DNA of 54,910 nucleotides from Deltaproteobacteria bacterium. Lineage in GTDB: Bacteria; Myxococcota; Myxococcia; Myxococcales; 40CM-4-68-19. The notes beneath the pieces are model-generated. The model saw nothing but the letters and a program-made list of their open reading frames with translations, had not been told where the DNA came from and searched no databases. How positions within the stretch are numbered: position 1 is the first letter of the stretch; the number at the start of each line of letters is the position of its first letter. The translations under genes were made by a program, and so were the position numbers. The stretch lies in assembly GCA_025358085.1 (NCBI GenBank), contig JANYKT010000175.1, positions 1 through 54,910 of the forward strand, in the 5' to 3' direction. This document shows, piece by piece, positions 1 through 54,910 of the stretch.

Positions 1-97
1 GCATCACGACCGGCGCGGCGTAGGCGAACAGGAATGCCAGGACCAGCCCCGGCACCACCAGAAAGAAGAGGCCGACCGTCACCGCGATGCCGGTCAC
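1..97 (-). CDS. Membrane protein, N-terminal fragment (runs off window)
   Basis: Read leftward from a GTG at 97, this frame stays open to the window edge and gives about 32 strongly hydrophobic residues, including the stretch GLFFLVVPGLVLAFLF. The VVPG turn followed by a second hydrophobic run resembles the integral membrane segments found in GPDPase-membrane or DUF975-type proteins, but too little is visible to name a family. The GTG overlaps the TGA of the DUF1275 gene (GTGA, 97-94), which is typical of translational coupling. The start is inferred from that overlap only. Confidence 0.4.
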   Translation of the reverse strand, partial: MTGIAVTVGLFFLVVPGLVLAFLFAYAAPVVM

Positions 98-903
98 TTC
101 CCCGCGAGGGAAGGTGCCGAACGGCTCGCAGGTGTCCCCCAGCCCCGCGACCCCAGTCCCAGCTGGATATCGAAGGCGGCAAGACCGCAGAGCAGCGCGA
201 CCGGAATGAGCATCGCCCAGTGGCCGATGACGAGATACAGCGCGGGTCCGCCCGTCGCTCCAGCGAGGAAACAACCGAACACCCTCAGGTGGAGTCTCAG
301 GTGCCTCGCTTCCACGTCGCGGCTGACGTCGCCGATCAGGCGCAGCCGCGTGCGGATGGGGCGGTCGGAGGAGGCGTCCCGCCAGCGGTCGAACGCCTTC
401 ACCGCTTCGATGCCGATGTCGGTGACGACACCGGTCAGGTGGGTGGTGCGGATGCGCGCGCCCGAGAGCTTGGTCACCAGCGCATTCTGGACGCCCATGC
501 CGATGCAGATGAGCGAGGTCATCGTGAAGCTGTTGATATGGACGCCCCGCTGGCTGCCCGCGCCGACGCTGGCACTGGCGAACAAGAAGAGGATGGCGGC
601 TTCGAGGAGCAGGGGCCGCCAGTAGGCTGGCTCCGCGCGCCGGCGGGAGTACAGGACCAGCGCGGTCGCCATCATCGCGCCGAACATGAAGCAGCCAAGA
701 AAGACGAAGGAACGCGTGGCCAGCCAAAAGTGGCGCTGTGCCAATTCGTCTCCGGCGCGCGAGACGACTCCCGTCATGTGCGAGGTATAGGTGCCCACCG
801 CGAAGAACCCGCTGGCGTTGACCGCCCCGGCGATGGCGGGGAGCAGGGTGGCGAGGACGTTCCTCTCGAACTGCACCTTCTGGATGAGAAACCTTTGCAC
901 CAA
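94..903 (-). CDS. DUF1275 (YoaK-type) integral membrane protein
   Basis: This is a 269-residue polytopic membrane protein. The N-terminal region has the DUF1275 signature: AGAVNASGFFAVGTYTSHMTG near residues 25-45, followed by a second conserved block around GMGVQNALVTKLSGARIRTTHLTG at about 136-158. Six or so hydrophobic segments are visible. The family is widespread and its transport or other role is not established. Translation probably starts at TTG 903 or GTG 900, with GAGGTG just upstream. It lies downstream of a small pseudo-receiver gene and of the sigma-54 activator, on the same strand, so it may be co-regulated with them. The C-terminal tail after the last membrane segment is short and low in complexity. 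Confidence 0.85.
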   Translation of the reverse strand: MVQRFLIQKVQFERNVLATLLPAIAGAVNASGFFAVGTYTSHMTGVVSRAGDELAQRHFWLATRSFVFLGCFMFGAMMATALVLYSRRRAEPAYWRPLLLEAAILFLFASASVGAGSQRGVHINSFTMTSLICIGMGVQNALVTKLSGARIRTTHLTGVVTDIGIEAVKAFDRWRDASSDRPIRTRLRLIGDVSRDVEARHLRLHLRVFGCFLAGATGGPALYLVIGHWAMLIPVALLCGLAAFDIQLGLGSRGWGTPASRSAPSLAGK

Positions 904-965
904 GGACGTTCACCTCGCCCGTTCCGGGCGCATGGAGAGGGCTGCTGGAGGGAGTGGAAGAAGCG

Positions 966-1355
966 TCAGCCAGACCGCTTCAGGCCGAGGACGATCTCCA
1001 CCGAGCGGAACAGCGCGTCGGGGAGAAGGGGGCAGCGCAGGACGCCGATCCCCAGCGTGGCCCAGGACTCGGGATCACCGGAGTGTCGATTGCGGATGGC
1101 GAGCAAGGGAATGCCGGGGCGGGTCCGCCTGACGGCCGCGACCAGCCGTTCCACCGCCGCAGAAGCCGCTTCGGGACAGGCGATGACGAGCGAGATGGAA
1201 GATCGGCGCAGGGCGGCCTCGGCATTGTCGACGGTGGAGACCCGGACCAGATCGAAGCCTTTGCCCGCGAGGCCGGCCAGCAGGCCGTCGGACTCCGAGA
1301 CTCCAGGGCCGAAGACGAGGAGAACCTTCCTGGGGTGTCGGGAGCGGACTTCCAC
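966..1355 (-). CDS. Stand-alone pseudo-receiver (REC-like) protein
   Basis: This 129-residue protein has the alternating beta/alpha pattern of a CheY-like receiver: KVLLVFG for strand 1, SLVIACP for strand 3, PLLAI for strand 4 and GVLRCPL for strand 5. The active-site residues are missing. The acidic pair after strand 1 is absent, the phospho-acceptor Asp at the end of strand 3 is replaced (IACP), and the Lys before the strand-5 proline is a Cys (RCP). It therefore probably does not use phosphorylation. It lies between the sigma-54 activator and the DUF1275 gene. GTG 1355 is the only start that preserves strand 1. No ribosome binding site is visible, and a -24/-12-like element lies at 1371-1385, so the transcript leader may be very short. 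Confidence 0.6.
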   Translation of the reverse strand: MEVRSRHPRKVLLVFGPGVSESDGLLAGLAGKGFDLVRVSTVDNAEAALRRSSISLVIACPEAASAAVERLVAAVRRTRPGIPLLAIRNRHSGDPESWATLGIGVLRCPLLPDALFRSVEIVLGLKRSG

Positions 1356-1370
1356 AAGCCAGGAGGCAAA

Positions 1371-1385
1371 GCATTTTCCGGGCCA
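1371..1385 (-). promoter_or_regulatory. Possible sigma-54 (-24/-12) promoter
   Basis: On the minus strand this reads TGGCCCGGAAAATGC, with GG and GC separated by exactly 10 bases as sigma-54 requires. It lies between the palindrome at 1428-1440 and the pseudo-receiver gene. The predicted transcription start near 1359 leaves almost no leader before the GTG at 1355, which weakens the case. Confidence 0.4.
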
Positions 1386-1424
1386 TGGCCGCGCGCGACG
1401 GGGGCACAGATCAGGCGCCGGGCT

Positions 1425-2834
<1,410 letters not shown>

Positions 2835-2859
2835 GCGCGCTCCCTTTCTCCCTTGCTAC

Positions 2860-2872
2860 TGCCGATTCGGCA
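2860..2872. promoter_or_regulatory. Palindrome TGCCGATTCGGCA (putative EBP site, copy 2)
   Basis: A perfect 13-bp palindrome lies 26 bases upstream of the ATG of the EBP gene (2834), where it could overlap that gene's promoter. It matches the copies at 1428, 3033 and 3051. The position suits autoregulation by the EBP. Confidence 0.55.
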
Positions 2873-3032
2873 GTGCAGGCAAGTTCGCGGCGAATCGTTC
2901 CTCCTGCCGGCGCGGACAGGCCGGGTGCTACGAGGAGCAGCGGAAGTGGAACTGGACGCGAACGGACCCGACCGCACCCTGGGCGGCCCCGGCGCCGCCG
3001 ATCGGGCTCGGGGCTGAGCGGGCGCTGGCGAG

Positions 3033-3045
3033 TGCCGAATCGGCC
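3033..3045. promoter_or_regulatory. Palindrome TGCCGAATCGGCC (putative enhancer, copy 3)
   Basis: This is a 12/13 match to the palindrome TGCCGAWTCGGCA. Its centre is about 90 bases upstream of the -24 element at 3130 and 18 bases from copy 4. The spacing suits binding of an NtrC-type activator at an upstream enhancer. Confidence 0.6.
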
Positions 3046-3050
3046 AGTCA

Positions 3051-3063
3051 TGCCAAATCGGCA
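3051..3063. promoter_or_regulatory. Palindrome TGCCAAATCGGCA (putative enhancer, copy 4)
   Basis: This is a 12/13 match to the palindrome, 18 bases downstream of copy 3. It therefore sits on nearly the same side of the helix, about 73 bases upstream of the -24 element. Together with copy 3 it forms a paired upstream activating sequence for the Ehr-like operon. Confidence 0.6.
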
Positions 3064-3129
3064 CGCTCCAATCCCTCCTGATTGCCGGGGGCGCCCGATC
3101 TCCGGGAGGAACGTCCGCGGCGCGCCTTT

Positions 3130-3145
3130 TGGCTCGCGTCGTGCT
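3130..3145 (+). promoter_or_regulatory. Sigma-54 (-24/-12) promoter of the Ehr-like operon
   Basis: The sequence TGGCTCGCGTCGTGCT carries the invariant GG and GC with the required 10-base spacing and matches TGGCAC-N5-TTGC at most other positions. Predicted transcription starts near 3156, about 33 bases before the chosen ATG of the first gene (3189). Two palindromes lie 70-100 bases upstream. Confidence 0.65.
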
Positions 3146-3188
3146 TCTGATGCCCTTGCGGTTGGTTTGCGCACCGCAAGGAATGGCG

Positions 3189-3872
3189 ATGGACCTCAAG
3201 ATTCTGGAAGCCGCGAGACTGCTCGACGTCGACAGCGACGAGGTGGCGCGCTGGATCCGCGACAAGGGACTGCGCGCGCACCGGTTCCAGGAGCAGTTCC
3301 GCATCAACAGCGTCGAATTGCAGGAGTGGGCGCTCGAGCACGGCATCCGGGTGCCGCCCGAGCTGATGGCAGTGAACCGGACGGCGAGCGGGCCGCGATC
3401 GGATCTCGCTGCCGCGCTCGCCCTCGGTGGGATGCACCTGGGCGTGCCGGGAACGACGCGCGACGAGGTGCTCGCCTCCGTCTCGCGGCTGCCAGGGATC
3501 CCGGCACCGATCGACCGCGACGCCCTGCTGCAGATGCTGCTCGCGCGCGAGATGCTCGCCTCGACGGGAGTCGGCCGGGGCATCGCCATTCCTCACCCGC
3601 GCAGCCCCCTGGTGCTCGACGTCGACGTGCCGCCGACGCTCCTGCTCTGCTTCCCGCGGCAGCCGGTCGACTTCAACTCCATCGACGGCCGGCCGGTGTG
3701 GGCCCTTTTCCTGCTCCTCAGCCCGACCGTGCAGGACCACCTGCGCATGCTCTCCCAGCTCTCCTACGCGCTGCACGACGCGCCCTTGCAGGCGATGCTC
3801 GAGCGGCGCGCGGACCTCCCCGCCATCCTCGCGCGGCTGCGCGAGCTCTCGACCACCAGCGGAACGCGCTGA
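3189..3872 (+). CDS. Helix-turn-helix / PTS EIIA (PtsN-like) fusion protein
   Basis: This protein is about 227 residues. The N-terminus (ILEAARLLDVDSDEVARWI, residues 5-23, continuing to about 55) is a MerR/excisionase-type helix-turn-helix. Residues about 85-225 form a PTS EIIA type-2 domain. The phosphorylatable histidine lies in GIAIPHPR (H136). Such domains regulate by phosphorylation and protein contacts. No transport components (EIIB or EIIC) are nearby, so a regulatory role for the following membrane complex is likely. ATG 3189 is preferred because AAGGA (3178-3182) is correctly spaced and because the sigma-54 promoter lies upstream at 3130-3145. An in-frame extension back to 3129 would start inside that promoter. 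One base separates its TGA from the next ATG. Confidence 0.88.
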   Translation: MDLKILEAARLLDVDSDEVARWIRDKGLRAHRFQEQFRINSVELQEWALEHGIRVPPELMAVNRTASGPRSDLAAALALGGMHLGVPGTTRDEVLASVSRLPGIPAPIDRDALLQMLLAREMLASTGVGRGIAIPHPRSPLVLDVDVPPTLLLCFPRQPVDFNSIDGRPVWALFLLLSPTVQDHLRMLSQLSYALHDAPLQAMLERRADLPAILARLRELSTTSGTR

Positions 3873-3873
3873 G

Positions 3874-5850
3874 ATGAACGTTCTCCTTGCCGCGCTGGCC
3901 GGTCTTGCGTGCGCGACGGCTTTGCCCTTGCTCCTCTCGCGCTGGGATCGGCTGGCGACGTTCGTGGGCGTGGTCTTTGGCACGGTCTCCTGTGCGGTCG
4001 GGCTGGCCGGTTCCCTGAAGGCCCTGCTCAGCTCCTCGCGCGCTTCCTGGAAAGGCCCATGGGGCCTTCCCATCGGCGAGCTGCGCCTCGGCATCGATCC
4101 GCTGTCCGCGCTGTTCCTCTGCTGCCTTTTTGGCGCCGGAATGGCTGCCTGCGTTTATGGAGGCACCTATCTGCGGGGCTGGCCTGGAAAGAAGCGGGTG
4201 GCCCTGGGCGCCGCTGGGCTGAATGTGTTGGTCGCCTGCGTGGCCATCGTCTTCCTCGCCCGCGACGGGATCGTCTTCCTTCTCGCCTGGGAAGGGATGG
4301 CGCTCACCTCGTTTCTGCTCATCGGATTCGAGCACGAACGCGCCGAAGTGCGCGACGGCGCGCTCTGGTACCTCGTCTTCAATCACTTCGGCGTCGCCTG
4401 CCTGTTCGGGCTCTTCGCCCTCCTCGGACGTGAGCTGGGCAGCTACGCCCTGCCGGGAACTTCGATCGTCGTCGGCGGAACCACCGGGGCCGCGTTGCTC
4501 GGACTCGGTCTTCTGGGATTCGGGACCAAGGCCGGCCTCGCCCCGCTCCACGTCTGGTTGCCGGCCGCCCATCCGGTCGCGCCCAGCCACGTCTCCGCGA
4601 TGCTGTCCGGAGTGTTGCTGAAGACAGGGGTCTACGGCCTCTTCCGCCTGCTGCTGATGGGAAGTCCGCCGGCAGCCTTCGCCTGGGTGCTGATCGCCCT
4701 CGGCGGGCTCTCCGCCGTCCTCGGCGCCATCAACCTGGTCGCGACCACCGACCTCAAGCGCTCGCTGGCCTACTCCAGCATCGAGAACGTCGGCATCATC
4801 GTCCTGGCGATGGGGTTGGGCGCGCTCGGCCTCGCCCAGGGCTCGCCGCTCCTGGCGGCGCTGGGCTTTGCCGGCGCCTTGCTTCATGTCATCAGCCACA
4901 CGGTCTTCAAGTCCCTGCTCTTCACCGCCGCCGGTTCGGTGGTCCACGCGACCCACACCCGCCGCCTCGACTCCATGGGCGGACTCGCCCGCCGCATGCC
5001 GGCGACCGCCTCGGTGTTCCTGATCGGCGCCGGCGCCGCCGCCGCCCTTCCGGGCCTCGCCGGTTTCGCCAGCGAGTTCTTTGTCTATCGCTCGCTGCTC
5101 GAGGCGCTGCAGCGCCTCCAGCCGGCGGGGCAGGTCATGGCGGCAGCCGGGCTGGCTGCGCTGGCTTTCACGGGAGGACTGGTCGCTGCGGGGATGGCGC
5201 GCGCCTTTGGCGTCGCGTTCAGCGGGACGCCGCGGACGGAGGCCGCCGCCGAGGCCCGCGAGCAGCCCGCCGGCATGGTGGTGCCGATGGCGGTGCTCGC
5301 CGCTTTCTGCATCGTGCTCGGCCTCGTGCCCAAGGCGGCGCTCGCCCTGGTGTCTCCGGTCATTGCCCAGGCCGGGCTCGACCCGAAGCTGTTGTCGCCG
5401 GCGATCTCGCAGGCGACGCTGGCGGGCGAGCTCGGGTTCGTCCTGCTCGCGCTCTGCGCGGGCCTCGCGGCGCTTCGCGGCCGGCTTCTCGGCAGGGCCC
5501 TGATCGCGACCGGGTCGACCTGGGGATGCGGTTACGTCGCGCCCACGCCGAGGATGCAACACACCGCCGCGTCGTTCGCCGATCCCGTCGTCCGCGTCGT
5601 CGGGAGCCTGCTGGACACGCGGCAGCTCGGCGCGGTCCCGCGTCTCGCCTTTCCTCCGCGGCTCGACTATGGATTCACCGCCACCGATCGGGTGGAGACG
5701 TCCGGATTCCGCGGGGCCCTGGCCTTCTGCGCGAGGCAACTCGCCGTCCTCCGCGCGCTGCACCGGTCGAGCCTTCAGCAATATCTGGTCTACATCTTCG
5801 TGGCCCTGCTCGTGCTCTTGTCCTATGCGGCGCGGCTGGTGCGGCCGTGA
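3874..5850 (+). CDS. hyfB: HyfB/NuoL-type antiporter-like subunit of Ehr complex
   Basis: This is a 658-residue polytopic protein of the Mrp/NuoL/HyfB proton-conducting family. The ion-channel residues are present: Glu in LAWEGM (E140), Lys in GTKAG (K219), Lys in LLKTG (K250) and Lys in DLKRS (K295). The signature HVWLPAAHPVAPSHVSAML at 226-244 is intact. A HyfB-like C-terminal extension (TGSTWGCGYVAPTPRMQHTA) is followed by a final membrane helix. It probably translocates H+ or Na+ as part of the membrane arm of the complex encoded by this operon. The chosen ATG lies 2 bases after the EIIA stop. Its TGA overlaps the GTG of a second, paralogous antiporter gene. Confidence 0.93.
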   Translation: MNVLLAALAGLACATALPLLLSRWDRLATFVGVVFGTVSCAVGLAGSLKALLSSSRASWKGPWGLPIGELRLGIDPLSALFLCCLFGAGMAACVYGGTYLRGWPGKKRVALGAAGLNVLVACVAIVFLARDGIVFLLAWEGMALTSFLLIGFEHERAEVRDGALWYLVFNHFGVACLFGLFALLGRELGSYALPGTSIVVGGTTGAALLGLGLLGFGTKAGLAPLHVWLPAAHPVAPSHVSAMLSGVLLKTGVYGLFRLLLMGSPPAAFAWVLIALGGLSAVLGAINLVATTDLKRSLAYSSIENVGIIVLAMGLGALGLAQGSPLLAALGFAGALLHVISHTVFKSLLFTAAGSVVHATHTRRLDSMGGLARRMPATASVFLIGAGAAAALPGLAGFASEFFVYRSLLEALQRLQPAGQVMAAAGLAALAFTGGLVAAGMARAFGVAFSGTPRTEAAAEAREQPAGMVVPMAVLAAFCIVLGLVPKAALALVSPVIAQAGLDPKLLSPAISQATLAGELGFVLLALCAGLAALRGRLLGRALIATGSTWGCGYVAPTPRMQHTAASFADPVVRVVGSLLDTRQLGAVPRLAFPPRLDYGFTATDRVETSGFRGALAFCARQLAVLRALHRSSLQQYLVYIFVALLVLLSYAARLVRP

Positions 5851-7630
5851 CGCAACTCCTCGCGGCAATGGCGGTCCTGGGGATCTCGGCGATCGCGGCG
5901 GCGATGCTGGTCCACCGTCGCGCGGCGGCCCTGGGCGCGTCTACAGCGGGCTGTCTGGTCGCGGCGGCGATCGGACTTCCTGCCGCCATCGGCGTGCTGG
6001 CCCGAGAGTCCACCGCGACCCTGGCCTGGACGACGCCCCTGGGTTCGGAAGCGGCGCTCACGCTCGATCCGCTCGCGGCCTGGTTCCTCCTGCCCATCCT
6101 CTTCGTCTCCGCGGTCTGCTCCGTCTACGGGCGCCGGTATTTCCTCGCCGGCCAACGTCCGCTCGGCTTTCTTGCCGCCGGCTTCAACCTGCTCGTTCTC
6201 GCCATCTTGGCCGTGGTGCTCGCTGCCGACGCCATCACCTTCCTGATGGCCTGGGAGATCATGAGGGTGGCCGCGTTCCTGGTGGTGACATACGAACACG
6301 ACCGCGCCGAGGTTCGATCCGCGGGCCTGCTCTACCTCGTGCTGACGCACGCCGGGACCACCTGCCTGCTCGCCTTCTTCGCCCTGCTCTGGAGGGGCGC
6401 GGGCTCGGCGCGGTTTGCCGCCATGGCGCTGCATTCGGCGTTGCCCGGCGGGTCGACCGTGGCGCTCTTTGCGCTGGCAGCGATCGGCTTCGGCTGCAAG
6501 GCGGGCGCCTGGCCGTTGCATTTCTGGTTGCCGGCGGCCCATCCCGTCGCGCCGTCGCACGTCTCGGCCTTGATGTCCCGGGATCGATCATCCTCATGGG
6601 CGCGGGCGTCGGTCTCGTGGCGCTCTCGACGGGGCATCCGGCGGTGGCCGCCCTCGGGTTTGCCGGAGCGCTCTTGCACGTCACCAACCACGCCCTCTTC
6701 AAGTCGCTCCTCTTCCTCGCCGCCGGCGCCGTCGGCAAGGCGAGCGGCACGCTGCAGATCGATCGGCTGGGCGGTCTCGCGCGCCGGATGCCGCGGACGG
6801 CGCTCTGCTTCACCGTCGGTGCGGCGGCCATCAGCGGACTGCCCCCCTTGAACGGGTTCGTCAGCGAGTTCCTCGTCTACCTGGCGCTGCTGGGCGCCAT
6901 CGTCAGCCTGCCCGTCGTTCCACAGTCGGCGGCCGTGCTCGCCTTTGCCGTGCTGGCCTGCGTGGGCGGTCTCGCCTCGGCCTGCTTCGCGAAGGCGACG
7001 GGGGCGATATTCCTCGGGGCCCGCCGCAGCCCCGAGGAGGCGGTGCCGCAGGAGGTCCCGGCTGAGATGCAGCTCTCGATGGGGGTCCTCGCGGCGGCGT
7101 GCCTGGGGATCGGGCTGGCCGGCTCGACGCTGATCGCCGGGCTCGATCCTGTGGTCCGCCAGTTCTCCGCCGTGTCGCTGCGGGAGACCGCGGCCCTGGG
7201 CGGCCTGACGCTGGTGGGGGCGCTCAGCGCGGCCTTGGTGGGCGCCGCCTTCGCCGCCTGGCTGTCGGTGCGGTGGCTGCTGCGGAGACGAACGGTGAAG
7301 ACCGGGCCCACCTGGGTCTGCGGATATCCGGCCGTCCAGCCGTCGATGCAGACCACGGCCAGCTCGTTCGCGCAGCCGCTCATCCTCGTCTTCAAGAACA
7401 TCCTGCTGCCGGTGCGCCACCAGTCCGGATCGAGCGCGGCTTTTCCTGCCGCCCTCGCCGTCGAGGAGCACTGCCCCGATCCGATCGAACGCTTCCTGCT
7501 CGGACCAGGCGTCACCGGCGGGGCCGTCGCCTTTTCCGTTGCCCGGCAGGCGCAGCCGAAGCGTGTGCAGTCGTACGTGCTGGCCATCTTCATCACGCTG
7601 GTCGGGCTGCTCTGGTGGAGGCTCGGATGA
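5847..7630 (+). pseudogene. hyfB: Second HyfB-type antiporter, internal deletion plus frameshift
   Basis: This tandem paralogue of the preceding gene starts at GTG 5847 (GTGA overlap). Frame 1 gives about 244 normal residues, including Glu in MAWEIM (E137), Lys in GCKAG (K218) and APSHVSALMS, up to about 6578. The protein then continues only in another frame, from SIILMGAGVGL to the TGA at 7628-7630. Aligned to its paralogue, about 61 residues are missing at the junction. These include the membrane helices with the conserved LLKTG and DLKRSLAYSS lysines. The restored length would be about 657 residues, matching the paralogue. The C-terminal half is otherwise well preserved (TGPTWVCGYPAVQPSMQTTA). 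Either the gene is newly broken or the assembly lost about 180-190 bases. The downstream gene overlaps it by ATGA, so the operon is otherwise intact. Confidence 0.85.
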
Positions 7631-8541
7631 GGGCCGCCCTTCACCTGCTCCTCTTCCTTGTCTTCCCGCCCCTGCTGATGGGGGTCATCAATCGCGTCAA
7701 GGCCGCCTTTGCCGGCCGGCGCGGCCCGCCCGTGCTGCAGCTCTACTTCGATCTCTGGAAGCTTTTGCGCAAGGGCGCCGTCTACAGCACCACCACCACC
7801 TGGATCTTCCGGGCCGGCCCGGTCGTCAGTCTCGCGGCCACGCTCGTCGCCGGGCTGCTCATGCCACTCGGCGGCGGGCTCCCCGCGCCCTTTGCGTTCC
7901 CCGGCGACGTGATCCTCTTCGCCTACCTTCTCGCCACCGCCCGCTTCGCGACGGTGCTCGCCGCGCTCGACACCGGATCTTCCTTCGAGGGGATGGGAGC
8001 GAGCCGCGAGGTGACCTTCTCGGCCCTGGCCGAGCCCGCGCTCTTCCTCTCCATCGCCGCGCTCGCGCTCGCCCGGCAGAGCATCTCGTGGACGTCCATC
8101 CTCTCCGGCCAGATGGCGGCGTGGCATCTCTTCGGTCCGGCGATGGCGATGCTGATCGGCGCGCTGGTGCTGGTCGCCCTGGCCGAGAACAGCCGGATCC
8201 CCTTCGACGACCCGACCACCCATCTCGAGCTCACCATGGTGCACGAGGTGATGATCCTCGATCACTCGGGCCCGGACCTGGCGATGATTCTCTACGGCGC
8301 CTCCCTCAAGCTGTTCCTGCTCGGCGCCATCGTGGTGCGGCTGGCCTTTCCCTTCGAAGCCAGCGTCCCCGGCCACGTGGCGCTCTTCGTCGCTGGCCTG
8401 CTGGTCTACGCGGTGGTGATGGGCGTCATCGAGTCGACCTTCGCGCGGCTGCGCATGGACCGCATTCCGCAGATCCTCATCGCCGCCAGCGTCTTCGCCG
8501 CGCTGGCCGTCGCCGTCATCCTCGTCCGGGTGAATGCATGA
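7627..8541 (+). CDS. hyfC: HyfC/NuoH-like membrane subunit
   Basis: This 304-residue, eight-helix membrane protein belongs to the NuoH/HyfC/HycD family. It anchors the hydrophilic arm of complex I and group 4 hydrogenases to the membrane. The family signature ENSRIPFDDPTTHLELTMVH is intact and carries the conserved acidic residues of the quinone- or proton-channel loop. The N-terminal FPPLLMGVINRVKAAFAGRRGPP loop is also typical. The ATG overlaps the stop of the broken antiporter gene (ATGA, 7627-7630), and its own TGA overlaps the next ATG (8538). Confidence 0.93.
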   Translation: MRAALHLLLFLVFPPLLMGVINRVKAAFAGRRGPPVLQLYFDLWKLLRKGAVYSTTTTWIFRAGPVVSLAATLVAGLLMPLGGGLPAPFAFPGDVILFAYLLATARFATVLAALDTGSSFEGMGASREVTFSALAEPALFLSIAALALARQSISWTSILSGQMAAWHLFGPAMAMLIGALVLVALAENSRIPFDDPTTHLELTMVHEVMILDHSGPDLAMILYGASLKLFLLGAIVVRLAFPFEASVPGHVALFVAGLLVYAVVMGVIESTFARLRMDRIPQILIAASVFAALAVAVILVRVNA

Positions 8542-9188
8542 ACGTCTCGCTCGATCTGGCCCTGGTCCTGGTCCTGGTTCTCTGCGTGGCCTCGGTGGGC
8601 ACCAGCCGGATCGGAGCCGCCATCCGCTATTTTTCTTTCCAGGCTGCCGCGGTGGCGATGGTCCCGCTCCTGATCGAGACCAGGTCGGGAGAGATCTCGG
8701 TGCACGCCTGGGTCCTCTTCGCCATGACCATCGTCCTCAAGGTCGTCGGCGTTCCCTACCTGCTCAACCGGTCGGTGCGGGAAGCCGCGGTGCGAACCGA
8801 AGTCGAGCCGCTGATCGGATTCGGCCTGTCGCTCGCGATCGGCGGCGCGCTGGTGGCGCTCTCGTTCGCCCTCGCCCGGCAGCTGCCGCTGTTGCAGAAG
8901 CCGCCCTCCGATCTGCTCATCCCGGTCGCCTTCAGCCTGCTGATGATCGGCCTGCTCCTGATCGTAAGCCGGTCCAAGGCGGTGACCCAGGTGGTCGGGT
9001 ATCTCATCATGGAGAACGGGATCTTCCTCTTCGGGCTGCTGCTGCTCGAGACCTTTCCCTGGCTGATCGAGATGGGCGTGCTCCTCGACCTCTTCGTCGC
9101 CGTGTTCGTCATGGGCATCGTCATCTTCCAGATCAACCGCGAGTTCGACCACATCGACTCGCACCAGCTCGATTCGCTGAAGGACTGA
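8538..9188 (+). CDS. hyfE: HyfE-like membrane subunit
   Basis: This 216-residue protein is almost entirely hydrophobic and corresponds to HyfE, whose C-terminal half is NuoK-like. Features include the long N-terminal hydrophobic block, the SRSKAVTQVVGYLIMENGIFLFG motif at about 150-172 and an acidic C-terminal tail (FDHIDSHQLDSLKD). Subunits of this type carry part of the proton pathway in the membrane domain. The start ATG lies in an ATGA overlap with hyfC. hyfF follows after 4 bases. Confidence 0.9.
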   Translation: MNVSLDLALVLVLVLCVASVGTSRIGAAIRYFSFQAAAVAMVPLLIETRSGEISVHAWVLFAMTIVLKVVGVPYLLNRSVREAAVRTEVEPLIGFGLSLAIGGALVALSFALARQLPLLQKPPSDLLIPVAFSLLMIGLLLIVSRSKAVTQVVGYLIMENGIFLFGLLLLETFPWLIEMGVLLDLFVAVFVMGIVIFQINREFDHIDSHQLDSLKD

Positions 9189-9192
9189 CCCC

Positions 9193-10620
9193 ATGCTGGC
9201 GACGCTGCTCCTGCTTCCGATCATTGCCGCGGCCGTCTCGCTGCCGCTCGGCTCCGATCGGGCGCGCGTCCTCCTCTTTCGCCTCGTCGCCCTGGCGCAC
9301 CTGGCCCTCGTCGGCGGGATCTGGTGGAGACCACCTTTGCCGCTCTTCGGCGGCTACCTCGCGCTCGATGCTCCCGGACTCCTCGTGCTCAGCCTGGGCA
9401 GCGTTCTCTTCGCTGGCGTCGCCGTGTACCTGGGCGGCTATCTCGACCGCGCCGAGCAGCGCCCACTGCGGATCTTCGTCGCCAGCCTGCTCTTGCTCGA
9501 GGGGGCCATCAGCCTGGTGACGGCTTGCCAGCACCTCGGACTCTTCTGGGTCGCCATCGAGATCTCCACCCTCTCCAGCGCGCCGCTCCTCTACTTCCAC
9601 CACAGTGGCCGCGCGCTCGAGGCCACCTGGAAATATCTGATCGTCAGCTCGGTCGGCATCGCCCTCGCCTTGCTCGGGACGGTGTTTCTCGCCGTCGCCG
9701 CCACCGACGGCTCCGGGGAGACGACGCTGTGGATCCGGGACTTGATGGCCGGGCGCGCCCTCTCCAAGCCCTGGTTGCATGCCTCGTTCGTCCTGCTGCT
9801 GATCGGATACGGCACCAAGATGGGGCTCGCGCCCATGCACGCCTGGAAGCCTGACGTCTACGGCGAGGCCCCCCCGCCGGTCGCGGCGCTGCTGGCGGGC
9901 GCGCTGACCAGCTGCGCGTTTCTCGCCGTGATGCGCATCACCGGCATCTGCGCCCGCGCCGGTGAAGCTCCCTTCGCCAGCTCGCTCCTGGTCTTGCTCG
10001 GGCTCGTCTCGATGGGGGTCGCGGCCGTCCTCATCGTCGGCCAGACCGACTATCGGCGGCTGCTCGCTTACTCCAGCGTCGAGCAGATGGGCATCCTGGT
10101 TTTCGGGCTCGGATTCGGCATCGCGGGAGGGCAGGGCGCCTTCCTCCACGTCCTCAACAATGCGCTCAACAAGGGGATCATGTTCCTCACCGCCGGGAAC
10201 GTCCTGCAGCTCTGCGGCACCAGCGCGATGGCGAGCACCACCGGCCTCTTGCGCCGGGCGCCCGTGACTGGCGTGCTGCTGCTGGTGGGCCTCTTCGCCG
10301 GCGTCGGGCTGCCACCCTTCGGCCTCTTCATCTCGGAGTTCACCATCCTGCGCGCGGCGCTCGCTGGCGGCGCCTCGGCCTGGCCGGCGGTGCTGTACCT
10401 CTTCTTCCTCGCCGTCATCTTCCTCGGGATGTGCGCCGCCGTTCTCCCCCTGGCGCAAGGGGAGGCGCGGGCCGGGGAGCTGCCTTTGCGCGAGCCATTG
10501 TCGACGACGATTCCGCCGGCGATCTTCGCGATGGCTGCGCTGGTGCTCGGGGTTTACGTGCCTCCGCCGCTGGCGCGGATGATCGACGCCGCGGCCCGGC
10601 AGCTGGGAGTCGCCGGATGA
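9193..10620 (+). CDS. hyfF: HyfF-type antiporter-like subunit
   Basis: This 475-residue NuoN/HyfF-type antiporter-like protein has about 13-14 membrane segments. The helix-5 glutamate is in WVAIEIS (E123) and a channel lysine is in GTKMGLAPMHAW (K209). The later conserved block reads DYRRLLAYSSVEQMG, with Arg instead of the DLK lysine found in HyfB. It should be the third ion-translocating unit of the complex. It starts 4 bases after hyfE, and its TGA overlaps the ATG of the large-subunit gene (10617). Confidence 0.92.
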   Translation: MLATLLLLPIIAAAVSLPLGSDRARVLLFRLVALAHLALVGGIWWRPPLPLFGGYLALDAPGLLVLSLGSVLFAGVAVYLGGYLDRAEQRPLRIFVASLLLLEGAISLVTACQHLGLFWVAIEISTLSSAPLLYFHHSGRALEATWKYLIVSSVGIALALLGTVFLAVAATDGSGETTLWIRDLMAGRALSKPWLHASFVLLLIGYGTKMGLAPMHAWKPDVYGEAPPPVAALLAGALTSCAFLAVMRITGICARAGEAPFASSLLVLLGLVSMGVAAVLIVGQTDYRRLLAYSSVEQMGILVFGLGFGIAGGQGAFLHVLNNALNKGIMFLTAGNVLQLCGTSAMASTTGLLRRAPVTGVLLLVGLFAGVGLPPFGLFISEFTILRAALAGGASAWPAVLYLFFLAVIFLGMCAAVLPLAQGEARAGELPLREPLSTTIPPAIFAMAALVLGVYVPPPLARMIDAAARQLGVAG

Positions 10621-12125
10621 GCGCGGGCATCCCCAAGGCAGCCGCGGAGTGCGCGTTCCCCAACGGCGGCGCGGTGTCCCTCGAGTCGGTTCCGGCGCTG
10701 CCTCTCTCCGCGCTGACCGCGGCGGCGACCGAGGCCCGCGATCGCCAGAAGGGGCTCATCGCGCTGCTCCCGCTCGTCGAGGGCGCCGCGAGCCGCCTGC
10801 TGCTCCTCCTCTCCGATCCGTCGAACGGGCACCTTTCCGCCTCGTCCTTCAGGCTGGAGGGAGCGAAGGAGTGGCCTTCGATCACCCCGTTCTGGTCCGC
10901 CGCGCACCTGTTCGAGCGCGAGATCTTCGAGCGCACGGGGTGGAAGCCGATCGGCCACCCCTGGCTGAAAGCGGTCCGCCGCCATCGCGAGCTGGAAGCG
11001 GATGGCGACGCGCCGGCGCATCCATTCCTGCGCGCCGAAGGAGAAGGAGTTCACGAGGTCGCGGTTGGCCCCATCCACGCCGGCATCATCGAGCCGGGCC
11101 ACTTCCGCCTGCAATGCTTCGGCGAGGAAGTCCTGCACCTCGAGATCCAGCTCGGGTACCAGCACCGCGCCGCCGAGCATCTCCTCGAGACGGGGACTCC
11201 GGCGCGGCGGCTCGCGGTGGCGGAGTCGATCGCCGGCGACTCTGCCGTCGGGCACGTCCTGGCCTACTGCACGGCGCTCGAAGGACTCGCCGGAACCAAG
11301 GTTCCCCTTCGCGCGCAAGCGATTCGCGGGGTGGCCCTCGAGCTGGAACGAATCGCAAACCACGTGGGCGACCTCGGAGCGCTGTGCAACGACGTGGGCT
11401 TCCTCCCCGGCGCCGCCTACTTCGGGCGGATGCGCGGCAATTTCCTCAACCTGCTCCTGGAGATTTCCGGGAGCCGATTCGGCAGGAGCCTGATCGTCCC
11501 CGGCGGCGTGCGCTTCGACATCCCTCCCGACCTGCAGGCGCGCCTGCTCGGGACCCTCGACAGGGACGAGCCGCAGCTGGAGGACATGGCCAAGCTGGTC
11601 TTCTCGACCCCTTCGGTCCTGTCCCGCTTCGAAGGAACGGGAACCATCAAGAGCGCGGCAGCGGTCGAATTCGGATTCGTCGGCCCCACCGCGCGGGCCT
11701 GCGGCGTGCCGCGCGACGTTCGCAGCGACCATCCCAGCGGCGTGTTCCAGTTCAGCCACATTCCGGTCGCGGTCGCGGAAGGCGGCGACGTGATGGCCCG
11801 CGCGACGGTCCGGTGGCTGGAGGTGCTCCGGTCGCTGCGGTTTGTTCGCGAGCAGCTGGAGAGCCTGCCGGCCGGCGCCTTGCGAAGGGAGCCGGGAGCC
11901 CCGCGCCGCTCAGCGCTGACCGTGGCATTGGTCGAGGGATGGCGGGGCGCCATCGCCCACGTGGTGATCACCGACGAGCAGGGCGCGGTGGCTCGTCATA
12001 AAGTCATCGACCCTTCCTTCCACAACTGGTTCGCGGTCACCCTTGCCGTCCGCCGGGCGCAGGTCTCGGACTTCCCGCTCTGCAACAAGAGCTTCAACCT
12101 TTCCTACGCCGGACACGATCTCTGA
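10617..12125 (+). CDS. hyfG: HyfG-like (NuoC-NuoD fused) large subunit lacking [NiFe] ligands
   Basis: This 502-residue protein has a NuoC-like N-terminal domain (about 40-145) fused to a NuoD/hydrogenase large-subunit domain. In [NiFe] hydrogenases the L1 motif (CxxC) and L2 motif (DPCxxC) hold nickel. Here the L1 region reads ESIAGDSAVGH (203-213), with no Cys at either ligand position. The C-terminal L2 region reads SDFPLCNKSFNLSYAGHDL, leaving at most one Cys (C489). There is also no C-terminal extension for protease maturation. A nickel site cannot form, so this is an Ehr-type or complex-I-like subunit rather than a hydrogenase. It may bind a quinone-like or other substrate. ATGA overlap with hyfF fixes the start. 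Confidence 0.92.
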   Translation: MSAGIPKAAAECAFPNGGAVSLESVPALPLSALTAAATEARDRQKGLIALLPLVEGAASRLLLLLSDPSNGHLSASSFRLEGAKEWPSITPFWSAAHLFEREIFERTGWKPIGHPWLKAVRRHRELEADGDAPAHPFLRAEGEGVHEVAVGPIHAGIIEPGHFRLQCFGEEVLHLEIQLGYQHRAAEHLLETGTPARRLAVAESIAGDSAVGHVLAYCTALEGLAGTKVPLRAQAIRGVALELERIANHVGDLGALCNDVGFLPGAAYFGRMRGNFLNLLLEISGSRFGRSLIVPGGVRFDIPPDLQARLLGTLDRDEPQLEDMAKLVFSTPSVLSRFEGTGTIKSAAAVEFGFVGPTARACGVPRDVRSDHPSGVFQFSHIPVAVAEGGDVMARATVRWLEVLRSLRFVREQLESLPAGALRREPGAPRRSALTVALVEGWRGAIAHVVITDEQGAVARHKVIDPSFHNWFAVTLAVRRAQVSDFPLCNKSFNLSYAGHDL

Positions 12126-12138
12126 ACGAGGTGACCTG

Positions 12139-12906
12139 GTGCTGCAGCTCTTCAAGACGAGATTCGAGCAAGGCAAAGCGACCGTCGCTTTCCCCTTTGT
12201 CGAAAAGCTGGCGGAGCGGTTTCGCGGACTCCCGCGGCTCTTGCCGAACCTGTGCAAGGACGGATGCCGGGCCTGCGCCGACGCCTGTCCGACCGAGGCG
12301 ATCCGACTCGCCCCCCTGCGGCTCGATCTCGGCGCCTGCCTGTTCTGCGGCCTCTGCGAGGAGGCCTGCCCCGAAGGAGCGATCAGGTTCGGCGAAGAAT
12401 ACGAGACGTCCTTCCGGACGCGCGAAGCGATGGTGCTGGACGGCGCCGAAGCGCGCCTCGCCACCGCGCTCGACGCCCGCATGCGCTCGCTCTTCGGACG
12501 CTCGCTGAAGCTCCGCTCGGTCGCGGCCGGCGACTGCAGCGGCTGCGCCGCGGAGCTGACCGCCCTCGGCAACGTCGTCTTCGACCTGGGCCGGTTCGGG
12601 ATCCAGTTCGTCGCCTCACCCCGGCACGCGGACGGCCTCGTCATCTCGGGTCCCGTCACCGCGAACATGCGCGCGGCCCTGAAGCTTGCTTACGACGCCA
12701 TGCCGGCGCCGAAGATCGTGATCGCGGTCGGCGCCTGCGCGATCAGCGGCGGCCCGTTCCGCGGATCTCCGGCAGCGAGCGACGGAGTTCCGCCGGATTT
12801 CCCCGTCGACCTGTACGTCGCCGGGTGCCCGCCGCACCCGCTCGCTCTCCTCGACGGCCTGCTCCGGCTGCTCGGTCGGATCGAGGGGGCCACCAACGGC
12901 GCCTAG
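12139..12906 (+). CDS. Ferredoxin-NuoB fusion (HyfH+HyfI) small subunit
   Basis: This 255-residue fusion starts at GTG 12139, preceded by GAGGTG. Residues 35-80 form a two-cluster ferredoxin domain with Cys at 39, 43, 46, 50 and 67, 70, 73, 77. Residues 115-250 form a NuoB/HyfI domain with the four ligands of the proximal [4Fe-4S] cluster: C133 and C136 in GDCSGC, C200 in GACA and C230 in AGCPP. It should carry electrons from a soluble donor to the HyfG-like subunit. In E. coli hyf these are two separate genes (hyfH, hyfI). No other hydrophilic electron-input module is encoded here. The operon ends with this gene. Confidence 0.9.
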   Translation: MLQLFKTRFEQGKATVAFPFVEKLAERFRGLPRLLPNLCKDGCRACADACPTEAIRLAPLRLDLGACLFCGLCEEACPEGAIRFGEEYETSFRTREAMVLDGAEARLATALDARMRSLFGRSLKLRSVAAGDCSGCAAELTALGNVVFDLGRFGIQFVASPRHADGLVISGPVTANMRAALKLAYDAMPAPKIVIAVGACAISGGPFRGSPAASDGVPPDFPVDLYVAGCPPHPLALLDGLLRLLGRIEGATNGA

Positions 12907-12941
12907 AGGACCTGTGCACTCCGCGCTCCCTGGATGCGGAC

Positions 12942-12962
12942 AAGTCCGGGCTTCGCGGACTT
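12942..12962 (+). terminator. Hairpin after the Ehr-like operon
   Basis: A perfect 7-bp stem (AAGTCCG/CGGACTT) with a 7-base loop begins 36 bases after the last gene of the operon. No U-tract follows, so it is at best a weak or Rho-assisted terminator, or a leader element of the next gene. Confidence 0.35.
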
Positions 12963-13008
12963 CGACTGGGGGACGGTGGCTGCGCTTCAGCGTAGAGTCC
13001 GCGCGCTC

Positions 13009-16000
13009 ATGGAAATCTACCGGCTCAAGAAAGTGCTCTGCGCGAACCGCGGCGAGATCGCGATTCGCATCTTCCGCGCCTGCAACGAACTCGGCATCCG
13101 CACGGTTGCGATCTACAGCGAGGAAGACCGGCTGCACGAGCACCGGCACAAGGCCGACGAAGCGTACCTGGTCGGCAAGGGCAAGCGGCCGGTCGATGCG
13201 TATCTGGGGATCGACGAAATCCTCGACGTGGCCGAGCGCGCGGGCGTGGACGCGATCCACCCGGGGTATGGGTTTCTCTCGGAGAACCCGGCCTTCGCCA
13301 GCGCTTGCGAGGCGCGCGGCATCCGCTTCATCGGACCCACCGCGCGCGTGGTCGCGCTCATGGGTGACAAGGTGCAGGCGAAGGCGCTTGCCCTGGAAGC
13401 CGGTGTTCCCGTGGTGCCGGGCATCGAGCTGTCTGGCGAAGGCGCTCTCGAGCGCGCGCGCGCCTTCTTCGACGGGAACGCTCCCATCCTGGTCAAGGCA
13501 GCCCACGGCGGCGGGGGCCGCGGCATGCGCGTGGTTCGCCAGGCCAAACACCTGGAGGAAGCGCTGGCGCAGGCGCGCTCGGAATCCAAGAGTGCCTTCG
13601 GCAGCGAGGTGGTCTTCCTGGAGAAGTTTCTCGAAAAAGTCCGCCACATCGAAGTGCAGATTCTGGGCGATACCCACGGCGAGATCGTTCACCTGCACGA
13701 GCGCGATTGCTCCGTCCAGAGGCGCCACCAGAAGGTCATCGAGATCGCGCCCGCGCCGCGCCTGTCGCGGTCCATGCGCGATCGCATCTGTGCCGATGCG
13801 CTGCGGCTGGCGCGCGCGGCGCACTACACCAGCGCCGGCACCGTCGAGTTCCTGATCGACGGCGAACGCCATTACTTCATCGAGGTGAATGCGCGCCTGC
13901 AGGTCGAGCACACCGTCACCGAGCAGATCACCGGGATCGACCTGGTGCAGGCGCAGCTGCGCATCGCCGAGGGTTGCGCCCTGAGCTCGGAGGACATCCG
14001 CATCTCTTCGCAGCAGGCGATCGCGCCGCGTGGCTTTGCCGTGCAATGCCGCGTGACCACCGAAGACCCGCTCAACAACTTCCTGCCCGACACCGGGACC
14101 ATCCATACCTGGCGCGCCGGTTTCGGCTTCGGAATCCGCCTCGACGCCGGCAATGGATATACCGGCGCCTATATCTCTCCCCATTACGATTCGCTGCTGG
14201 TGAAGGTCATCGCCTTCGCCGAGACGTTCCACGGCGCGGTGCAGAAGGCGCAGCGCGCGCTGCGAGAGTTCCGCATCCGCGGCGTGAAGACCAACATTCC
14301 CTTCCTCGAGAAGGTGCTGGATCACCCGGTCTTCCTCTCGGGCGAGGCGACCACGCGCTTCATCGACGAGACGCCGGAGCTCTTCCAGATCCAGCCCCGC
14401 CGCGATCGCGCGACCAAGCTGCTGCATTACCTGGCCGATGTCATCGTGAATGGGCACCGGACCATCAAGAAGGAGCAGCGCAGGTCCCCGGCTTCTTTCC
14501 TCGAGCCGCGGCTGCCCGCAGTCCCGCTGGGTCCCCCGCCGGCCGGGACCGCGCAGATCCTCGCCGAGCGCGGCCCGCGTGGCCTGGCGCAGTGGGTGCT
14601 GGAGCAGGGGCGGGTGCTCCTGACCGATACGACGATGCGCGACGCGCACCAGAGCCTGCTCGCCACGCGGATGCGCTCGTACGACATCCTCAAGGTCGCG
14701 CCGCTGACCGCGCACCTGGCCCCCCAGCTCTTTTCGCTCGAATGCTGGGGCGGCGCGACGTTCGATACCGCCTATCGCTTCCTGAATGAAGACCCGTGGG
14801 TGCGCCTGCGCAAGCTGAAAGCCGCGGTCCCCAATCTGCTGCTGCAAATGCTTCTGCGGGGTGCCAATGCAGTCGGCTATACGTCCTATCCCGATCATCT
14901 CGTCGAAGCATTCATCGACCAGGCCGCGGCGGCCGGAGTGGATGTCTTTCGAGTCTTCGATTCATTGAACGATATCGAAAGCATGGAGGTCTCGGTCCGC
15001 CGCATCCAGACCACCGGCAAGGTGGCCGAGGTCGCCATTTGCTATACCGGCGACGTCGCCAACCCGCACCGCCCCAAGTATGGCCTCGGGTATTACACGG
15101 ACCTCGCGCGCCGCATCGAGGACATGGGCGCCCATTTTCTCTGCATCAAGGACATGGCCGGTCTCCTGCGCCCGCGCGCCGCGGGAATGCTGATGGACGC
15201 GCTGCTCGAGACGGTGAAGATCCCGATCCACCTGCACATGCACGATACCAGCGGCAATGGCGTGGCGGCGCTGCTGGTGGCGATCGATCACGGCGTGCAC
15301 GTGGTGGACGGCGCGTTCGCCTCGATGGCGGGCCTCACCAGCCAGCCCTCGCTGAATGCCCTGATCGCCGCGCTGCGCGAGCACCGGCGCGAGACCGGCC
15401 TGACCAACAAGTCGCTGCAGGCGCTGGTCGATTACTGGGACGACGTGCGCGAGCCCTATGCGCCGTTCGAGTGCGGTCTCAAGAGCAGCACCACCGAGGT
15501 TTACTTCCACGAGATCCCCGGCGGGCAGTATTCGAATCTGCGGCCGCAGGTGGCCGAGATGGGGCTGTTGTCCCGCTGGAATGACGTCAAGGTCGCGTTC
15601 GCCGTGGTCAATATGCTGTGCGGCGATATCCCCAAGGTCACGCCGAGCAGCAAGATGGTCGGCGACTTCGCCATCTTCCTCTTGAAGAATGACCTGCTCC
15701 AGACGGGGCACACCTTCGAGTCCACCGTGTCGCAGACCCGCGCCGCGGTGCTGCGCGAGGCGCACCGGCTCGACTTCCCTTCGAGCGTGACCGGATACTT
15801 CCAGGGACACCTCGGCAATCCGCCCGGGGGATATCCCGAAGATCTGCGGGCCGCGGTTCTCAAGGGGTTGCCGGTCCTGCAAGGGCGGGCGGGCGCCGCA
15901 ATGGAGCCCATCGATCTGGACCAGCTGGCGGCCGAGCTTTCGCTCAAGCATGGCCGCGCCATCGCGCCGCACGAGGCGATCAGCGCCGCGCTCTATCCCC

Positions 16001-16494
16001 GCGTCCTCGATGATTACTGGACGCAGCTGGCGAAAACCGAGGATGTGTCGATCCTGGATACCCCGAGCTATTTCTATGGGCTCGACATCGGCCAGGAGGT
16101 CTGGGTCGAACTCGAGGCAGGCAAGACGCTGGTGGTCTCGCTCTCTGCCATCGGCGACGTCAACGAAGAAGGCATGCGCACCGTCTATTTCGAGGTGAAC
16201 GGCCATGGCCGGCAGGTGCCCGTGCGCGATCGGTCGCGCGCGTCGGCAGCGGCGGAGCAGCGGCAGGCGGAGCGCGGAAACGATCACCATGTCGGGGCCT
16301 CGATGCCCGGCCTGGTGATCAGCGTTCACGTCAAGGCCGGCGACCAGGTCGAGGCCGGCGCGCCGCTCCTCACTATCGAAGCGATGAAGATGGAGACGGT
16401 CGTGCGTGCGCCGCGGGCCGCCTCGGTGACCGAGCTGCTCGCGGTGCCGAAGAGCGCGGTCAAGGCGGGCGAGCTGCTGGTGGTGCTCGGGTGA
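13009..16494 (+). CDS. pyc: Pyruvate carboxylase
   Basis: This is a full-length single-chain enzyme of about 1161 residues that carboxylates pyruvate to oxaloacetate (anaplerosis). The biotin carboxylase domain spans about 5-460: it begins KKVLCANRGEIAIRI and has the ATP-grasp loop AAHGGGGRGMRV at about 165. The carboxyltransferase domain begins at LLTDTTMRDAHQSL (about 540), and HLHMHDTSGNG marks its metal-binding site. A PYC/OADA domain and a biotinyl domain follow, with the biotinylated Lys in EAMKMET (about K1127). ATG 13009 is chosen because it places the biotin carboxylase fold directly at the N-terminus. The frame is open further upstream without homology. It has no visible link to the Ehr-like operon. 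Confidence 0.96.
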   Translation: MEIYRLKKVLCANRGEIAIRIFRACNELGIRTVAIYSEEDRLHEHRHKADEAYLVGKGKRPVDAYLGIDEILDVAERAGVDAIHPGYGFLSENPAFASACEARGIRFIGPTARVVALMGDKVQAKALALEAGVPVVPGIELSGEGALERARAFFDGNAPILVKAAHGGGGRGMRVVRQAKHLEEALAQARSESKSAFGSEVVFLEKFLEKVRHIEVQILGDTHGEIVHLHERDCSVQRRHQKVIEIAPAPRLSRSMRDRICADALRLARAAHYTSAGTVEFLIDGERHYFIEVNARLQVEHTVTEQITGIDLVQAQLRIAEGCALSSEDIRISSQQAIAPRGFAVQCRVTTEDPLNNFLPDTGTIHTWRAGFGFGIRLDAGNGYTGAYISPHYDSLLVKVIAFAETFHGAVQKAQRALREFRIRGVKTNIPFLEKVLDHPVFLSGEATTRFIDETPELFQIQPRRDRATKLLHYLADVIVNGHRTIKKEQRRSPASFLEPRLPAVPLGPPPAGTAQILAERGPRGLAQWVLEQGRVLLTDTTMRDAHQSLLATRMRSYDILKVAPLTAHLAPQLFSLECWGGATFDTAYRFLNEDPWVRLRKLKAAVPNLLLQMLLRGANAVGYTSYPDHLVEAFIDQAAAAGVDVFRVFDSLNDIESMEVSVRRIQTTGKVAEVAICYTGDVANPHRPKYGLGYYTDLARRIEDMGAHFLCIKDMAGLLRPRAAGMLMDALLETVKIPIHLHMHDTSGNGVAALLVAIDHGVHVVDGAFASMAGLTSQPSLNALIAALREHRRETGLTNKSLQALVDYWDDVREPYAPFECGLKSSTTEVYFHEIPGGQYSNLRPQVAEMGLLSRWNDVKVAFAVVNMLCGDIPKVTPSSKMVGDFAIFLLKNDLLQTGHTFESTVSQTRAAVLREAHRLDFPSSVTGYFQGHLGNPPGGYPEDLRAAVLKGLPVLQGRAGAAMEPIDLDQLAAELSLKHGRAIAPHEAISAALYPRVLDDYWTQLAKTEDVSILDTPSYFYGLDIGQEVWVELEAGKTLVVSLSAIGDVNEEGMRTVYFEVNGHGRQVPVRDRSRASAAAEQRQAERGNDHHVGASMPGLVISVHVKAGDQVEAGAPLLTIEAMKMETVVRAPRAASVTELLAVPKSAVKAGELLVVLG

Positions 16495-16888
16495 AGCGCT
16501 TCGATGAGATGGCTGAGCGCGTCTGCACTTTTCGCGCGCGCTTGAAGATCCCCCCGTTCTAGCCCGCAAGCGCGCCGGAGATCTTCTCTCCATCGCGCGG
16601 CTGGCCCCTACCGCGAAAAAATGGCGGATCTCGAACGGACCTCCCCGCGCGAGGGATGGCGATGGGCCACGGTGCTGACCTCCCTCCGAAGGAGGGCTAG
16701 TCAAACTACTTCAGCGCAGCCTGAAGGGAAGAAGGCCGGTTCTCTGTCGACTGGCGAGGAACGGATGCGCGCTCGCGGACGGTTCGCGCGAGAGCTTTTG
16801 CGGCGTTCGTTGCACAGATGAAAAGCCTCCTTGATTGAGTGGCATTGGACTTAGCTCACTTGACGCGCCAGGCGCCGGGGCGGTGGAC
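16495..16888. other. Intergenic region without a recognisable gene
   Basis: These 394 bases between pyc and the DoxX remnant contain only short, unrecognised reading frames. The one structured element is a hairpin at 16682-16696. No RNA gene or promoter of clear quality was seen. Confidence 0.5.
16682..16696. terminator. Short GC-rich hairpin downstream of pyc
   Basis: CCCTCC-GAA-GGAGGG is a perfect 6-bp stem with a 3-base loop, 188 bases after the pyc stop. It lacks a U-tract, so a terminator role is only possible. Confidence 0.25.
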
Positions 16889-17128
16889 TCAGATCGACGG
16901 GGGCCGCGGTGCGAGGAGGGGCAGCAGCGTGGCGCGATGGCCATACGCCACCACGAACCAGCACCCCGTCAGCACAAGCGCCGGGAAGATTCCCCCCAGC
17001 GCCATGGTGAGGTGGAAGGTGAGGATGTTCGCAAGTACAGCGGCAAGGGTCACCAGCGCCAGCGGCACATAGCGATTGACGAGCAACAGGACGCCGGCGA
17101 TTAGCCCAACCCCATCCACGAAGAGCAC
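16889..17128 (-). pseudogene. DoxX-like membrane protein, N-terminally truncated remnant
   Basis: The 79 visible residues match the C-terminal half of DoxX-like proteins: VDGVGLIAGVLLLVNR, then VPLALVTLAAVLANILTFHLTMA, then a last membrane helix and the tail YGHRATLLPLL. Members of this family are normally about 130 residues with four membrane helices. Here the first helix and about 40 residues are missing, and no other frame between 17128 and the EamA gene supplies them. The apparent GTG start at 17128 falls inside a helix-coding region. It is best read as a remnant downstream of the EamA gene. Confidence 0.5.
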
Positions 17129-17246
17129 CCAGCACTCGGACGGCGATCGACATGACGCGCATCGCGTGCTCGTCCCATACCGGCGCGATCGAGGTCAAGG
17201 CACGAACTTTTGTCTCTCCGCAGGCGTCACGCCGGGCAGCCTTGGC

Positions 17247-18176
17247 CTAGGGCGCAGCGGTCTGCGCGTCGGTGGGACCCGTCGCTCCGCGCCCGCCCAG
17301 ATTCGCGAAGGCTGCCGAGACCAGCACCATCGCGCCGCCGAAGAGCAAGGTCGGTCCGATGCGCTCGTGCAGGACCAGCGTGCCGAGGATCACGGCAACC
17401 GTCGTGTCGAGGAGCGGGATGCTTCCGATGGCTGCCATGGGGACGCGCGGGAGCAGCCAGAAGAGCAACAAGTAGCAGACGGAAGTGCAGAGCACCGCGA
17501 GGTAGCCCAGGATCAGGAAGGTGCGTGGGGTCCAGTGCGCGACGCTGTTTTGCTCGAGCAGGGCGGTGAGCACCAGGAGACAAACGGCACCCGACCAGAT
17601 CTGGCCCCAGGCCATGACCACGGGCGTGATGGTCCCGAGCGTCCGGCGCACCAGGACGTTTGCGAGCGCGACCAGCATGGCCGAGCCGACGATGAACAGT
17701 CCGCCCCGGGCCGCGTGGTCATACGCGTGGCCGTCGAGGCGCCCGCCGCCGAACGCGGTGAGCAGAGCGGGGAGTTCGAGGACGAGCACACCGGATAGAC
17801 CGAGCGCGGCGGCGAAGAGCTTGCCCAAGGTCAGCGAATGGCCCGGGAGAAGGACATGGGCAACGAGCACGATCCAGACGGGAAAGGTCGCGAAGAGGAC
17901 CGCCGCGACGGCAGAGGGAACCCATTGTTGCGCGACGAACATCAGGCCGTAGGGCAGGCCGATTTGCAGCACGCCCAGGCCGGCAAGCTCGAGCAGCTGC
18001 TTGCGGTCGAGCTGTCTGGCGCCGCGGATCGCAAACGGTGCAAGCACGGCACCCGCCAGCGCCATGCGCGTTCCGGCGAAGAGGAGCGGTGGCAGGTCTC
18101 GCAAACCCAGCTTGATGAAAAGCCAGGTCGAGCCCCAGAGCATGAAGCAAGCCACGTAAGCGAGCGCGACCTTCAC
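17247..18176 (-). CDS. EamA/DMT-family exporter
   Basis: This 309-residue protein has ten hydrophobic segments arranged as two EamA repeats. The first repeat begins VACFMLWGSTWLFIKLGL, and the second includes VMAWGQIWSGAVCLLVL and the closing LGTLVLHERIGPTLLFGGAMVL. Drug/metabolite transporters of this type export amino acids or other small metabolites. The substrate cannot be told from sequence. GTG 18176 is chosen because it sits just before the first membrane helix and 12 bases after the stop of the upstream kinase gene. The open frame extends further upstream only within that kinase gene. Confidence 0.88.
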   Translation of the reverse strand: MKVALAYVACFMLWGSTWLFIKLGLRDLPPLLFAGTRMALAGAVLAPFAIRGARQLDRKQLLELAGLGVLQIGLPYGLMFVAQQWVPSAVAAVLFATFPVWIVLVAHVLLPGHSLTLGKLFAAALGLSGVLVLELPALLTAFGGGRLDGHAYDHAARGGLFIVGSAMLVALANVLVRRTLGTITPVVMAWGQIWSGAVCLLVLTALLEQNSVAHWTPRTFLILGYLAVLCTSVCYLLLFWLLPRVPMAAIGSIPLLDTTVAVILGTLVLHERIGPTLLFGGAMVLVSAAFANLGGRGATGPTDAQTAAP

Positions 18177-18187
18177 GATGGCCGAGC

Positions 18188-19762
18188 TCAGCTCCGCCCG
18201 AGCAACTGCGCCAGCGCGTCGACCAGCGCCGCGGGCTCGACGGGCTTCGCGATGTGCTGCTGGAATCCCGCCAGAAGCGCCTGCGCGCGATCCTCGGCGC
18301 GCGCGTTGGCGGTCAGCGCTGCCGCGGGAATGGTGGGCTGGACGTCCCCGCGCCGGACGCGGCGGATGAGCGAATAGCCGTCCTCGCTCGGCATCGAGAC
18401 GTCGCTGAGCAACAGGTCGAACGGCGCCGCGTGGAGCGCTGTCATCGCCTCGGCCGCCGAGCCAGTGGACGTCACGCGGGCGCCGAACTGCTCCAGGAGC
18501 GTGGTGAGCAGGTACTGCGCGTCGAGGTCGTCCTCGACCAGCAGAACTCGTACGCCCTGCAGGTCCTGGTGCCGCGGGCGGTCCTTGGTACGCGAAGGCG
18601 GCGGCACCGACGCGCACGCAGTCCGCGAGCGGAGCGGAAGCGTGACGGTGAAGCGCGCTCCGGTACCTGATCCGTCGCTGTCGGCGGTGACGCTGCCGCC
18701 GTGCAGTTCGACCACGTGCCGCACCAGCGAGAGCCCGAGCCCGAGCCCGCCCTTCTCGCGCGAAAGCTGCCCGTCCTCCTGCCGGAACGCGTCGAACGCA
18801 TGAGGGAGGAAGGCGGGATCGATGCCCCGGCCGGAGTCGCGCACCACCAGCAAGAGCTCGAACTCGGACGGCTGCAGCTGGACCTGCACTGCGCCGCCGC
18901 GGGTGCTGAACTTGATGGCGTTCGCGACCAGGCTATGGACGATCTGGTGCAGGCGGTCGGCGTCGCCGAAGACGCGGTACTCCTCGTCGAGCGGGCGCGA
19001 AACCTGAAGTTGCAATTTCGCCTCGTTCGCCGCGGGCCGCAACGCATGGACCGCCGCCTCCACCAGCGCGCCCATCTCCACTTCGCGGAAGGTGAGGCTC
19101 ATGGTACCGGCGGAAATGCGCTGCGCGTCCAGCAGGTCATCGACCAGCTGCGCTTGCAGCCGCGCATTGCGTTCGATGGCCTCGAGAGGGCGGCCCTGCG
19201 AGTCGGCGTTGGCCTTGCCCAGGCGCAAGAGCCGCACCCAGCCGAGGATCGAGGTGAGCGGCGTCCGCATCTCGTGCGAGAGCGTGGCGAGGAACTGGTC
19301 CTTGAGACGGCCCGCCTCCTCTGCCGCACGCTGCCCGGCCTCGGCCCGGAGCTGCGCCGCTTCGGCGAGCTTCTGCGCGGCCTCGGCGAGTTGCTGCGCA
19401 GCTTCCGCGCGCGCGAGGGCCTGGGCCGAGAGGTGCAGCGTCAGCAGCGCGACCGCCTTCGCACGCAGGAGAGCCGCGTCCAGCGGGGCCGGCAGCGCGT
19501 CCACCGCGCCGTCCGCGAGCAGCCGGAGCAGGTCCGCCGCGGGCGCGTCCACCACCACCACCGGCACGTGCGGCGCCGCCTCGCGCAGGCGCCGCAGCGG
19601 GGCAGGGTGGACCGCGATGATCAGCTCGTGCTGGGACAGCCCGGCGTCGGCCTCGGAGAGCGAAGAGTTGGCCGTCAGCGAGAGCTGCAGCGGTCCCAGC
19701 GCCGCAGCCACCTTTGCCGTGTCCGCGCCGAGGAGCAGCGCCCGTTTGCCGCGCGTCGTCAC
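18188..19762 (-). CDS. Hybrid sensor histidine kinase (pseudo-REC, HisKA, HATPase, REC)
   Basis: This is a 524-residue soluble hybrid kinase. Residues 5-105 look like a receiver fold without a phospho-acceptor Asp (LIIAVHP in place of the usual Asp strand). A five-heptad signalling helix at 119-153 leads into the HisKA domain, with the phospho-accepting His in LSHEMRTPLT (H163). The HATPase domain has the N-box (LVANAIKF), DSGRGID and GLGLGLSL. A C-terminal receiver carries its Asp in LLLSDVSMP and its Lys in HIAKPVEP. No membrane segment or sensor domain is visible, so input probably comes through the pseudo-receiver. It overlaps the preceding kinase gene by 4 bases (ATGA), so the two are co-translated. 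Confidence 0.92.
   Translation of the reverse strand: MTTRGKRALLLGADTAKVAAALGPLQLSLTANSSLSEADAGLSQHELIIAVHPAPLRRLREAAPHVPVVVVDAPAADLLRLLADGAVDALPAPLDAALLRAKAVALLTLHLSAQALARAEAAQQLAEAAQKLAEAAQLRAEAGQRAAEEAGRLKDQFLATLSHEMRTPLTSILGWVRLLRLGKANADSQGRPLEAIERNARLQAQLVDDLLDAQRISAGTMSLTFREVEMGALVEAAVHALRPAANEAKLQLQVSRPLDEEYRVFGDADRLHQIVHSLVANAIKFSTRGGAVQVQLQPSEFELLLVVRDSGRGIDPAFLPHAFDAFRQEDGQLSREKGGLGLGLSLVRHVVELHGGSVTADSDGSGTGARFTVTLPLRSRTACASVPPPSRTKDRPRHQDLQGVRVLLVEDDLDAQYLLTTLLEQFGARVTSTGSAAEAMTALHAAPFDLLLSDVSMPSEDGYSLIRRVRRGDVQPTIPAAALTANARAEDRAQALLAGFQQHIAKPVEPAALVDALAQLLGRS
19304..19408 (-). repeat. Five tandem 21-bp units encoding coiled-coil heptads
   Basis: Within the hybrid kinase gene, five imperfect 21-bp units encode AEAAQQL, AEAAQKL, AEAAQLR, AEAGQRA and AEEAGRL. 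They form a continuous helix directly before the HisKA domain. Gain or loss of a unit would keep both reading frame and heptad register. Confidence 0.75.
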
Positions 19763-21201
19763 CGCTCGGCAACCGCTTTCGGGAGGCGCAACCAGAAGGT
19801 GGTGCCTGAGCCCAGTTCGGAGCGGAGGCCGACCGTGCCTCCGTGGGCCTCGACGATCTCCTTCACGATGACCAGGCCGAGGCCGGTGCCTTCCACCTTG
19901 GCCGCGGCCGAGCCAGTGACCCGCGCGTACTTGGTGAAGAGGCGCTTCTGCGCATCAACCGGGATGCCCCGGCCGGTGTCCTCGACGGCAAGCTCGATGC
20001 CGGCGGGGTCGCGCTGGAGACGCAGCACCACCCGGCCACCGCTGGAAGTAAACTTGAGCGCGTTGGACACCAGGTTACCCACCACCTGCGTCAGACGGCG
20101 CCCGTCGCCCAGCACCGCGGCGGGCTGCCCAACCTCCATCGCGAGCTCCAGACCGCGTGCGGCAGCGAGCGGCAGATATTCGTCGTAGACGCTGGTGCAG
20201 ACGTCCCGCAGGTCCACCTCACCGTGTTCGATCTTGAATTGCGCCGACTCCATCTGCGCGATGTCGAGAAAGTCGCTGACCATGCGAACGAGGTCGTGCA
20301 CGCGCGCCGTCATCTTCTCCAGCTCCTGCTTGACCTCCGTGGTGAGCGGGCCCCGCATGCCCTGCAGCAACATCTGCGTGCGCATCTGCAGCGCGGTCAG
20401 GGGCGAGCGCAGATCGTGCGCCACCATCGAGTAGAAGTCCACTTGCCGCTTCTCGCGCTCTCGCACCTCGGTCACGTCGCGCAGGGTGACGGTCGTATTG
20501 CCGAGATCGTCGCTGGGCGGGATGCTCAGGTGCGGCGAATAGATGCGGCGCCGAATCTCGACGTCGACCGGCTTGCCTCCCTCGCCACCCGCTGCGAGGA
20601 GGTGGCCGGCAGGGCCGGGCGCGAGCTCGGTAATGTCGCAACCGACCATGGAGGCTGCCGTCCGATCGAACACCCGTTCTGTTTCGGAATTGACAAAGAT
20701 GATCCGGCTTTTGCGGTCGAAGGTAATGACCGCGTCGGGCAACTGCGAGAGCACCTGGCTCAATAAAAGCTCGGCGTGCTCGGCGCGCTCACGCAGCTGC
20801 CGGGCGCGGACCAGCGCGTCCACCCGCGCGCGCAGCACCGGTGCCGCGTAGGGCTTGACCAGATAGTCGTCGGCGCCCGCGTCGAGCCCTTCCACCACTT
20901 GATCGGTCTGCTGGTTGATGGTGAGGAGCAACAAACCCAGCGTCGCGGTCGCCGGACGCGATCGGACGAACTGGCAGATGTCGATTCCGGACACGCCGGG
21001 CATTACCCAGTCCACCACCAGCACGTCGGGCAACTTGCCCGTAGCCAGCTGCTCGAGCGCGACAGCACCCTCGGCGAAAAGTTCGACATCATAGGTCCCC
21101 GCCAAAGCGCGGCGCGCGATTTCAGACTCGAGCGGGCTGTCGTCCACAACCCACGCGATTCTGCGGCGCTCGGGCGGAGGCTGGCCTCGGAGACCATTCA
21201 T
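19759..21201 (-). CDS. Sensor histidine kinase with N-terminal receiver and PAS domain
   Basis: This 480-residue soluble protein has an intact receiver at about 14-130, with the acidic pair VVDD, phospho-acceptor D64 in VVDWVMP and Lys in YLVKPY. A PAS domain (about 150-235) begins LSQLPDAVITFDRKSRIIFVN. The HisKA domain carries its His in MVAHDLRSPLT, and the HATPase domain carries NALKFTSSGG, DTGRGIP and GTGLGLVIVK. The order suggests that phosphorylation of the receiver by another kinase controls its activity. It is transcribed divergently from chemosensory operon 1 (about 110 bases between starts) and is co-transcribed with the hybrid kinase that follows, so the three units may signal together. 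Confidence 0.92.
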   Translation of the reverse strand: MNGLRGQPPPERRRIAWVVDDSPLESEIARRALAGTYDVELFAEGAVALEQLATGKLPDVLVVDWVMPGVSGIDICQFVRSRPATATLGLLLLTINQQTDQVVEGLDAGADDYLVKPYAAPVLRARVDALVRARQLRERAEHAELLLSQVLSQLPDAVITFDRKSRIIFVNSETERVFDRTAASMVGCDITELAPGPAGHLLAAGGEGGKPVDVEIRRRIYSPHLSIPPSDDLGNTTVTLRDVTEVREREKRQVDFYSMVAHDLRSPLTALQMRTQMLLQGMRGPLTTEVKQELEKMTARVHDLVRMVSDFLDIAQMESAQFKIEHGEVDLRDVCTSVYDEYLPLAAARGLELAMEVGQPAAVLGDGRRLTQVVGNLVSNALKFTSSGGRVVLRLQRDPAGIELAVEDTGRGIPVDAQKRLFTKYARVTGSAAAKVEGTGLGLVIVKEIVEAHGGTVGLRSELGSGTTFWLRLPKAVAER

Positions 21202-21310
21202 CGTGCGCGTGTAACATGAACGCAGCCGGCGTTGGCATGCTCCCGCGCGTGCCTGTTGAGCACAATACCAGGCGCTCGCCCGTTACTTGACCCATGCCTC
21301 TTTCGCCTTC

Positions 21311-21706
21311 ATGGTCCGCTCGATGCGCGAGATCCTGGTGGTGGACGACAGCAAGGTCATGCGCGACATGATTGTTGCGTGCCTGCGATCCGACGCGAGC
21401 CTGCGGTTCTCGCACGCTGCCAGCGGGCTCGAAGCCATCGAGCAGCTTTCGCTTCGCCCCTTTGATTTAGTCGTTCTCGATCTCAACATGCCGGACATCG
21501 GCGGCATCGAAGTGGTGGAGTTCATTCGTGGCCAGGATCGCTTGCGCCATCTCCCGATCATCATCGTCACCACGCGCGGGGACGAGGCCTCGCGAGCCAG
21601 CTCGCTGGAGGCGGGCGCCTCGCGCTTCCTGTCCAAGCCATTCGAGCCTGAGGTCATCCTAAGCGAAGTACAGGGTTTGCTGCAGCAGAGCGCGGCGCGT
21701 CCTTGA
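21311..21706 (+). CDS. cheY: CheY-type single-domain response regulator (Che operon 1)
   Basis: This receiver of about 131 residues has all catalytic residues: VVDD at strand 1, phospho-acceptor D57 in VVLDLNMP, Thr in IIVTT and Lys in FLSKPFEP. It is probably the output protein of the CheA encoded next. The start could be ATG 21311, ATG 21323 or TTG 21287. None has a strong ribosome binding site, and the fold begins at REILVVDD. Its TGA overlaps the TTG start of cheA (21703). Confidence 0.9.
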   Translation: MVRSMREILVVDDSKVMRDMIVACLRSDASLRFSHAASGLEAIEQLSLRPFDLVVLDLNMPDIGGIEVVEFIRGQDRLRHLPIIIVTTRGDEASRASSLEAGASRFLSKPFEPEVILSEVQGLLQQSAARP

Positions 21707-23745
21707 GCACCAAGGTGGATCTCAGCGAATTCGTCGCCGGCTTCCTGGCCGAGGCGGATGATTTGCTGGCGCTGGCGAATAGCAGCCTGCTTCTGGCAGA
21801 GACGGCGTCAAAGGACGTCAAACAGAATCCGCGCGCGGTGCGCGAGGCGTTCCGGGCACTGCACACCATCAAGGGGCTGTCGGCGATGGTCGGCGTCGAG
21901 CCGGTGGTAGCGCTCGCGCACCGGATGGAAGCGGTGCTGCGGCTCGCCGATCAAGGGGTGATGCGGCTGACGCCCGAGTCGGTCGATCTCCTGCTGCAAG
22001 GAGTGCGCGCCATCGAGCAGAGGGTGCAGGCGCTGCGCGAGGGCAAGACCGTGGCGGAGGCTCCGGTTGCGCTGCTCGGCCAGCTCAAAGCGATCGAGGC
22101 GGGGCTACTCGCGCCGCGTGCAACAGCGCCGGCGCAGCTCGACCTTTCGCCTTTGTTGCTCGCGAGGTTGCTGCCGATGGACCGCGAGCAGCTCCTGCAA
22201 GGCATCGCCGCGGGCAGGAACGCGCTGCGCGCCGACTTCACGCCTTCACCCGAGAAGGCGGCAGCGGGCATCACCATCACCTCCGTCCGCGAGCAGCTGA
22301 AGGCGCACGCCGAGATCGTCAAAGTCCTCCCGCTGTCGGTCGCAGACACCGCCGAGGCGCCGGGTGGCCTGTCGTTCGTTCTCTTCCTGCTGACTGACGG
22401 AACGCCCGCGACGCTTTCGACGCTGATGATCGCGAGCGGGCTCACCCTCACGCCCCTCGCAGCTGCGCCCTTGCCGCCGGCCCGGCCAGATGAATTGGCG
22501 GGTGAAGCGCGGGCCCGGCTTTCGGCCCAGCAGGTCGAACTGGCGGAGCTGGAAGAGGAGAGCGCGGGGACGCGGCCCGGCCTGGTGCGAGTGGAGGTAG
22601 CGCGGCTCGACGACACCATGGAAAAGCTGTCCGCGTTCATCGTCACTCGCTATCGACTCATGCGCGCGGTGACCGATCTGGCCGCGACTGGCGTCGACGT
22701 GCGCACGCTGAAACAGATCATGGCCGAAAATGCGAAACAGCTTCGCGACCTGCGCGCGGCCGTGCTCCACGTCCGGATGGTGCGGATGGGCGAAGTGCTG
22801 GAGCGGGTGCCCCTGTTGGTGCGCGGCCTGCGCCGCAACACCGGGAAGCAGGTCCGGCTGGTGCTCGATGTCGGCAACGCAGAAGTGGACAAAGCGGTTG
22901 CGGACCGGATCTTCCCGGCCATCGTGCACCTGGTCCGCAACGCGGTTGATCACGCCATCGAGAGCCCGCAGGAGCGCCGCGCACTGGGCAAGCCGGAAGA
23001 GGGCGAGCTGCGCATCGTCTGCCGGCAGCGCGGCGGCAACCAGCTGGAGCTGTGCATCACTGATGACGGCCGTGGCGTGGACCGGGAACTGGTGGCGAGG
23101 CGCGCGGGCCGCGAGGTGCCCGAGAGCGATGCGGCGCTGCTCGACCTGCTTTGCCTTCCTGGCCTCTCGACGCGCGACCAGGCGACCACCACCAGCGGGC
23201 GCGGCATGGGCATGGACATCGTCCGCCGCGTCGCCGCGGACGAGCTGGGCGGGGAACTTTTGCTGCAGACGAAGCTGGGCGCGGGTACCACCTTCACGCT
23301 GCGGGTTCCGCTGACCATCACCATCATCGACGCCTTCTCCTTCGAGTGCGGGGACCAGCGCTACGTGGTGCCTGTCTCGATGGTGGAAGAGATTGTTGAA
23401 CTCGATCCCGCGCGGCTCGCACACACGCCCGGCGCGCGATTCGGCGCATCGCTGGTGGAGCGGAGCGGCGAAGCGATACCGGTGTTGCAGCTTGCACAGA
23501 TCTTCGGGCTTTCAGAGAAGACGCCCGCCACCCGCGCGATGGTGATTCGACGCGGCGGCGAGGCGACTGGCATCGCCGTGCACCGCATGTTGGGGCAGCA
23601 GGAGGTGGTGGTGCGGCCGATGCAAGATGCGCTGGTCCGCGTGGTTGGAGTTACGGGTGCGACCGACCTGGGCGACGGCCGGCCCACGCTGGTGCTCGAT
23701 CTGGCCGCGCTCGCTGGCGCTGCGCTCGCAAAGGAAGCCGCATGA
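21703..23745 (+). CDS. cheA: CheA chemotaxis kinase (Che operon 1)
   Basis: This 680-residue CheA has an N-terminal Hpt domain with the phosphorylated His in ALHTIKG (H54). A weak P2-like region lies around 180-215. The dimerisation helices run from about 295 to 365, and the HATPase domain has the N-box [14 protein letters not shown] (409-422), DDGRGVD and SGRGMGMD (498-505). A C-terminal CheW-like domain begins near 535. It should phosphorylate the CheY and CheB of this operon in response to the soluble MCP. Translation starts at TTG 21703, inside the cheY stop (TTGA overlap). The next gene overlaps by ATGA. Confidence 0.94.
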   Translation: MSTKVDLSEFVAGFLAEADDLLALANSSLLLAETASKDVKQNPRAVREAFRALHTIKGLSAMVGVEPVVALAHRMEAVLRLADQGVMRLTPESVDLLLQGVRAIEQRVQALREGKTVAEAPVALLGQLKAIEAGLLAPRATAPAQLDLSPLLLARLLPMDREQLLQGIAAGRNALRADFTPSPEKAAAGITITSVREQLKAHAEIVKVLPLSVADTAEAPGGLSFVLFLLTDGTPATLSTLMIASGLTLTPLAAAPLPPARPDELAGEARARLSAQQVELAELEEESAGTRPGLVRVEVARLDDTMEKLSAFIVTRYRLMRAVTDLAATGVDVRTLKQIMAENAKQLRDLRAAVLHVRMVRMGEVLERVPLLVRGLRRNTGKQVRLVLDVGNAEVDKAVADRIFPAIVHLVRNAVDHAIESPQERRALGKPEEGELRIVCRQRGGNQLELCITDDGRGVDRELVARRAGREVPESDAALLDLLCLPGLSTRDQATTTSGRGMGMDIVRRVAADELGGELLLQTKLGAGTTFTLRVPLTITIIDAFSFECGDQRYVVPVSMVEEIVELDPARLAHTPGARFGASLVERSGEAIPVLQLAQIFGLSEKTPATRAMVIRRGGEATGIAVHRMLGQQEVVVRPMQDALVRVVGVTGATDLGDGRPTLVLDLAALAGAALAKEAA

Positions 23746-24167
23746 CAGGCACGCTTCACGTCGTCTTCAAGGTGGGCGGGAGCGAGTACGCGCTGCCCGC
23801 CGCCGATGTTTTGCAGATGGAGTCGTTCACCTCCGCGACGCCGGTTCCGGGGTCGCGGCCTTGGGTCGCGGGAGTGATGCAGGTGCGTGGGCGCATCGTG
23901 CCGGTGGTGGACGCGCGCGTGCGTTTCGGCCTGCCCCCTCTGGAACGGACCCTGGACAGCCGCGTGGTGGTCGCGATGCACGCCGAGCGCGCGGTGGCGC
24001 TGCTGGTCGATGCGGCGCGCGAGGTGCTCAAGCTCGACCCCTCGCAGATCAAGCCTCCGCCGGAGATCGTCGCGCGCGAAGCAATGGGCCTGGTCAAAGG
24101 CGTGGCGCAGGTCGGCCCGCGGATCGTGATGCTGCTCGATTTCGCAAAAGTGATTGGCGAGGAATGA
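23742..24167 (+). CDS. cheW: CheW coupling protein (Che operon 1)
   Basis: This 141-residue single CheW domain opens with VVFKVGGSEYALPAADVLQM and carries the conserved core VAGVMQVRGRIVPVVDARVRFGL at about 43-65. It links CheA to the chemoreceptor. Start and stop both lie in 4-base ATGA overlaps, with cheA upstream and the MCP gene downstream, giving one tightly coupled unit. Confidence 0.94.
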   Translation: MTGTLHVVFKVGGSEYALPAADVLQMESFTSATPVPGSRPWVAGVMQVRGRIVPVVDARVRFGLPPLERTLDSRVVVAMHAERAVALLVDAAREVLKLDPSQIKPPPEIVAREAMGLVKGVAQVGPRIVMLLDFAKVIGEE

Positions 24168-26728
24168 CGACCATGAATGTTGCAACGACGACGACACCGA
24201 CGGCTGACCAGCCGAACAGCTCCGAGCGAGCCCACACGCGGGCGGAAGAGACGGCGCGCTCCCTGCGCGATACGGCGGCGCAGGCGCAAGCCATCGAGGA
24301 GGCGGCGCGGCGGCTGGCCGAGACCGGCACCGGGCAGGCTTCGGCGACCGAGGAGATCCGCGCCAGCATCGAGTCGATCGCCGCCGGCGTAGAGGAGACC
24401 GGCCAGTCGATTCACCATCTGGGCCGCTCGCAGCGTGAGGTCGCCGAGACCGCCAAGGCACTGCAGGAGAGCGCCGAGACCAACGCCGCCGCGCTGCAGG
24501 CGGTGAGCAAATCGGTGGCCTCGGTGCGCCGCGACTCCGAAGCGCTGGCGAACTCGGTCGAAAGCACGACCCAGACCGTCGAGGAGATGGCCCGCTCGGT
24601 GAAGGGCGTGGCCACCAACGCCGAGGACGCGGCGTCCTCGAGCGAGCAATTGCTGGCGGCGGCGACCGAGAACGCGGCCACCATCGGCGAGCTGGTCAGG
24701 GCCGGCGAGGCTTCGGCCGCCAACACCGAGGAGGTCGCGGCCACCATCGAAGAGATGGCGAAAGGGCTCTCGCGACTTGCTGCCGATGCGCAGGGCGCGG
24801 CGGCTCGCGCCGAGAGCACGGCCACGGCGGTGACGTCGGTGGGCAAGGCGCTCGGCGAGGTGGCGCGCGGGGCCGGCGACATGGCCGCGTCGGTCGAGGA
24901 GACTTCTGCTTCCACCGAGGAGCTGGCGCGCACCATCCGCGCCGTCGCCGATCACGCCAAGGCAGTGGAGGCCGCGGCCCAGGGCAACGCCGCCGCCACC
25001 ACGCAGATTGCCGCCTCCGTCGAGCAGGTCTCGGCGACCGCGGAGAAGAACGCAGCCACCGTCGAGCAGAACGTCGCCACCATTGAACAGCTGGCCCGCA
25101 GCGCGCAGGGCACGGCCCAGGCGGCGGAGCGCATCGTCGTCCTGGCGGCGTCCAGCGCGACCGGCGCGCAGGAGCTTGACGCCACCTCGCAGCGCATCGC
25201 GCAGATGGGCGAGGGCGCCCGGCTTACCGCCGACAAGGTCACTGCGGTCGCGCGCGAGGGCGGCGCCAACGTGACCAAGTCCATCGCGGGCCTGGGCCGC
25301 ATCCGGCAGTCAATGGTTGAGTCGGCGACGGTGATGAAGGAGATGGGCAAGCGGGCCGAGGAGATCGGCGACTTTGTCCAGACCATCAATATGATCGCCG
25401 ACCGCACGAACTTGTTGTCGCTCAACGCCAGCATCGAAGCGGCGCGCGCGGGCGAGCATGGGCGCGGCTTCGCGGTGGTGGCCGAGGAGATCCGCGCGCT
25501 CGCCGATCGGGCGGCGGTCGCCAGCATGGACATCGCCAAGGTGATCCGCGGACTGCAGTCGACCACCCGCGACGCCATCACCGCATCGACGGAAGGACTC
25601 AAAGTCGCCGAGGAGGGAAATCTGCTGGCGGGCGAGGCGGACAAGGCGATCGGCTCCATCCTCTCGGGCGTCGAGCAGCTCGGGCTCTCGGTCAAGGAAG
25701 TCTCCCGCGCCAATGGTGAACAGCTGCAGGCGGTGCGAACCCTTTCGCTGGGAACGGCGCAGGTCAACGAGCAGGCGCGCGGCATCGCGGTGGCCGCGAA
25801 CGAGCAGGCGCAGTCGGCCCACGCACTCGCGCGCTCGGGCGGCGAGATGCGCAAGATGGCCAAGCAGACCAGCCAGTCCACCGCCGAGCAGGCGCTGGCG
25901 CTGCGCGATTTGCTTCGCAACAACGCGCAGCTGACCTCCAGCGCCGAGCAGGTTTCGCGGGCCACGCAAGAGCAGGCGAACGCGGCCGCCGAGTTGGCCA
26001 AGGGCGCGGCGCAAATGCGCTCCATCACCCAGCAGACCGCAGCCGCGATGGCGGAGCAGGGGCGCGCTGCCTCGCAGGTGATCGTCGTCGCCGGCGAGAG
26101 CGCGACCTCGGCGCAGCGCATGCTGGTGGGGCTGACCGAGCAGTCGAAGGGTGCAGCCGAAGTGGCGCGGGCGATGGAGGACTCGCGCAAGCAGGCGGTG
26201 CAGACGGCGCGCGCGGTGAATGAACAGGCGCGCGCGGCGCAGCAGACCGAAGCGGCGGCGCGGCAGGTGGCGCAACTCGCGGCCCAGGTGACCAAGGCGA
26301 CCTCGGAGCAGACCAAGGCGGCGGTGTCGCTCGCCAAAGCGTCGGAGGAAGTGCGGCGGGTGGCACGGCAGACAGCGCGCGCATCGGCCGAGCAAGACGC
26401 GGCTCTCGGCGGTATTGCCGCAGCGGCGGCGAAGCAGGCGGCTGGCGTAGCGGCCATCGCGCGCGCCACCGATGAGCAGGCGGCGGCAAGCGAGGAACTC
26501 GGGCGCGCCACAGTGGTCATGCGCACGCGAGCCAAGGAGATCACGACGACCGTGGCCCAGGCGGCCAAGACGGCTGCGGGCGTCGCAACCGAGGTGGCGG
26601 GCATCGCCGCGGACGTCGGTCGCATCCGCGAGGCGAACCTTGCCAACGCCGACGCGCTGGCGAGCATCACCGCTGCCCTCGCTGAAGGCCGTTCCAATGG
26701 GGCCGCCCCGCGGGTGGAGAAGGCGTGA
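24164..26728 (+). CDS. Very long cytoplasmic methyl-accepting protein (Che operon 1)
   Basis: This 854-residue protein has no membrane segment and no separate sensor domain, and nearly all of it is predicted helical coiled coil. The MCP hairpin tip is unmistakable: NMIADRTNLLSLNASIEAAR at 409-428, then AGEHGRGFAVVAEEIR. The tip falls almost exactly at the centre (about residue 425), giving two arms of about 420 residues. The C-terminal arm contains related blocks near 545, 602, 714 and 770 (pattern EQxxAAxxLAxxxxxMRxxxxQT). Transmembrane MCPs have cytoplasmic hairpins of about 250-310 residues in total, so this one is unusually long. It must sense a cytoplasmic cue or partner. The HEAT-repeat protein encoded next is a candidate. 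Confidence 0.9.
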   Translation: MTTMNVATTTTPTADQPNSSERAHTRAEETARSLRDTAAQAQAIEEAARRLAETGTGQASATEEIRASIESIAAGVEETGQSIHHLGRSQREVAETAKALQESAETNAAALQAVSKSVASVRRDSEALANSVESTTQTVEEMARSVKGVATNAEDAASSSEQLLAAATENAATIGELVRAGEASAANTEEVAATIEEMAKGLSRLAADAQGAAARAESTATAVTSVGKALGEVARGAGDMAASVEETSASTEELARTIRAVADHAKAVEAAAQGNAAATTQIAASVEQVSATAEKNAATVEQNVATIEQLARSAQGTAQAAERIVVLAASSATGAQELDATSQRIAQMGEGARLTADKVTAVAREGGANVTKSIAGLGRIRQSMVESATVMKEMGKRAEEIGDFVQTINMIADRTNLLSLNASIEAARAGEHGRGFAVVAEEIRALADRAAVASMDIAKVIRGLQSTTRDAITASTEGLKVAEEGNLLAGEADKAIGSILSGVEQLGLSVKEVSRANGEQLQAVRTLSLGTAQVNEQARGIAVAANEQAQSAHALARSGGEMRKMAKQTSQSTAEQALALRDLLRNNAQLTSSAEQVSRATQEQANAAAELAKGAAQMRSITQQTAAAMAEQGRAASQVIVVAGESATSAQRMLVGLTEQSKGAAEVARAMEDSRKQAVQTARAVNEQARAAQQTEAAARQVAQLAAQVTKATSEQTKAAVSLAKASEEVRRVARQTARASAEQDAALGGIAAAAAKQAAGVAAIARATDEQAAASEELGRATVVMRTRAKEITTTVAQAAKTAAGVATEVAGIAADVGRIREANLANADALASITAALAEGRSNGAAPRVEKA

Positions 26729-29079
26729 CCCAGCCGTCTTCCCCGCTGGTGCTGTCGTCGGCCGATCGCGAGAGAATTTCCGAGGTCGATCGGCTCGCGG
26801 CACAGGGCTCGGAGAGAGTCCCTGAGCTCGTGGTCCTGATCGCCAGCCGCGGCTGGGCGGTTCGGCGGGCGGTGGTCGCGGCGCTGGCGCGCATCGGTGA
26901 CCCGGCCATCGCCGCCATCGTGCAGAGCTTGATCTCGCAGCGCGACGACGAGGGGCGCCTGGCAGCGATGGTGGACGCGCTCTCCGCCTCGCGCGGCGAC
27001 GCGGCGACACCGATGCTGCGGCTGCTCGACGAGCCGTGGAGCCCGCCAGCGCTGATCTGCGACGCCGTCCAGGTTCTCGGTCGCCGCAAGGTGACCGCCG
27101 CAGTTCCGGCGCTCGAGCGGCTCACCGCGCACCAGGACGACAACGTCGCGGTGGCGGCCATAGAAGCGCTCGGGCGCATCGGCGGTGGCGCTGGGCTCGA
27201 GGCGATGATCGCCATTCTCTCGGGCGACAATTTCTTCCGCAGCTTCCCCGCCATCGACGTGCTGGGCCGCAGCGGCGACTCGCGCGTGCTGGTGCCCTTG
27301 TTGGCGCTGTTGGATGACCCGCGCCACGCGCTCGAGGCCGCGCGCGCGCTGGGCCGCGTGGGGGATCCGGCTGCCGCGGTCGCATTGTCCGAGTTGTTGC
27401 GGCACGCGGGAGACGCTCTGGCGCGGGTGATTGCCGTATCGCTCGGCTCCATTCACGGGCAGGCGCTGGATCGCTACGGAACCGCCGAGCCGGTCGAGGC
27501 CGCGCTGCGCACCGGCCCCGCCGATCCTCTGCCAATCGTGCAGCGTCTCGCGCAGGCCGTAGCAGGCGCCGCGGACGAGGAGCAGGCTGCCCTCTGCGCG
27601 GTGCTCTCGTGGATCCCCGACCCGGCTGCCGCGAACACGCTGATCGGTCTGCTCGACATCATTCCCGCGCGCGCGGCCCTGGCCCTGCGCGCGCTCGGAC
27701 ACGAGAGCGACCAACAGGTTTTGCTCGCGCTGCGCGAGGGCAGCAGCGCTCGGCGGGCGCTGCTATTGCCGCTCATCAGCGGCCGCACGCGCTCGGCGAA
27801 CGATGTCCTCGACTGCCTGGCCGACCCTGATGCATCGGTTCGCGTGCTCGCCTGCAACGCGCTCGCGCGCATCGGCGACGTGCGCGCGGTCCCCAGTCTC
27901 TTCGAGCTGCTGCGCGATCCTGACCCGATGCTGGTGCAGGCGGCGGTCGCTGCCATCCAGTCGCTGGGTAGCCCCAAGGCCGAAACCCTCGCGCTGCAGG
28001 CGGCGCTCTCCCCGGCGACTCAGGTGCGCCGCGCTGCGCTGCGCATCGTCGCCTATTTCGGCTACCCGGCCGGACTTGATCTCTTGATCGACGCCGCGAA
28101 GGGCGGGGACGAAAAGCTGCGCGACGCCGCCATCCACGGGCTCGCGCTCCTGGAAGAGCCGCGCGCCCTGCAAGCTTTGCTCGGCATGGCGGCGCACAAG
28201 AATCCGCGGGCCCGCGGCGCGGCGGCACGTGCGCTGGGGCAGGCCAGCAGCAGTCCGGAGGTGCTCGCCGCGCTGCGCCAGGGCCTCGCAGACGGGGATG
28301 CCTGGGTCCGCTATTACGCCTGCCAGTCTCTCGGCAAGGTGCGGGACGACGGCGCGGTGAATGAAATCTTGCGGCTGGTCCGCGACCCGGCCGGACAGGT
28401 GCGGGTCGCCGCCATCGAGGCGCTCGCGCGGCTGGAGACGAAGGAGGCGCTGGAAGCGCTGCAGACCGCTGCTGGCGCGGACGATCCCGACGTGCGGCGC
28501 GCGGCGCTGCTGGGGCTCGGCGCGCGCAAGGTCCCCGAGGCGCTGCCGGTCCTGGTGCAGGCAGCGCGCAGCGCCGACGCCGCTACCCGCTTGATCGCCG
28601 TCTCCGCGGTGGCCGCGTACGACGGTCCGGAAGCGGTGGCCGCACTGGCGAATGCAGCTGGAGATCCCGACGCCGCGGTCTGCGGCGCTGCCATCGGCCT
28701 GCTCGCCGCGCGCGCGGATCCCGCGGCCACTCCCGCGTTGATCGCGCTCCTGGCAAATCCCTTCACCCGCGACCGTGCGGTGGACGCGCTGGCTGCGGGC
28801 GCGCCCGGACGGATGGCGGGCATCTCCGCCGCGCTCGAGGGTGCCGGGGCTAGCCTCGCCACTTCGCTGGTCGCGGTGCTGGCGCGCATGCGGCGCAAAG
28901 ACACCTTCGCCGCCATCATCGATGCGCTCTCGCTCCCCAACGTCTTCGCCCGCCGTGCGGCCGCATCCGCGCTCGGGGTACTGAGGCTTCCGGAAGCGCG
29001 CGCAGCACTCGAACGCGCCATTGGCGCCGACCCGGATCCCGAAGTGCGCCGCGCTGCGCTGGCGGCCTCCGGTCCCTGA
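26725..29079 (+). CDS. HEAT-repeat protein in Che operon 1
   Basis: This 784-residue protein is built from about two dozen repeats of roughly 31 residues. The recurring pattern is V(R/A)(R/A)AA(I/L)xALGxI/LGDPxAxxxL, for example VAVAAIEALGRIGG, VRVLACNALARIGDVRAVP and VRRAALLGLGARK. These are HEAT or PBS-lyase-type repeats forming an alpha-solenoid for protein binding. There is no signal peptide or membrane segment. It sits between the soluble receptor and CheR with overlaps on both sides (GTGA at 26725, TGATG at 29077), so it should be made in step with them. A scaffold or input role for the soluble MCP is plausible. No catalytic domain is visible. Confidence 0.9.
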   Translation: MTQPSSPLVLSSADRERISEVDRLAAQGSERVPELVVLIASRGWAVRRAVVAALARIGDPAIAAIVQSLISQRDDEGRLAAMVDALSASRGDAATPMLRLLDEPWSPPALICDAVQVLGRRKVTAAVPALERLTAHQDDNVAVAAIEALGRIGGGAGLEAMIAILSGDNFFRSFPAIDVLGRSGDSRVLVPLLALLDDPRHALEAARALGRVGDPAAAVALSELLRHAGDALARVIAVSLGSIHGQALDRYGTAEPVEAALRTGPADPLPIVQRLAQAVAGAADEEQAALCAVLSWIPDPAAANTLIGLLDIIPARAALALRALGHESDQQVLLALREGSSARRALLLPLISGRTRSANDVLDCLADPDASVRVLACNALARIGDVRAVPSLFELLRDPDPMLVQAAVAAIQSLGSPKAETLALQAALSPATQVRRAALRIVAYFGYPAGLDLLIDAAKGGDEKLRDAAIHGLALLEEPRALQALLGMAAHKNPRARGAAARALGQASSSPEVLAALRQGLADGDAWVRYYACQSLGKVRDDGAVNEILRLVRDPAGQVRVAAIEALARLETKEALEALQTAAGADDPDVRRAALLGLGARKVPEALPVLVQAARSADAATRLIAVSAVAAYDGPEAVAALANAAGDPDAAVCGAAIGLLAARADPAATPALIALLANPFTRDRAVDALAAGAPGRMAGISAALEGAGASLATSLVAVLARMRRKDTFAAIIDALSLPNVFARRAAASALGVLRLPEARAALERAIGADPDPEVRRAALAASGP

Positions 29080-29894
29080 TGTCGCTGCCCCTCTCCCCGC
29101 AGGTCTTCGCCATCCTGAACGGGCTGATCGAAGATCGCGCCGGCCTGCACTACGGCCCCAACGATGTCGAGATCGGCCGCGACAAGATCTCCGACCGTGC
29201 CGAGGCGGCCGGGTTCGACTCGCTGCTCGATTACTATTACTTCCTCCGCTATGACCCGGGCGGCAGCGCGGAACTGGATTTGCTGGTGGACGGGCTGGTC
29301 GTCCACGAGACCTACTTCTTCCGCGAACCTGATCAGCTTGAAGTGCTGGTGCGCCGGCTGCTCGCGCGCAGGCTCTCGGACGACGCGACCGTGCGCATCT
29401 GGTGCGCGGCCTGCGCGACCGGCGAGGAGCCATTGACGCTGGCGATGATGCTTGCCGACCTGGGCCTGCTGCGGCGCGTGCGCATCGTGGCGAGCGACAT
29501 CAGCGAGCGCGCGCTGGTCCGGGCGCGCAGCGGAGAATTCACCCCGCGCGCCGTCCGGTCACTGCCGGCGGGAATTGAGGGACGGTGGATCCTGCGCGAG
29601 GGAAATCGCGTCCGCGTCGAGGCTTCGCTCGCCTCCGCGATTGAGTGGCGCCGCATGAACCTGCTCGACGGTGCGGCGATTGCGCAGCTGGGCCGCTTCG
29701 ACGTGGTGCTGGCGCGGAACGTGCTCATCTACTTCGGTGACGACACCGTGCGGCGGGTCGTGAAGAGTCTCTCCGACGCGCTTTTGCCTGCCGGGCTCCT
29801 GCTGGTAGGGGCTTCCGAGTCGCTGCTGCGCTACGGCACCTCGCTTTCGTGCGAAGAGCACGGAGGCGCATTTTTCTACCGGAAGGTTGCATGA
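29079..29894 (+). CDS. cheR: CheR receptor methyltransferase (Che operon 1)
   Basis: This 271-residue protein has the CheR N-terminal helical domain, then VHETYFFREP and the SAM-binding motif WCAACATGEEPLTLA at about 108-122, followed by VLARNVLIYF. It should methylate Glu residues of the operon's MCP using S-adenosylmethionine. It lacks the C-terminal pentapeptide-binding insert or TPR extension of some relatives. The ATG overlaps the HEAT gene stop by one base (TGATG). Confidence 0.94.
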   Translation: MSLPLSPQVFAILNGLIEDRAGLHYGPNDVEIGRDKISDRAEAAGFDSLLDYYYFLRYDPGGSAELDLLVDGLVVHETYFFREPDQLEVLVRRLLARRLSDDATVRIWCAACATGEEPLTLAMMLADLGLLRRVRIVASDISERALVRARSGEFTPRAVRSLPAGIEGRWILREGNRVRVEASLASAIEWRRMNLLDGAAIAQLGRFDVVLARNVLIYFGDDTVRRVVKSLSDALLPAGLLLVGASESLLRYGTSLSCEEHGGAFFYRKVA

Positions 29895-30925
29895 CGACGC
29901 GCGTTCTGGTGGTGGACGACTCGGCGTTCGCGCGCAAGGTGGTGCGCGAGGTGCTCACGCGTGCCGGCTTCGAGGTCGTGGGCATTGCCCGCGACGGGCT
30001 CGAAGCGCTGGAGAAGATCGGCGAGTTCAAGCCCGACGTCATCACGCTGGATCTGGTGATGCCCAACCTCGACGGGTTGGGAGTGTTGGCCGCGCTTTCG
30101 GCGGTGAATCCCCCGCGCGTGGTGGTGGTGAGCATGGCGGGCGAGGACAGCGCGCTCGGCATCGCGGCGCTGCACGCGGGCGCCATGGTGGTGGTGCGGA
30201 AGCCGACCGCGCTGGCGTTGGACCGGCTCTACGAATTGGCCGGCGAGCTGACCGCGGCCGTTACCGCCGCGGCCATCGCACGGACGCCGCGCTTGCTCGA
30301 GTCGGGGGCGGCGGGTGCGCTGACGACCGTGGGCGCGACCGCTCTCGGGCGAGCGGCGAAGCACGAGGTGCTGGTGCTGGGCGCGTCCACCGGCGGCCCG
30401 CAGGCGCTCACGCGGATCATCAGGGCGCTGCCCGGACATTTCCCGCTGCCGGTGGCGCTGGTGCTGCACCTGCCGGTCGGCTACACGCAGCCTTTCGCCG
30501 AACGGCTCGACCGCGAATCGGACGTCGAGGTGCTCGAAGCGGCCGATGGACTCGAGATGGAGCCCGGCCGCGTGCTGGTGGCCCGCGCCGGAGAGCACCT
30601 GCGGCTGCAGCGCTTCGGCGACAAGGTCCGCGCCGTGCTCGATCCGAATCCTGCGGACACGCCGCACCGGCCCGCGGTGGACGTGCTCTTCGAGAGCGCG
30701 GCCGAGGTTTACGGCGCGCGCGTTCTAGCCGCGGTGCTGACCGGAATGGGCAACGACGGCACCCGCGGGGCGTGCGCGATTCACGCCGCCGGCGGGACGG
30801 TGCTGACCGAGGCGGAGCACTCTTGCGTGGTGTACGGCATGCCCCGTTGCGTGGAAGAGGCCGGCGTCTCGGCGGGCAGCTTCGGCATCGAAGCGCTGGC
30901 AGGCGAGTTTTTCCGCCGGCTGTAG
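29891..30925 (+). CDS. cheB: CheB receptor methylesterase (Che operon 1)
   Basis: This 344-residue protein has an N-terminal receiver with phospho-acceptor D54 (ITLDLVMP) and Lys in VRKPT. The C-terminal methylesterase domain has its catalytic triad: S166 in LGASTGGPQ, H193 in LHLPVGY and Asp in GMGNDGTRG. It removes methyl groups from the MCP when phosphorylated by CheA. The start lies in an ATGA overlap with cheR. It is the last gene of the operon. The neighbouring RAYT pseudogene ends only 15 bases beyond it on the other strand. Confidence 0.94.
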   Translation: MTTRVLVVDDSAFARKVVREVLTRAGFEVVGIARDGLEALEKIGEFKPDVITLDLVMPNLDGLGVLAALSAVNPPRVVVVSMAGEDSALGIAALHAGAMVVVRKPTALALDRLYELAGELTAAVTAAAIARTPRLLESGAAGALTTVGATALGRAAKHEVLVLGASTGGPQALTRIIRALPGHFPLPVALVLHLPVGYTQPFAERLDRESDVEVLEAADGLEMEPGRVLVARAGEHLRLQRFGDKVRAVLDPNPADTPHRPAVDVLFESAAEVYGARVLAAVLTGMGNDGTRGACAIHAAGGTVLTEAEHSCVVYGMPRCVEEAGVSAGSFGIEALAGEFFRRL

Positions 30926-30940
30926 GCGGGAGTCTTTCCT

Positions 30941-31634
30941 TCATTGCTGACAAGGAGCGCTCAATCGCCGACGGATTCCGCCTGCCGGAGACGGAAACGC
31001 GGCTGCGACTCCAACCTCGCCCGGCACACGTCCAGGCCGTTTCGCGCGCGTCCACCCGATCGTCAGCAGCCATGTCCGCGCCTCGGTGGCGAGGTCGGGT
31101 CGCGCGCCGGAAGAGAACGGATCCACATCGTGCTGCAGCTCTGGAAAGTGGTGCGCCAAATTTTCGCGGACAGAGCGAATGGCATTCGCTCCTTCCGTGG
31201 GAGTGGCCAGCACCCGCGCGTGATAGGGGTCCGCGAAAACGGCCCCGCTGCGCTCTAGCGCGCCATTGAGCGCCCGCGCCAGCCGGATCGTCAGCCCCTG
31301 CATTCCCCGGGAGAGCGCCTGGCGGTCGTCCGCCTCGACGATCAGGTGCAGGTGATTGCCCAGCACCGGGAAGTGGACGAGCCGCATTCCTGACTAACCG
31401 ATCCTGAGCCTTCGAAACGGCGCGCTCGACCGCGCCGAAGCACTTTGCGCTGCGCAAATTCGAGACCGTGCGCCGTACTCTGAGCGTGACGTGGACGGGC
31501 GCCCGTTTCACAAAGCGAGGCCGGGCCTGGTGCGAGATGCCCGCGTTGCGCTTGCGCGGCCGGCCCGCGCCAGGACGTGAGCCGCCGCGGCTGGTGAACT
31601 GCAGAGGAAGCTGGGGCGCCGCGCGTCGCCTCAT
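30941..31634 (-). pseudogene. RAYT (Y1/IS200-like tyrosine transposase), frameshifted
   Basis: The N-terminal part (from ATG 31634) reads RGGSRPGAGRPRKRNAG and VHVTLRVRRTVSNLRS, typical of REP-associated tyrosine transposases. It continues to SKAQDRLV near 31395. There the frame breaks by one base, and the protein resumes in another frame as MRLVHFPVLGNHLHLIVEAD. The metal-binding HxH (NHLHL) and the catalytic Tyr in FADPYHARVL are preserved. These enzymes move or maintain REP palindromes and lack terminal repeats of their own. No clear REP array was seen nearby. A single base change would restore the gene, so a sequencing error is possible. Confidence 0.75.
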
Positions 31635-33377
31635 TTGAATACGGGATAGATCAAACCGACCTCTGAAGGTCAAGCTCGCGCGAGCATTTTCCTTTGAGGA
31701 TCAACTCAGGGACCTCTACGGATCAGCACAACGACAACCTTTCCAGATGGCCGCCGCTCGTACAGCTACATCGCAGACAAGGCCCGATGCGGTGGACGCA
31801 CGAAGGCGACGAAATCAACGCCGAGGTGCTGCCGACGTAGCTCGGGACCCCCCGTATTAGCGGCGCCCTGACGCTGGTGGGCGGCCAGCATCGACGGGCG
31901 TGTTTCGACCGCTCGCTGCGTAAGCGATTGTTGAGAGTTGCGTCGACGCCTGAATCGTTGCGAGCCTGAGTCCGGCTCACATCGAGGCGAGGCCGAGGTT
32001 AACGGGCCCTGTCGGAGATTCGCAAACTCGCGCCGGCCCTCTTTGGCGGTGCGGCAACCACCATGTCGCCGTCTCGCATCCCTCGTCGCAAGTACTCGCT
32101 GGTAACGAAGCTGAAGCGGCCCTACCCCTCGAATCAAAGGTGCACCTTGAGTCCTCGGGATCCAGCGCGGGTTCATTGACCGGCAGCGGTCAAGTCTTGA
32201 GGTCTTTGTTCGGTCAGATGCGAGCGCCTGTCCGACTCGTTCCGATTGAGGCCCGTGGCCCGCGTTCTGAGGTGCTCTTTCCAACGAGTCTCGCGCTCAA
32301 AGATCTGCACACGATGGACGAGAAGACGGGCTCGACCTGCACGACCCGCCTATGAAGTTCTGCACGCGGTCATTCATTGTGACCCTCGCAGTATCTTTGC
32401 GGCGGCGCGGTCATCGTCGCTGGTCGGCATGCCCCGGAAGCGCTGGGTTCATGCGGCGGGTGCAGCCTCCATCGCGCTGGGGGCGCTCTGGAAGATGGTC
32501 CTCTGCAAGAGGGCGGTCGCGCTTTACGGGCTGCGGCGATGGACGAGGTTTTTGACAAGGCCTTCGAGGAGGCCGTGAAGACGAGCACTGACTCTGTCTC
32601 GGGTAACTTCGCTTGCGCGCGCCTCGCGCGCTTCATCTCTTTCGCAAGCTGATCACAACAGGTGCTCCCGGTGGGGTGGATGATGTTTGCTCAAGTTAGG
32701 TTTGGGCGCCCAAAACCGCACCGGCTTTGACATCAAAGCGGCGCCTGCTCACGCTCTATTCTTGTGTAGCGGTTATCAAACAGCATTCAATCGATACGGC
32801 ATACGCATCTTGAGGGACGGCGAGGAAGTCAGTTGCGACAATAGATAAAGGCGGAATTTCCCCCGAAAGCCTGCCTGAATTCTTCAGGAGGACATCGAGA
32901 TCACGAGTCGATGTTGAACGATACCTGGGCTCTTCAATGAATCGAGCATTCAAATCAGGCGCCTCAGCTTGCGACCGCGATATCTACTTCAAGAATGAAC
33001 GTTCCAGACTCGTACTCTGAGTGCCACGCGGAGGTTCTTTGATGTGTAGCGACTTGCACTCTCCGACCGCGCGACTCGCACCCCGCGAACGACCGCGCAG
33101 CTGCCTTGTCCGTAAGGGATGGTATGGAGTGAGCTGCTCAGAATCGGTGTTTCGGTAGAGCGTGTACGTAGTAATACCGGCATTAAAACTATCTTGTTGT
33201 AGTCGTATGATTGGCTCGATAACTGGACATCGAGGCCGGTTATCTGGCTATTGCCTGCAGCGTTGTAGGTGCTTGATCAAAATGCTACAGAGATTGCGCA
33301 GACCCCCCGTGCAAACACCCGGACGGGACCAGAGAACACAGCTCCTTTTGCCTGAATCAATATTGTGGAGGATCCTT
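31635..33377. other. Long stretch without a recognisable gene
   Basis: About 1.7 kb between the RAYT pseudogene and the ECF sigma remnant contain only short reading frames on both strands, and none matches a family I know. The right half (about 32,650-33,370) looks richer in A+T than the rest of the window. A hairpin TTGACCG-GCAG-CGGTCAA sits at 32176-32193. A short open frame from ATG 32539 to 32652 (37 codons, starting MDEVFDKAFEEAVKTS) has normal-looking composition but no recognisable identity. The stretch looks like decayed or recently acquired DNA. Confidence 0.5.
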
Positions 33378-33740
33378 TTGTACTCTGCAGTTCGTGTGCT
33401 GGCGATAGAGAAAGCGATCATGCCGCATCTCGCGGCGGCGCACTCGCTTGCCCTTTGGCTGGTCCGCAACGGGCATGACGCCCAGGGCGTCGTGCAGGAT
33501 GCTTGTTTGCACGCATTCGTGTCCTTTGATTCAGCAGTAGGCCCCAACCATCGAGCCTGGTGTTTGTCCATCGTTCGCAATGGCGCCTTTTCACTGCTGG
33601 CGCGCGGGCGGCTGCGCCAGACCGACAGTGTAGTCGGCGCGTCCGACAATGCAGACGGGCTGCTGGATCGGGTGACCGCGCTACGCTCCGAGACGCCGGA
33701 GTCCTCTTTGTTGCGGGCCGCCCCAGGGAATGCGTCTTGA
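33378..33740 (+). pseudogene. ECF sigma factor, truncated after region 2
   Basis: About 120 residues from TTG 33378 (GGAGGA at 33367-33372, 5 bases upstream) resemble the N-terminal half of ECF-type sigma-70 factors. MPHLAAAHSLALWLVRNGHDAQGVVQDACLHAF corresponds to region 2, and HRAWCLSIVRNGAFSLL to region 2.4. Normal proteins continue with region 4, which binds the -35 element. Here the frame ends at RAAPGNAS, and no continuation with region 4 is visible in the other frames up to 33,880. Several usually conserved acidic residues of region 2 are also changed. It is most likely a dead remnant. Confidence 0.55.
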
Positions 33741-33889
33741 AGACGCGTTGCGCATCCGATGCGGTATTATTCGGGCTTCACTGCCTTCGTACGCTCCCTC
33801 GACCGCCCGATCTATAGGTACGACTCATGAGAACCTGATCGATGCAGGCGATTCGCCATAAATCGCGCCATCAGCGAAACTGCTGTGCG

Positions 33890-34795
33890 CTACCGGATCG
33901 ACACCCTCGATAGTTCCCCGGCAAGCTCTCGCAACTCCACCTCGCGAGCGTGCGGACGGGACCATACGAGCCGGAATTGTTCGCCTTGCGGCCGGACCGA
34001 GGGAAACAGTGCCACAAGCCGTTTGCTGCGCAGATCGCGCTGGACGAGAAAGCGCGGCAGGACGGCTACGCCCTTGCCCGCCAGCACCCGCCGGCGTATG
34101 GCGGCGATGGTGCCGAGCTTTTCGATCCGGCTGAAGGACCAGACCGCGCGCGTCGCCTGCGCGTCGAGGAAGGAGCGGAACAGTGGCAAGTCGCCGCTGG
34201 CATCGATGAGCACGTGCGCGGTCGCCTCGGGCCGGTTTCGAAGCGACCGGGCGCGGAGCAGCAGCGGACTCGCTACGAAGACCAAGTCTTGCTCGTGTAA
34301 GAGTACGGAGTCGAAGGACGAACCGGTACTGCGGGTGCTGCTCACCACAGCGTCGATAGCGCCTTCGCGCAGGTTGCGGAGCAGGTCGGAAGAGTCCCCG
34401 AAGCGCAGGTGCAGCGCTCGTTCCGGATGGCGTCGCGAGAGGCGCGGCAACAACGGCAGGAGCCAGGAGAGTCCGACCTCGAAGCCGGTGCCGATGGTGA
34501 GTTCGAAGGGCATCGCGGCGTCCGTATCGCGCACGACCACGGCGCAGCGCGCGGCCTCGTCCAGCGCCCGCGCGGCCTGGACGCCGAGCCGCACCCCGCT
34601 CCGGGTAAGCTCAACGCGCCGCGTAGTCCTGCGGAACAAAGGCGTTCCGAGCAGCTCTTCGAGGCGGCGGATGCGCTCGCTGAAGGCGGGCGGGGAGAGG
34701 CCCACCTCGTGCGCGGCACTGCAAAACGAAAGCCTGCGAGCCGCGGCGGCAAAGCAACGAAGCGAATCGAGGTCGGGGCAGATTGTTCCAGTCAT
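33890..34795 (-). CDS. LysR-family transcriptional regulator
   Basis: This protein is about 301 residues. The N-terminal winged helix-turn-helix reads LDSLRCFAAAARRLSFCSAAHEVGLS and continues with SERIRRLEELLGTPLFRRTTRRVELT, the standard LysR DNA-binding domain. A periplasmic-binding-protein-like effector domain follows from about 95 to 290. ATG 34795 is chosen because it precedes the HTH directly and has AGGA 8 bases upstream. The open frame upstream runs through an intergenic tandem repeat. It is divergent from a cupredoxin lipoprotein gene, the usual arrangement for a LysR regulator and its target. It is one of the few genes in this island that appears intact. Confidence 0.9.
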   Translation of the reverse strand: MTGTICPDLDSLRCFAAAARRLSFCSAAHEVGLSPPAFSERIRRLEELLGTPLFRRTTRRVELTRSGVRLGVQAARALDEAARCAVVVRDTDAAMPFELTIGTGFEVGLSWLLPLLPRLSRRHPERALHLRFGDSSDLLRNLREGAIDAVVSSTRSTGSSFDSVLLHEQDLVFVASPLLLRARSLRNRPEATAHVLIDASGDLPLFRSFLDAQATRAVWSFSRIEKLGTIAAIRRRVLAGKGVAVLPRFLVQRDLRSKRLVALFPSVRPQGEQFRLVWSRPHAREVELRELAGELSRVSIR

Positions 34796-34838
34796 CCGAA
34801 TAGTCCTGTTCCAAAAATACGAACCTGTCGACGGGAAC

Positions 34839-34882
34839 CTTTCCGGTCCCACTTCGTCTACTTTCCGGTCCCACTTCGTCTA
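34839..34882. repeat. Perfect tandem duplication, 2 x 22 bp
   Basis: Two identical 22-bp units (each starting CTTTCCGGTCCCACTTCG) lie head to tail at 34839-34860 and 34861-34882. They occupy the space between the divergent LysR and cupredoxin genes. Two helical turns per unit would place identical sites on one face of the DNA, as expected for an operator, but the duplication may also be a simple slippage event. Confidence 0.7.
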
Positions 34883-34903
34883 GTTGATTGAAGGGAAACT
34901 CTC

Positions 34904-35341
34904 ATGCGAAATCTTTCCGCGTCCCTTGCGAGCGTTGTGCTCGCCTGCATTGGTTGTGGCTCGAGCGGCTCCAGTTCCAACCCCGCAGGCTCCATCAACG
35001 GGTGCGTGCCGAGCGACTTCACGGCCGCGCCGGCGACGGGCACGGTGTCCGTCAAGTACGGCGATCCGATCGGCCTCGTCTATGCGCCACGGTGCGTCAG
35101 CATTGCGGCTGGACAGAGCGTTACTTTCGCTGGCGACGTTTCTAGCGGGTCGACCTTTTCCGTCCATCCGTTGCGACCCGGCGGAGCGAACGGCGGCCCC
35201 TCTGGGACAACGGGGAACCCGATTGCGGCGCAGGACACTGGGTCGACGTATACAGTCAGCTTTCCGGCGGCCGGAACCTTCACCTATTTCTGCCGGACCC
35301 ACGAGCAGATGGGGATGTACGGCGCAATCCAGGTACGGTGA
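34904..35341 (+). CDS. Cupredoxin-domain lipoprotein (blue copper protein)
   Basis: This is a 145-residue exported protein. The first 20 residues form a lipoprotein-type signal (SVVLACIGCGSS), so it should be lipid-anchored in the periplasm or outer membrane. The mature part is a small plastocyanin/pseudoazurin-like fold with type 1 copper ligands H88 (SVHP), C130 and H133 (YFCRTH) and M138 (or M136). It probably carries electrons or binds copper. ATG 34904 has AAGGGA upstream. It is divergent from the LysR gene and may be its target. Confidence 0.82.
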   Translation: MRNLSASLASVVLACIGCGSSGSSSNPAGSINGCVPSDFTAAPATGTVSVKYGDPIGLVYAPRCVSIAAGQSVTFAGDVSSGSTFSVHPLRPGGANGGPSGTTGNPIAAQDTGSTYTVSFPAAGTFTYFCRTHEQMGMYGAIQVR

Positions 35342-35413
35342 GCAAGAGCGAGGGAATCACTTCTCGACCACGTCGGCGGGAATTCCCTGCGAGTTCTTCA
35401 CCATCGACGACCT

Positions 35414-35770
35414 ATGATCCAAGCCCTGCTCGTCGTGTTCCTCTTTGCCGCGCCTGCCGTCCGCGTCTTTGACTAGCGCGAAGGCACACTGACTTACTCG
35501 CTGGTGCACAAGCTGCATGCATTCTCGGGAACCAGTCACGCGCTGGAGGGCAAGGCGGCGCTCGGCCCGGAAAACGCCGGCCGCGTGCAGGCCCGCGCGA
35601 AGGTGGCGTCGTTCGACAGCGGCAACTCGAATCGCGACGAGCACATGCGGGAAGTCACGCATGCTGCCGCCCACCCGACGGTGGAGTTGAAGGGCAGCTT
35701 CGTAAACCCTTTGACCCTGCCCGCGACGGTAGAGGCCAGCGCGGTTATCGAGCTGAACGGCGTGGGGTGA
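35414..35770 (+). pseudogene. YceI-like protein with early stop codon, truncated
   Basis: ATG 35414 begins a typical signal peptide (IQALLVVFLFAAPAVRVFD), but codon 21 is TAG (35474-35476). The same frame then continues as REGTLTYSLVHKLHAFSGTSHALEGKAAL and on to FDSGNSNRDEHMREVT, which resembles a YceI-like beta-barrel domain. It ends abruptly at ELNGVG before the last strands, where DNA homologous to a different gene on the opposite strand begins. It is both interrupted and truncated. Confidence 0.6.
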
Positions 35771-35797
35771 GCGAACCGACGGTGGCGGCACGGCATT

Positions 35798-36060
35798 CTG
35801 CCCGCGGCGGGATGCCGCCAATGGGCCCAGCACGACCTCGGCCAGGATGGCGTGCTTGCGATCGATCCGGCTCGCAACCACGCTGCCATCTGCTTGGAGC
35901 GCGCCGCGCACCTCGACGACGTCGCCCAGGCGCACCGCGGCGTTGCCGCTGATGCGCGTCTGCGAATCGGTGTGGACCACACCGGCTGCAGCGCTGAGAT
36001 CGGTGCCGGTCAGCGAGACGACGCTGCCTTGCAACTCGATCCCGTTGCCCTGCACGGGTC
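35798..36060 (-). pseudogene. DUF5666-domain fragment
   Basis: On the minus strand about 85 residues read IELQGSVVSLTGTDLSAAAG, TDSQTRISG and LGDVVEVRGALQADGSVVASRI. This is the repeated OB-like unit of DUF5666 proteins, which are secreted proteins of unknown function. There is no signal peptide before it, and homology stops on both sides where other gene fragments begin. Confidence 0.55.
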
Positions 36061-36076
36061 CGCCGGGGTAGCCCGG

Positions 36077-36364
36077 TCGCTCGTCTCGACGACCTATGGT
36101 TTGATTTGCTTCTCCATCTTCTTCAGTTTCGTTGGCACCGTGCTCGGCGGCATCTGGGCCGATCAATCCTGGGGACGCTTCTGGGGCTGGGACCCGAAGG
36201 AGAATGGCGCTGCTCATCGTGCTCTGGAATGCCTCATCCTTCCTGCGCGCTGGGGCTTGTTCGTTCGCGAGCGCGGACTGATGGCGATGGCCATCTTCGG
36301 CAACGTCACTAACAGCCTGTCGTGGTTCGGCGTGAATATGCTCGGAATCGGCCTGCAGTCATCG
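36077..36364 (+). pseudogene. CcsA/CcmC-like cytochrome c assembly protein, fragment
   Basis: About 95 residues match the C-terminal part of CcsA-type haem-handling proteins. They include GGIWADQSWGRFWGWDPKEN with the tryptophan-rich WGWDPKE haem-binding motif, then RWGLFVRERGLMAMAIFGN and SWFGVNMLGIG. The segment between them (after KENGA) is out of frame for about 12 codons. It reads sensibly only if two bases are restored at the start and one at the end of that stretch. The N-terminal membrane helices are absent. Confidence 0.65.
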
Positions 36365-36427
36365 CGCTCTGCTTCGTGCCGCCGTTGCGGACGTGGTGGG
36401 CCGGCCGCGGCGCTGTCGCCTGATCGA

Positions 36428-36896
36428 TTAGGCGGACCGCGGCGTCCTGCGCGAGGTGCAGGACAGCAGCCCAAGCGTACCCAGGCCGCACAGCGCAAGC
36501 GGGGCCAGGGCCGGCGGCCTGCTGCCGATCTTGATCCCGCCGTCCTTGCCGGGCGCTACCAGCCAGGTCGAGACGACGTCGCCGACGCCGTTGAACGGAT
36601 GCCCGCCGGTGTGGAACCAGAAGCCCAGGAGCCCGACCAAGAAGGCCCGCGCCGAAGAGCACGGCCAGCACTGTGCGCCCGCCTCTTTCCCAGCGAAGGA
36701 GCGCCGCCGATCCGATCAGGAAGGTAGCGATGCCATAGACAATTGGAATCCAGGAGTGCCAGGTCTCGCCCAGCACCTCCCGGTGCTCGTAGCGCAGCTC
36801 GAAGGCCAGCATCGCCGCCCCGCCGAGCAGGACTGCCGAGATCCGCTGATCGAGACCAACCGCGTCCCACCGCTCAAGTAGAGATGCCTTCGACAT
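36428..36896 (-). pseudogene. Small membrane protein, frameshifted
   Basis: From ATG 36896 the frame reads MSKASLLERWDAVGLDQRIS and gives two to three hydrophobic helices up to VLAVLFGAG (about 36640). There it shifts. The continuation GLLGFWFHTGGHPFNGVGDVVSTW lies in the next frame and ends at 36428. Together they make one protein of about 155 residues with four membrane segments. I do not recognise the family. Its neighbours are cupredoxin and haem-handling genes, so it may have belonged to the same electron-transfer cluster. Confidence 0.5.
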
Positions 36897-36946
36897 CGCT
36901 GCTCCCGGCTTCGTCCGGCCCGGGACGGCTAGCCCGTGACTGATGC

Positions 36947-37318
36947 TCAGGGGGCTACCACGATCTGGCCTTCCATGTCTTCGTGGCCGCTGCCGCAAAA
37001 GACGCTGCAATGGAACGTGAACTTGCCAGCCTTGCCGGGTGTCAACGGCACCCGGGTCACCTCGCCGGGCACGATTTCCACTTCGATGTCCAGGTCGGTT
37101 GATTTCAAGCCGTGCTTTCGGTCGAGCGAGGCGAACTCGAGGACGACGGGAACGCCCGGTTTCAGCTCGATGAGCGCCGGGGAGTATTCGAACTTCTTCG
37201 CCGTTACTTTAATGACCCGGGCCGCAGGATCGACCGCGACAGGCGCGACCGCCGGCGGGCTGGCCGTTGCCGCCGGGCTGGTCGCCGCGGCCAGCAAGAC
37301 AGCAAGGAGCGAGCCCAT
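36947..37318 (-). CDS. CuA-type cupredoxin (cytochrome oxidase subunit II-like), exported
   Basis: This 123-residue protein has an N-terminal signal-like hydrophobic stretch (LLAVLLAAATSPAATA) and a cupredoxin domain. The CuA motif is complete: H69 in RKHG, then C104, C108, H112 and M115 in FHCSVFCGSGHEDM. Proteins of this type act as periplasmic electron carriers, or are CuA domains of oxidases that have lost the membrane anchor. The ATG overlaps the TGA of the metallophosphoesterase gene by one base (TGATG), implying coupled translation. Confidence 0.82.
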   Translation of the reverse strand: MGSLLAVLLAAATSPAATASPPAVAPVAVDPAARVIKVTAKKFEYSPALIELKPGVPVVLEFASLDRKHGLKSTDLDIEVEIVPGEVTRVPLTPGKAGKFTFHCSVFCGSGHEDMEGQIVVAP

Positions 37319-37950
37319 CAGTATGCCGTGGAGACCGCGGGAGTTGCGGCCACGCCGGCCCTGGTCTCGAGCGAGTCTTCCCGCAGCGTCAGCACCTGCC
37401 GCGATTCAGTGAAGATGACGATGGACGCGTCGGGCTTGAGCGGCTTCAGGTCCCGCATCAACCAGTCGAGTTGCGCGTCGCCGATGGATGCGCCCGGATC
37501 GGAGACGTTGTCGATCGCCGCGAAGTGGATACCTTTGTGATTAAAGGAGTAGTGGGTCTGTCCAAAGTGCTCCTGGTAAATCTTGCCCTGCTTGAACGCG
37601 GCGTCGTGCTCCCCCGGCATGTAGTACTGGGCCTTCGTGTTCAAGCCCTTGGCGACCTCCTTGAACTCGAGCATCCGCTTGTGCCGCACCCCCTCGTCGT
37701 CAGTGGTGTGTGTGAAATCCCCGGCAAAGACGATGAAGTCCGGCTGACGCGACACCGCGTTGACCGCCGCACCTGCCTCGCGAAGCGTATTGGCCGCCTC
37801 CGGATTGGGCGGCCCCTGGAATCCCCGGTGTGAATCGGAGAGCTGGACGAAGAAGAACTCGTCTCCGCCCCCGAGACCCGACTTGCGCTGCAACTCCGCG
37901 CACGCGCCGGCGAGAGTGTCTTTCTCCAGGTCCGCACGCCGGGACCGCAA
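37318..37950 (-). pseudogene. Calcineurin-like metallophosphoesterase, truncated at both ends
   Basis: The core is well preserved: FFFVQLSDSHRGFQGPPNP, DFIVFAGDFTHTTDD, MPGEHDAAF and GIHFAAIDNVSDPG. This gives the metal ligands DxH, GD and a GNHD-like GEHD. The C-terminus turns into unrelated sequence after SIVIFT, so the later His motifs (usually FTHRPL and GHxH) are missing, and catalysis is unlikely. The N-terminus has no signal peptide, and its TTG directly follows the stop codon of the MCP gene (37951) with no ribosome binding site. The gene appears cut at the island boundary. If made, the product would be translationally coupled to the CuA protein that follows. Confidence 0.65.
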
Positions 37951-39489
37951 TCAGACGCGGAAGCGGCGGACGACGTCGGACACTCGCTGTGACAAGTCCT
38001 TCAGCACCGACGCGGCCTGCGTGGTGGTCTCCAGCCGCTTCATCGTCTCATCCATCATGCGAGTCTGGTCCGTCACCGCGCTGAAGATCTGCGTGATGCC
38101 CGCATTCTGCTGCGAGACCGCGGCCGCGATCTGCCGCACCGCCGACGAGTTGTCCTTCACGATGGTCGACAGCTCGCGCAGGTTCTCGCCCGACGCCTTG
38201 ACCTGCGCGAGCCCGCCCTCGATCTTTTGCGAACCGCGCTCGGTGATGCTGACCGTCGCGCGAATAGCCCCGCCGATGTCCTCGAGGATCTCCCGCACTC
38301 GATTGGTCGCCTGGATCGATTGATCAGCCAGCGAACGGATCTCCCGCGCGACCACGGCGAAGCCCTTGCCGTGCTCGCCCGAGCGCACCGCTTCAATTGC
38401 CGCATTCAATGCCAGCATATTTGATTGGTCGGCCAGATCCTTCACTGTCTGGGTAATGCCGCCAATCTGCTGCGTCCGCTCCGCCAGCTGCGCGATGCGC
38501 TGCGCGATCTCGTCCACCTGCGCGCGGATATCGGTCAGTCCACCCAGGCTGCGTTCGATGGCCGCCTCGCCTTGCGTCGACACCGCGTCCGCCTTCTCGG
38601 TGAGCTTCAACACCATCTCGGCCTTCTGCGCGGCCAGGAGGGAAGTCTGCTTGATCTCCTGCGCCGTCACCTGCGTCTCCTGCAACGCGGTCGCCTGCCG
38701 GGTGATGGTCTGGGACTGCTCGGCTGTCGAGGTGCCCAACTCGCTCCCGGCGTTCGCCAGCAGCCGCACCGATTCCTGCAGCGCGCTCAAGACCTCCTTG
38801 AACTTCTCCACCATTTGCGCGAAGGCGCGCGCCAGCTCGCCGACCTCGTCATTCGTGGTCACCTCAACTTTCGCGGTCAGGTCGCCTTCGACAATCAGCG
38901 AGGCGACGTGCGTGAGCCGCAGCAACGGCGCGACGAAGCTGCGCACCACCAGCACCGCGATGCCGAGTGCCACCAGAAGCGCGAGCAGCGTGATGGCGAG
39001 CAGCAGCTTCTGCGCCTCCATCACGCGATTGTTGCCTTCGGCCGGGTCGAGCCCGACATGCACGATGGTTCCGGTGATCACCGCCGCCGGCACGTCGATA
39101 TAGGTAACGCCTTCGATGACGTTGTCTGCGACTTTGCTGGTCTGCTTGAGGATCGCCGCATCCTGCGCCGGCGCGCGGCCCTCGAAGGTGTGCGCGATAA
39201 TAGCGCCATTCGGGCCGACCACCTCGACATAAGCGAGGTTCGCCTCCTTCTTGACCGAGGCAATGGTCGAGGCCACCGCCGAGTCGGGCATCTCCACCAG
39301 CGCCGACGCGAGCGTGGCGGAGATGGCCTTGCCGCGATCGCGCGCCTCTTTGCGCAGCACGTTCCGGAAGTAGACGATGTTGGAGACACTGGTCGCGATG
39401 GCGAGAAGCGCAAGCATGCCGCCGACCAGCAATGACACCTTCCACTGCAAGGGAAAACTTCCGCGCGATTTTCGTTGCACAATTTCCAT
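37951..39489 (-). CDS. Transmembrane methyl-accepting chemoreceptor (Che operon 2)
   Basis: This is a 512-residue MCP of classic layout. A membrane helix at about 17-40 ([18 protein letters not shown]) is followed by a periplasmic domain of about 115 residues, a second helix near 155-182, a HAMP domain (about 183-235) and the signalling hairpin. The tip reads [27 protein letters not shown], with the unusual EAVRSG in place of the common EAARAG. The sensed ligand is unknown. The ATG lies 2 bases after the cheB stop, so it is the last gene of the operon. Its stop directly abuts the decayed island. Confidence 0.93.
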
Positions 39490-39491
39490 AT

Positions 39492-40505
39492 TCACGCTTT
39501 CCGGTTGCGGCACAGTTGCCGCAGGACTTCGGGCACGCTCTCGAGGGCGAGTTGCTGCCGCACTGCTCCGCAGGCAAAAGCGGCCTGGGGCATTCCATAG
39601 ACGATTGAGCTCGCTTCGTCCTGCGCAAAAGTCTGACCGCCGGTCTGCCGCAGCACCAGCAAGCCCTGCGCGCCGTCGTCGCCCATGCCGGTGAGGACCA
39701 GGCCGGCCGCGCGAGACCCATAGTGCTTGGCCAACGAGAGCAGCAGCCGATTGCCCGACGGGCAATGCAACGCCGTACCCCGTGGCGTCCGCAAAAGACC
39801 GCCCGCGTCCACGGTCAGATCGCAGCCGTCGGGCGCCAGGTAGACGTAGCCGGGTTGCAACAGCTCGCCGTCGTGAGCGATCGAGACACTGAGTTGAGTC
39901 ACGCCGGCCAGCCAGCGTGAGAGACCCGCGGTGAAGCCGGAGGCGATGTGCTGCGCGATGAGCAGGGGCGCGCCCAGCTGGCTCACCTTGGCGAGGACCT
40001 GCGCCAGCGCCGGCGGCCCGCCGGTCGACGCGACGATGCCCACCACCTCGACCGCGCCCAGATGCATTTGCGTAGACGGCGCGCCCGCTCGGTACCGGCG
40101 GACCACCGGCACCTCGGCCATCAGCCGGACCGATTCGGCCACCCGCCGGCCCCACTTGCGCAGCTCTTCCGGGCCGGCAGCGGGCTTGGCGATGAGCTCC
40201 AGCGCACCGGCGGCCATGGCCCGGAACGAGAGATCGAGCTGCCGATCCTCCGAGATGGAGCAGATCACCAGCACCCGCGCGGGCGCATCGCGCATGATGG
40301 CGGCGATAGCGCTCAAGCCGTCCAGCCGCGGCATGTTCACGTCCATGGTGATCACGTCGGGCCGCAGCGCGCGCGCCTTCTCGACTGCTTCGACGCCGTC
40401 CATCGCGAGGCCGACGATGGCGAGGTCCGGCTCGGCAGAGAGGAGCTGCACCAGCGCGTTGCGCATGGTTGCCGAGTCGTCGACGACGAGCACGCGGATG
40501 GTCAC
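39492..40505 (-). CDS. cheB: CheB receptor methylesterase (Che operon 2)
   Basis: This 337-residue protein has a receiver domain with phospho-acceptor D55 ([13 protein letters not shown]) and Lys in IAKPAAG. A linker leads to the methylesterase domain with Ser in VASTGGPP, His in AQHIASGF and Asp in GMGDDGAQG. It should demethylate the MCP encoded next. It overlaps the CheA gene by 4 bases (ATGA at 40502-40505). Confidence 0.94.
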
Positions 40506-42769
40506 GCCGCAGATCCCTTCCGCCGCGTGATCACGCTAGCGACCTCGGCCAGCAGCCGGCCCGCCACGCAATCCTTCTTGGAGAGGAACCCGTCGGCGCC
40601 GACCTCGGTGCCATGCTGCCGGTCTGCGGCCGAGTCGCGCGCGGAGACGAGAATGACCGGCATGGAGTCGGTCTCGGAGCGCTGCCGCACGGCTGAGGTC
40701 AGCTGGAAACCGTCCATCTCCTCCATGCCGATGTCGCAGACCAGCACGTCGTAAGCCGCATGCCGCAGCTGCTCCAGCGCCTGCCGCCCGTTCGAGGCGG
40801 TGTGCACCTGGTACCCGCCCGCCTCGAGCGCGGTGCGGTGCAGCGCGCGCGCGGTCAGCGAGTCGTCCACCACCAGCGCGCGCCGGGTCGCGGTCACGCT
40901 CTCGCCCGAGCGGTCCTGATTCACCACCCAGTCGGCCCGCACGATCAGCACCAGCTCGCCGCGCGCCAGCGTGGCCGCGCCCTGGTAGGCGGGCATGTCA
41001 CGCACCTCGGCGGGCAGCGGGCGGATCACCAGCTCTTTGTCGCCCATCACCTCGTCCACGCTGAGCGCCAGCCGCTTGCCCTGCGAGTGGAGGATGAGGA
41101 TGGGCTGCCCTTCGAACGGCACCTCGGGCTGGCGCAGGCCCATCAGCGCGCCGAAGTCCTGCAGCGGCAACAGCTCCTCGCGGTGCCGCAGCTGCAGGCG
41201 CGACCGGCCCACGCGCACGTCGACCGTCGTCGTGCGGCGCGAGGACTCGACCGCGGCCATGGGGATGCCCAGCTGGTGCTCGCCGCAGCGCACGACCAGC
41301 ACTGGCGAGCTGCCCAGCTCGGCGGGCAGGGTGAGGATGAAGCGCGTCCCCTGGCCCGGAGTGCTCTGCACTTCGACCTGTCCGTTCAGCCCCTGGATCT
41401 CATTGCGGACCACGTCGAGTCCGACGCCGCGCCCCGAGATGTCGGTCACCTCGGTCCGCGTGGAGAAGCCGGGCCGGAAGATGATCTGGTGGATCTGCGA
41501 GATGCTCATGGCGGTGAACTCGGCTTCGCTGGCGAGCCCGCGGCGCATCGCGGCTTCCTTGATGCGCTGGACGTCGAGGCCGTTGCCGTCGTCGCCCACT
41601 TCGATGAACAGCATGTTGCCCTGCTGCTCGACGCGGATGGTGAGCGCGCCTTCGCGGTGCTTGCCGCGGCCCTCGCGGACCTCCGGCGTCTCGAGCCCGT
41701 GATCCACCGCGTTGCGCACCAGGTGCACGAGCGGCGCGCGCAGGGCCTCGAGCACGCGGCGGTCGAGCGACACCTCCGCGCCCACCACCGACAGCTTGAC
41801 CAGCTTGCCCTGTTTCTGCGTCAGGTCGCGGACCGCGCGACGCAGCGGCTCGAGCACGGTGCGCACGGGCATGGTGGAGATGGCCTTGAGGCCGTCCTCC
41901 ATGGAGGCGACGATGTCGGCTGCCTCCTCGCCATCGGCGGTGAGCGAGCGGCGCGTGGAGAACAGCACCGCGCGGGCCTCCGCGTTGTCGGCCTTGAGGC
42001 CCAGCCGATCGAGCTGCTGCAGCGCGCGCTCGATTTCGCGGCGCCGCTCCTCGAGGTGCAGCCGCACTTCGCGGAGGCGCTCCACCTCGTGCAGCAGGCT
42101 GACCACCTGCCGCGTGGTGACCCGCCAGGCTTGCTCTTCGCCCGCGGGCAAAGACTGCGGGGACTCTTCCGGCCCGCGATCCTCGAGGCGGCGGCGGCGA
42201 TTCGGGGCGTCGGGAGCAAGGACGGCAGAGGGCGACGTCACGAGTTCGCCAACGAGCAGTCGCGCTCCGTCACCAGCAAGCGCGCCCCGCGGTGACGGCG
42301 GGCTTTGAGCCGGCGACGGGTCTTGCTGACCCGGCGCGTTCTGCGGGGCCGCCGGATTCTGCGGAGCCGGCGAGCTGTGCGGCGCGGATTTCGCTCTCGC
42401 GAGCAGCTCGTGCGACGCCTCCAGCGCGGGGGGGTCGAGCTTCGCATTGACGGCGCGCAGGTGCGCCATCCAGACGTCGAGCGTGCGCAAAAGAGCGTCC
42501 GCCACCTGCGGCGGCAGCGGCGCCTGTGAGTCTCGCAGCGGCAGCGCCACGTCCTCCATGCGGTGCGCGAAATCCGCCAGTGCGTCGAGGCCCAGCGTAG
42601 CGGCGCTGCCTTTGAGCGTATGCAAGCCACGGGCGAGACCGTCGAAGACCTGCGCGCGCCGGTCGGACCCTTTTTCCAGCTCGATGAGCTGGTCCGTCAG
42701 GCGTCCCGCGATCTCCTGCGCCTCGTCAACGAAGCCCGCCAGCAACTGCTCCATCAGCGGATCAAGCAT
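40502..42769 (-). CDS. cheA: CheA-receiver hybrid kinase (FrzE-like layout, Che operon 2)
   Basis: This 755-residue protein has an N-terminal Hpt domain with the phospho-His in GLHTLKGSA (H50). A Pro/Ala-rich linker (about 128-175) contains repeated PQNPAAPQN-like segments, and long dimerisation helices follow. The HATPase domain carries [21 protein letters not shown] and [12 protein letters not shown] CheW-like domain and a C-terminal receiver complete it, with Asp in [13 protein letters not shown] and Lys in FLSKKD. The attached receiver can act as a phosphate sink or as the output, as in FrzE of myxobacteria. The start is fixed by an 8-base overlap with the cheW gene. Confidence 0.94.
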
Positions 42770-43304
42770 GGCGCACGTCTCCGACGTTGCGCCGGTCCAT
42801 GAGTCGCCGCAAGTCGAGCAGGTTCACTTGCCGCATGCCGGGCACGGTCAGCTCGATCACCGCGCTCTGGGCGCGCGCGCGCGCTTCCGCCACCAACGGA
42901 TGCGGATAGCTGGCCGTCTTCGGGATGCGCTCGCAGTCGAGCGCCACCAGTCGCCCGAAGCCCGGGTCCACCACCAGCAGCACCGCCGGATCTTCGCGCC
43001 AGCCGCGGCCGCCCAGGATCGACGCGAGTGAGAGCGCGCTCAGGATCTGTCCCTGAAAACGCAGGATGCCGATGACGTGCGGCGGCGAAAGCGGCACCGG
43101 CGTGACCATCTTCAGTGGCACCGCGGCACGGAGCATTTCGAGCGGGATGGCGTAGGTCTCCTCGCCGACGGGGAACTCGGCTACCCAGAGAACCGACTCC
43201 TCGACTGCGTCCTGCGGACGCTCGCGCACGCGCTGCGCCCGGCGCTCCAGCAGTTCGCGCTCCGCGGTCGAGTCGAGGTCGAGGTCGAGCGGCTGCCGCT
43301 TCAT
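42762..43304 (-). CDS. cheW: CheW-like coupling protein (Che operon 2)
   Basis: This protein is 180 residues. After about 40 charged residues the CheW fold begins at VLWVAEFPVGEETYAIPLEML. The core reads PPHVIGILRFQGQILSALSLASIL, and a C-terminal stretch continues to MRQVNLLDLRRL. ATG 43304 overlaps the stop of cheR (ATGA, 43304-43301). It couples the receptor to CheA. The N-terminal charged extension is longer than in the CheW of operon 1. Confidence 0.9.
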   Translation of the reverse strand: MKRQPLDLDLDSTAERELLERRAQRVRERPQDAVEESVLWVAEFPVGEETYAIPLEMLRAAVPLKMVTPVPLSPPHVIGILRFQGQILSALSLASILGGRGWREDPAVLLVVDPGFGRLVALDCERIPKTASYPHPLVAEARARAQSAVIELTVPGMRQVNLLDLRRLMDRRNVGDVRHA

Positions 43305-44500
43305 TTGGTGCTCCGGCGCAAGAACGTCTCGGCGGAGTCGCGGTAGAAGCTCACCGGCAACGGCTCGGGACCCGACAAGAGCGCGTCGAGCGGCAGCTTC
43401 TCGGTGCGGCGCAACACCTCGCGCATCATGGTGACGGCGGCGTTGCGCTGCCCGAGCCGGACGTGCAGCAGCGCTCGCTCGAGGATGCCCGGCACATAAC
43501 CGGGCACGCGCGAAGTGAGTTCCAGGAGCGTCTGCTCCGAAGCCGTCTTGTCCCCGCGCTCGATGAAGACAAGCGCTTTGAGATGGAGCGGCACCGGCTC
43601 GACTTCCATTGGAACCAGCCGCGGCCCGCTCTGCGGCGCGGGAATCGGGGGGAGAGGAATCGGAGCCGCCGGCGCAGCGAAGGACAGGGGGCGCCGGAAG
43701 ATCTGCAGCTCGGGCAAGCCATCGGCGATGAGCCCCGGCGGCGGCACCGAGATGTCCATCGAGCCGAAGACCAGCGCGCCGCCCGGAGCCAGAGCGGCTG
43801 CCAGGTGCCGGACCGCGATCAGGCTGGCTTCGGGCGCGAAGTAGACCAGGACGTTTCGGCAAAAGATGACCTCGAACTCACCCTCCATCGGGTCGAGCAG
43901 GTTGTGCAGCTCGAAGCGGGCGACCTCGCGCACCGGGCCGTTGATTTCGACCTGGTCGACCTGCCCCCGTGCCGCCGGATGGAAGAGCGAGTGCAAGACC
44001 GGGCCCGACGGCCTTCGCGACCAGAGGCCGTAGACGCCCTTACGCGCGATCTCCAGATTTCGCTCCAGCAGATCGGTGCCCAGCACGGAAACGGCGAGAC
44101 CGGAGCCGGCCGAGGACTCGAGCAGGCACGCTGCCAGCGAGAAGGCCTCTTCGCCCGAGGCGCAGCCCGCGCTCCAGGCGCGGAGAGCGGGACGGCCGGC
44201 GCGCAGCAAAGCGGGAACGAGGTTATCGGCGAGGAACCGGAAGTGGTCGGGGTGGCGAAAGAAATAGGTCTCGCCCACCGAGACTGCCTGGCAGAGCGCG
44301 TGCGCGACTTCTCCATCGCGGTCGGCCGTGCGCCGCAGCAGGTCGTCCACCGTCCAGGTCGGCTGCGCTTTGAGGAGCGCGATCGCGGCGCGGCGGATGG
44401 CCTCCGGCAGGATAGCCTCGCGCGAGAATCCAGTGAGGCGCGAGGCGCAGTCCGACAGCTCTTCGATTGTGCGATCGTCGAGCGCGATGTGCCGGCTCAT
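43301..44500 (-). CDS. cheR: CheR methyltransferase with C-terminal helical-repeat extension (Che operon 2)
   Basis: This is a 399-residue protein. Residues 1-275 are CheR-like: SVGETYFFRHPDHF, the SAM motif WSAGCASGEEAFSLA and IFCRNVLVYFAPEA. After a Pro-rich linker (PIPLPPIPAPQSGP), residues about 300-399 form helices that look like TPR units (LKALVFIERGDKTASEQTLLEL). These probably mediate protein contacts or autoregulation, as in other CheR-TPR proteins. It overlaps its neighbours by 4 bases on both sides. Confidence 0.92.
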   Translation of the reverse strand: MSRHIALDDRTIEELSDCASRLTGFSREAILPEAIRRAAIALLKAQPTWTVDDLLRRTADRDGEVAHALCQAVSVGETYFFRHPDHFRFLADNLVPALLRAGRPALRAWSAGCASGEEAFSLAACLLESSAGSGLAVSVLGTDLLERNLEIARKGVYGLWSRRPSGPVLHSLFHPAARGQVDQVEINGPVREVARFELHNLLDPMEGEFEVIFCRNVLVYFAPEASLIAVRHLAAALAPGGALVFGSMDISVPPPGLIADGLPELQIFRRPLSFAAPAAPIPLPPIPAPQSGPRLVPMEVEPVPLHLKALVFIERGDKTASEQTLLELTSRVPGYVPGILERALLHVRLGQRNAAVTMMREVLRRTEKLPLDALLSGPEPLPVSFYRDSAETFLRRSTK

Positions 44501-45351
44501 GCCGCGGCCCCGGGCAGATGCGCGGCGAGCTTGCGCAACAGATCGCGCGACAAAAGCGCGCGCGGGTCGATGATGGGGAGCGGACCGCGCGAGGTCCGCG
44601 CCACCGCCAGCAAGGCCTCACGCAGCGCGCCGTGCTGCGAGCCGCCCAGCTGGTCGGGCCGGAGCAGGAAGGCGGCGGGAATTTCTTCTGGGTCGCGGAC
44701 CGCGTCGACGCAGAGGGCAAGAAGTACGCCGTCGTTTTCGATCACCACCAGCTTCCGCTCGAGACGAGGCTGCGCGTGCTCCGTGCCCAGCCGGCGCGCG
44801 AGGTCCAGCACCGCCACCGGCTCGCCGTGCAGGGTCAAGAGCTCGCGCAGGTACGAGGGTCCGAGCGGCAGCGGCTGCGTCGCGGTCTGGTGCAGGACAG
44901 AGCGGACCTGCTCGAGCGGCAGGCCGAGCTCGAGCGCGCCCACCGAGACGAACAGCACCGCCAGGTTGCCCGCGCGGCCGTCGATACGGGCTTGCGTAAG
45001 CACGCGCTCGACCAGTGGCAGCAGGTCCTCGGCGCGAATGGGCTTCGCCAGGAACGCCTTCGCGCCAGCCAGCAAACAGGCCTCGGCGCGGCCCTTCTCG
45101 GATGAGATGATGATCACCGGAATGCGCTTGAGCGCGGGCATCCGCTGCAGCTGCGCCAGCACCTCGTCGCCGTCCATCTCGGGCATCGAAAGGTCGAGCA
45201 GGATGGCCGCCGGGAGCAGCTGCGGGATCTTCTCCAACGCCTCGCGCCCGTTCAGCGCGGTGCTGATCGCATAGTGTCGCGAAAGCGCGGCCCGCTCGAA
45301 TGCAAGCACCGCTTCACTGTCATCCACCAGCAGGAGGTGCGGCTGGCTCAA
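44497..45351 (-). CDS. REC-CheW protein (CheV-like, inverted order; Che operon 2)
   Basis: This 284-residue protein has a receiver at 4-125 with the acidic pair VDD, phospho-acceptor D53 (LLDLSMPEMDG) and Lys in FLAKPI. A CheW-like domain follows from about 130, starting NLAVLFVSVGALELGLPLEQV. Classic CheV has CheW first and the receiver second, so the order here is reversed. It may couple receptors to CheA in a phosphorylation-dependent way. 4-base overlaps join it to the cheY and cheR genes. Confidence 0.9.
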   Translation of the reverse strand: MSQPHLLLVDDSEAVLAFERAALSRHYAISTALNGREALEKIPQLLPAAILLDLSMPEMDGDEVLAQLQRMPALKRIPVIIISSEKGRAEACLLAGAKAFLAKPIRAEDLLPLVERVLTQARIDGRAGNLAVLFVSVGALELGLPLEQVRSVLHQTATQPLPLGPSYLRELLTLHGEPVAVLDLARRLGTEHAQPRLERKLVVIENDGVLLALCVDAVRDPEEIPAAFLLRPDQLGGSQHGALREALLAVARTSRGPLPIIDPRALLSRDLLRKLAAHLPGAAA

Positions 45352-45722
45352 AGCGCCGCCTCGAGATATTTTCGCACCATCGCCTGCAGCTCGCCCCCCT
45401 TGATGGGCTTCTCGATGAAGTCGGTCGCGCCCGCTTCGATGCCCTTCTGCCGCGTCTCCTCGGAGCGGTCGCCGGTCAGCAGCACCACCGGCAGCGCGGC
45501 GTAGCGCGGGTCCTTCCGCAACTCGCGCGTGAAGGTGAGCCCGTCCATTCCAGGCATATTGATATCGACGATTGCGAGCGCGGGCGGGCTCTGACGGACG
45601 ATTTCCAGCGCCTGCATGCCCTCCTCGGCCTCGAGGATGGTCACGTCCAACGCCTTGAGGAAGATCTTCGCGAAGGCGCGAATGGTGGGGCTGTCATCGA
45701 CGATCAGGACGCTTCGGGGCAC
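45348..45722 (-). CDS. cheY: CheY-type response regulator (first gene of Che operon 2)
   Basis: This 124-residue single receiver has VLIVDDSPTIR at strand 1, phospho-acceptor D53 in AIVDINMPGMDG, Thr in VVLLTGD and Lys in FIEKPI. It is probably the diffusible output of this operon. It starts the string of seven overlapping minus-strand genes that ends with the MCP. The promoter should lie in the 51 bases before the MDR gene stop, or further upstream. Confidence 0.93.
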   Translation of the reverse strand: MPRSVLIVDDSPTIRAFAKIFLKALDVTILEAEEGMQALEIVRQSPPALAIVDINMPGMDGLTFTRELRKDPRYAALPVVLLTGDRSEETRQKGIEAGATDFIEKPIKGGELQAMVRKYLEAAL

Positions 45723-45773
45723 GGCACACCTCGGGGCGGAATGATGTGCTCATTCCCGGAGCCCGGCTACCTT

Positions 45774-46736
45774 TCAATCGCTTTTCACCATCAGTACAAT
45801 TTTGCCGACGAGATCTCCGCGCTGGAGCGCGTCGTGGGCGAGCATGGCGTCCCGCAGCGGAAAGGTCGTGGCGAGCACCGGCCGCAGCTCGCCAGTCGAG
45901 AAACGGTAGAGCGCCCGGGTGGTGAAATCGGCGACCAGGTTTGCCTTCTGTTGCGCCGACCGGGTCCGCAATGTGGAGCCCAGGATCGTGAGGCGCTTTT
46001 GCAGCAGGGCTCCAAGGTCGAGTGTGCCCTTGGCTCCGGTCAAGGTCGAGAGACAGCAGAGCTTGCCGTGGAGGCCGAGCGCCGCGACGTTGGCCTCGAG
46101 GTAGCTCGCCCCCACCAGGTCGAGGATCAGGTCGGCCTTGCGGCCCGCGGCTGCCTGCACAGCCGCTGCCAGGCCTGCCGGAACTTCGGCGCGTGAGAGG
46201 ACGTGCGTCGCACCGAACGAGCGGCAGGCGTCGTGCTTTGCCGGCGATGCGGTGGCGAGGAGGGTGCTCGCGACGCCGCGGCAAAGCTGGAGGGCGGCGG
46301 TGCCGACGCCGCTGGCTGCGGCATGGACCACCACGACCTGGTCGCTTTTGAGCCCACCGAGCGTGACGAGATTCAGCCAGGCGGTGAGAAAGGCCTCGGG
46401 GATGGCGGCCGCCTCCGCGAAACCAAGATTTTCCGGAATCGGCATCGCCTGCGCCGCGGGCACGCGCGCGCGCTCGGCATAGCCGCCGCCAGCGAGCAGG
46501 GCCATCACGCGCTCGCCCCGTCGTGGCTCTGGCTCCAGCACCTCCCCGGCGATTTCGAGGCCGATGGTTTCCGGCTCCCCCGGCGGCGGCGCATAGCGGC
46601 CGAGTCGCTGCAGCAGGTCGGCGCGATTGACTCCCGCGGCGTGCACCTGCACCAGCAGGTCTCCGTCCTGCAGCACAGGCTCGGGTACGTCTTCTTGGAG
46701 CAACATCTGTTCTTCACGAACGACGATCGCGCGCAT
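45774..46736 (-). CDS. MDR-family NAD(P)H:quinone oxidoreductase-like protein
   Basis: This 320-residue protein is of the zinc-free medium-chain dehydrogenase/reductase type (PIG3/QOR-like). The GroES-like N-terminus reads LLVQVHAAGVNRADLLQRLGRY and TIGLEIAGEV. The Rossmann nucleotide-binding loop is VVVHAAASGVGTAALQLC at about 135-152, and the C-terminus has GSTLRTRSAQQKANL. It probably reduces quinones or enones with NAD(P)H. Only 26 bases separate its start from the divergent BtuF-like gene, so their promoters must overlap. Confidence 0.9.
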   Translation of the reverse strand: MRAIVVREEQMLLQEDVPEPVLQDGDLLVQVHAAGVNRADLLQRLGRYAPPPGEPETIGLEIAGEVLEPEPRRGERVMALLAGGGYAERARVPAAQAMPIPENLGFAEAAAIPEAFLTAWLNLVTLGGLKSDQVVVVHAAASGVGTAALQLCRGVASTLLATASPAKHDACRSFGATHVLSRAEVPAGLAAAVQAAAGRKADLILDLVGASYLEANVAALGLHGKLCCLSTLTGAKGTLDLGALLQKRLTILGSTLRTRSAQQKANLVADFTTRALYRFSTGELRPVLATTFPLRDAMLAHDALQRGDLVGKIVLMVKSD

Positions 46737-46762
46737 TTCCCGCGGAGGATATACCTCTTGGC

Positions 46763-47617
46763 GTGACGCCGTTTCGCCTCGAGGACGACCGCAAGCAGGA
46801 GCTGCTCTTCGTGCGGCCTCCGCGGCGCGTGGTTTCGCTGGTCCCGAGCGACACGCTCTCGGTGATCGCGCTGGGCCAAGGAACGCGCCTGGTCGGGCGC
46901 ACCCGCTATTGCGACGCGCCTTCCACCGTGCCTGTCGTCGGCGGCACCAAGGACGTGGATGTCGAGGCGGTGGCGCGCCTGGAGCCGGACCTGGTGTTGG
47001 CGAACCAGGAGGAGAACTCGCGCGCGCACGTCGAGGAGCTGATCAAGCGGCAATTCAATGTCTACGTGTCGTTCCCGAAGACGGTGGCGCAGGGGCTCGC
47101 GCACCTGGCGCGGCTGTCCAAGATCCTCGAGAGCGGGGCTGAGCTGGTGCGGCGAGGGTACGCTCTGTTGTCGCTGCCTCCTCCGCCTGGTCCGCCGCTG
47201 CGCGCGTTCGTGCCCATCTGGATGGACCCGCTGATGACCATCGGCGGCGAGACCTTCATCAGCGATGCGCTGCGGCTGGCGGGCGCGGAGAACGTCTTTG
47301 CGGACCGCGTCCGGCGCTATCCGCTGGCGGCCGATCTGCGCGGCCAGCCCGCGGGCGACCCGGGCCAGCGCGACGTGCGCTATCCGCGCGTGACGCTCGA
47401 GGAGGTGGTTCAGCGCGCACCTTCAATCATCCTCCTGCCTGACGAGCCGCACCCCTTCAGCGAAGCGGACGCGCAGGTCTTCCGCGCACTCGCCGATCTC
47501 CCCGCGGCGCGCGCTTGCAGAGTCCTTTTCTGCGGCGGACGCGATCTCTCCTGGTACGGCGCCCAGAGCGTCGAGGGTATTGCCCGCCTGCGCGCGCTGA
47601 TTGATACGCTCCGCTAA
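46763..47617 (+). CDS. BtuF-like metal/cobalamin-binding protein without signal peptide
   Basis: This 284-residue protein has the helical-backbone periplasmic-binding fold: RVVSLVPSDTLSVIALGQGTRLVGRTRYCD, then VGGTKDVDVEAVARLEPDLVLAN. This matches the BtuF/FecB family that delivers vitamin B12 or Fe-siderophores. Unlike normal family members it begins directly with the domain (VTPFRLEDDRKQELLFV) and shows no signal peptide, and no permease or ATPase gene is nearby. It may therefore act in the cytoplasm or bind a different ligand. It starts at GTG 46763. Confidence 0.8.
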   Translation: MTPFRLEDDRKQELLFVRPPRRVVSLVPSDTLSVIALGQGTRLVGRTRYCDAPSTVPVVGGTKDVDVEAVARLEPDLVLANQEENSRAHVEELIKRQFNVYVSFPKTVAQGLAHLARLSKILESGAELVRRGYALLSLPPPPGPPLRAFVPIWMDPLMTIGGETFISDALRLAGAENVFADRVRRYPLAADLRGQPAGDPGQRDVRYPRVTLEEVVQRAPSIILLPDEPHPFSEADAQVFRALADLPAARACRVLFCGGRDLSWYGAQSVEGIARLRALIDTLR

Positions 47618-47683
47618 GGCGATACCCTGAGCCGCGCCTTTGATCGCCGAGAGTGCGGTTTCGCGTTTTGATAAGCTCCCGGG

Positions 47684-49177
47684 ATGCGATTCTTGATTAT
47701 CGTAATGCTCTGCGCGGGTCCCGCGTCCGCATACAATGAGGCAGTCCATGCGCTCATCACCGGTCGGGCGCTCGCGCAGGCGCCCGGCATGTCTGACGAG
47801 CTGCTTCCGCCGACGCAGGCGGACCTTGACGCCTTCCGCGCGCTCTTCTGGAAGTCCGCGGCGCAGGACCCGCGCTTCCGCGCGCGCTTTCCCGCGGTCG
47901 AGTCGTTCGACGCCTGGGCGTTCAAGGAATTCGTCATGCTCGATCCGGCCGCCACCGTGCACGGGTTCGACCTCATCCCCAGCGACGCGCGCCCGCTTCC
48001 GCGGCTCCAGCTGCTCCAGATTGCCAGCCGCTGGCCCGATGACGACGAGCGCAACCAGCACCGCTATCTGCGTGATCCGAAGTCCCACGAGATCCTGCTT
48101 GAAGGAGGCTCGCGCGCAAAAGCCCTCTCCGAAAGCGCGCAGCCGATCCCCTATGACCCGGCCACGCTCGATCTCGGCAGCCTCACCGGCCCGACCTCGC
48201 AGGGGCATGCGCACTATGGGCTGGTCACGGCCCCGCTCAGCGACGACCCCGCCGTGCTCAAGAGCGACCCGCGGCGCTTCGCCATCCCGCCCACCGTCCA
48301 TGCCTATGGCGCTGATTTTGCGCAGCTCTACACCGACCTCGCGCTCTTGGCCGCGCACAGCGACCTTCCTTCAAGCCAATGGCTCGCGATGGCCTTCGCC
48401 GGCTCGGCTTTTCATCATATCGAGGACGTAGCGAATCAAATCCACACCGTGCAAGTCGGCATCTATGAGTTCTTTCAATCAGCCTTCATCCAATCAAAGC
48501 TGCGCGATATGAAGACGATGGGCGGACTCTTCGGCGAGCGCCGCTCGCTGCGGCAGCTTGGACTGCGGCTGATCGCCAATCATCATCTCTTGTCGGAGGA
48601 CCTGTTCGCGCGGCGGGTAGCGCGGGGCGATGCCCCCGCCGTGAATGCTGCGATGGCGACTCTGGATCAGGACGATCCGGTCTATCTGCTGGCGGCGAAC
48701 AGCGCGGTCGCCGGCAGCGGCGGAGAGTTCGGCCGCGCCATTGCCCAGACCCTGATCGAGGAGTCGAGCCTGGAAGGCGCGGAAGTGTATCGACTGGCCT
48801 GGAAGCTGACCCGCCCCGAGCTGCGCGACGGGATGGGAAAGGAGTTTGTCGGCGGCAAGGACGACCCGGACCTATGGGTCGAGCACGGCCCGAGAGCGGG
48901 CGCGGTGCTGGAGCAATTTTATGAACTCGAGAGCCACGGGCTGCGACGCGCCGCCACCGCGCTACGCCTGTGGGACCGCGACTTTCGCGCGGCGCCCGCT
49001 GCGCTGCTACCGGCGGAGATCGCTTATCTGATTCCGTATCATGAGCAGGCCGCGGCCCGGCGCGCGGCCTATCGCCCTGCCGCCGCTGAGCGTCAGGGTA
49101 TTGCCTGGGGCTATCCCATCGCTGCCGCCGCGCTGGTCATGCTCTTTGCTTTCGTGCTTCGGCGCCTCGCCCGCTAA
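47684..49177 (+). CDS. Zinc-dependent phospholipase C / S1-P1-like protein, membrane anchored
   Basis: This is a 497-residue exported protein. A signal peptide (MRFLIIVMLCAGPASA) precedes YNEAVHALITGRALA. The body is all-helical and carries spaced histidine motifs (ATVHGFD, QGHAHYG, SAFHHIEDVANQIHTVQ and LIANHHLL), as expected for the trinuclear-zinc fold of phospholipase C and S1/P1 nuclease. A C-terminal membrane helix (AAAALVMLFAFVLRRLAR) should anchor it with the catalytic part outside the cytoplasm. The exact substrate is unknown, and the ligand set is not certain without alignment. Confidence 0.65.
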   Translation: MRFLIIVMLCAGPASAYNEAVHALITGRALAQAPGMSDELLPPTQADLDAFRALFWKSAAQDPRFRARFPAVESFDAWAFKEFVMLDPAATVHGFDLIPSDARPLPRLQLLQIASRWPDDDERNQHRYLRDPKSHEILLEGGSRAKALSESAQPIPYDPATLDLGSLTGPTSQGHAHYGLVTAPLSDDPAVLKSDPRRFAIPPTVHAYGADFAQLYTDLALLAAHSDLPSSQWLAMAFAGSAFHHIEDVANQIHTVQVGIYEFFQSAFIQSKLRDMKTMGGLFGERRSLRQLGLRLIANHHLLSEDLFARRVARGDAPAVNAAMATLDQDDPVYLLAANSAVAGSGGEFGRAIAQTLIEESSLEGAEVYRLAWKLTRPELRDGMGKEFVGGKDDPDLWVEHGPRAGAVLEQFYELESHGLRRAATALRLWDRDFRAAPAALLPAEIAYLIPYHEQAAARRAAYRPAAAERQGIAWGYPIAAAALVMLFAFVLRRLAR

Positions 49178-49220
49178 AGCCAATCCGGCAAAGTCTCGCC
49201 CCTACGCTCCATTGCTCATG

Positions 49221-49261
49221 CAATGAAAACGCCGCGCCAGGGTCTCTGGCGCGGCGCATTG
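49221..49261 (-). terminator. Strong hairpin terminator between convergent genes
   Basis: A perfect 10-bp stem (GCCGCGCCAG/CTGGCGCGGC, 49231-49240 and 49246-49255) with a 5-base loop lies between two convergent genes. The outer CAATG and CATTG also pair. On the minus strand the stem is followed by GTTTTC, so it should end transcription of the Stig1-like lipoprotein gene. It may also act on the phospholipase-like gene from the other side. Confidence 0.8.
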
Positions 49262-49290
49262 TGAGGGAGTCTGATTCGCGGTTTGACCGC

Positions 49291-52200
49291 TCAGGGATTC
49301 AGCGGCGCGGGCGGGGTGTGGCCCGGCAGCGGCAGCGCCATGACATACCCGTCGGCTGCGCTGCCGTCATTGAAGCTGAACAGAAGCTCCTTGAGGTCCG
49401 GCGTGATCACCGTCCCGAGCGCGGTGGTCTGTGCCGAGAAGTTGCGGCTCACATTGATGAACTTCGCCGGGCTCTGGCCGCCCCAGACTTTGAACAGCGA
49501 GTTGGACGTGGTGTCGAAGTCGTTGAAGATGCTCCAGTCGGGCAGGAAGGGACCGCCGAAGAGCGAGACCGTCGCTGGTTGCGACAAGCCGCTGTTGCTG
49601 CCGCTGAACAGCACATCGAAGGTGCCGTCCTTCTGTAGTCGCACGGACCCCCCGTTGCCGAGGAGGGGAAGGACACTCCCGAAAGCCAGGCTGTTCGCCT
49701 GGTAAGCCAGCAGTCCTTCATTGTTATCGACGGACGAGAAGAAGACGGCGGTGTCGTTGCTGGGCTGATAGCCAGACGGGAGCGCCTGGGTATCCACGCG
49801 GCTGGTCGAGGCGCCGGGCGGGGCCACCGCGAGTCGCACGCTGTTGCCCTCGACCGAGAGCTGGTCGAGCACAATGGCGGTGTTCGCGCCGCCGACGAAG
49901 CCGATGATGGGTTTGGTTGTGCCGCCGAGGTTGCCTGCGACAACGCGGCCGAAGTCGGTGCGCGAAAAAGCGCCGGTGGTGAGGTCGATGGTCTCGACGA
50001 TGCCGGTCGTGGTCGCGGCTCCGGAAAAGCTGCTCGTGCTCGTGTTCGCGTCGCGCAGGACGTAGGCGTGGTCGCCGTCGGGCGTGAAGCCGAAGGAGTT
50101 GATGCCGTTGCCGTTGAGAATGGGCGCGTCTCCCAGGAAGCCCGCGTTCACCAGCGGCACCAGGGTTCGCGCGAAGTTGGCGCCGGGGACCAGCGGAGCG
50201 ACATAGAGCGTTCCATCCGAGCGCGCGACCAGAAGGCGTTGTTTGTCCTCTCGAGTCTTGAACCAGAACACGTGGTCCATGACCCGTGTGGCGCTGACGA
50301 GCCCGGCGGCCGCGGTCAACGGCACCGAGTAAAGATCGGCGCCGCCCTGGTCCGTCTGCGAGAGGAAGAAGAGGGCACCAGCCGCGGCTGACTCGGTCCG
50401 CGCGTTGACCGTGATGGACGACTGGATCTGGCCAAAATAAGAGTTCAGCCGATCGACTGTCGAGATGGTCCCCTGGAAGTTGGCAAACGAGATGCGCTCA
50501 TGACTGATGGTTTGCCCCGGCGACATGGGGAGCGTTTCGGTCCACACCACATACTGGTGCGCGCCTGCCGGAGCGCCGCCCGCGTAGACCTGGGCGCTGT
50601 GAACGAAGTGCGGAGCGTAGCCGAAAAAGTTTGCGGACGGGACGGCCCCCAGCAGGGTGTCGGTGCCCGTGGCCAGGTCGAGCAGATGTCCCCGGTAGAC
50701 CGTATTGGGCGCGCCGGGCAGCTGGTCGCTGGTGACGAACAGTGCCTTCGTTTGATCGTCGCTGATGGCGAATGAGGTATTGAAGCCGGTGCGCGCGAGG
50801 ACCCCCCCTAATTGAACAGCACCGGCGGTGGTGCCGTTCGTGGGTGCCGGAAAGAAGGACTGCGGAGTGCCACCCTGCAGCCTGATCTCGATGATTTGCT
50901 GGCCGCTGCCGGCGGTTGCCCCGGGCACTGTTCCGAGAACGACCCCCGGGCTCGCCACCACGAAGTTGCCGCCGATGACTCCTCCCCCGGTCAGGCCAAT
51001 CTGCACCGGCGCCAGCAGCACCGGCTGGGCGGTGCCATCGAAGTAGGCGGCGCCGATGAACGCAGTGCCGGTGGTGTCCGTGTACTGGAAAACGATCTCG
51101 CCGCCCGGGAAGACTTTCAGGTCGCGCGCGGTGGTGGCGGGCCGCGCTGCAGCGAGCAGGGGCGCGAGGTGGCTCCCGGCGGCAATAGCCGGGTGGAAGA
51201 GGAGCGGACGCACGTCGCCGGCGTTGTTGAACCAGCCTGCGATGGCACCTGAACTCGTGGTCTGCAGCCCCGAGTTGTTTCCAAATGAGTTGAAGCTTCC
51301 AGTTGCCGGGCAGCCGAGGCCGCCGCGATTCGCGTTGCCGCTGCTCTGGAAGATGCCGGCCACCACCGCGGGAACGGTGGTTTGCGCGGGGCTTGCGGTG
51401 GCGAAGTAGGAGACCGCATTGGCTGCCGGGAGCCCAGCGACCGTATCGCAGAGCAGCATCGCCGCGGGCGTGACGACGTCGATGCCGCGAAAGATGATGC
51501 CCGCCGGCGGGGTGACGTAGTTGACCTTGAGCAGCAGGGGACTGTCGACGCGATCGACGCCGGTGCCGCTGGAATTCACGGCGTAGACGCCGCTGCCCTC
51601 GGGCACTGGCCGGAGCGTATCGACGAAGTAGGTGGCGGCGCCGACCTTCGCGCCGGGCTGATCACTTACAGTCGCGTTGAGATCGGACGCGCCCTGCGCG
51701 AACAGCTCTTTAGTTGAGGCGATGTAATAGATGGAGTGATTGCCGGTCGTGTCCGCGTTCTTGCCGATGACCGCTGGCCCGCTGAGCGGGGCGATACGGC
51801 CGACAGTAAAGTTGATCGACGCCGAACACGGCCCGACCTGTCCGGCGCTGTCAATGGGGCAGGCTGTGACGATGAGATCGCCCGTGCCCACCTGCGCCGG
51901 CAAGGCCGAAAGAACGGCCGTCCCGCCGGCACTGACGGTTGCCGTGCCAAAGCTTGTCGTGCCGGAGTTCTGGGTGAACTCCCGGAAATCCACCGCGGCG
52001 ATGTTCTGTGAAGCTGGCACCGCGACCGAAAACTGCAGAGCAGGCCCGTTGAGCGGCACCCATGCGAACTGGTTCGCCCCCTGTCCAACGCGGAATGAGG
52101 GCGTCCCTACCGTCGACACCACCGGCAAAGTCGGCATCGCCGCCGCGCCCGGGGCAGCCAGTACCGTGGCAGTCGTCACTTGCTCGTCGCGGTGGATGTT

Positions 52201-53169
52201 ATCGACGATGCCGGCGTCGGCGGCGCGCTGGACATAAAATTCATCGACGGCCGCAAAGGTAATGATGACTGTTGGCGTGCTCGCAGGAATTGTCAGGTTG
52301 CCGGTCCAGACGGTTGGCTCCGCCTCAGCCGCGCTGTTGAGGAACAAGTCGGTCTGCGTCGTTACGGTCGGAGTCGCGCTTGCCGCGATGGTCGCCGTCA
52401 CCCGCACCACCCGCGCCTGCGAGTGCACCTTGACCGAGACCGTGTAGTTCCCCGGCGCCCCGACCACTGCGGGGCTGAAGGGCACGCCCGTGCGTTCGAT
52501 GCTCAGCTTCGTGAGCGCGACGCCATTCTCGCAATTGGCGACTACGGTCCCGCAGGCGCCGCAGTTGTTCGGGTCGTGCTGCGTGTCGACGCAGACATTG
52601 CCGCATTGGGCAACCGGGCAGGGGTTGCACGCGCTGGCGGAGCAGATTTCGCTGGTGGCGCAGGCAGTGCCGCAGGCGCCGCAATTGGCACGGTCGGTGC
52701 GCAGATCCGCGTAGGTCGTCCCGATGCCGGACCCGCCGCAGGCCGCGGTGCCGGTGACCGTGGTGCACTTGCCCGTCTGGCACTGCTGCGCGCCGTTGCA
52801 GACGCTGCCGCAGCTGCCGCAGTTCTCGTGGTCCGTCGTGGTGTCGGTGCAATAGGCGGTGATCCCACCGTCCGCGGTCACCTTGCCGCCGCAGACCACT
52901 TTAGTGGTGCTGCTGAACCCGCCGCCGCAGTCCGCGACGCAGGCGCCGGTATGGCAGGCGACCGCGGCCGAGCCAGTCACCGGCGGGCAGGCGAGGTTGC
53001 AGGCGCCGCAGTTCTTCGGGTCGCTCGTCAGGTCGGCGCAGAAAGACGCAGCTCCGGCCGGGGGAAGGCACAAATTCTGGCTGGCGGCGCACTTGGAGGG
53101 TGCGTTCGTGCTGGTTCCGCAAGCGAGGAAAAGCGCGGCGAGGAGCGTTGCGGAGGAGGCGCGGATCAT
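49291..53169 (-). CDS. Large lipoprotein with N-terminal Stig1-like Cys-rich repeats
   Basis: This is a 1292-residue secreted lipoprotein. The signal LLAALFLACGTS places the lipidated Cys at 17. Residues about 25-220 contain some thirty cysteines in repeated NCGxCGxxC units (DPKNCGACNLAC, DHENCGSCGSVC, RANCGACGTAC, DPNNCGACGT), the Stig1-like repeat common in myxobacterial surface proteins. An Ig-like region follows to about 470. The remaining 800 residues look like beta-rich TolB/beta-propeller-type repeats. It is probably a cell-surface protein. No catalytic motif is seen. A strong terminator follows at 49221-49261. Confidence 0.85.
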   Translation of the reverse strand: MIRASSATLLAALFLACGTSTNAPSKCAASQNLCLPPAGAASFCADLTSDPKNCGACNLACPPVTGSAAVACHTGACVADCGGGFSSTTKVVCGGKVTADGGITAYCTDTTTDHENCGSCGSVCNGAQQCQTGKCTTVTGTAACGGSGIGTTYADLRTDRANCGACGTACATSEICSASACNPCPVAQCGNVCVDTQHDPNNCGACGTVVANCENGVALTKLSIERTGVPFSPAVVGAPGNYTVSVKVHSQARVVRVTATIAASATPTVTTQTDLFLNSAAEAEPTVWTGNLTIPASTPTVIITFAAVDEFYVQRAADAGIVDNIHRDEQVTTATVLAAPGAAAMPTLPVVSTVGTPSFRVGQGANQFAWVPLNGPALQFSVAVPASQNIAAVDFREFTQNSGTTSFGTATVSAGGTAVLSALPAQVGTGDLIVTACPIDSAGQVGPCSASINFTVGRIAPLSGPAVIGKNADTTGNHSIYYIASTKELFAQGASDLNATVSDQPGAKVGAATYFVDTLRPVPEGSGVYAVNSSGTGVDRVDSPLLLKVNYVTPPAGIIFRGIDVVTPAAMLLCDTVAGLPAANAVSYFATASPAQTTVPAVVAGIFQSSGNANRGGLGCPATGSFNSFGNNSGLQTTSSGAIAGWFNNAGDVRPLLFHPAIAAGSHLAPLLAAARPATTARDLKVFPGGEIVFQYTDTTGTAFIGAAYFDGTAQPVLLAPVQIGLTGGGVIGGNFVVASPGVVLGTVPGATAGSGQQIIEIRLQGGTPQSFFPAPTNGTTAGAVQLGGVLARTGFNTSFAISDDQTKALFVTSDQLPGAPNTVYRGHLLDLATGTDTLLGAVPSANFFGYAPHFVHSAQVYAGGAPAGAHQYVVWTETLPMSPGQTISHERISFANFQGTISTVDRLNSYFGQIQSSITVNARTESAAAGALFFLSQTDQGGADLYSVPLTAAAGLVSATRVMDHVFWFKTREDKQRLLVARSDGTLYVAPLVPGANFARTLVPLVNAGFLGDAPILNGNGINSFGFTPDGDHAYVLRDANTSTSSFSGAATTTGIVETIDLTTGAFSRTDFGRVVAGNLGGTTKPIIGFVGGANTAIVLDQLSVEGNSVRLAVAPPGASTSRVDTQALPSGYQPSNDTAVFFSSVDNNEGLLAYQANSLAFGSVLPLLGNGGSVRLQKDGTFDVLFSGSNSGLSQPATVSLFGGPFLPDWSIFNDFDTTSNSLFKVWGGQSPAKFINVSRNFSAQTTALGTVITPDLKELLFSFNDGSAADGYVMALPLPGHTPPAPLNP

Positions 53170-53281
53170 TCGGAACCCCTGGAAGAAGCGCTGCAGGAAC
53201 TCCTTTTAGCAGGACCTACGCTTGCACTCCAACGACGATGGTCCGCTACCCAACCCAGCAGGCTCAAAACGCAACCGGCCC

Positions 53282-53299
53282 CCCGAGCGGCGGCTCGGG
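53282..53299 (-). terminator. Hairpin downstream of ffh
   Basis: CCCGAGC/GCTCGGG is a perfect 7-bp stem with a 4-base loop, about 120 bases beyond the ffh stop on the minus strand. A short T-run (TTTT) follows only after about 14 bases, so it is a weak candidate. Confidence 0.3.
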
Positions 53300-53339
53300 C
53301 TCGGCGAGCGTGAGGTCAGGCGGGCGCGCTACTTCCCCT

Positions 53340-53355
53340 GGCTTTGCGCAAAGCC
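53340..53355. promoter_or_regulatory. Perfect 16-bp palindrome between ffh and lipoprotein gene
   Basis: GGCTTTGCGCAAAGCC is a perfect palindrome without a spacer, about 170 bases upstream of the lipoprotein gene and 64 bases after the ffh stop. It could be an operator for the lipoprotein gene or part of the ffh 3' end. Confidence 0.35.
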
Positions 53356-53418
53356 GCCAAACGTCCCAGCGAGTCAGAGGCGCGGCCCAGGTAGGCGCGC
53401 ACTCGAACTCTGCTTGAT

Positions 53419-54910
53419 TTACTTGCGCCGATTCTTCTTCTTGTTGGCGCGCTCCTTTTTCTTCTTCTCGCGCAGCTTCTTCTTGTCCTCGTCAGAGACC
53501 TGTTTGGCCGGCTGTCCGCCGTAGCCCATCAACCGCGCCCGCGCCATCGCTGCCGAGTGCGAGCCCTTGCCGCCAGGCATCGGCATCCCGCCAGAGGTCA
53601 TCTCCTTGGGCAGGCCAAACATCTTGGCCAGATCCTCGGGCGGCATGCCCTTGAGCGAATTCAGCTGCGCTAGATTCCGGAAACCCGGCAGCCGCGACAG
53701 CAGTCCCGCGCCCGGCCCACCTGGTCCCGAGCCCAGCTGCTTCATCACCTTCTGCATCCCGAAGAAGCGCTCGAGCAGCCCCCGCACCGCATTCTTGGGC
53801 TGGCCCGACCCGCGCGCGATTCGCTCGATGCGCTCATCGGTAATGATGGTCGGGTTCTGCCGCTCCTTCACCGTCATCGAGCCAATCATCGCCTCGACGC
53901 GGCCCAGCTCCTTGTCGTCGAAGGTTATGCCCTCGGGCAGCTCCCCGAAGAGGGGAAATTTCTCGAGCAGGTCCCCGACCGAGCCCATTTTCTTGACCAG
54001 CTTGATCTGTTCGACGAAGTCGTGCAGGTCGAAGTTGCCACTGAGGATCTTCTCGGCATCCTCCTCGGCTTTCTTCTCGTCGACCACGCCCTCGAAGTCC
54101 TTCATCAGGCCGACGATGTCGCCGAAGCCGAGGATGCGGGAAGCGATGCCTTCGGGGCGGAACTCCTCCAGTTTGTCGAGCGACTCGCCCATGCCGATGA
54201 ACTTGATCGGCTTGCCGGTGACCTCTTTGATCGAAAGAGCCGCGCCGCCGCGCGCGTCGCCGTCCAGCTTGGTCAGGACAAAGCCATTCAAGCCCAGCCG
54301 GCGGTCGAACTCGACAGCTGTCTTGACCGCGTCCTGGCCAATCATCGCGTCGGCCACGAGCAGGATATTCTCGGGCTCGACGTTCGCCTTCAGCTGCTCC
54401 AGCTCGACCATCATCTCTTCGTCGATGGCGAGGCGGCCGGCGGTATCATAAATGATGACGTCGCGGCCCTTCTGGCCGGCAAACGCGAGCGCGTGGCGGG
54501 CCATCTCCGGGGGCCGTACGTTTTCTTCGAAGAAGACCGGGATATCGAGCTTGGCGCCCAACTGCTTGAGCTGCTCGACGGCCGCCGGACGATAGTTGTC
54601 GCCCGCTACCAGCAGTGGCTTCTTGCCCTTCTTGAGGAGAAAATTCGCCAGCTTCGCCGCGGTGGTGGTCTTTCCCGATCCCTGCAGGCCCACCATCATG
54701 ATGCCCGCCGGCCGCTCGCCTTTTTGCGAGAGCTGCAGGGTGACGTCGACCGGGCCCATCAGATTCTCGAGCTCGTCATGGCAAATCTTGATGAAGTGAT
54801 CGCCCGGCGCGACTTCGAAGCGCTTGCCTTTCTTGTCGGTGGTGGTCGTGCTGACCACTTCCCCCAGCGCCTTCTCCTTCACTCTCGCGAGAAAGCGCTT
54901 GGCGACGTTG
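53419..54910 (-). CDS. ffh: Signal recognition particle GTPase Ffh (N-terminus cut by window)
   Basis: About 497 residues are visible and the N-terminal few dozen lie outside the window (the frame continues upstream as NVAKRFLARVKEKALGE). The N domain is followed by the G domain, with GLQGSGKTTTAAKL (G1), DTAGRL (G3), TKLDGDARGG (G4) and GMGESLDKLEEF. The C-terminal M domain is Met-rich (FFGMQKVMKQL and SMTVKERQNPTII) and binds SRP RNA and signal peptides. The tail is lysine-rich (KKKLREKKKKERANKKKNRRK). A slightly long loop (STTTTDKKGKRFEVAPGD) sits before the usual VIKI-like segment. It is an essential cotranslational targeting factor. Confidence 0.96.
   Translation of the reverse strand, partial: NVAKRFLARVKEKALGEVVSTTTTDKKGKRFEVAPGDHFIKICHDELENLMGPVDVTLQLSQKGERPAGIMMVGLQGSGKTTTAAKLANFLLKKGKKPLLVAGDNYRPAAVEQLKQLGAKLDIPVFFEENVRPPEMARHALAFAGQKGRDVIIYDTAGRLAIDEEMMVELEQLKANVEPENILLVADAMIGQDAVKTAVEFDRRLGLNGFVLTKLDGDARGGAALSIKEVTGKPIKFIGMGESLDKLEEFRPEGIASRILGFGDIVGLMKDFEGVVDEKKAEEDAEKILSGNFDLHDFVEQIKLVKKMGSVGDLLEKFPLFGELPEGITFDDKELGRVEAMIGSMTVKERQNPTIITDERIERIARGSGQPKNAVRGLLERFFGMQKVMKQLGSGPGGPGAGLLSRLPGFRNLAQLNSLKGMPPEDLAKMFGLPKEMTSGGMPMPGGKGSHSAAMARARLMGYGGQPAKQVSDEDKKKLREKKKKERANKKKNRRK

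Follow-up and report, generated by a model that had tools for sequence, protein, structure and literature searches.

A Geobacter-type Ehr operon without nickel ligands in a Deltaproteobacteria bacterium, a candidate ferredoxin-linked ion pump

The window analysed here is a stretch of 54,910 nucleotides (contig JANYKT010000175.1), in which profile searches resolve positions 3189–12906 into one regulator gene and a seven-gene Ehr operon (Table 1). Pfam and NF profile matches recognise hydrogenase-4-type membrane subunits, in agreement with the original prediction of a hydrogenase-4-like operon, but its proposed extent holds for the seven Ehr genes and not for the first gene, which carries HTH_17 and PTS_EIIA_2 domains and encodes no subunit of the complex. 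Likewise, all types of membrane subunit are encoded, as had been claimed, yet the second HyfB gene, EhrA-2, is not intact. About 62 codons are absent and the frame changes at about 6578–6584, leaving a gene split over two frames that match residues 2–250 and 313–660 of the G009 orthologue; the profile match is interrupted by a gap from 249 to 314, and a DNA alignment was likewise used to define the lesion. An intact copy was looked for elsewhere in the same genome and not found. EhrA-1 and EhrD retain the TM5 Glu, TM7 Lys and TM12 Glu; the charged residues for ion transport are kept by three antiporter-like subunits, and the complex is predicted to be ion-translocating. A pyruvate carboxylase gene lies directly downstream of the operon, at 13009; as a component of the system it was rejected, such a neighbour being absent from the G009 orthologue and from the other loci compared.

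Table 1. Genes of the Ehr locus and its flanking regulators, with the ligand motifs of EhrL.
Feature	Position	Strand	Support
Sigma-54-dependent response regulator (receiver + AAA + Fis HTH)	1425..2834	-	Pfam PF00158/PF00072/PF02954
HTH_17 + PTS_EIIA_2 regulator-like protein, phospho-acceptor His136	3189..3872	+	Pfam
EhrA-1, intact HyfB/NuoL-like antiporter subunit	3874..5850	+	PF00361; NF005086 503 bits
EhrA-2, second HyfB/NuoL-like subunit, disrupted in assembly	GTG 5847..7630	+	orthologue, profile and DNA alignments
EhrB, HyfC/NuoH-like membrane subunit	7627..8541	+	PF00146 125 bits; alignment to HyfC/HycD/NuoH
EhrC, HyfE/NuoK-like membrane subunit	8538..9188	+	NF008556 87.9 bits
EhrD, HyfF/NuoN-like antiporter subunit	9193..10620	+	PF00361; NF005044 285 bits
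EhrL, NuoC-NuoD/HycE-like large subunit	10617..12125	+	PF00346, PF00329
EhrL ligand motifs: L1 ESIAGDS, L2 CNKSFNLSYAGHDL; C-terminal extension absent			
EhrS, two [4Fe-4S] ferredoxin motifs + NuoB/HycG-like domain	GTG 12139..12906	+	Fer4, PF01058

The complex is a Geobacter-type Ehr, a membrane oxidoreductase of the hydrogenase-4/complex I superfamily and of an already-known kind. In a tree of 105 rows, built by a quick method that leaves some deep forks unresolved, the window EhrL groups with sequences of Geobacter, Geomonas and Geothrix, apart from HyfG/HycE, and not with Nuo. Gene order and the fusion in the small subunit are shared with homologues from Geobacter argillaceus, Geomonas and Geothrix, EhrL identity to Geobacter-type homologues being only 48–51%. 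The Ehr of Geobacter sulfurreducens, GSU0739-45, consists of the seven subunits EhrA-1, EhrA-2, EhrB, EhrC, EhrD, EhrL and EhrS (PMC7894505; Coppi 2005 and Marreiros 2013, as cited in PMC7894505 and PMC6688271), and this size, the ligand columns and the tree position all agree with the Ehr-type assignment made originally. Compared with the published description of G. sulfurreducens, the window operon has the same seven-subunit set and the same lack of nickel ligands, but differs in its broken EhrA-2. In Geobacter strain KN400, Ehr has been described as a dead hydrogenase relic (PMC13194489), and the same might be read from this lesion and from the patchy occurrence of the operon, which 2 of 12 genomes of the window's family carry. 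We consider this very unlikely, since 16 named groups have conserved the whole operon, the cluster cysteines and the residues specific to EhrL, and relics would not keep these.

Direct alignment of EhrL with E. coli HyfG and HycE places ESIAGDS at L1 where these have CxxC (A206, S209), and NLSYAGHDL at L2 instead of DPCxxC (S496, G499), such that A206, S209, S496 and G499 occupy the four nickel-ligand columns in place of four cysteines. Ligand cysteines are likewise missing altogether from 102 of 103 relatives; the remaining one has a single Cys, and none has four. The predicted loss of the nickel site is hence upheld at all four columns, while the expectation of at most one Cys at L2 needs refinement: one cysteine, C489, does lie nearby, but not at a ligand position. 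The alignment rules it out as a nickel ligand, and the count in EhrL is zero, because C489 precedes the first L2 ligand column by seven residues. Furthermore, the protein ends at L502, immediately past the L2 equivalent, and thus has neither the C-terminal extension nor the four Cys ligands for Ni-Fe by which group 4 [NiFe] hydrogenases are recognised. The proton-delivery glutamate E159 (equivalent to MbhL E21) is retained and the column of Nqo4 His38 is Ile158, each in 103/103 relatives, within a stretch (152–160) whose conservation, like that of 484–491, is inflated by the patterns used to find the sequences; 23 order-level EhrL sequences retrieved without those patterns agree at both stretches. 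In the alignment of the 103 relatives, no conserved tyrosine was seen at EhrL 195–203, the Tyr87 region. The AlphaFold2 model of EhrL (mean pLDDT 91.3) finds its best PDB match in HycE (7z0s, TM 0.89). As judged from alignment and model, EhrL has kept the fold and the proton-delivery Glu and has lost the nickel ligands and the quinone His/Tyr.

With hydrogenase-4 and formate hydrogenlyase (E. coli Hyf and Hyc), Ehr shares the membrane subunits, the NuoC-NuoD fused large subunit and the proton-delivery Glu; unlike them, it has no nickel ligands, maturation protease or HycB/FdhF, and its ferredoxin part is fused to the small subunit. Indeed, tblastn searches with NuoE, NuoF, NuoG, FdhF, HycB, HycI, HycH, HypB and FocB gave no match near 101 Ehr loci. 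A dedicated dehydrogenase partner was rejected on this ground, and the claimed absence of maturation, formate dehydrogenase and NADH modules near the window operon extends to all these loci. HypD is encoded on another contig of the window genome and is absent from 11 of 41 Ehr genomes. It has been suggested for Geobacter that Ehr produces H2 from formate together with formate dehydrogenase, Ehr abundance being higher on formate (PMC7894505), and a formate dehydrogenase–Ehr respiratory unit has been proposed in Saganbacteria (PMC6349859). Such roles appear extremely improbable for a complex that lacks the nickel ligands, occurs in genomes without HypD and, at the 101 loci searched, is not accompanied by homologues of FdhF, HycB or NuoE/F.

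EhrS joins two [4Fe-4S] ferredoxin motifs to a NuoB-like domain and is thus the ferredoxin-NuoB fusion originally described; the accompanying idea that this reduced electron input is peculiar to the operon does not hold, the fused small subunit being the Ehr norm, found in nearly all relatives. Its 12 cluster cysteines are conserved in about 82–98% of 99 homologues, and the proximal-cluster ligands C133, C136, C200 and C230, kept in 95–97 of the 99, have CxxC spacing, as in MBH. The predicted protein carries two ferredoxin clusters and a fully Cys-ligated proximal cluster. This distinguishes it from Pyrococcus MBS, a ferredoxin-driven, ion-pumping relative with its NiFe site lost, where a proximal [4Fe-4S] cluster on only three Cys is the catalytic site (PMC7684303); moreover, two of the four ligand cysteines survive in MBS, where the E21 Glu is missing, whereas Ehr retains this Glu and no ligand cysteine. 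Respiratory complex I/NDH-1 has the NuoC/D, B, I, H, K and L/M/N-like parts in common with Ehr. Unlike complex I, Ehr has no NADH module and neither the quinone-binding His38 nor Tyr87 of NuoD, but possesses the hydrogenase-type EPGHFR motif, the MBH-type CxxC instead of a tandem CC at the proximal cluster, and E159, which is kept in neither MBS nor complex I.

These differences bear on whether Ehr could be a ferredoxin:menaquinone oxidoreductase, similar to photosynthetic NDH-1 or to complex I without a donor module, as the NuoD-like sequence and fold of EhrL and the presence of MenB in the window genome would allow. We regard this as improbable in view of the Ile in the His38 column, the lack of a conserved Tyr in the Tyr87 region, the MBH-type proximal cluster and the absence of both menaquinone markers (MenB; MqnA/D) from nine of 41 Ehr genomes. 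In Rectinema subterraneum and Treponema UBA12037, Ehr is present while MenB, MqnA/D and HypD are all absent. Since Ehr occurs in genomes without menaquinone markers or HypD, and the quinone His/Tyr are missing, neither H2 nor menaquinone is a universal partner, which removes the two usual guesses. SulP transporters are adjacent to Ehr in only about five of the 101 loci, and a bicarbonate link through them is a lead only.

A 2-oxoacid:ferredoxin oxidoreductase (POR) domain is encoded in 30/30 Ehr genomes tested, which speaks weakly for a ferredoxin donor because such enzymes are common in anaerobes (11 of 14 control genomes). Their presence in every Ehr genome tested would also suit operation in reverse, where a proton- or sodium-motive force drives ferredoxin reduction for pyruvate synthase and similar enzymes while a milder donor is oxidised at EhrL. 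The anatomy fits this direction equally, and in Geobacter, cultures grown on formate contained more of the Ehr subunits than did cultures with hydrogen (PMC7894505), a proteomic trend that is, however, open to other readings. Ehr-bearing fermenters (Rectinema, Treponema) would be expected to hold surplus reduced ferredoxin, and we thus think reverse operation rather unlikely, if clearly worth keeping in mind.

Ehr has been recognised since 2005 and occurs in at least 16 named groups, and to our knowledge its reaction is not established. We give about an even chance to Ehr being a ferredoxin-linked, ion-translocating oxidoreductase with a small acceptor that is generally neither H+ nor menaquinone; the ferredoxin- or unknown-donor-driven ion pump originally proposed is compatible with all tests made, though these do not prove it. 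In such a ferredoxin-linked pump, electrons from reduced ferredoxin, or from a comparable donor of low potential, would enter at EhrS and pass on to the acceptor, possibly bound in a remodelled EhrL pocket (D208, N490, K491, S496, R443 and E159), and the energy released could drive H+ or Na+ export. More tentatively, Ehr may represent a third functional outcome among complex I and hydrogenases: a ferredoxin-linked pump that needs neither nickel nor quinone, reduces or oxidises a small molecule in a novel EhrL pocket that is polar and proton-connected, and is gated by the EIIA-type PTS protein whose gene adjoins it in most lineages. The invariant pocket residues are now listed as mutation targets, and Rectinema subterraneum, Geothrix paludis, Geomonas limicola and Geobacter are isolates suited to clean Ehr tests. 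Once solved, the Ehr reaction would point to a further energy-conserving route of the complex I ancestor.

The HTH + PTS-EIIA gene adjoins Ehr in 59 of the 101 loci (51 of the 70 with enough upstream sequence, in about 11 phyla). The phospho-acceptor His136 is conserved in 61/62, and the best PDB matches are PtsN/EIIA-Ntr. This conserved neighbour suggests metabolic control of Ehr by the PTS, with the HTH-EIIA protein probably making the activity of Ehr, or its expression, responsive to the phosphorelay (PEP or nitrogen state). In the literature searched, we found no report of an EIIA-Ehr association; an EIIA-type Ehr partner has apparently not been reported before. The sigma-54-dependent regulator, encoded divergently from the operon, is probably the operon's regulator, and many relatives at the order level have a homologue of it adjacent to Ehr.

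Alignment of EhrL, the large subunit of the energy-converting-hydrogenase-related (Ehr) complex, to E. coli HyfG and HycE sets ESIAGDS against DRVCGIC at the nickel-ligand motif L1 and NLSYAGHDL against DPCYSCTDR at L2, so that the four ligand columns are occupied by A206, S209, S496 and G499. In a set of 103 EhrL sequences from the window and 100 related loci, none has four ligand cysteines and one has a single ligand Cys; S496 and G499 are invariant. Eighty named loci were retrieved by the patterns HAG[IV]IEPG and SDFP[LI]CNK, which inflates conservation at residues 152–160 and 484–491, yet order-level sequences retrieved by whole-protein query carry the same residues. EhrL ends at L502, lacking the extension cleaved by hydrogenase proteases. 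The original prediction of an Ehr-type operon without a nickel site is thus borne out, the known family having been correctly recognized. The lone Cys that it placed near L2 exists (C489), but lies outside the ligand columns, seven residues upstream of the first. C167 and C489 are Ehr-specific, each being found in 99 of the 103 sequences (C489 within the pattern-inflated stretch). At one related locus (L092, EhrL at 17727), a second, deep-branching Ehr-like operon has the L2 motif VNKSFNLSYSGNDR and could be an early form.

Judged by residues diagnostic of the pockets of membrane-bound hydrogenase (MBH), Pyrococcus sulfane sulfur reductase (MBS) and complex I (PMC7684303), the sequence of the EhrL pocket is of none of these types. 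E159, the counterpart of MbhL E21, which is required for proton reduction (PMC7684303), is kept in 103/103 sequences (within pattern-inflated 152–160); the equivalent Glu is present in HyfG and HycE but absent from NuoD and MBS. The column of the complex I quinone ligand Nqo4 His38 holds I158, and no conserved Tyr corresponding to Tyr87 is found in the surrounding region. In the EAPRG motif, the Arg is retained (R443) and the Pro is replaced by Trp442 (100/103). D208, N490, K491 and S492 are invariant, N490–S492 falling within or next to pattern-inflated 484–491, and of the four, S492 alone also occurs in HyfG, HycE and NuoCD. The AlphaFold2 model (mean pLDDT 91.3, loops 152–160 and 498–502 being excepted from its confident part) best matches HycE in the PDB (TM 0.89); both loops would border the pocket.

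The small subunit EhrS had been described as a ferredoxin–NuoB fusion to which the electron input is specially reduced here. The fusion is present, yet it is matched at full length in nearly all relatives not truncated by a contig end (99 homologues, median 261 residues, each of the twelve cluster Cys retained in about 82–98%). Among the named loci are those of Geobacter argillaceus, Geomonas limicola, Geothrix paludis and Rectinema subterraneum. Consistently, G. sulfurreducens Ehr (GSU0739-45) counts one ‘small subunit’, EhrS (PMC7894505). By this conservation the fusion is the normal Ehr small subunit rather than a reduction peculiar to the window. The proximal cluster of EhrS is bound by four Cys spaced CxxC as in MBH and hence, unlike the MBS cluster, has no open Fe site.

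No homologues of NuoE/F/G, FdhF, HycB or HycI were found near any of 101 Ehr loci, so ferredoxin is the likeliest partner at EhrS, either giving or accepting electrons. Domains of pyruvate/2-oxoacid:ferredoxin oxidoreductase occur in all 30 Ehr genomes tested, but are common in anaerobes (11 of 14 controls). HypD is absent from 11 of 41 Ehr genomes, and 9 of 41 give no match to either MenB or MqnA/D, some being incomplete bins and other quinone routes being possible. Rectinema subterraneum, a named strain, and Treponema UBA12037 lack HypD, MenB and MqnA/D; the window’s genome has both HypD and MenB. In Ehr-bearing Riflemargulisbacteria, a complete quinone pathway was likewise not found (PMC6349859). 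These gene absences argue against H2 and menaquinone as universal Ehr partners.

Aligned to NuoL (E144, K229, K399), EhrA-1 and EhrD retain the TM5 Glu, TM7 Lys and TM12 Glu, as does the intact EhrA-2 of G009, a relative from the window’s family, and in EhrB a charged loop close to the interface is preserved, all of which is consistent with ion transport. In the window’s EhrA-2, G009 residues 2–250 match one frame and 313–660 another, with a gap of ~5 bases. This lesion (at about 6578–6584) removes ~62 codons, including the TM8 region and its Lys, and shifts the frame; no other copy was found in the genome. It may be a short-read assembly error between repeats or a true deletion, in which case this strain’s complex would lack one pump subunit. 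The assembly, of which the window is contig C155, has 5.42 Mb in 217 contigs and is 98% complete. Subunit names were assigned by homology to the Geobacter list of PMC7894505; several of the genes overlap by four bases.

Ehr operon, other genes of the window and SulP-type transporters at related loci
Feature	Locus	Position	Strand
Sigma-54 response regulator	window	1425-2834	divergent from operon
HTH_17 + PTS_EIIA_2 protein	window	3189-3872	+
EhrA-1 (HyfB-like)	window	3874-5850	+
EhrA-2 (HyfB-like, disrupted)	window	5847-7630	+
EhrB (HyfC-like)	window	7627-8541	+
EhrC (HyfE-like)	window	8538-9188	+
EhrD (HyfF-like)	window	9193-10620	+
EhrL	window	10617-12125	+
EhrS	window	12139-12906	+
Pyruvate carboxylase	window	13009-16494	+
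Chemotaxis-type cluster	window	23627-43862	
SulP-type transporter	L035	3-2723	
SulP-type transporter	L056	1-1029	
SulP-type transporter	L075	1473-3293	
SulP-type transporter	L090	3-1760	
SulP-type transporter	L091	2324-4231	

Clustering of all flanking ORFs at 101 loci gave a single dominant neighbour family, the HTH + EIIA protein (59/101 loci; 51 of the 70 having at least 1.5 kb upstream), spread over about 11 phyla. Its gene mostly precedes EhrA, at times lying between the two EhrA genes or divergently. The protein matches PtsN/EIIA-Ntr in the PDB and retains its phospho-His in 61 of 62 cases, and PTS enzyme I occurs in 27 of 30 Ehr genomes. It may act as a transcription factor or regulatory subunit; our literature search found no report of an EIIA–Ehr link. 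At about five loci from different phyla, a SulP-type anion transporter, recognized by inspecting the sequence rather than by domain scan, adjoins EIIA–Ehr. The pyruvate carboxylase immediately downstream of the operon was rejected as an Ehr-associated gene because this neighbourhood is not conserved at Ehr loci.

Ehr occurs in 2 of 12 genomes of the window’s family and in nearly all of one neighbouring family. In the EhrL tree, the window and G009 group together (support 100), close to other Myxococcota, and phyla are intermixed, which allows horizontal transfer. Judging by its relatives, the window probably belongs to Myxococcota. Ehr has been called non-functional for its inability to oxidise H2 (PMC13194489); conservation of the family speaks against that reading for the family as a whole. 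While the family was already known, the EIIA link and the combined case against H2 and menaquinone are new here. Two genomes (G045 and G062; loci L029 and L030) carry two divergent Ehr operons ~12 kb apart flanking a sigma-54 regulator, the second copy being ~43% identical in EhrL. The window also holds a chemotaxis-type cluster of MCPs, CheR, CheA-like and CheW-like proteins and a HEAT-repeat protein.

Follow-up and report, generated by a model that had tools for sequence, protein, structure and literature searches.

A DNA-binding EIIA fusion protein at the head of Ehr and other ion-transport operons, a probable autoregulator acting through ATGTCC direct repeats

Why should a protein that joins a DNA-binding domain to an EIIA domain of the phosphotransfer system (PTS) be the first product of an operon for a membrane ion pump? 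The question is raised by a stretch of 54,910 nucleotides (the window; contig JANYKT010000175.1 of assembly GCA_025358085.1, Myxococcota), in which a gene for such a fusion, here called HTH-EIIA, precedes a cluster of the Ehr (energy-converting-hydrogenase-related) kind. Ehr complexes are widespread and have no known function or control, their function being described as unknown (PMC10284858), and both questions become testable once a regulator and its operator can be read from sequence. We find that HTH-EIIA recurs at the head of such operons and suggest that, where it does so, a phosphate relay driven by PEP may control ion pumping.

The fusion protein and its operon

The HTH-EIIA reading frame is open throughout, with AAGGA 6 bases 5' of its ATG (Table 1). 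An earlier note on this DNA, made from the letters alone, had described a helix-turn-helix fused to an EIIA domain with an intact phospho-histidine, H136, in the first gene of an Ehr-like operon and two bases ahead of the first antiporter gene. Both domains score above their Pfam cut-offs, HTH_17 at residues 7-50 (31 bits, cut-off 27) and PTS_EIIA_2 (PF00359) at residues 92-217 (64.8 bits, curated cut-off 27), and the first-gene position also held; the distance did not, as the stop codon TGA occupies 3870-3872 and the antiporter ATG begins at 3874, leaving a gap of one base. Fold comparison of the EIIA domain with 3urr gave a Z of 17.8 and an rmsd of 2.5 over 147 residues. H136 is present, as the His of GRGIAIPHPR, and aligns with the active-site His of PtsN; H184 is present too, and both are unchanged across 13 aligned relatives. 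The protein falls short of the PtsN equivalog threshold (TIGR01419 of NCBIfam, 52.6 bits against a cut-off of 138.7). Pfam found no PRD domains in it, and the linker between HTH and EIIA is about 20 residues.

A fold search run on the complete model hardly probed the HTH, so this domain was also predicted and searched alone. The top Foldseek row was then the BldC structure 6ama (E 9e-3), and comparison with 6amk gave a Z of 7.8 and an rmsd of 1.7 over 50 residues; this BldC match lies below a Z of 8, and other MerR/Xis-type domains score close to it. By sequence profile, BldC and RacA are among the closest relatives of known structure. The window protein, at 227 residues and with a fused EIIA domain, is not of the small single-domain kind that defines BldC.

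Table 1. Positions of the features discussed, in the numbering of the window
Feature	Position	Strand	Support
HTH-EIIA gene, 227 aa, first gene of the operon	3189..3872	+	AF2 model, pLDDT 92.7
Winged HTH, residues 1-50, BldC/MerR/Xis type; recognition helix DSDEVARW	3189..3338	+	Pfam HTH_17; RacA and BldC profile matches; BldC fold match
EIIA domain, residues about 71-222, PtsN/EIIANtr fold	3399..3854	+	Pfam; fold match 3urr
H136 codon, predicted phospho-histidine	3594..3596	+	PtsN alignment; invariant in relatives
H184 codon, second active-site-type His	3738..3740	+	Invariant in 13 aligned relatives; at least 90% in alignment A3
Sigma-54-like -24/-12 element TGGCTCGCGTCGTGCT, 59 bases 5' of ATG	3130..3145	+	Shuffle p 0.010
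NtrC-like sigma-54 activator, GAFTGA intact, degenerate receiver without phospho-Asp	1425..2834	-	
Palindrome TGCCGATTCGGCA, predicted operator of the divergent activator	2860..2872	.	At activator gene ends in close orthologues
Two further palindrome copies (3033-3045 and 3051-3063)	3033..3063	.	
EhrB1 antiporter-like subunit	3874..5850	+	
EhrB2 antiporter-like subunit	5840..7630	+	
HyfC/NuoH-like subunit	7621..8541	+	
HyfE-like subunit	8535..9188	+	
HyfF antiporter-like subunit	9193..10620	+	
HyfG/NuoCD-like large subunit without two CxxC nickel motifs	10608..12125	+	
Fused HyfH+HyfI (NuoI+NuoB) iron-sulfur subunit	12103..12906	+	

Downstream of HTH-EIIA the genes follow in the order B1-B2-C-E-F-G-HI. 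Both nickel-binding CxxC motifs are absent from the G subunit of the window and from 65 aligned relatives, so that the label Ehr-like was right and the operon, judged by its sequence, is of the Ehr kind and not a hydrogenase. The literature that we searched, which covers the subject in part, held nothing relevant on HTH-EIIA at hyf or ehr clusters; an earlier description is possible. Near the operon is a gene for a DUF1275 membrane protein (94-903, minus strand), and in some Desulfuromonadales a DUF1275 gene stands between HTH-EIIA and EhrB (L229:2204-2938, L221, L235 and L238). DUF1275 and pyruvate carboxylase were considered as conserved neighbours of HTH-EIIA and rejected, neither being found near the best 80 loci of named genomes.

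Linkage across genomes

A single-sequence scan of genome contigs gave no match. A search of 60 related genomes yielded 15 full-length HTH-EIIA relatives, 37-73% identical, each directly 5' of the same type of cluster wherever the contig continues. In the Myxococcota as a whole, 23 of 195 genomes carry the full-length fusion, and an antiporter gene comes next in all 22 cases with downstream sequence. Ehr clusters without HTH-EIIA were also found in the order, so HTH-EIIA is a frequent, non-obligatory partner.

We then turn to the cross-phylum set, which consists of the best 80 loci found on scanning named genomes and includes Acidobacteria, Planctomycetota, Bacteroidota, Omnitrophota, Spirochaetes, Desulfobacterota and other phyla. 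EhrB directly follows HTH-EIIA in 57 of these, mostly with a gap of -30 to +55 bases; two more are divergent from or beside an Ehr cluster, 11 precede a CLC chloride channel with a CBS domain, five are at contig ends, and five lie elsewhere, two of them divergent from a gene for pyruvate phosphate dikinase (L098 and L109, both Omnitrophota and both with the operator described below). In Desulfuromonadales, HTH-EIIA also heads operons for SulP-type anion transporters (L245, L247, L250, L252, L255 and L258), preceded by that same operator. The family is thus not exclusive to Ehr. The earlier note had named a gene-neighbourhood search as its check and chance occurrence at this locus as what would speak against it; the comparison shows the fusion repeatedly heading Ehr operons across phyla, and with direct adjacency in 22 of 22 Myxococcota cases and in 57 of the best 80 cross-phylum loci the linkage, as read from gene order, is not chance. 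That the two are accidental neighbours at the window locus is a reading to which we give practically no weight.

Some further arrangements were seen. A conserved protein of about 275 residues, with the motif FRNTPFGRETLLQS and no Pfam match, follows the CLC gene in HTH-EIIA-CLC operons (L117:4392-5213, with equivalents in L099, L112, L114, L123 and L124). Tandem HTH-EIIA copies occur in Phycisphaerae/Planctomycetota (L052, L053, L062 and L082), and divergent pairs in Desulfuromonadales (L251 and L270).

A direct repeat in the promoters of relatives, and the promoter of the window

A direct repeat with a 10-base period, ATGTCC-N4-ATGTCC, was recognised in sequences upstream of HTH-EIIA, and is a new finding of this follow-up analysis. 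It was scored at 12 positions over 250 upstream bases, with control windows taken from the same loci. Matches at 11 or more of the 12 positions occurred in 20 of 78 Ehr-linked promoters of the cross-phylum set, 31 of which had already been viewed when the motif was named, against one of 746 control windows; about two thirds of the Ehr-linked copies in this set have no strong operator. Because of that prior viewing, a held-out set was fetched from previously unused genomes, consisting of 48 HTH-EIIA genes from the single order Desulfuromonadales and hence related to each other; here 44 of the 48 promoters match at 11 or more positions and 47 at 10 or more, the corresponding counts among 734 control windows being 0 and 7. 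Over 45 held-out sites, conservation falls on a -35 hexamer, on both half-sites and, more weakly, on a third half-site at +30 from the first, while the positions between these blocks are not conserved despite the kinship of the genomes.

The geometry of the site is informative. A TTGACA-like hexamer stands 26-29 bases 5' of the repeat in all 11 cross-phylum '+' sites, matching at six of six positions in ten of them, which places the repeat over the -10 element and start site, the predicted layout of a repressor site on a TTGACA promoter. On these grounds HTH-EIIA is most likely a repressor of its own operon. Repression may not be general, since promoters of the Bacteroidota type have the repeat at -80 to -100 and not over the -10 element, and there activation or another mode would be possible.

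The repeat is, in addition, tied to the protein. Repeat-bearing loci encode a recognition helix of the VSEKTIYRW type, with Lys or Arg at HTH position 17 in 27 of 27 (p 5e-9) and Tyr at position 20 in 26 of 27 (p 1.5e-6), both p-values ignoring shared ancestry. It was not found in 12 Ehr promoters without HTH-EIIA, and scans of 20 whole genomes gave 0-6 copies each, the promoter copy being the sole one in two. Since the repeat tracks the recognition helix, precedes the SulP operons and is missing from Ehr promoters that lack the gene, HTH-EIIA is probably an autoregulator acting through it. It might instead belong to another regulator of energy metabolism, with HTH-EIIA merely lying downstream, and the few further copies per genome would suit such a regulator; we consider this improbable in view of the same three observations.

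The window lineage, by its sequence, is an exception within the family. The helix DSDEVARW is acidic, with D17, E18 and A20 in place of K17, T18 and Y20, and the 250-base scoring found no ATGTCC repeat in the window, in its relative G009 or in most Myxococcota promoters. Upstream comparison and repeat scoring revealed no operator for the window's own HTH, and conserved 10-base direct repeats like those in the promoters of relatives are missing. Of the two mechanisms offered in the earlier note for control of the ion pump, DNA binding or contact with a subunit, the first thus gains strong comparative support, with a named operator, in the relatives, and lacks it at the window, where both the operator and the recognition residues are absent.

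A sigma-54 promoter with a divergent activator seems to have taken over control in the window lineage. Elements resembling the one in Table 1 occur in G009 and G019, the block conserved with G009 having been judged by eye; as no others show one, a sigma-54 promoter was rejected as a general feature of the family. In the activator the GAFTGA loop is intact; its receiver, in those orthologues that retain the domain, has lost the phospho-Asp and acidic pair. A palindrome, TGCCGAWTCGGCA, is present in three copies in the promoter region. It was considered as an operator for HTH-EIIA and rejected, since it tracks the activator gene even in loci without HTH-EIIA, and loci without the activator have no near-perfect copy; close orthologues of the activator have it at one end of their gene or at both, whether or not HTH-EIIA is present, and it is the predicted site of the activator. 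A small stand-alone protein with weak VpsR/receiver-like similarity is encoded beside the activator (966-1355, minus strand).

Phospho-relay, mechanism and known systems

The relay needed to phosphorylate the EIIA domain is encoded in these genomes: EI was found in all 46 fusion-carrying genomes tested and HPr in all 16 tested for it. The PTS_EIIC sugar permease family was not found in 15 of 16 HTH-EIIA genomes, the exception being that of the window, in which contig C211 carries two PTS_EIIC permeases; the earlier statement that sugar-transport partners are lacking is accordingly right for the locus and wrong for the genome. An HPr-EI fusion lies alongside these permeases on C211. Among proteins found by searches whose pattern did not contain the His, all 23 from Myxococcota have the phospho-His, as do 47 of the 48 from Desulfuromonadales; the scan that gave the best 80 loci is uninformative here, because its pattern contained the active His. 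The one departure, L242 in the held-out set, has Arg in place of the phospho-His, yet its operator is perfect, from which it follows that phosphorylation is, on the sequence evidence, not essential everywhere. Elsewhere, control of HTH-EIIA is presumably exerted through phosphorylation, and it is reasonable to suppose that the protein senses the energy state in this way.

These observations can be combined into a mechanism, to which we assign a probability of roughly 0.7: HTH-EIIA proteins would be widespread, dedicated one-protein regulators, the main branch of which represses its own ion-transport operon through ATGTCC repeats and is switched by PEP-EI-HPr, with the window lineage changed. 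A BldC-like winged HTH and a PtsN-like EIIA domain would together form the first product of the operon under their control, mostly an Ehr operon. In the main branch, the protein would oligomerise head to tail on ATGTCC-N4-ATGTCC in its own promoter and, with the repeats over -10/+1 of a sigma-70 promoter, the operon would most likely be repressed. The switch for DNA binding is presumably the phosphorylation of the conserved His through PEP-EI-HPr, in a direction that we infer, as we do binding, repression and the phosphorylation itself, and pump expression would thereby be tied to the PEP/pyruvate state. The comparisons themselves establish the fusion, its linkage, the operator with its geometry, the link of that operator to HTH residues, and the presence of EI. 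In the window lineage, HTH-EIIA may have as its target either a site that went unrecognised or a protein, the activator or a pump subunit.

The main competitor, which we regard as possible though distinctly less probable than not, is that HTH-EIIA works chiefly by protein contact, its EIIA domain binding an Ehr, CLC or SulP subunit and gating transport, and that DNA binding merely balances its own level. The protein is made first and beside the membrane subunits, its family is associated with ion transporters of three unrelated kinds, and the window lineage keeps the EIIA domain though the known operator is gone; there is also a precedent in PtsN, which in its unphosphorylated form inhibits the K+/H+ antiporter YcgO of E. 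coli, according to a study cited in a review of PTSNtr (PMC13104625). However, the transporter folds are too different for one obvious contact surface, and the operator geometry already fits a transcriptional role. A partnership specific to the window, in which phospho-EIIA supplies the divergent sigma-54 activator with its missing signal, would account for a receiver without the phospho-Asp motif and for the activator palindromes and sigma-54-like promoter in the intergenic region, but Ehr clusters that lack HTH-EIIA (L169, L170 and L175) have this activator and its palindromes as well, so the activator does not need the fusion protein, and we think such a partnership unlikely.

Returning to autoregulation by HTH-EIIA, we give slightly better than even odds to its widest form, a phylum-spanning class of phospho-relay switches that autoregulate Ehr, CLC and SulP operons through ATGTCC repeats or lineage variants of them, with the PEP/pyruvate ratio setting how strongly a proton- or sodium-pumping complex is expressed. 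If true, it would provide a direct route from a nitrogen-type PTS to the transcription of pumps without sugar transport, and would bring three kinds of ion transport together under a single family of regulators. The operator-bearing promoters offer a reporter, and the EIIA domain points to the signal to vary (PEP/pyruvate, EI or HPr).

Compared with known systems, the operon has the subunit set of Ehr complexes (B-C-E-F-G-H/I) and likewise lacks nickel-binding cysteines; it differs in being headed by HTH-EIIA, a gene unmentioned in the Ehr and hydrogenase papers searched. With EIIANtr (PtsN), HTH-EIIA shares the EIIA fold, the active-site His pair, the absence of a dedicated permease and the presence of EI and HPr in the genome, but it has a DNA-binding domain of its own, sits in a transport operon and coexists in the window genome with an ordinary rpoN-hpf-ptsN locus. 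The PRD-type PTS-controlled regulators, such as MtlR and LicR, carry PTS domains, in some cases EIIA, in one chain with an HTH. Like them, HTH-EIIA would be a transcription regulator that joins a PTS domain to an HTH; unlike them, it has no PRD or EIIB module, its HTH is of the BldC type, and it is found with ion-transport targets and not in a sugar operon. To the BldC family the wing-HTH is matched in sequence profile and in fold, and the predicted target in the relatives is, like that of BldC, a direct repeat with a period of about one turn. BldC binds direct repeats head to tail (PMC5859096), and its published site, CAATTCGGACAATTCGGACA, also contains GGACA-N4-GGACA. The period is 9 bases in BldC and 10 in the HTH-EIIA repeat, and whereas BldC is a protein of 68 residues with no sensor, HTH-EIIA is fused to a phospho-acceptor domain.

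Follow-up and report, generated by a model that had tools for sequence, protein, structure and literature searches.

A soluble Mcp7-type chemoreceptor with mirror-symmetric arms and a predicted length beyond the catalogued heptad classes

The length classes of chemoreceptors (MCPs) rest on paired-heptad insertion. The catalogued classes range from 24H to 64H (MiST3; PMC6943060), and a few rare receptors surpass 32 paired heptads (PMC6628036). In this work, we analyzed a 54,910-nucleotide stretch of myxobacterial DNA (contig JANYKT010000175.1; hereafter the window), in which a Che operon encodes a soluble receptor that shares the paired-heptad hairpin and conserved tip of these classes but has a predicted length of ~114-117H. 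Such a receptor prompts two questions: how a signal passes through so long a rod, and what provides the input to a chain that has no sensor domain.

Receptor gene, operon, and identity

The reading frame that encodes the receptor is a genuine gene. It runs for 854 codons from an ATG at 24164 to a stop codon ending at 26728, and both ends overlap the neighboring genes: the ATG shares the sequence ATGA with the stop codon of cheW (23742-24167), and the next gene starts at 26725. These overlaps point to a tightly packed operon (Table 1). A larger frame from 23627 (1033 aa) was dropped as the receptor start because it would overlap cheW. The sole Pfam domain in the product is PF00015 MCPsignal (E = 3e-39, residues 361-536), and this domain, a near-invariant kinase-control hairpin tip, and a match to PDB 2CH7 place the protein among the MCPs. 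Across all 854 residues, 25% of which are alanine, Pfam found no HAMP or sensor domain. A hydrophobic segment of transmembrane strength was also not found in the receptor (maximum KD19 1.39), and the initial annotation was thus right to call this protein soluble.

Table 1. Features of the Che operon and of the receptor gene, with positions in the window.
Feature	Position (nt)	Strand	Basis
CheY-like response regulator (start uncertain, ~21335)	21287..21706	+	Receiver motif in + frame
CheA histidine kinase, 680 aa	21703..23745	+	Hpt, HATPase_c, and CheW domains
CheW coupling protein, 141 aa	23742..24167	+	PF01584, E = 2.7e-32
Soluble chemoreceptor, Mcp7-type MCP, 854 aa	24164..26728	+	ORF and Pfam MCPsignal, E = 3e-39
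N-terminal helical arm (predicted), residues 19-428, E-rich 28/56-residue repeats	24218..25447	+	AF2 helix; constant heptad phase; periods 56/112/168/28
44H-like core, residues ~314-555, collinear with the Thermotoga maritima TM1143 cytoplasmic domain	25103..25828	+	hmmsearch with 2ch7_A
Kinase-control tip, residues 405-450, apex G430/E431	25376..25513	+	Near-invariant in alignment; gap-free against TM1143, PDB 2CH7
C-terminal helical arm (predicted), residues 430-841	25451..26686	+	AF2 helices 430-632 and 635-841
Head-to-tail series of twelve 28-residue units, residues 515-850, two outermost degenerate	25706..26713	+	Consensus rows; EQ phase count
HEAT-repeat solenoid protein, 784 aa, overlaps receptor stop	26725..29079	+	HEAT_2, E = 8e-82
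CheR methyltransferase, 271 aa	29079..29894	+	PF01739, E = 1.5e-42
CheB methylesterase with receiver domain	29849..30925	+	PF01339, E = 4.7e-56; PF00072, E = 3.9e-21

The gene order of this operon, CheY-CheA-CheW-MCP-HEAT-CheR-CheB, is the reverse of the locus-tag order of che7 in Myxococcus xanthus (MXAN_6959-6965), namely CheB7 (6959), CheR7 (6960), 6961, Mcp7 (6962), CheW7 (6963), CheA7 (6964), and CheY7 (6965), as given in PMC3945109. In that source, Mcp7 is listed as a cytoplasmic protein of 821 aa that has neither HAMP nor transmembrane segments, and these features and the size class of ~820-850 aa fit the receptor described here. Receptors from other Myxococcus species (L006-L008) have 852 aa, are 52-54% identical to it, and lie in the same operon. 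Based on gene order, architecture, and this level of identity, the receptor is very probably the ortholog of M. xanthus Mcp7, with MXAN_6962 itself known to us by its annotation, which lists 821 aa and not ~850. The receptor therefore belongs to a described type, which the initial annotation had not named as Mcp7/Che7. What appears to be new is how long the receptor really is, its module of 28 residues, the mirror symmetry of the arms, and the association with a HEAT-repeat protein across phyla, none of which is reported in the open literature that we searched. The accessible portion of PMC3945109 gives Mcp7 as 40H and does not describe its length, symmetry, or 28-residue repeats.

In M. xanthus, Mcp7-GFP is seen as one or two subpolar clusters of high mobility, and two-hybrid assays show that Mcp7 interacts with CheW7 (PMC3945109). 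A cheW7 mutation brings back exopolysaccharide in a difA mutant (PMC4319316). FrzCD of M. xanthus is likewise a soluble receptor and serves a Che system that is not flagellar, but it has 417 aa, is asymmetric, and carries a positively charged, DNA-binding N-terminal tail. In the receptor described here, the corresponding tail has a net charge of -1 (neutral to slightly acidic), which ruled out a DNA-binding tail of the FrzCD type. Divergent from the Che operon, two hybrid two-component proteins (HisKA-HATPase-receiver and receiver-PAS-HisKA-HATPase) are encoded on the minus strand at 18188-21201.

Relatives and distribution

With the CheR of the operon as bait (threshold E <= 1e-60), we found the protein in 50 of 156 Myxococcota genomes, representing 9 of 75 genera. 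The order CheA-CheW-MCP-HEAT-CheR-CheB was observed in all 40 loci examined; CheY lies just upstream of CheA wherever inspected, and this position is kept in L005, L066, L008, L051, and L010. The system occurs in only 2 of 12 genomes of the window's own family, such that its distribution there is patchy. Full-length myxobacterial homologs are 45-75% identical to the receptor, and the receptors in the aligned myxobacterial loci have 835-876 aa. At L061 (5698-8325, minus strand), the C-terminal tail is extended by a short GAAAQ-type repeat that lies outside the coiled coil.

The same gene order was also found in two MAGs labeled Dictyoglomaceae and Cyanobacteria, in which the receptors have 619 aa (tip at 300) and 711 aa (tip at 360), respectively, and both are soluble and symmetric. 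In a Nitrospirae MAG, genes for an MCP (apparently a membrane protein), CheW, HEAT, CheR, and CheB are clustered. All three names are MAG labels and may be wrong. The receptors of L011 and L012 were set aside as candidates for symmetric relatives, as both are asymmetric and membrane-protein-like. By eye, the C terminus of the Nitrospirae receptor (L012, 4417-7272) resembles a solute-binding domain past the signaling hairpin; a solute-binding domain is also listed for McpK of M. xanthus (PMC3945109).

Arms, register, and repeats

The tip motif EAARAGE occupies residues 425-431 (E425-E431), and the midpoint of the chain is at 427.5, so the tip is central as had been claimed. Its near-invariance extends to the two MAGs labeled Dictyoglomaceae and Cyanobacteria. 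The tip sits within an ordinary 44H-like core, which matches the TM1143 domain over 242 columns with zero gaps (hmmsearch with 2ch7_A, E = 4e-47) and the ends of which are approximate, given that the profile numbering runs up to ~10 residues below the protein numbering. The fold match of the receptor to 2CH7 has a TM-score of 0.80 by target. TM1143 belongs to class 44H, with a rod of ~26 nm (PMC2577667); it has the same tip and the same gap-free central region but lacks the ~36 additional paired heptads found beyond the core here.

Hydrophobicity has its best period at exactly 3.500 residues in each arm (power 44 and 29; shuffles reach at most ~10). In the family alignment, the heptad phase outside the tip is constant to within about half a residue between positions 44 and 814, and neither arm shows a stutter or skip over this range. 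AlphaFold2 (run as a monomer with 41 sequences in the alignment) predicted helices at 19-222, 230-233, and 237-428, followed by 430-632 and 635-841, with a single turn at 429 and moderate confidence (mean pLDDT 74, pTM 0.28). No globular domain was predicted in the arms. The initial annotation had proposed a protein that is nearly all coiled coil, with arms of ~420 residues and ~120 heptads if fully helical; the predicted helices of 410 and 412 residues give ~117 heptads, or ~58 per arm, in good agreement. Its claim of exceptional length also stands, but the usual range of 36-44 that it quoted is too narrow, as known classes reach 64H, i.e., thirty-two paired heptads against the ~58 per arm found here. 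At the published rise of 10.5 A per paired heptad (PMC6628036), ~58 paired heptads would make a rod ~61 nm long, apparently about twice the length of the longest catalogued class.

Two tests that are independent of the structure model address the pairing of the arms. Conservation along the N-terminal arm correlates with that along the reversed C-terminal arm (r = 0.68 outside the tip zone), with the best value at zero shift and a fall to 0.1-0.26 at shifts of plus or minus 28. The similarity among 28-mers is likewise mirrored between the arms (Mantel r = 0.77 raw and 0.54 centered, p ~2e-4 each, and r = 0.60 with p = 6e-4 for the receptor of the window alone), although the centered version has a broad peak, and the register is better defined by the conservation test. 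Together with the constant heptad phase, these patterns are as expected for helices that pair in register, and in-register pairing is thus supported at the level of sequence.

Both arms contain internal repeats, as had been noted, with a unit that we correct to 28 aa and a stronger super-period of 56 aa. Against shuffles that preserve the composition at each heptad position, self-similarity peaks at 56, 112, and 168 in the N-terminal arm (z up to 6.0) and at 56, 28, and 112 in the C-terminal arm (z up to 5.5); the family profile gives periods of 56, 112, 168, and 28 in the former and 56, 28, 112, and 168 in the latter. When the C-terminal arm is set in rows of 28, the dipeptide EQ stays in one column, with ten in succession at 519, 547, 575, 603, 631, 659, 687, 715, 743, and 771. 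This amounts to 10 of 12 in one phase (519+28k), compared with at most 6 in 5000 shuffles. The related blocks reported earlier near 545, 602, 714, and 770 correspond to the EQ at 547, 603, 715, and 771 and are thus real, but they represent only part of the series.

The origin of this series may be traced to an ordinary receptor. Its first EQ (519) aligns with the EEQ of TM1143 within the gap-free 242-residue alignment, and a 474-aa ordinary receptor from the same genome has an EQ at the same position (+94) but does not continue the series. In the 619-residue relative from the MAG labeled Dictyoglomaceae, all seven EQ of the C-terminal arm lie at 94+28k from the tip glutamate. Most simply, this would mean that a stretch of 28 residues in the C-terminal helix of a normal receptor was copied repeatedly while the N-terminal helix lengthened along with it. 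Growth by matched duplications in both arms, as suggested in the initial annotation, is accordingly supported by the mirrored 28-mer similarity but not proven: all 38 myxobacterial homologs have the same length, without internal indels over residues 40-800, and most of the difference in the two distant relatives is at the open end, so no duplication event was caught in the act. Individual duplicated blocks (e.g., at offset 168) were rejected as single events, as the best blocks (77/245 in the N-terminal arm and 541/709 in the C-terminal arm) are 35 residues off the exact mirror.

Convergence provides a different account of the 28/56-residue repeats, in which strong constraint on a four-helix bundle that is long and rich in alanine would produce them without any duplication. 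The single length of the myxobacterial homologs is in its favor, as is the small set of residue types on which such a bundle draws. However, the similarity exceeds that of shuffles in which the heptad phase is preserved, EQ holds an exact 28-residue phase across ten units, the pattern is common to mirrored segments of both arms, and the relatives come in three symmetric lengths (619, 711, and ~850 aa). We regard convergence as somewhat unlikely.

Two other readings concern the length itself. In PMC3945109, all M. xanthus MCPs except DifA and McpK, and hence Mcp7, are assigned to 40H, which may suggest a plain receptor of that class with unrelated coiled-coil tails. Class 40H has twenty paired heptads, two fewer per arm than 44H, whereas the alignment with the 44H receptor TM1143 shows no gap and the heptads reach both ends, unbroken and mirror-conserved down both arms. 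These observations argue against the published class for Mcp7 and make a 40H receptor with tails highly improbable. The hairpin may also fold back at a mid-arm elbow (~226 and 636), which would give a thicker rod of ~30 nm like the elbowed coiled coils of SMC-type proteins. The only internal breaks in AlphaFold2 confidence (216-237 and 620-644) occupy mirror positions, with a sum of ~862 that equals twice the apex; conservation drops at both of them, one per arm, and the elbows of MukB and SMC are among the weak Foldseek matches. Yet the breaks also sit at the exact arm midpoints (223.5 and 635.5), as a fold-back artifact of monomer prediction would, and the heptad pattern continues through them, with a high power of 13 at 226. 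An elbow is, in our judgment, improbable, and a straight in-register hairpin is the reading adopted below.

Putative mechanism, partners, and arrays

Taken as a whole, we consider it probable that the receptor is an Mcp7 ortholog that works as a long four-helix rod with in-register 28-residue extensions, receives input from the HEAT-repeat protein and from CheR/CheB, and signals through CheA to CheY. Each chain would fold as one antiparallel helical hairpin, and two chains would form a four-helix rod of ~58 paired heptads, one end of which is the tip that binds CheA/CheW, by analogy with the MCP family. Both arms would have been lengthened in register by modules of four heptads (28 residues), in which E/Q pairs resemble receptor methylation sites. 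Because the receptor chain has no sensor domain, its input would come from the HEAT-repeat partner, as suggested by genomic context, with modification of the rod by CheR/CheB as a further input expected from the MCP family. Phosphorylation of CheY by CheA would then lead to a non-flagellar output; FliG was not found in the window's genome, which is 98% complete.

For the proposed modification, the strict methylation consensus has eight matches in the receptor, compared with 2.4 expected. Seven of these are in the N-terminal arm and one is in the C-terminal arm, which makes a methylation ladder plausible mainly in the former. We infer methylation at the repeats by CheR/CheB; the EQ of the C-terminal arm differ in spacing from the consensus, and modification there is a guess.

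The HEAT-repeat protein may be the missing sensor of this sensor-less receptor. Its gene directly follows the receptor gene in L009, L010, and every Myxococcota locus, and the HEAT-repeat proteins of the two distant relatives, from the MAGs labeled Dictyoglomaceae and Cyanobacteria (L009, 2739-5450; L010, 8027-10462), have a weak but identically placed N-terminal PAS match (residues ~8-120). No Pfam match to PAS was found in the HEAT-repeat protein of the window. An output or scaffold role should also be considered, with the receptor sensing through its distal tails or through clustering alone. HEAT_PBS OE2401F of Halobacterium is a HEAT-repeat protein also encoded with che genes; its partners include CheD and a CheF-type protein, switching requires it, and its proposed site of action lies between CheY and the motor, on the output side and not at a receptor (PMC2666748). 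The PAS domains, which are typical of input, and the overlap of the HEAT gene with the stop codon of the receptor that it adjoins across these loci speak against such a role, which we hold to be a tangible but lesser possibility. Input through the HEAT-repeat protein remains the preferred reading.

The initial annotation further suggested a large cytoplasmic signaling array. Arrays of this kind consist of a hexagonal lattice between two CheA/CheW baseplates; in Rhodobacter sphaeroides and Vibrio cholerae, they are built from membrane-free receptors, and the baseplates are only ~27-35 nm apart (PMC3964821). If the receptor described here forms such sandwich arrays, its CheA baseplates would be separated by 60 nm with interleaved rods and by 120 nm with rods placed end to end, and the predicted signature in tomograms of myxobacteria, in which Mcp7 clusters are known, is a baseplate spacing of at least 60 nm. 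A more far-reaching joint reading includes sensor-less receptors far beyond 64H with paired four-heptad modules in both arms, a ~60 nm cytoplasmic rod array with a methylation ladder on its sides, a far end read by a HEAT/PAS solenoid as a separate sensor, and rod length as a tunable adaptation device; this combination is rather doubtful.

The catalogue of length classes ends at 64H, and it would be extended by a conserved family of ~114-117H with relatives of ~94H and ~85H. These receptors would provide a natural length series for testing how signals travel along four-helix rods, and the series also bears on tip-distant methylation and on the growth of arms by paired duplication.

Elsewhere in the window, a second chemosensory set was identified on the minus strand (37951-43862). 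It includes a HAMP-containing MCP (ORF of 734 aa, with a true start that is probably further in), a CheA fused to a receiver (755 aa), and a CheW-domain protein (366 aa). Also on the minus strand, a 1292-aa ORF (49291-53169) weakly matches Stig1, a family of plant proteins.

Follow-up and report, generated by a model that had tools for sequence, protein, structure and literature searches.

A Cpc7-type HEAT solenoid in Che7-type operons of myxobacteria and its probable role as the output partner of CheY

The HEAT-repeat protein encoded between mcp and cheR in the che operon described here is almost certainly a relative of a protein that is already known from Myxococcus, and in a Che7-type operon it probably serves as the constant partner through which CheY acts, in the role that a flagellar motor protein has elsewhere. 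Judged by gene position, which corresponds to the place between mcp7 and cheR7 of the M. xanthus Che7 system, and by the collinearity of the encoded proteins, it is close to certain that the gene is the ortholog of cpc7. The operon lies in a window of 54,910 nucleotides, by which we mean the whole stretch of DNA that was analysed (contig JANYKT010000175.1 of assembly GCA_025358085.1, from a member of the Myxococcales). The Cpc7-type HEAT protein of Che7 was known before the present work; what is added here is the near-perfect co-occurrence of the HEAT protein with the CheA of the operon, the accessory status of the desaturase, an operon with a rearranged gene order, and a set of candidate binding helices. 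Across a broad range of myxobacteria the Che7 operon consistently includes the solenoid, whose conserved helices provide direct targets for working out how a single-domain response regulator can act on a partner outside the flagellar motor.

Results

The operon is tightly packed on the forward strand, with the gene order cheY-cheA-cheW-mcp-HEAT-cheR-cheB. The cheY gene (21287..21706), which according to Pfam encodes a single-domain response regulator and in which homology starts near an internal ATG at 21323, is followed by cheA (21703..23745), with Hpt, HATPase and CheW-like domains, by cheW (23742..24167, assigned by Pfam), and by the gene for a soluble MCP of 854 residues (24164..26728) that has its signalling domain in the middle of the protein and long arms. 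Downstream of the HEAT gene (26725..29079) are cheR (29079..29894, assigned by Pfam) and cheB (29849..30925, REC plus methylesterase), the conserved reading of which probably begins at 29891. The first-pass annotation of this DNA had described a 784-residue HEAT protein inside the operon with overlaps on both sides, and this description is accurate: the mcp stop codon TGA (26726-26728) and the HEAT start codon GTG at 26725 overlap by 4 bases, while the HEAT stop codon (29077-29079) shares a single base with the cheR ATG at 29079. It was likewise correct that the adjacent receptor is without a sensor domain, MCPsignal being the only Pfam model that it matches; no membrane span was found in it either, the most hydrophobic 19-residue segment averaging 1.39 on the Kyte-Doolittle scale.

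The HEAT open reading frame (26725-29079 on the forward strand, 784 codons from the GTG start) matches the Pfam model HEAT_2 in nine stretches with 270 bits (E 8.3e-82), and the other Pfam models that it matches are exclusively of the HEAT/ARM type. An AlphaFold2 model computed with 32 sequences as input contains 49 helices at a mean pLDDT of 92.3. The 50 structure matches listed for this model, most of which span residues 326-784, are general HEAT/ARM solenoids, among them alphaRep B2 (7p0h_A; Z 23.3, rmsd 2.9 over 217) and a PP2A complex (8uo5_A; Z 19.2, rmsd 8.1 over 450), and chemotaxis proteins are absent from these 50. What the protein has in common with the PP2A A subunit, the importins and alphaRep is the repeat fold, but this is a general solenoid only, and a shared function is not evident. 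The strand opposite the reading frame is largely open, which we take as a GC-rich shadow frame; the HEAT frame itself cannot be a product of chance, since 42 loci encode relatives that share 40-65% identity with it and are mostly full length. In four cases (L030, L036, G124 and G127) the HEAT frame is interrupted, either by sequencing error or by decay.

These relatives come from a scan of the HEAT protein against a collection of 84,980 species, each represented by a single genome, in which the identities refer to the best segment and nearly all of the 42 loci are myxobacterial. All seven genes are present at 33 of the loci, and 32 of these 33 have the order found in the window; at each of the remaining nine at least one of the seven genes is missing, and those that are left keep the same order. 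Where mcp, HEAT and cheR are all present they are adjacent in 36 of 37 loci, and the 4-base overlap of mcp with HEAT recurs in 20 of the 37. The exception is locus L026 (8001-18331), whose operon opens with HEAT; an interval of 54 bases separates it from cheY, and mcp and cheR come later. A kinase gene lies divergent to the front-placed HEAT there.

Because these loci had been selected by their HEAT protein, the converse co-occurrence was tested with CheA. Two scans of the phylum of the window detected HEAT in 50 of the 195 genomes drawn (E<=1e-40) and, among 193 drawn, the CheA of the operon in 50 (E<=1e-100); 49 genomes have both. The two discordant genomes are not true counter-examples, because their contigs end: in the genome with HEAT alone (G081), which perhaps fell outside the CheA draw, the 8,790-base contig stops just past cheW, and in the one with CheA alone (G106) the contig stops inside cheA. 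The CheA cut-off is specific for the CheA of the operon, as the Che7 CheA gives a best E of 1.9e-183 or better in the L013, L017 and L026 genomes, compared with values no better than 2.8e-58 for the next best CheA. Within the window's own family the receptor was detected in 2 of 12 genomes, and these are the same two that have HEAT. Taken together, the co-occurrence of HEAT, CheA and receptor indicates that the operon behaves as a unit, and the recurrence of the MCP-HEAT pair in other genomes, which the first-pass annotation had set as a check, is strongly borne out, in gene order as well as in joint presence. Of the 140 genomes drawn in a scan of Sorangium's group, 2 have HEAT, so the system is rare in that group, and a search of plasmids returned a single partial match. 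One further locus (L023), from a metagenome-assembled genome titled Planctomycetota, carries the complete operon with roughly 50% identity, through transfer or misbinning.

The correspondence with Che7 was established through locus L013 of M. xanthus AM003. The frames of this locus, with one of the possible start codons of each gene yielding the length given, encode CheY, CheA, CheW, MCP, CheR and CheB of 125, 683, 148, 821, 273 and 348 aa, and all six lengths equal those that Moine et al. 2014 (PMC3945109) state for CheY7, CheA7, CheW7, Mcp7, CheR7 and CheB7. In the numbering of PMC3945109 mcp7 is MXAN_6962 and cheR7 is MXAN_6960, so that MXAN_6961 is passed over, and L013 has between mcp and cheR a HEAT frame of 780 aa that is collinear with the window protein and 52% identical to it. 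The agreement of six lengths out of six implies that the HEAT gene occupies the position of Cpc7. The window has the features of Che7, namely cheY, cheA, cheW, a soluble mcp, cheR and cheB in one operon, as well as the feature of Cpc7, a HEAT solenoid encoded between mcp and cheR; the two systems agree in this position, in the neighbouring genes and in the length class of the protein (780 vs 784 aa).

A passage of a 2024 review (PMC11514114), which cites Darnell et al. 2014, describes Cpc7 as a HEAT protein of 27 helices and as an interaction partner of CheY7, whereas the model of the window ortholog has 49. Che7 is described in a passage of PMC9040617 as being associated with a HEAT protein and as needed to couple aggregation and sporulation. 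A search of the literature returned nothing on cpc7 itself beyond the PMC11514114 passage and mentions of Che7, the primary paper being Darnell 2014. The first-pass statement that the HEAT protein is not a standard Che component overlooks the Che7 system of myxobacteria, in which the HEAT protein Cpc7 is reported to bind CheY7.

In M. xanthus (L013) the gene after cheB encodes a fatty acid desaturase; we take it to be des7, encoding Des7. No such desaturase was found downstream of the window operon, which differs in this from the M. xanthus system, and the window's genome gives weak matches only. Where the sequence extends 1.2 kb or more past cheB, as it does at 36 loci, the desaturase is present in 10 and missing in 26; the ten belong to the Myxococcus/Pyxidicoccus group, apart from a single record that bears the title Comamonas. 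The desaturase was not counted as a defining feature of Che7, and its absence here and in most relatives marks HEAT as core and the desaturase as accessory. Its presence in 10 of 36 loci also rules it out as the general downstream target of the solenoid. The Comamonas record (L014, titled Comamonas sp. KCTC 72670) has a Myxococcus-like operon and a desaturase 95% identical to that of M. xanthus, which suggests a mislabelled assembly.

Conservation along the solenoid was evaluated in an alignment of the window protein with those of 31 of the 42 loci, from which near-duplicates (L002, L004, L007, L008, L012 and L040), sequences with a missing HEAT start (L033, L035 and L037) and sequences with a broken frame (L030 and L036) had been left out. 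Compared to an overall mean of 2.11 bits, three segments on the forward strand are highly conserved: residues 136-152 (HxDDNV...EALGRI, 27130..27180; mean 3.22 bits over the helix 139-152), the helix of residues 170-183 (FFRxFPAIDVLGRS, 27232..27273; mean 3.66 bits), and residues 523-538 (DxxxWVRYYACQSLGK, 28291..28338), in which the helix 526-538, with a mean of 4.44 bits, is the most conserved of all. F170, F171, R172, F174 and P175 are invariant in this alignment, as are W527, V528, R529, Y530, Y531, A532, C533 and Q534. The invariant aromatic residues of the three helices would not appear to be required by the HEAT fold, and their conservation makes these helices the best candidates for a binding site, which by analogy with the usual HEAT layout would lie on the concave side.

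On the side of the putative partner, CheY shows the strongest conservation among the operon's proteins, with a mean pairwise identity of 0.71 as against 0.52-0.60 for the others, and D20, D21, D65, T95 and K117, presumably the phosphorylation residues, are invariant in the 14 sequences compared. Since CheY is conserved on nearly all of its faces, its conservation singles out no surface for binding to the solenoid. Correlations of evolutionary distance were computed from the 25 of 43 operons (the window included) in which all genes reach at least 85% of the window length, reduced to 14 by the removal of operons with CheA at least 80% identical; no pair specific to HEAT emerged among these 14 operons.

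Discussion

The reported binding of Cpc7 by CheY7 makes an output partner of CheY the likeliest function of the solenoid, as against a sensor or a receptor scaffold. Flagellin gave no match in the window's genome, where the controls worked; a flagellar motor is therefore an improbable target for this CheY, which needs a non-flagellar one. As the solenoid is constant, also in a genome in which flagellin is not detectable and the Myxococcus desaturase is missing, the conserved output of CheY is probably the solenoid itself. In the mechanism that we propose, a cytoplasmic receptor array would control CheA, which would phosphorylate the single-domain CheY; CheY would bind the HEAT solenoid, most likely at the face of the conserved helices (residues 136-185 and 523-538), phosphorylation would alter this binding, and the solenoid, standing in for a flagellar motor protein as the constant partner on the output side of CheY, would hand the signal to a further downstream target. 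In the M. xanthus system phosphorylation is reported by Darnell 2014 to affect the interaction of CheY7 with Cpc7. We infer both the site at which CheY binds and the same binding of CheY by the window ortholog. The gene order of L026, in which HEAT directly precedes cheY, is in favour of the output function, while several observations count against it: HEAT generally lies next to mcp and cheR rather than cheY, the partial distance correlation of HEAT with CheY is -0.02 (n=14, non-independent pairs), the conservation of CheY points to no particular surface for the solenoid, the CheY7-Cpc7 binding is second-hand, as given in the passage of the review PMC11514114, and the helix counts of the review and the model disagree.

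The usual position of HEAT beside mcp and cheR leaves a receptor-side or dual role open. If the solenoid bound the rod of the soluble MCP, or CheR, it could organise a cytoplasmic array or limit methylation, and the adjacency of the three genes, the recurrent overlap of mcp with HEAT and the lack of a sensor domain in the receptor would all fit such a scaffold; we consider it unlikely nonetheless, because the partner named in the PMC11514114 passage is CheY, because L026 retains HEAT but at the front of the operon, and because the partial correlations of HEAT with MCP (-0.41) and CheR (0.22), weak data from 14 operons, lend it no weight. A little less probable is a more specific form of dual role, in which HEAT would be an obligate core Che component outside the textbook set, a solenoid gated by phospho-CheY that holds CheY to the receptor array or to CheR. 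This role would explain why HEAT has been kept in the operon while the desaturase has been lost, and, if true, output and adaptation would be physically coupled.

We give a still smaller chance to a combined hub that binds phosphorylated CheY together with a core component (CheA, CheW or MCP) and feeds the output back on the array. The status of HEAT as an obligate operon member and the several separate conserved segments along one long solenoid agree with a hub, as do the partial correlations of HEAT with CheW (0.57), CheB (0.48) and CheA (0.44), but these correlations are drawn from 14 sequences and from pairs that are not independent. Least credible of all, and very improbable in our judgement, is a sensory subunit that recognises a ligand or some protein of the cell and so provides the input of the sensorless receptor: ligand binding by the conserved aromatic and polar residues is conceivable, but Pfam finds no enzyme or ligand domain in the HEAT protein, the structure matches are generic HEAT scaffolds (PP2A A subunit, alphaRep), and the published partner sits downstream. 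The first-pass proposals of a sensory role, of binding to the receptor rod and of a block on CheR found nothing in their support, and in L026 HEAT is encoded beside cheY, away from mcp and cheR.

A HEAT protein also occurs in the che region of an archaeal taxis pathway. Passages of PMC2666748 describe OE2401F, a HEAT_PBS protein of Halobacterium salinarum, as needed for chemotaxis and phototaxis, as interacting with CheD and OE2402F (CheF1), and as having a proposed place between CheY and the motor. OE2401F differs in that it is archaeal and works with CheF on the archaellum. No cheF (DUF439), as is found for OE2401F, lies beside the window HEAT gene, the eight genes there, including a divergent kinase, belonging to other families.

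This kinase gene (19759..21201 on the reverse strand; REC-PAS-HisKA-HATPase by Pfam) lies upstream of cheY, often adjoins the operon in relatives, and occupies the same place in many of them (L021, L024, L029, L079 and L080, for example); it is not part of the M. xanthus arrangement, and it may belong to the system as well. Just past cheB there is a small reading frame (30941-31387, reverse strand) with no Pfam match at 0.001, which to the eye resembles a REP-associated transposase in its motif. A second che cluster on the reverse strand (37951-45351) contains another MCP, a CheA-REC hybrid, CheB, and CheW-like and CheR-like genes, which were named by reading, with the family search backing the MCP only.
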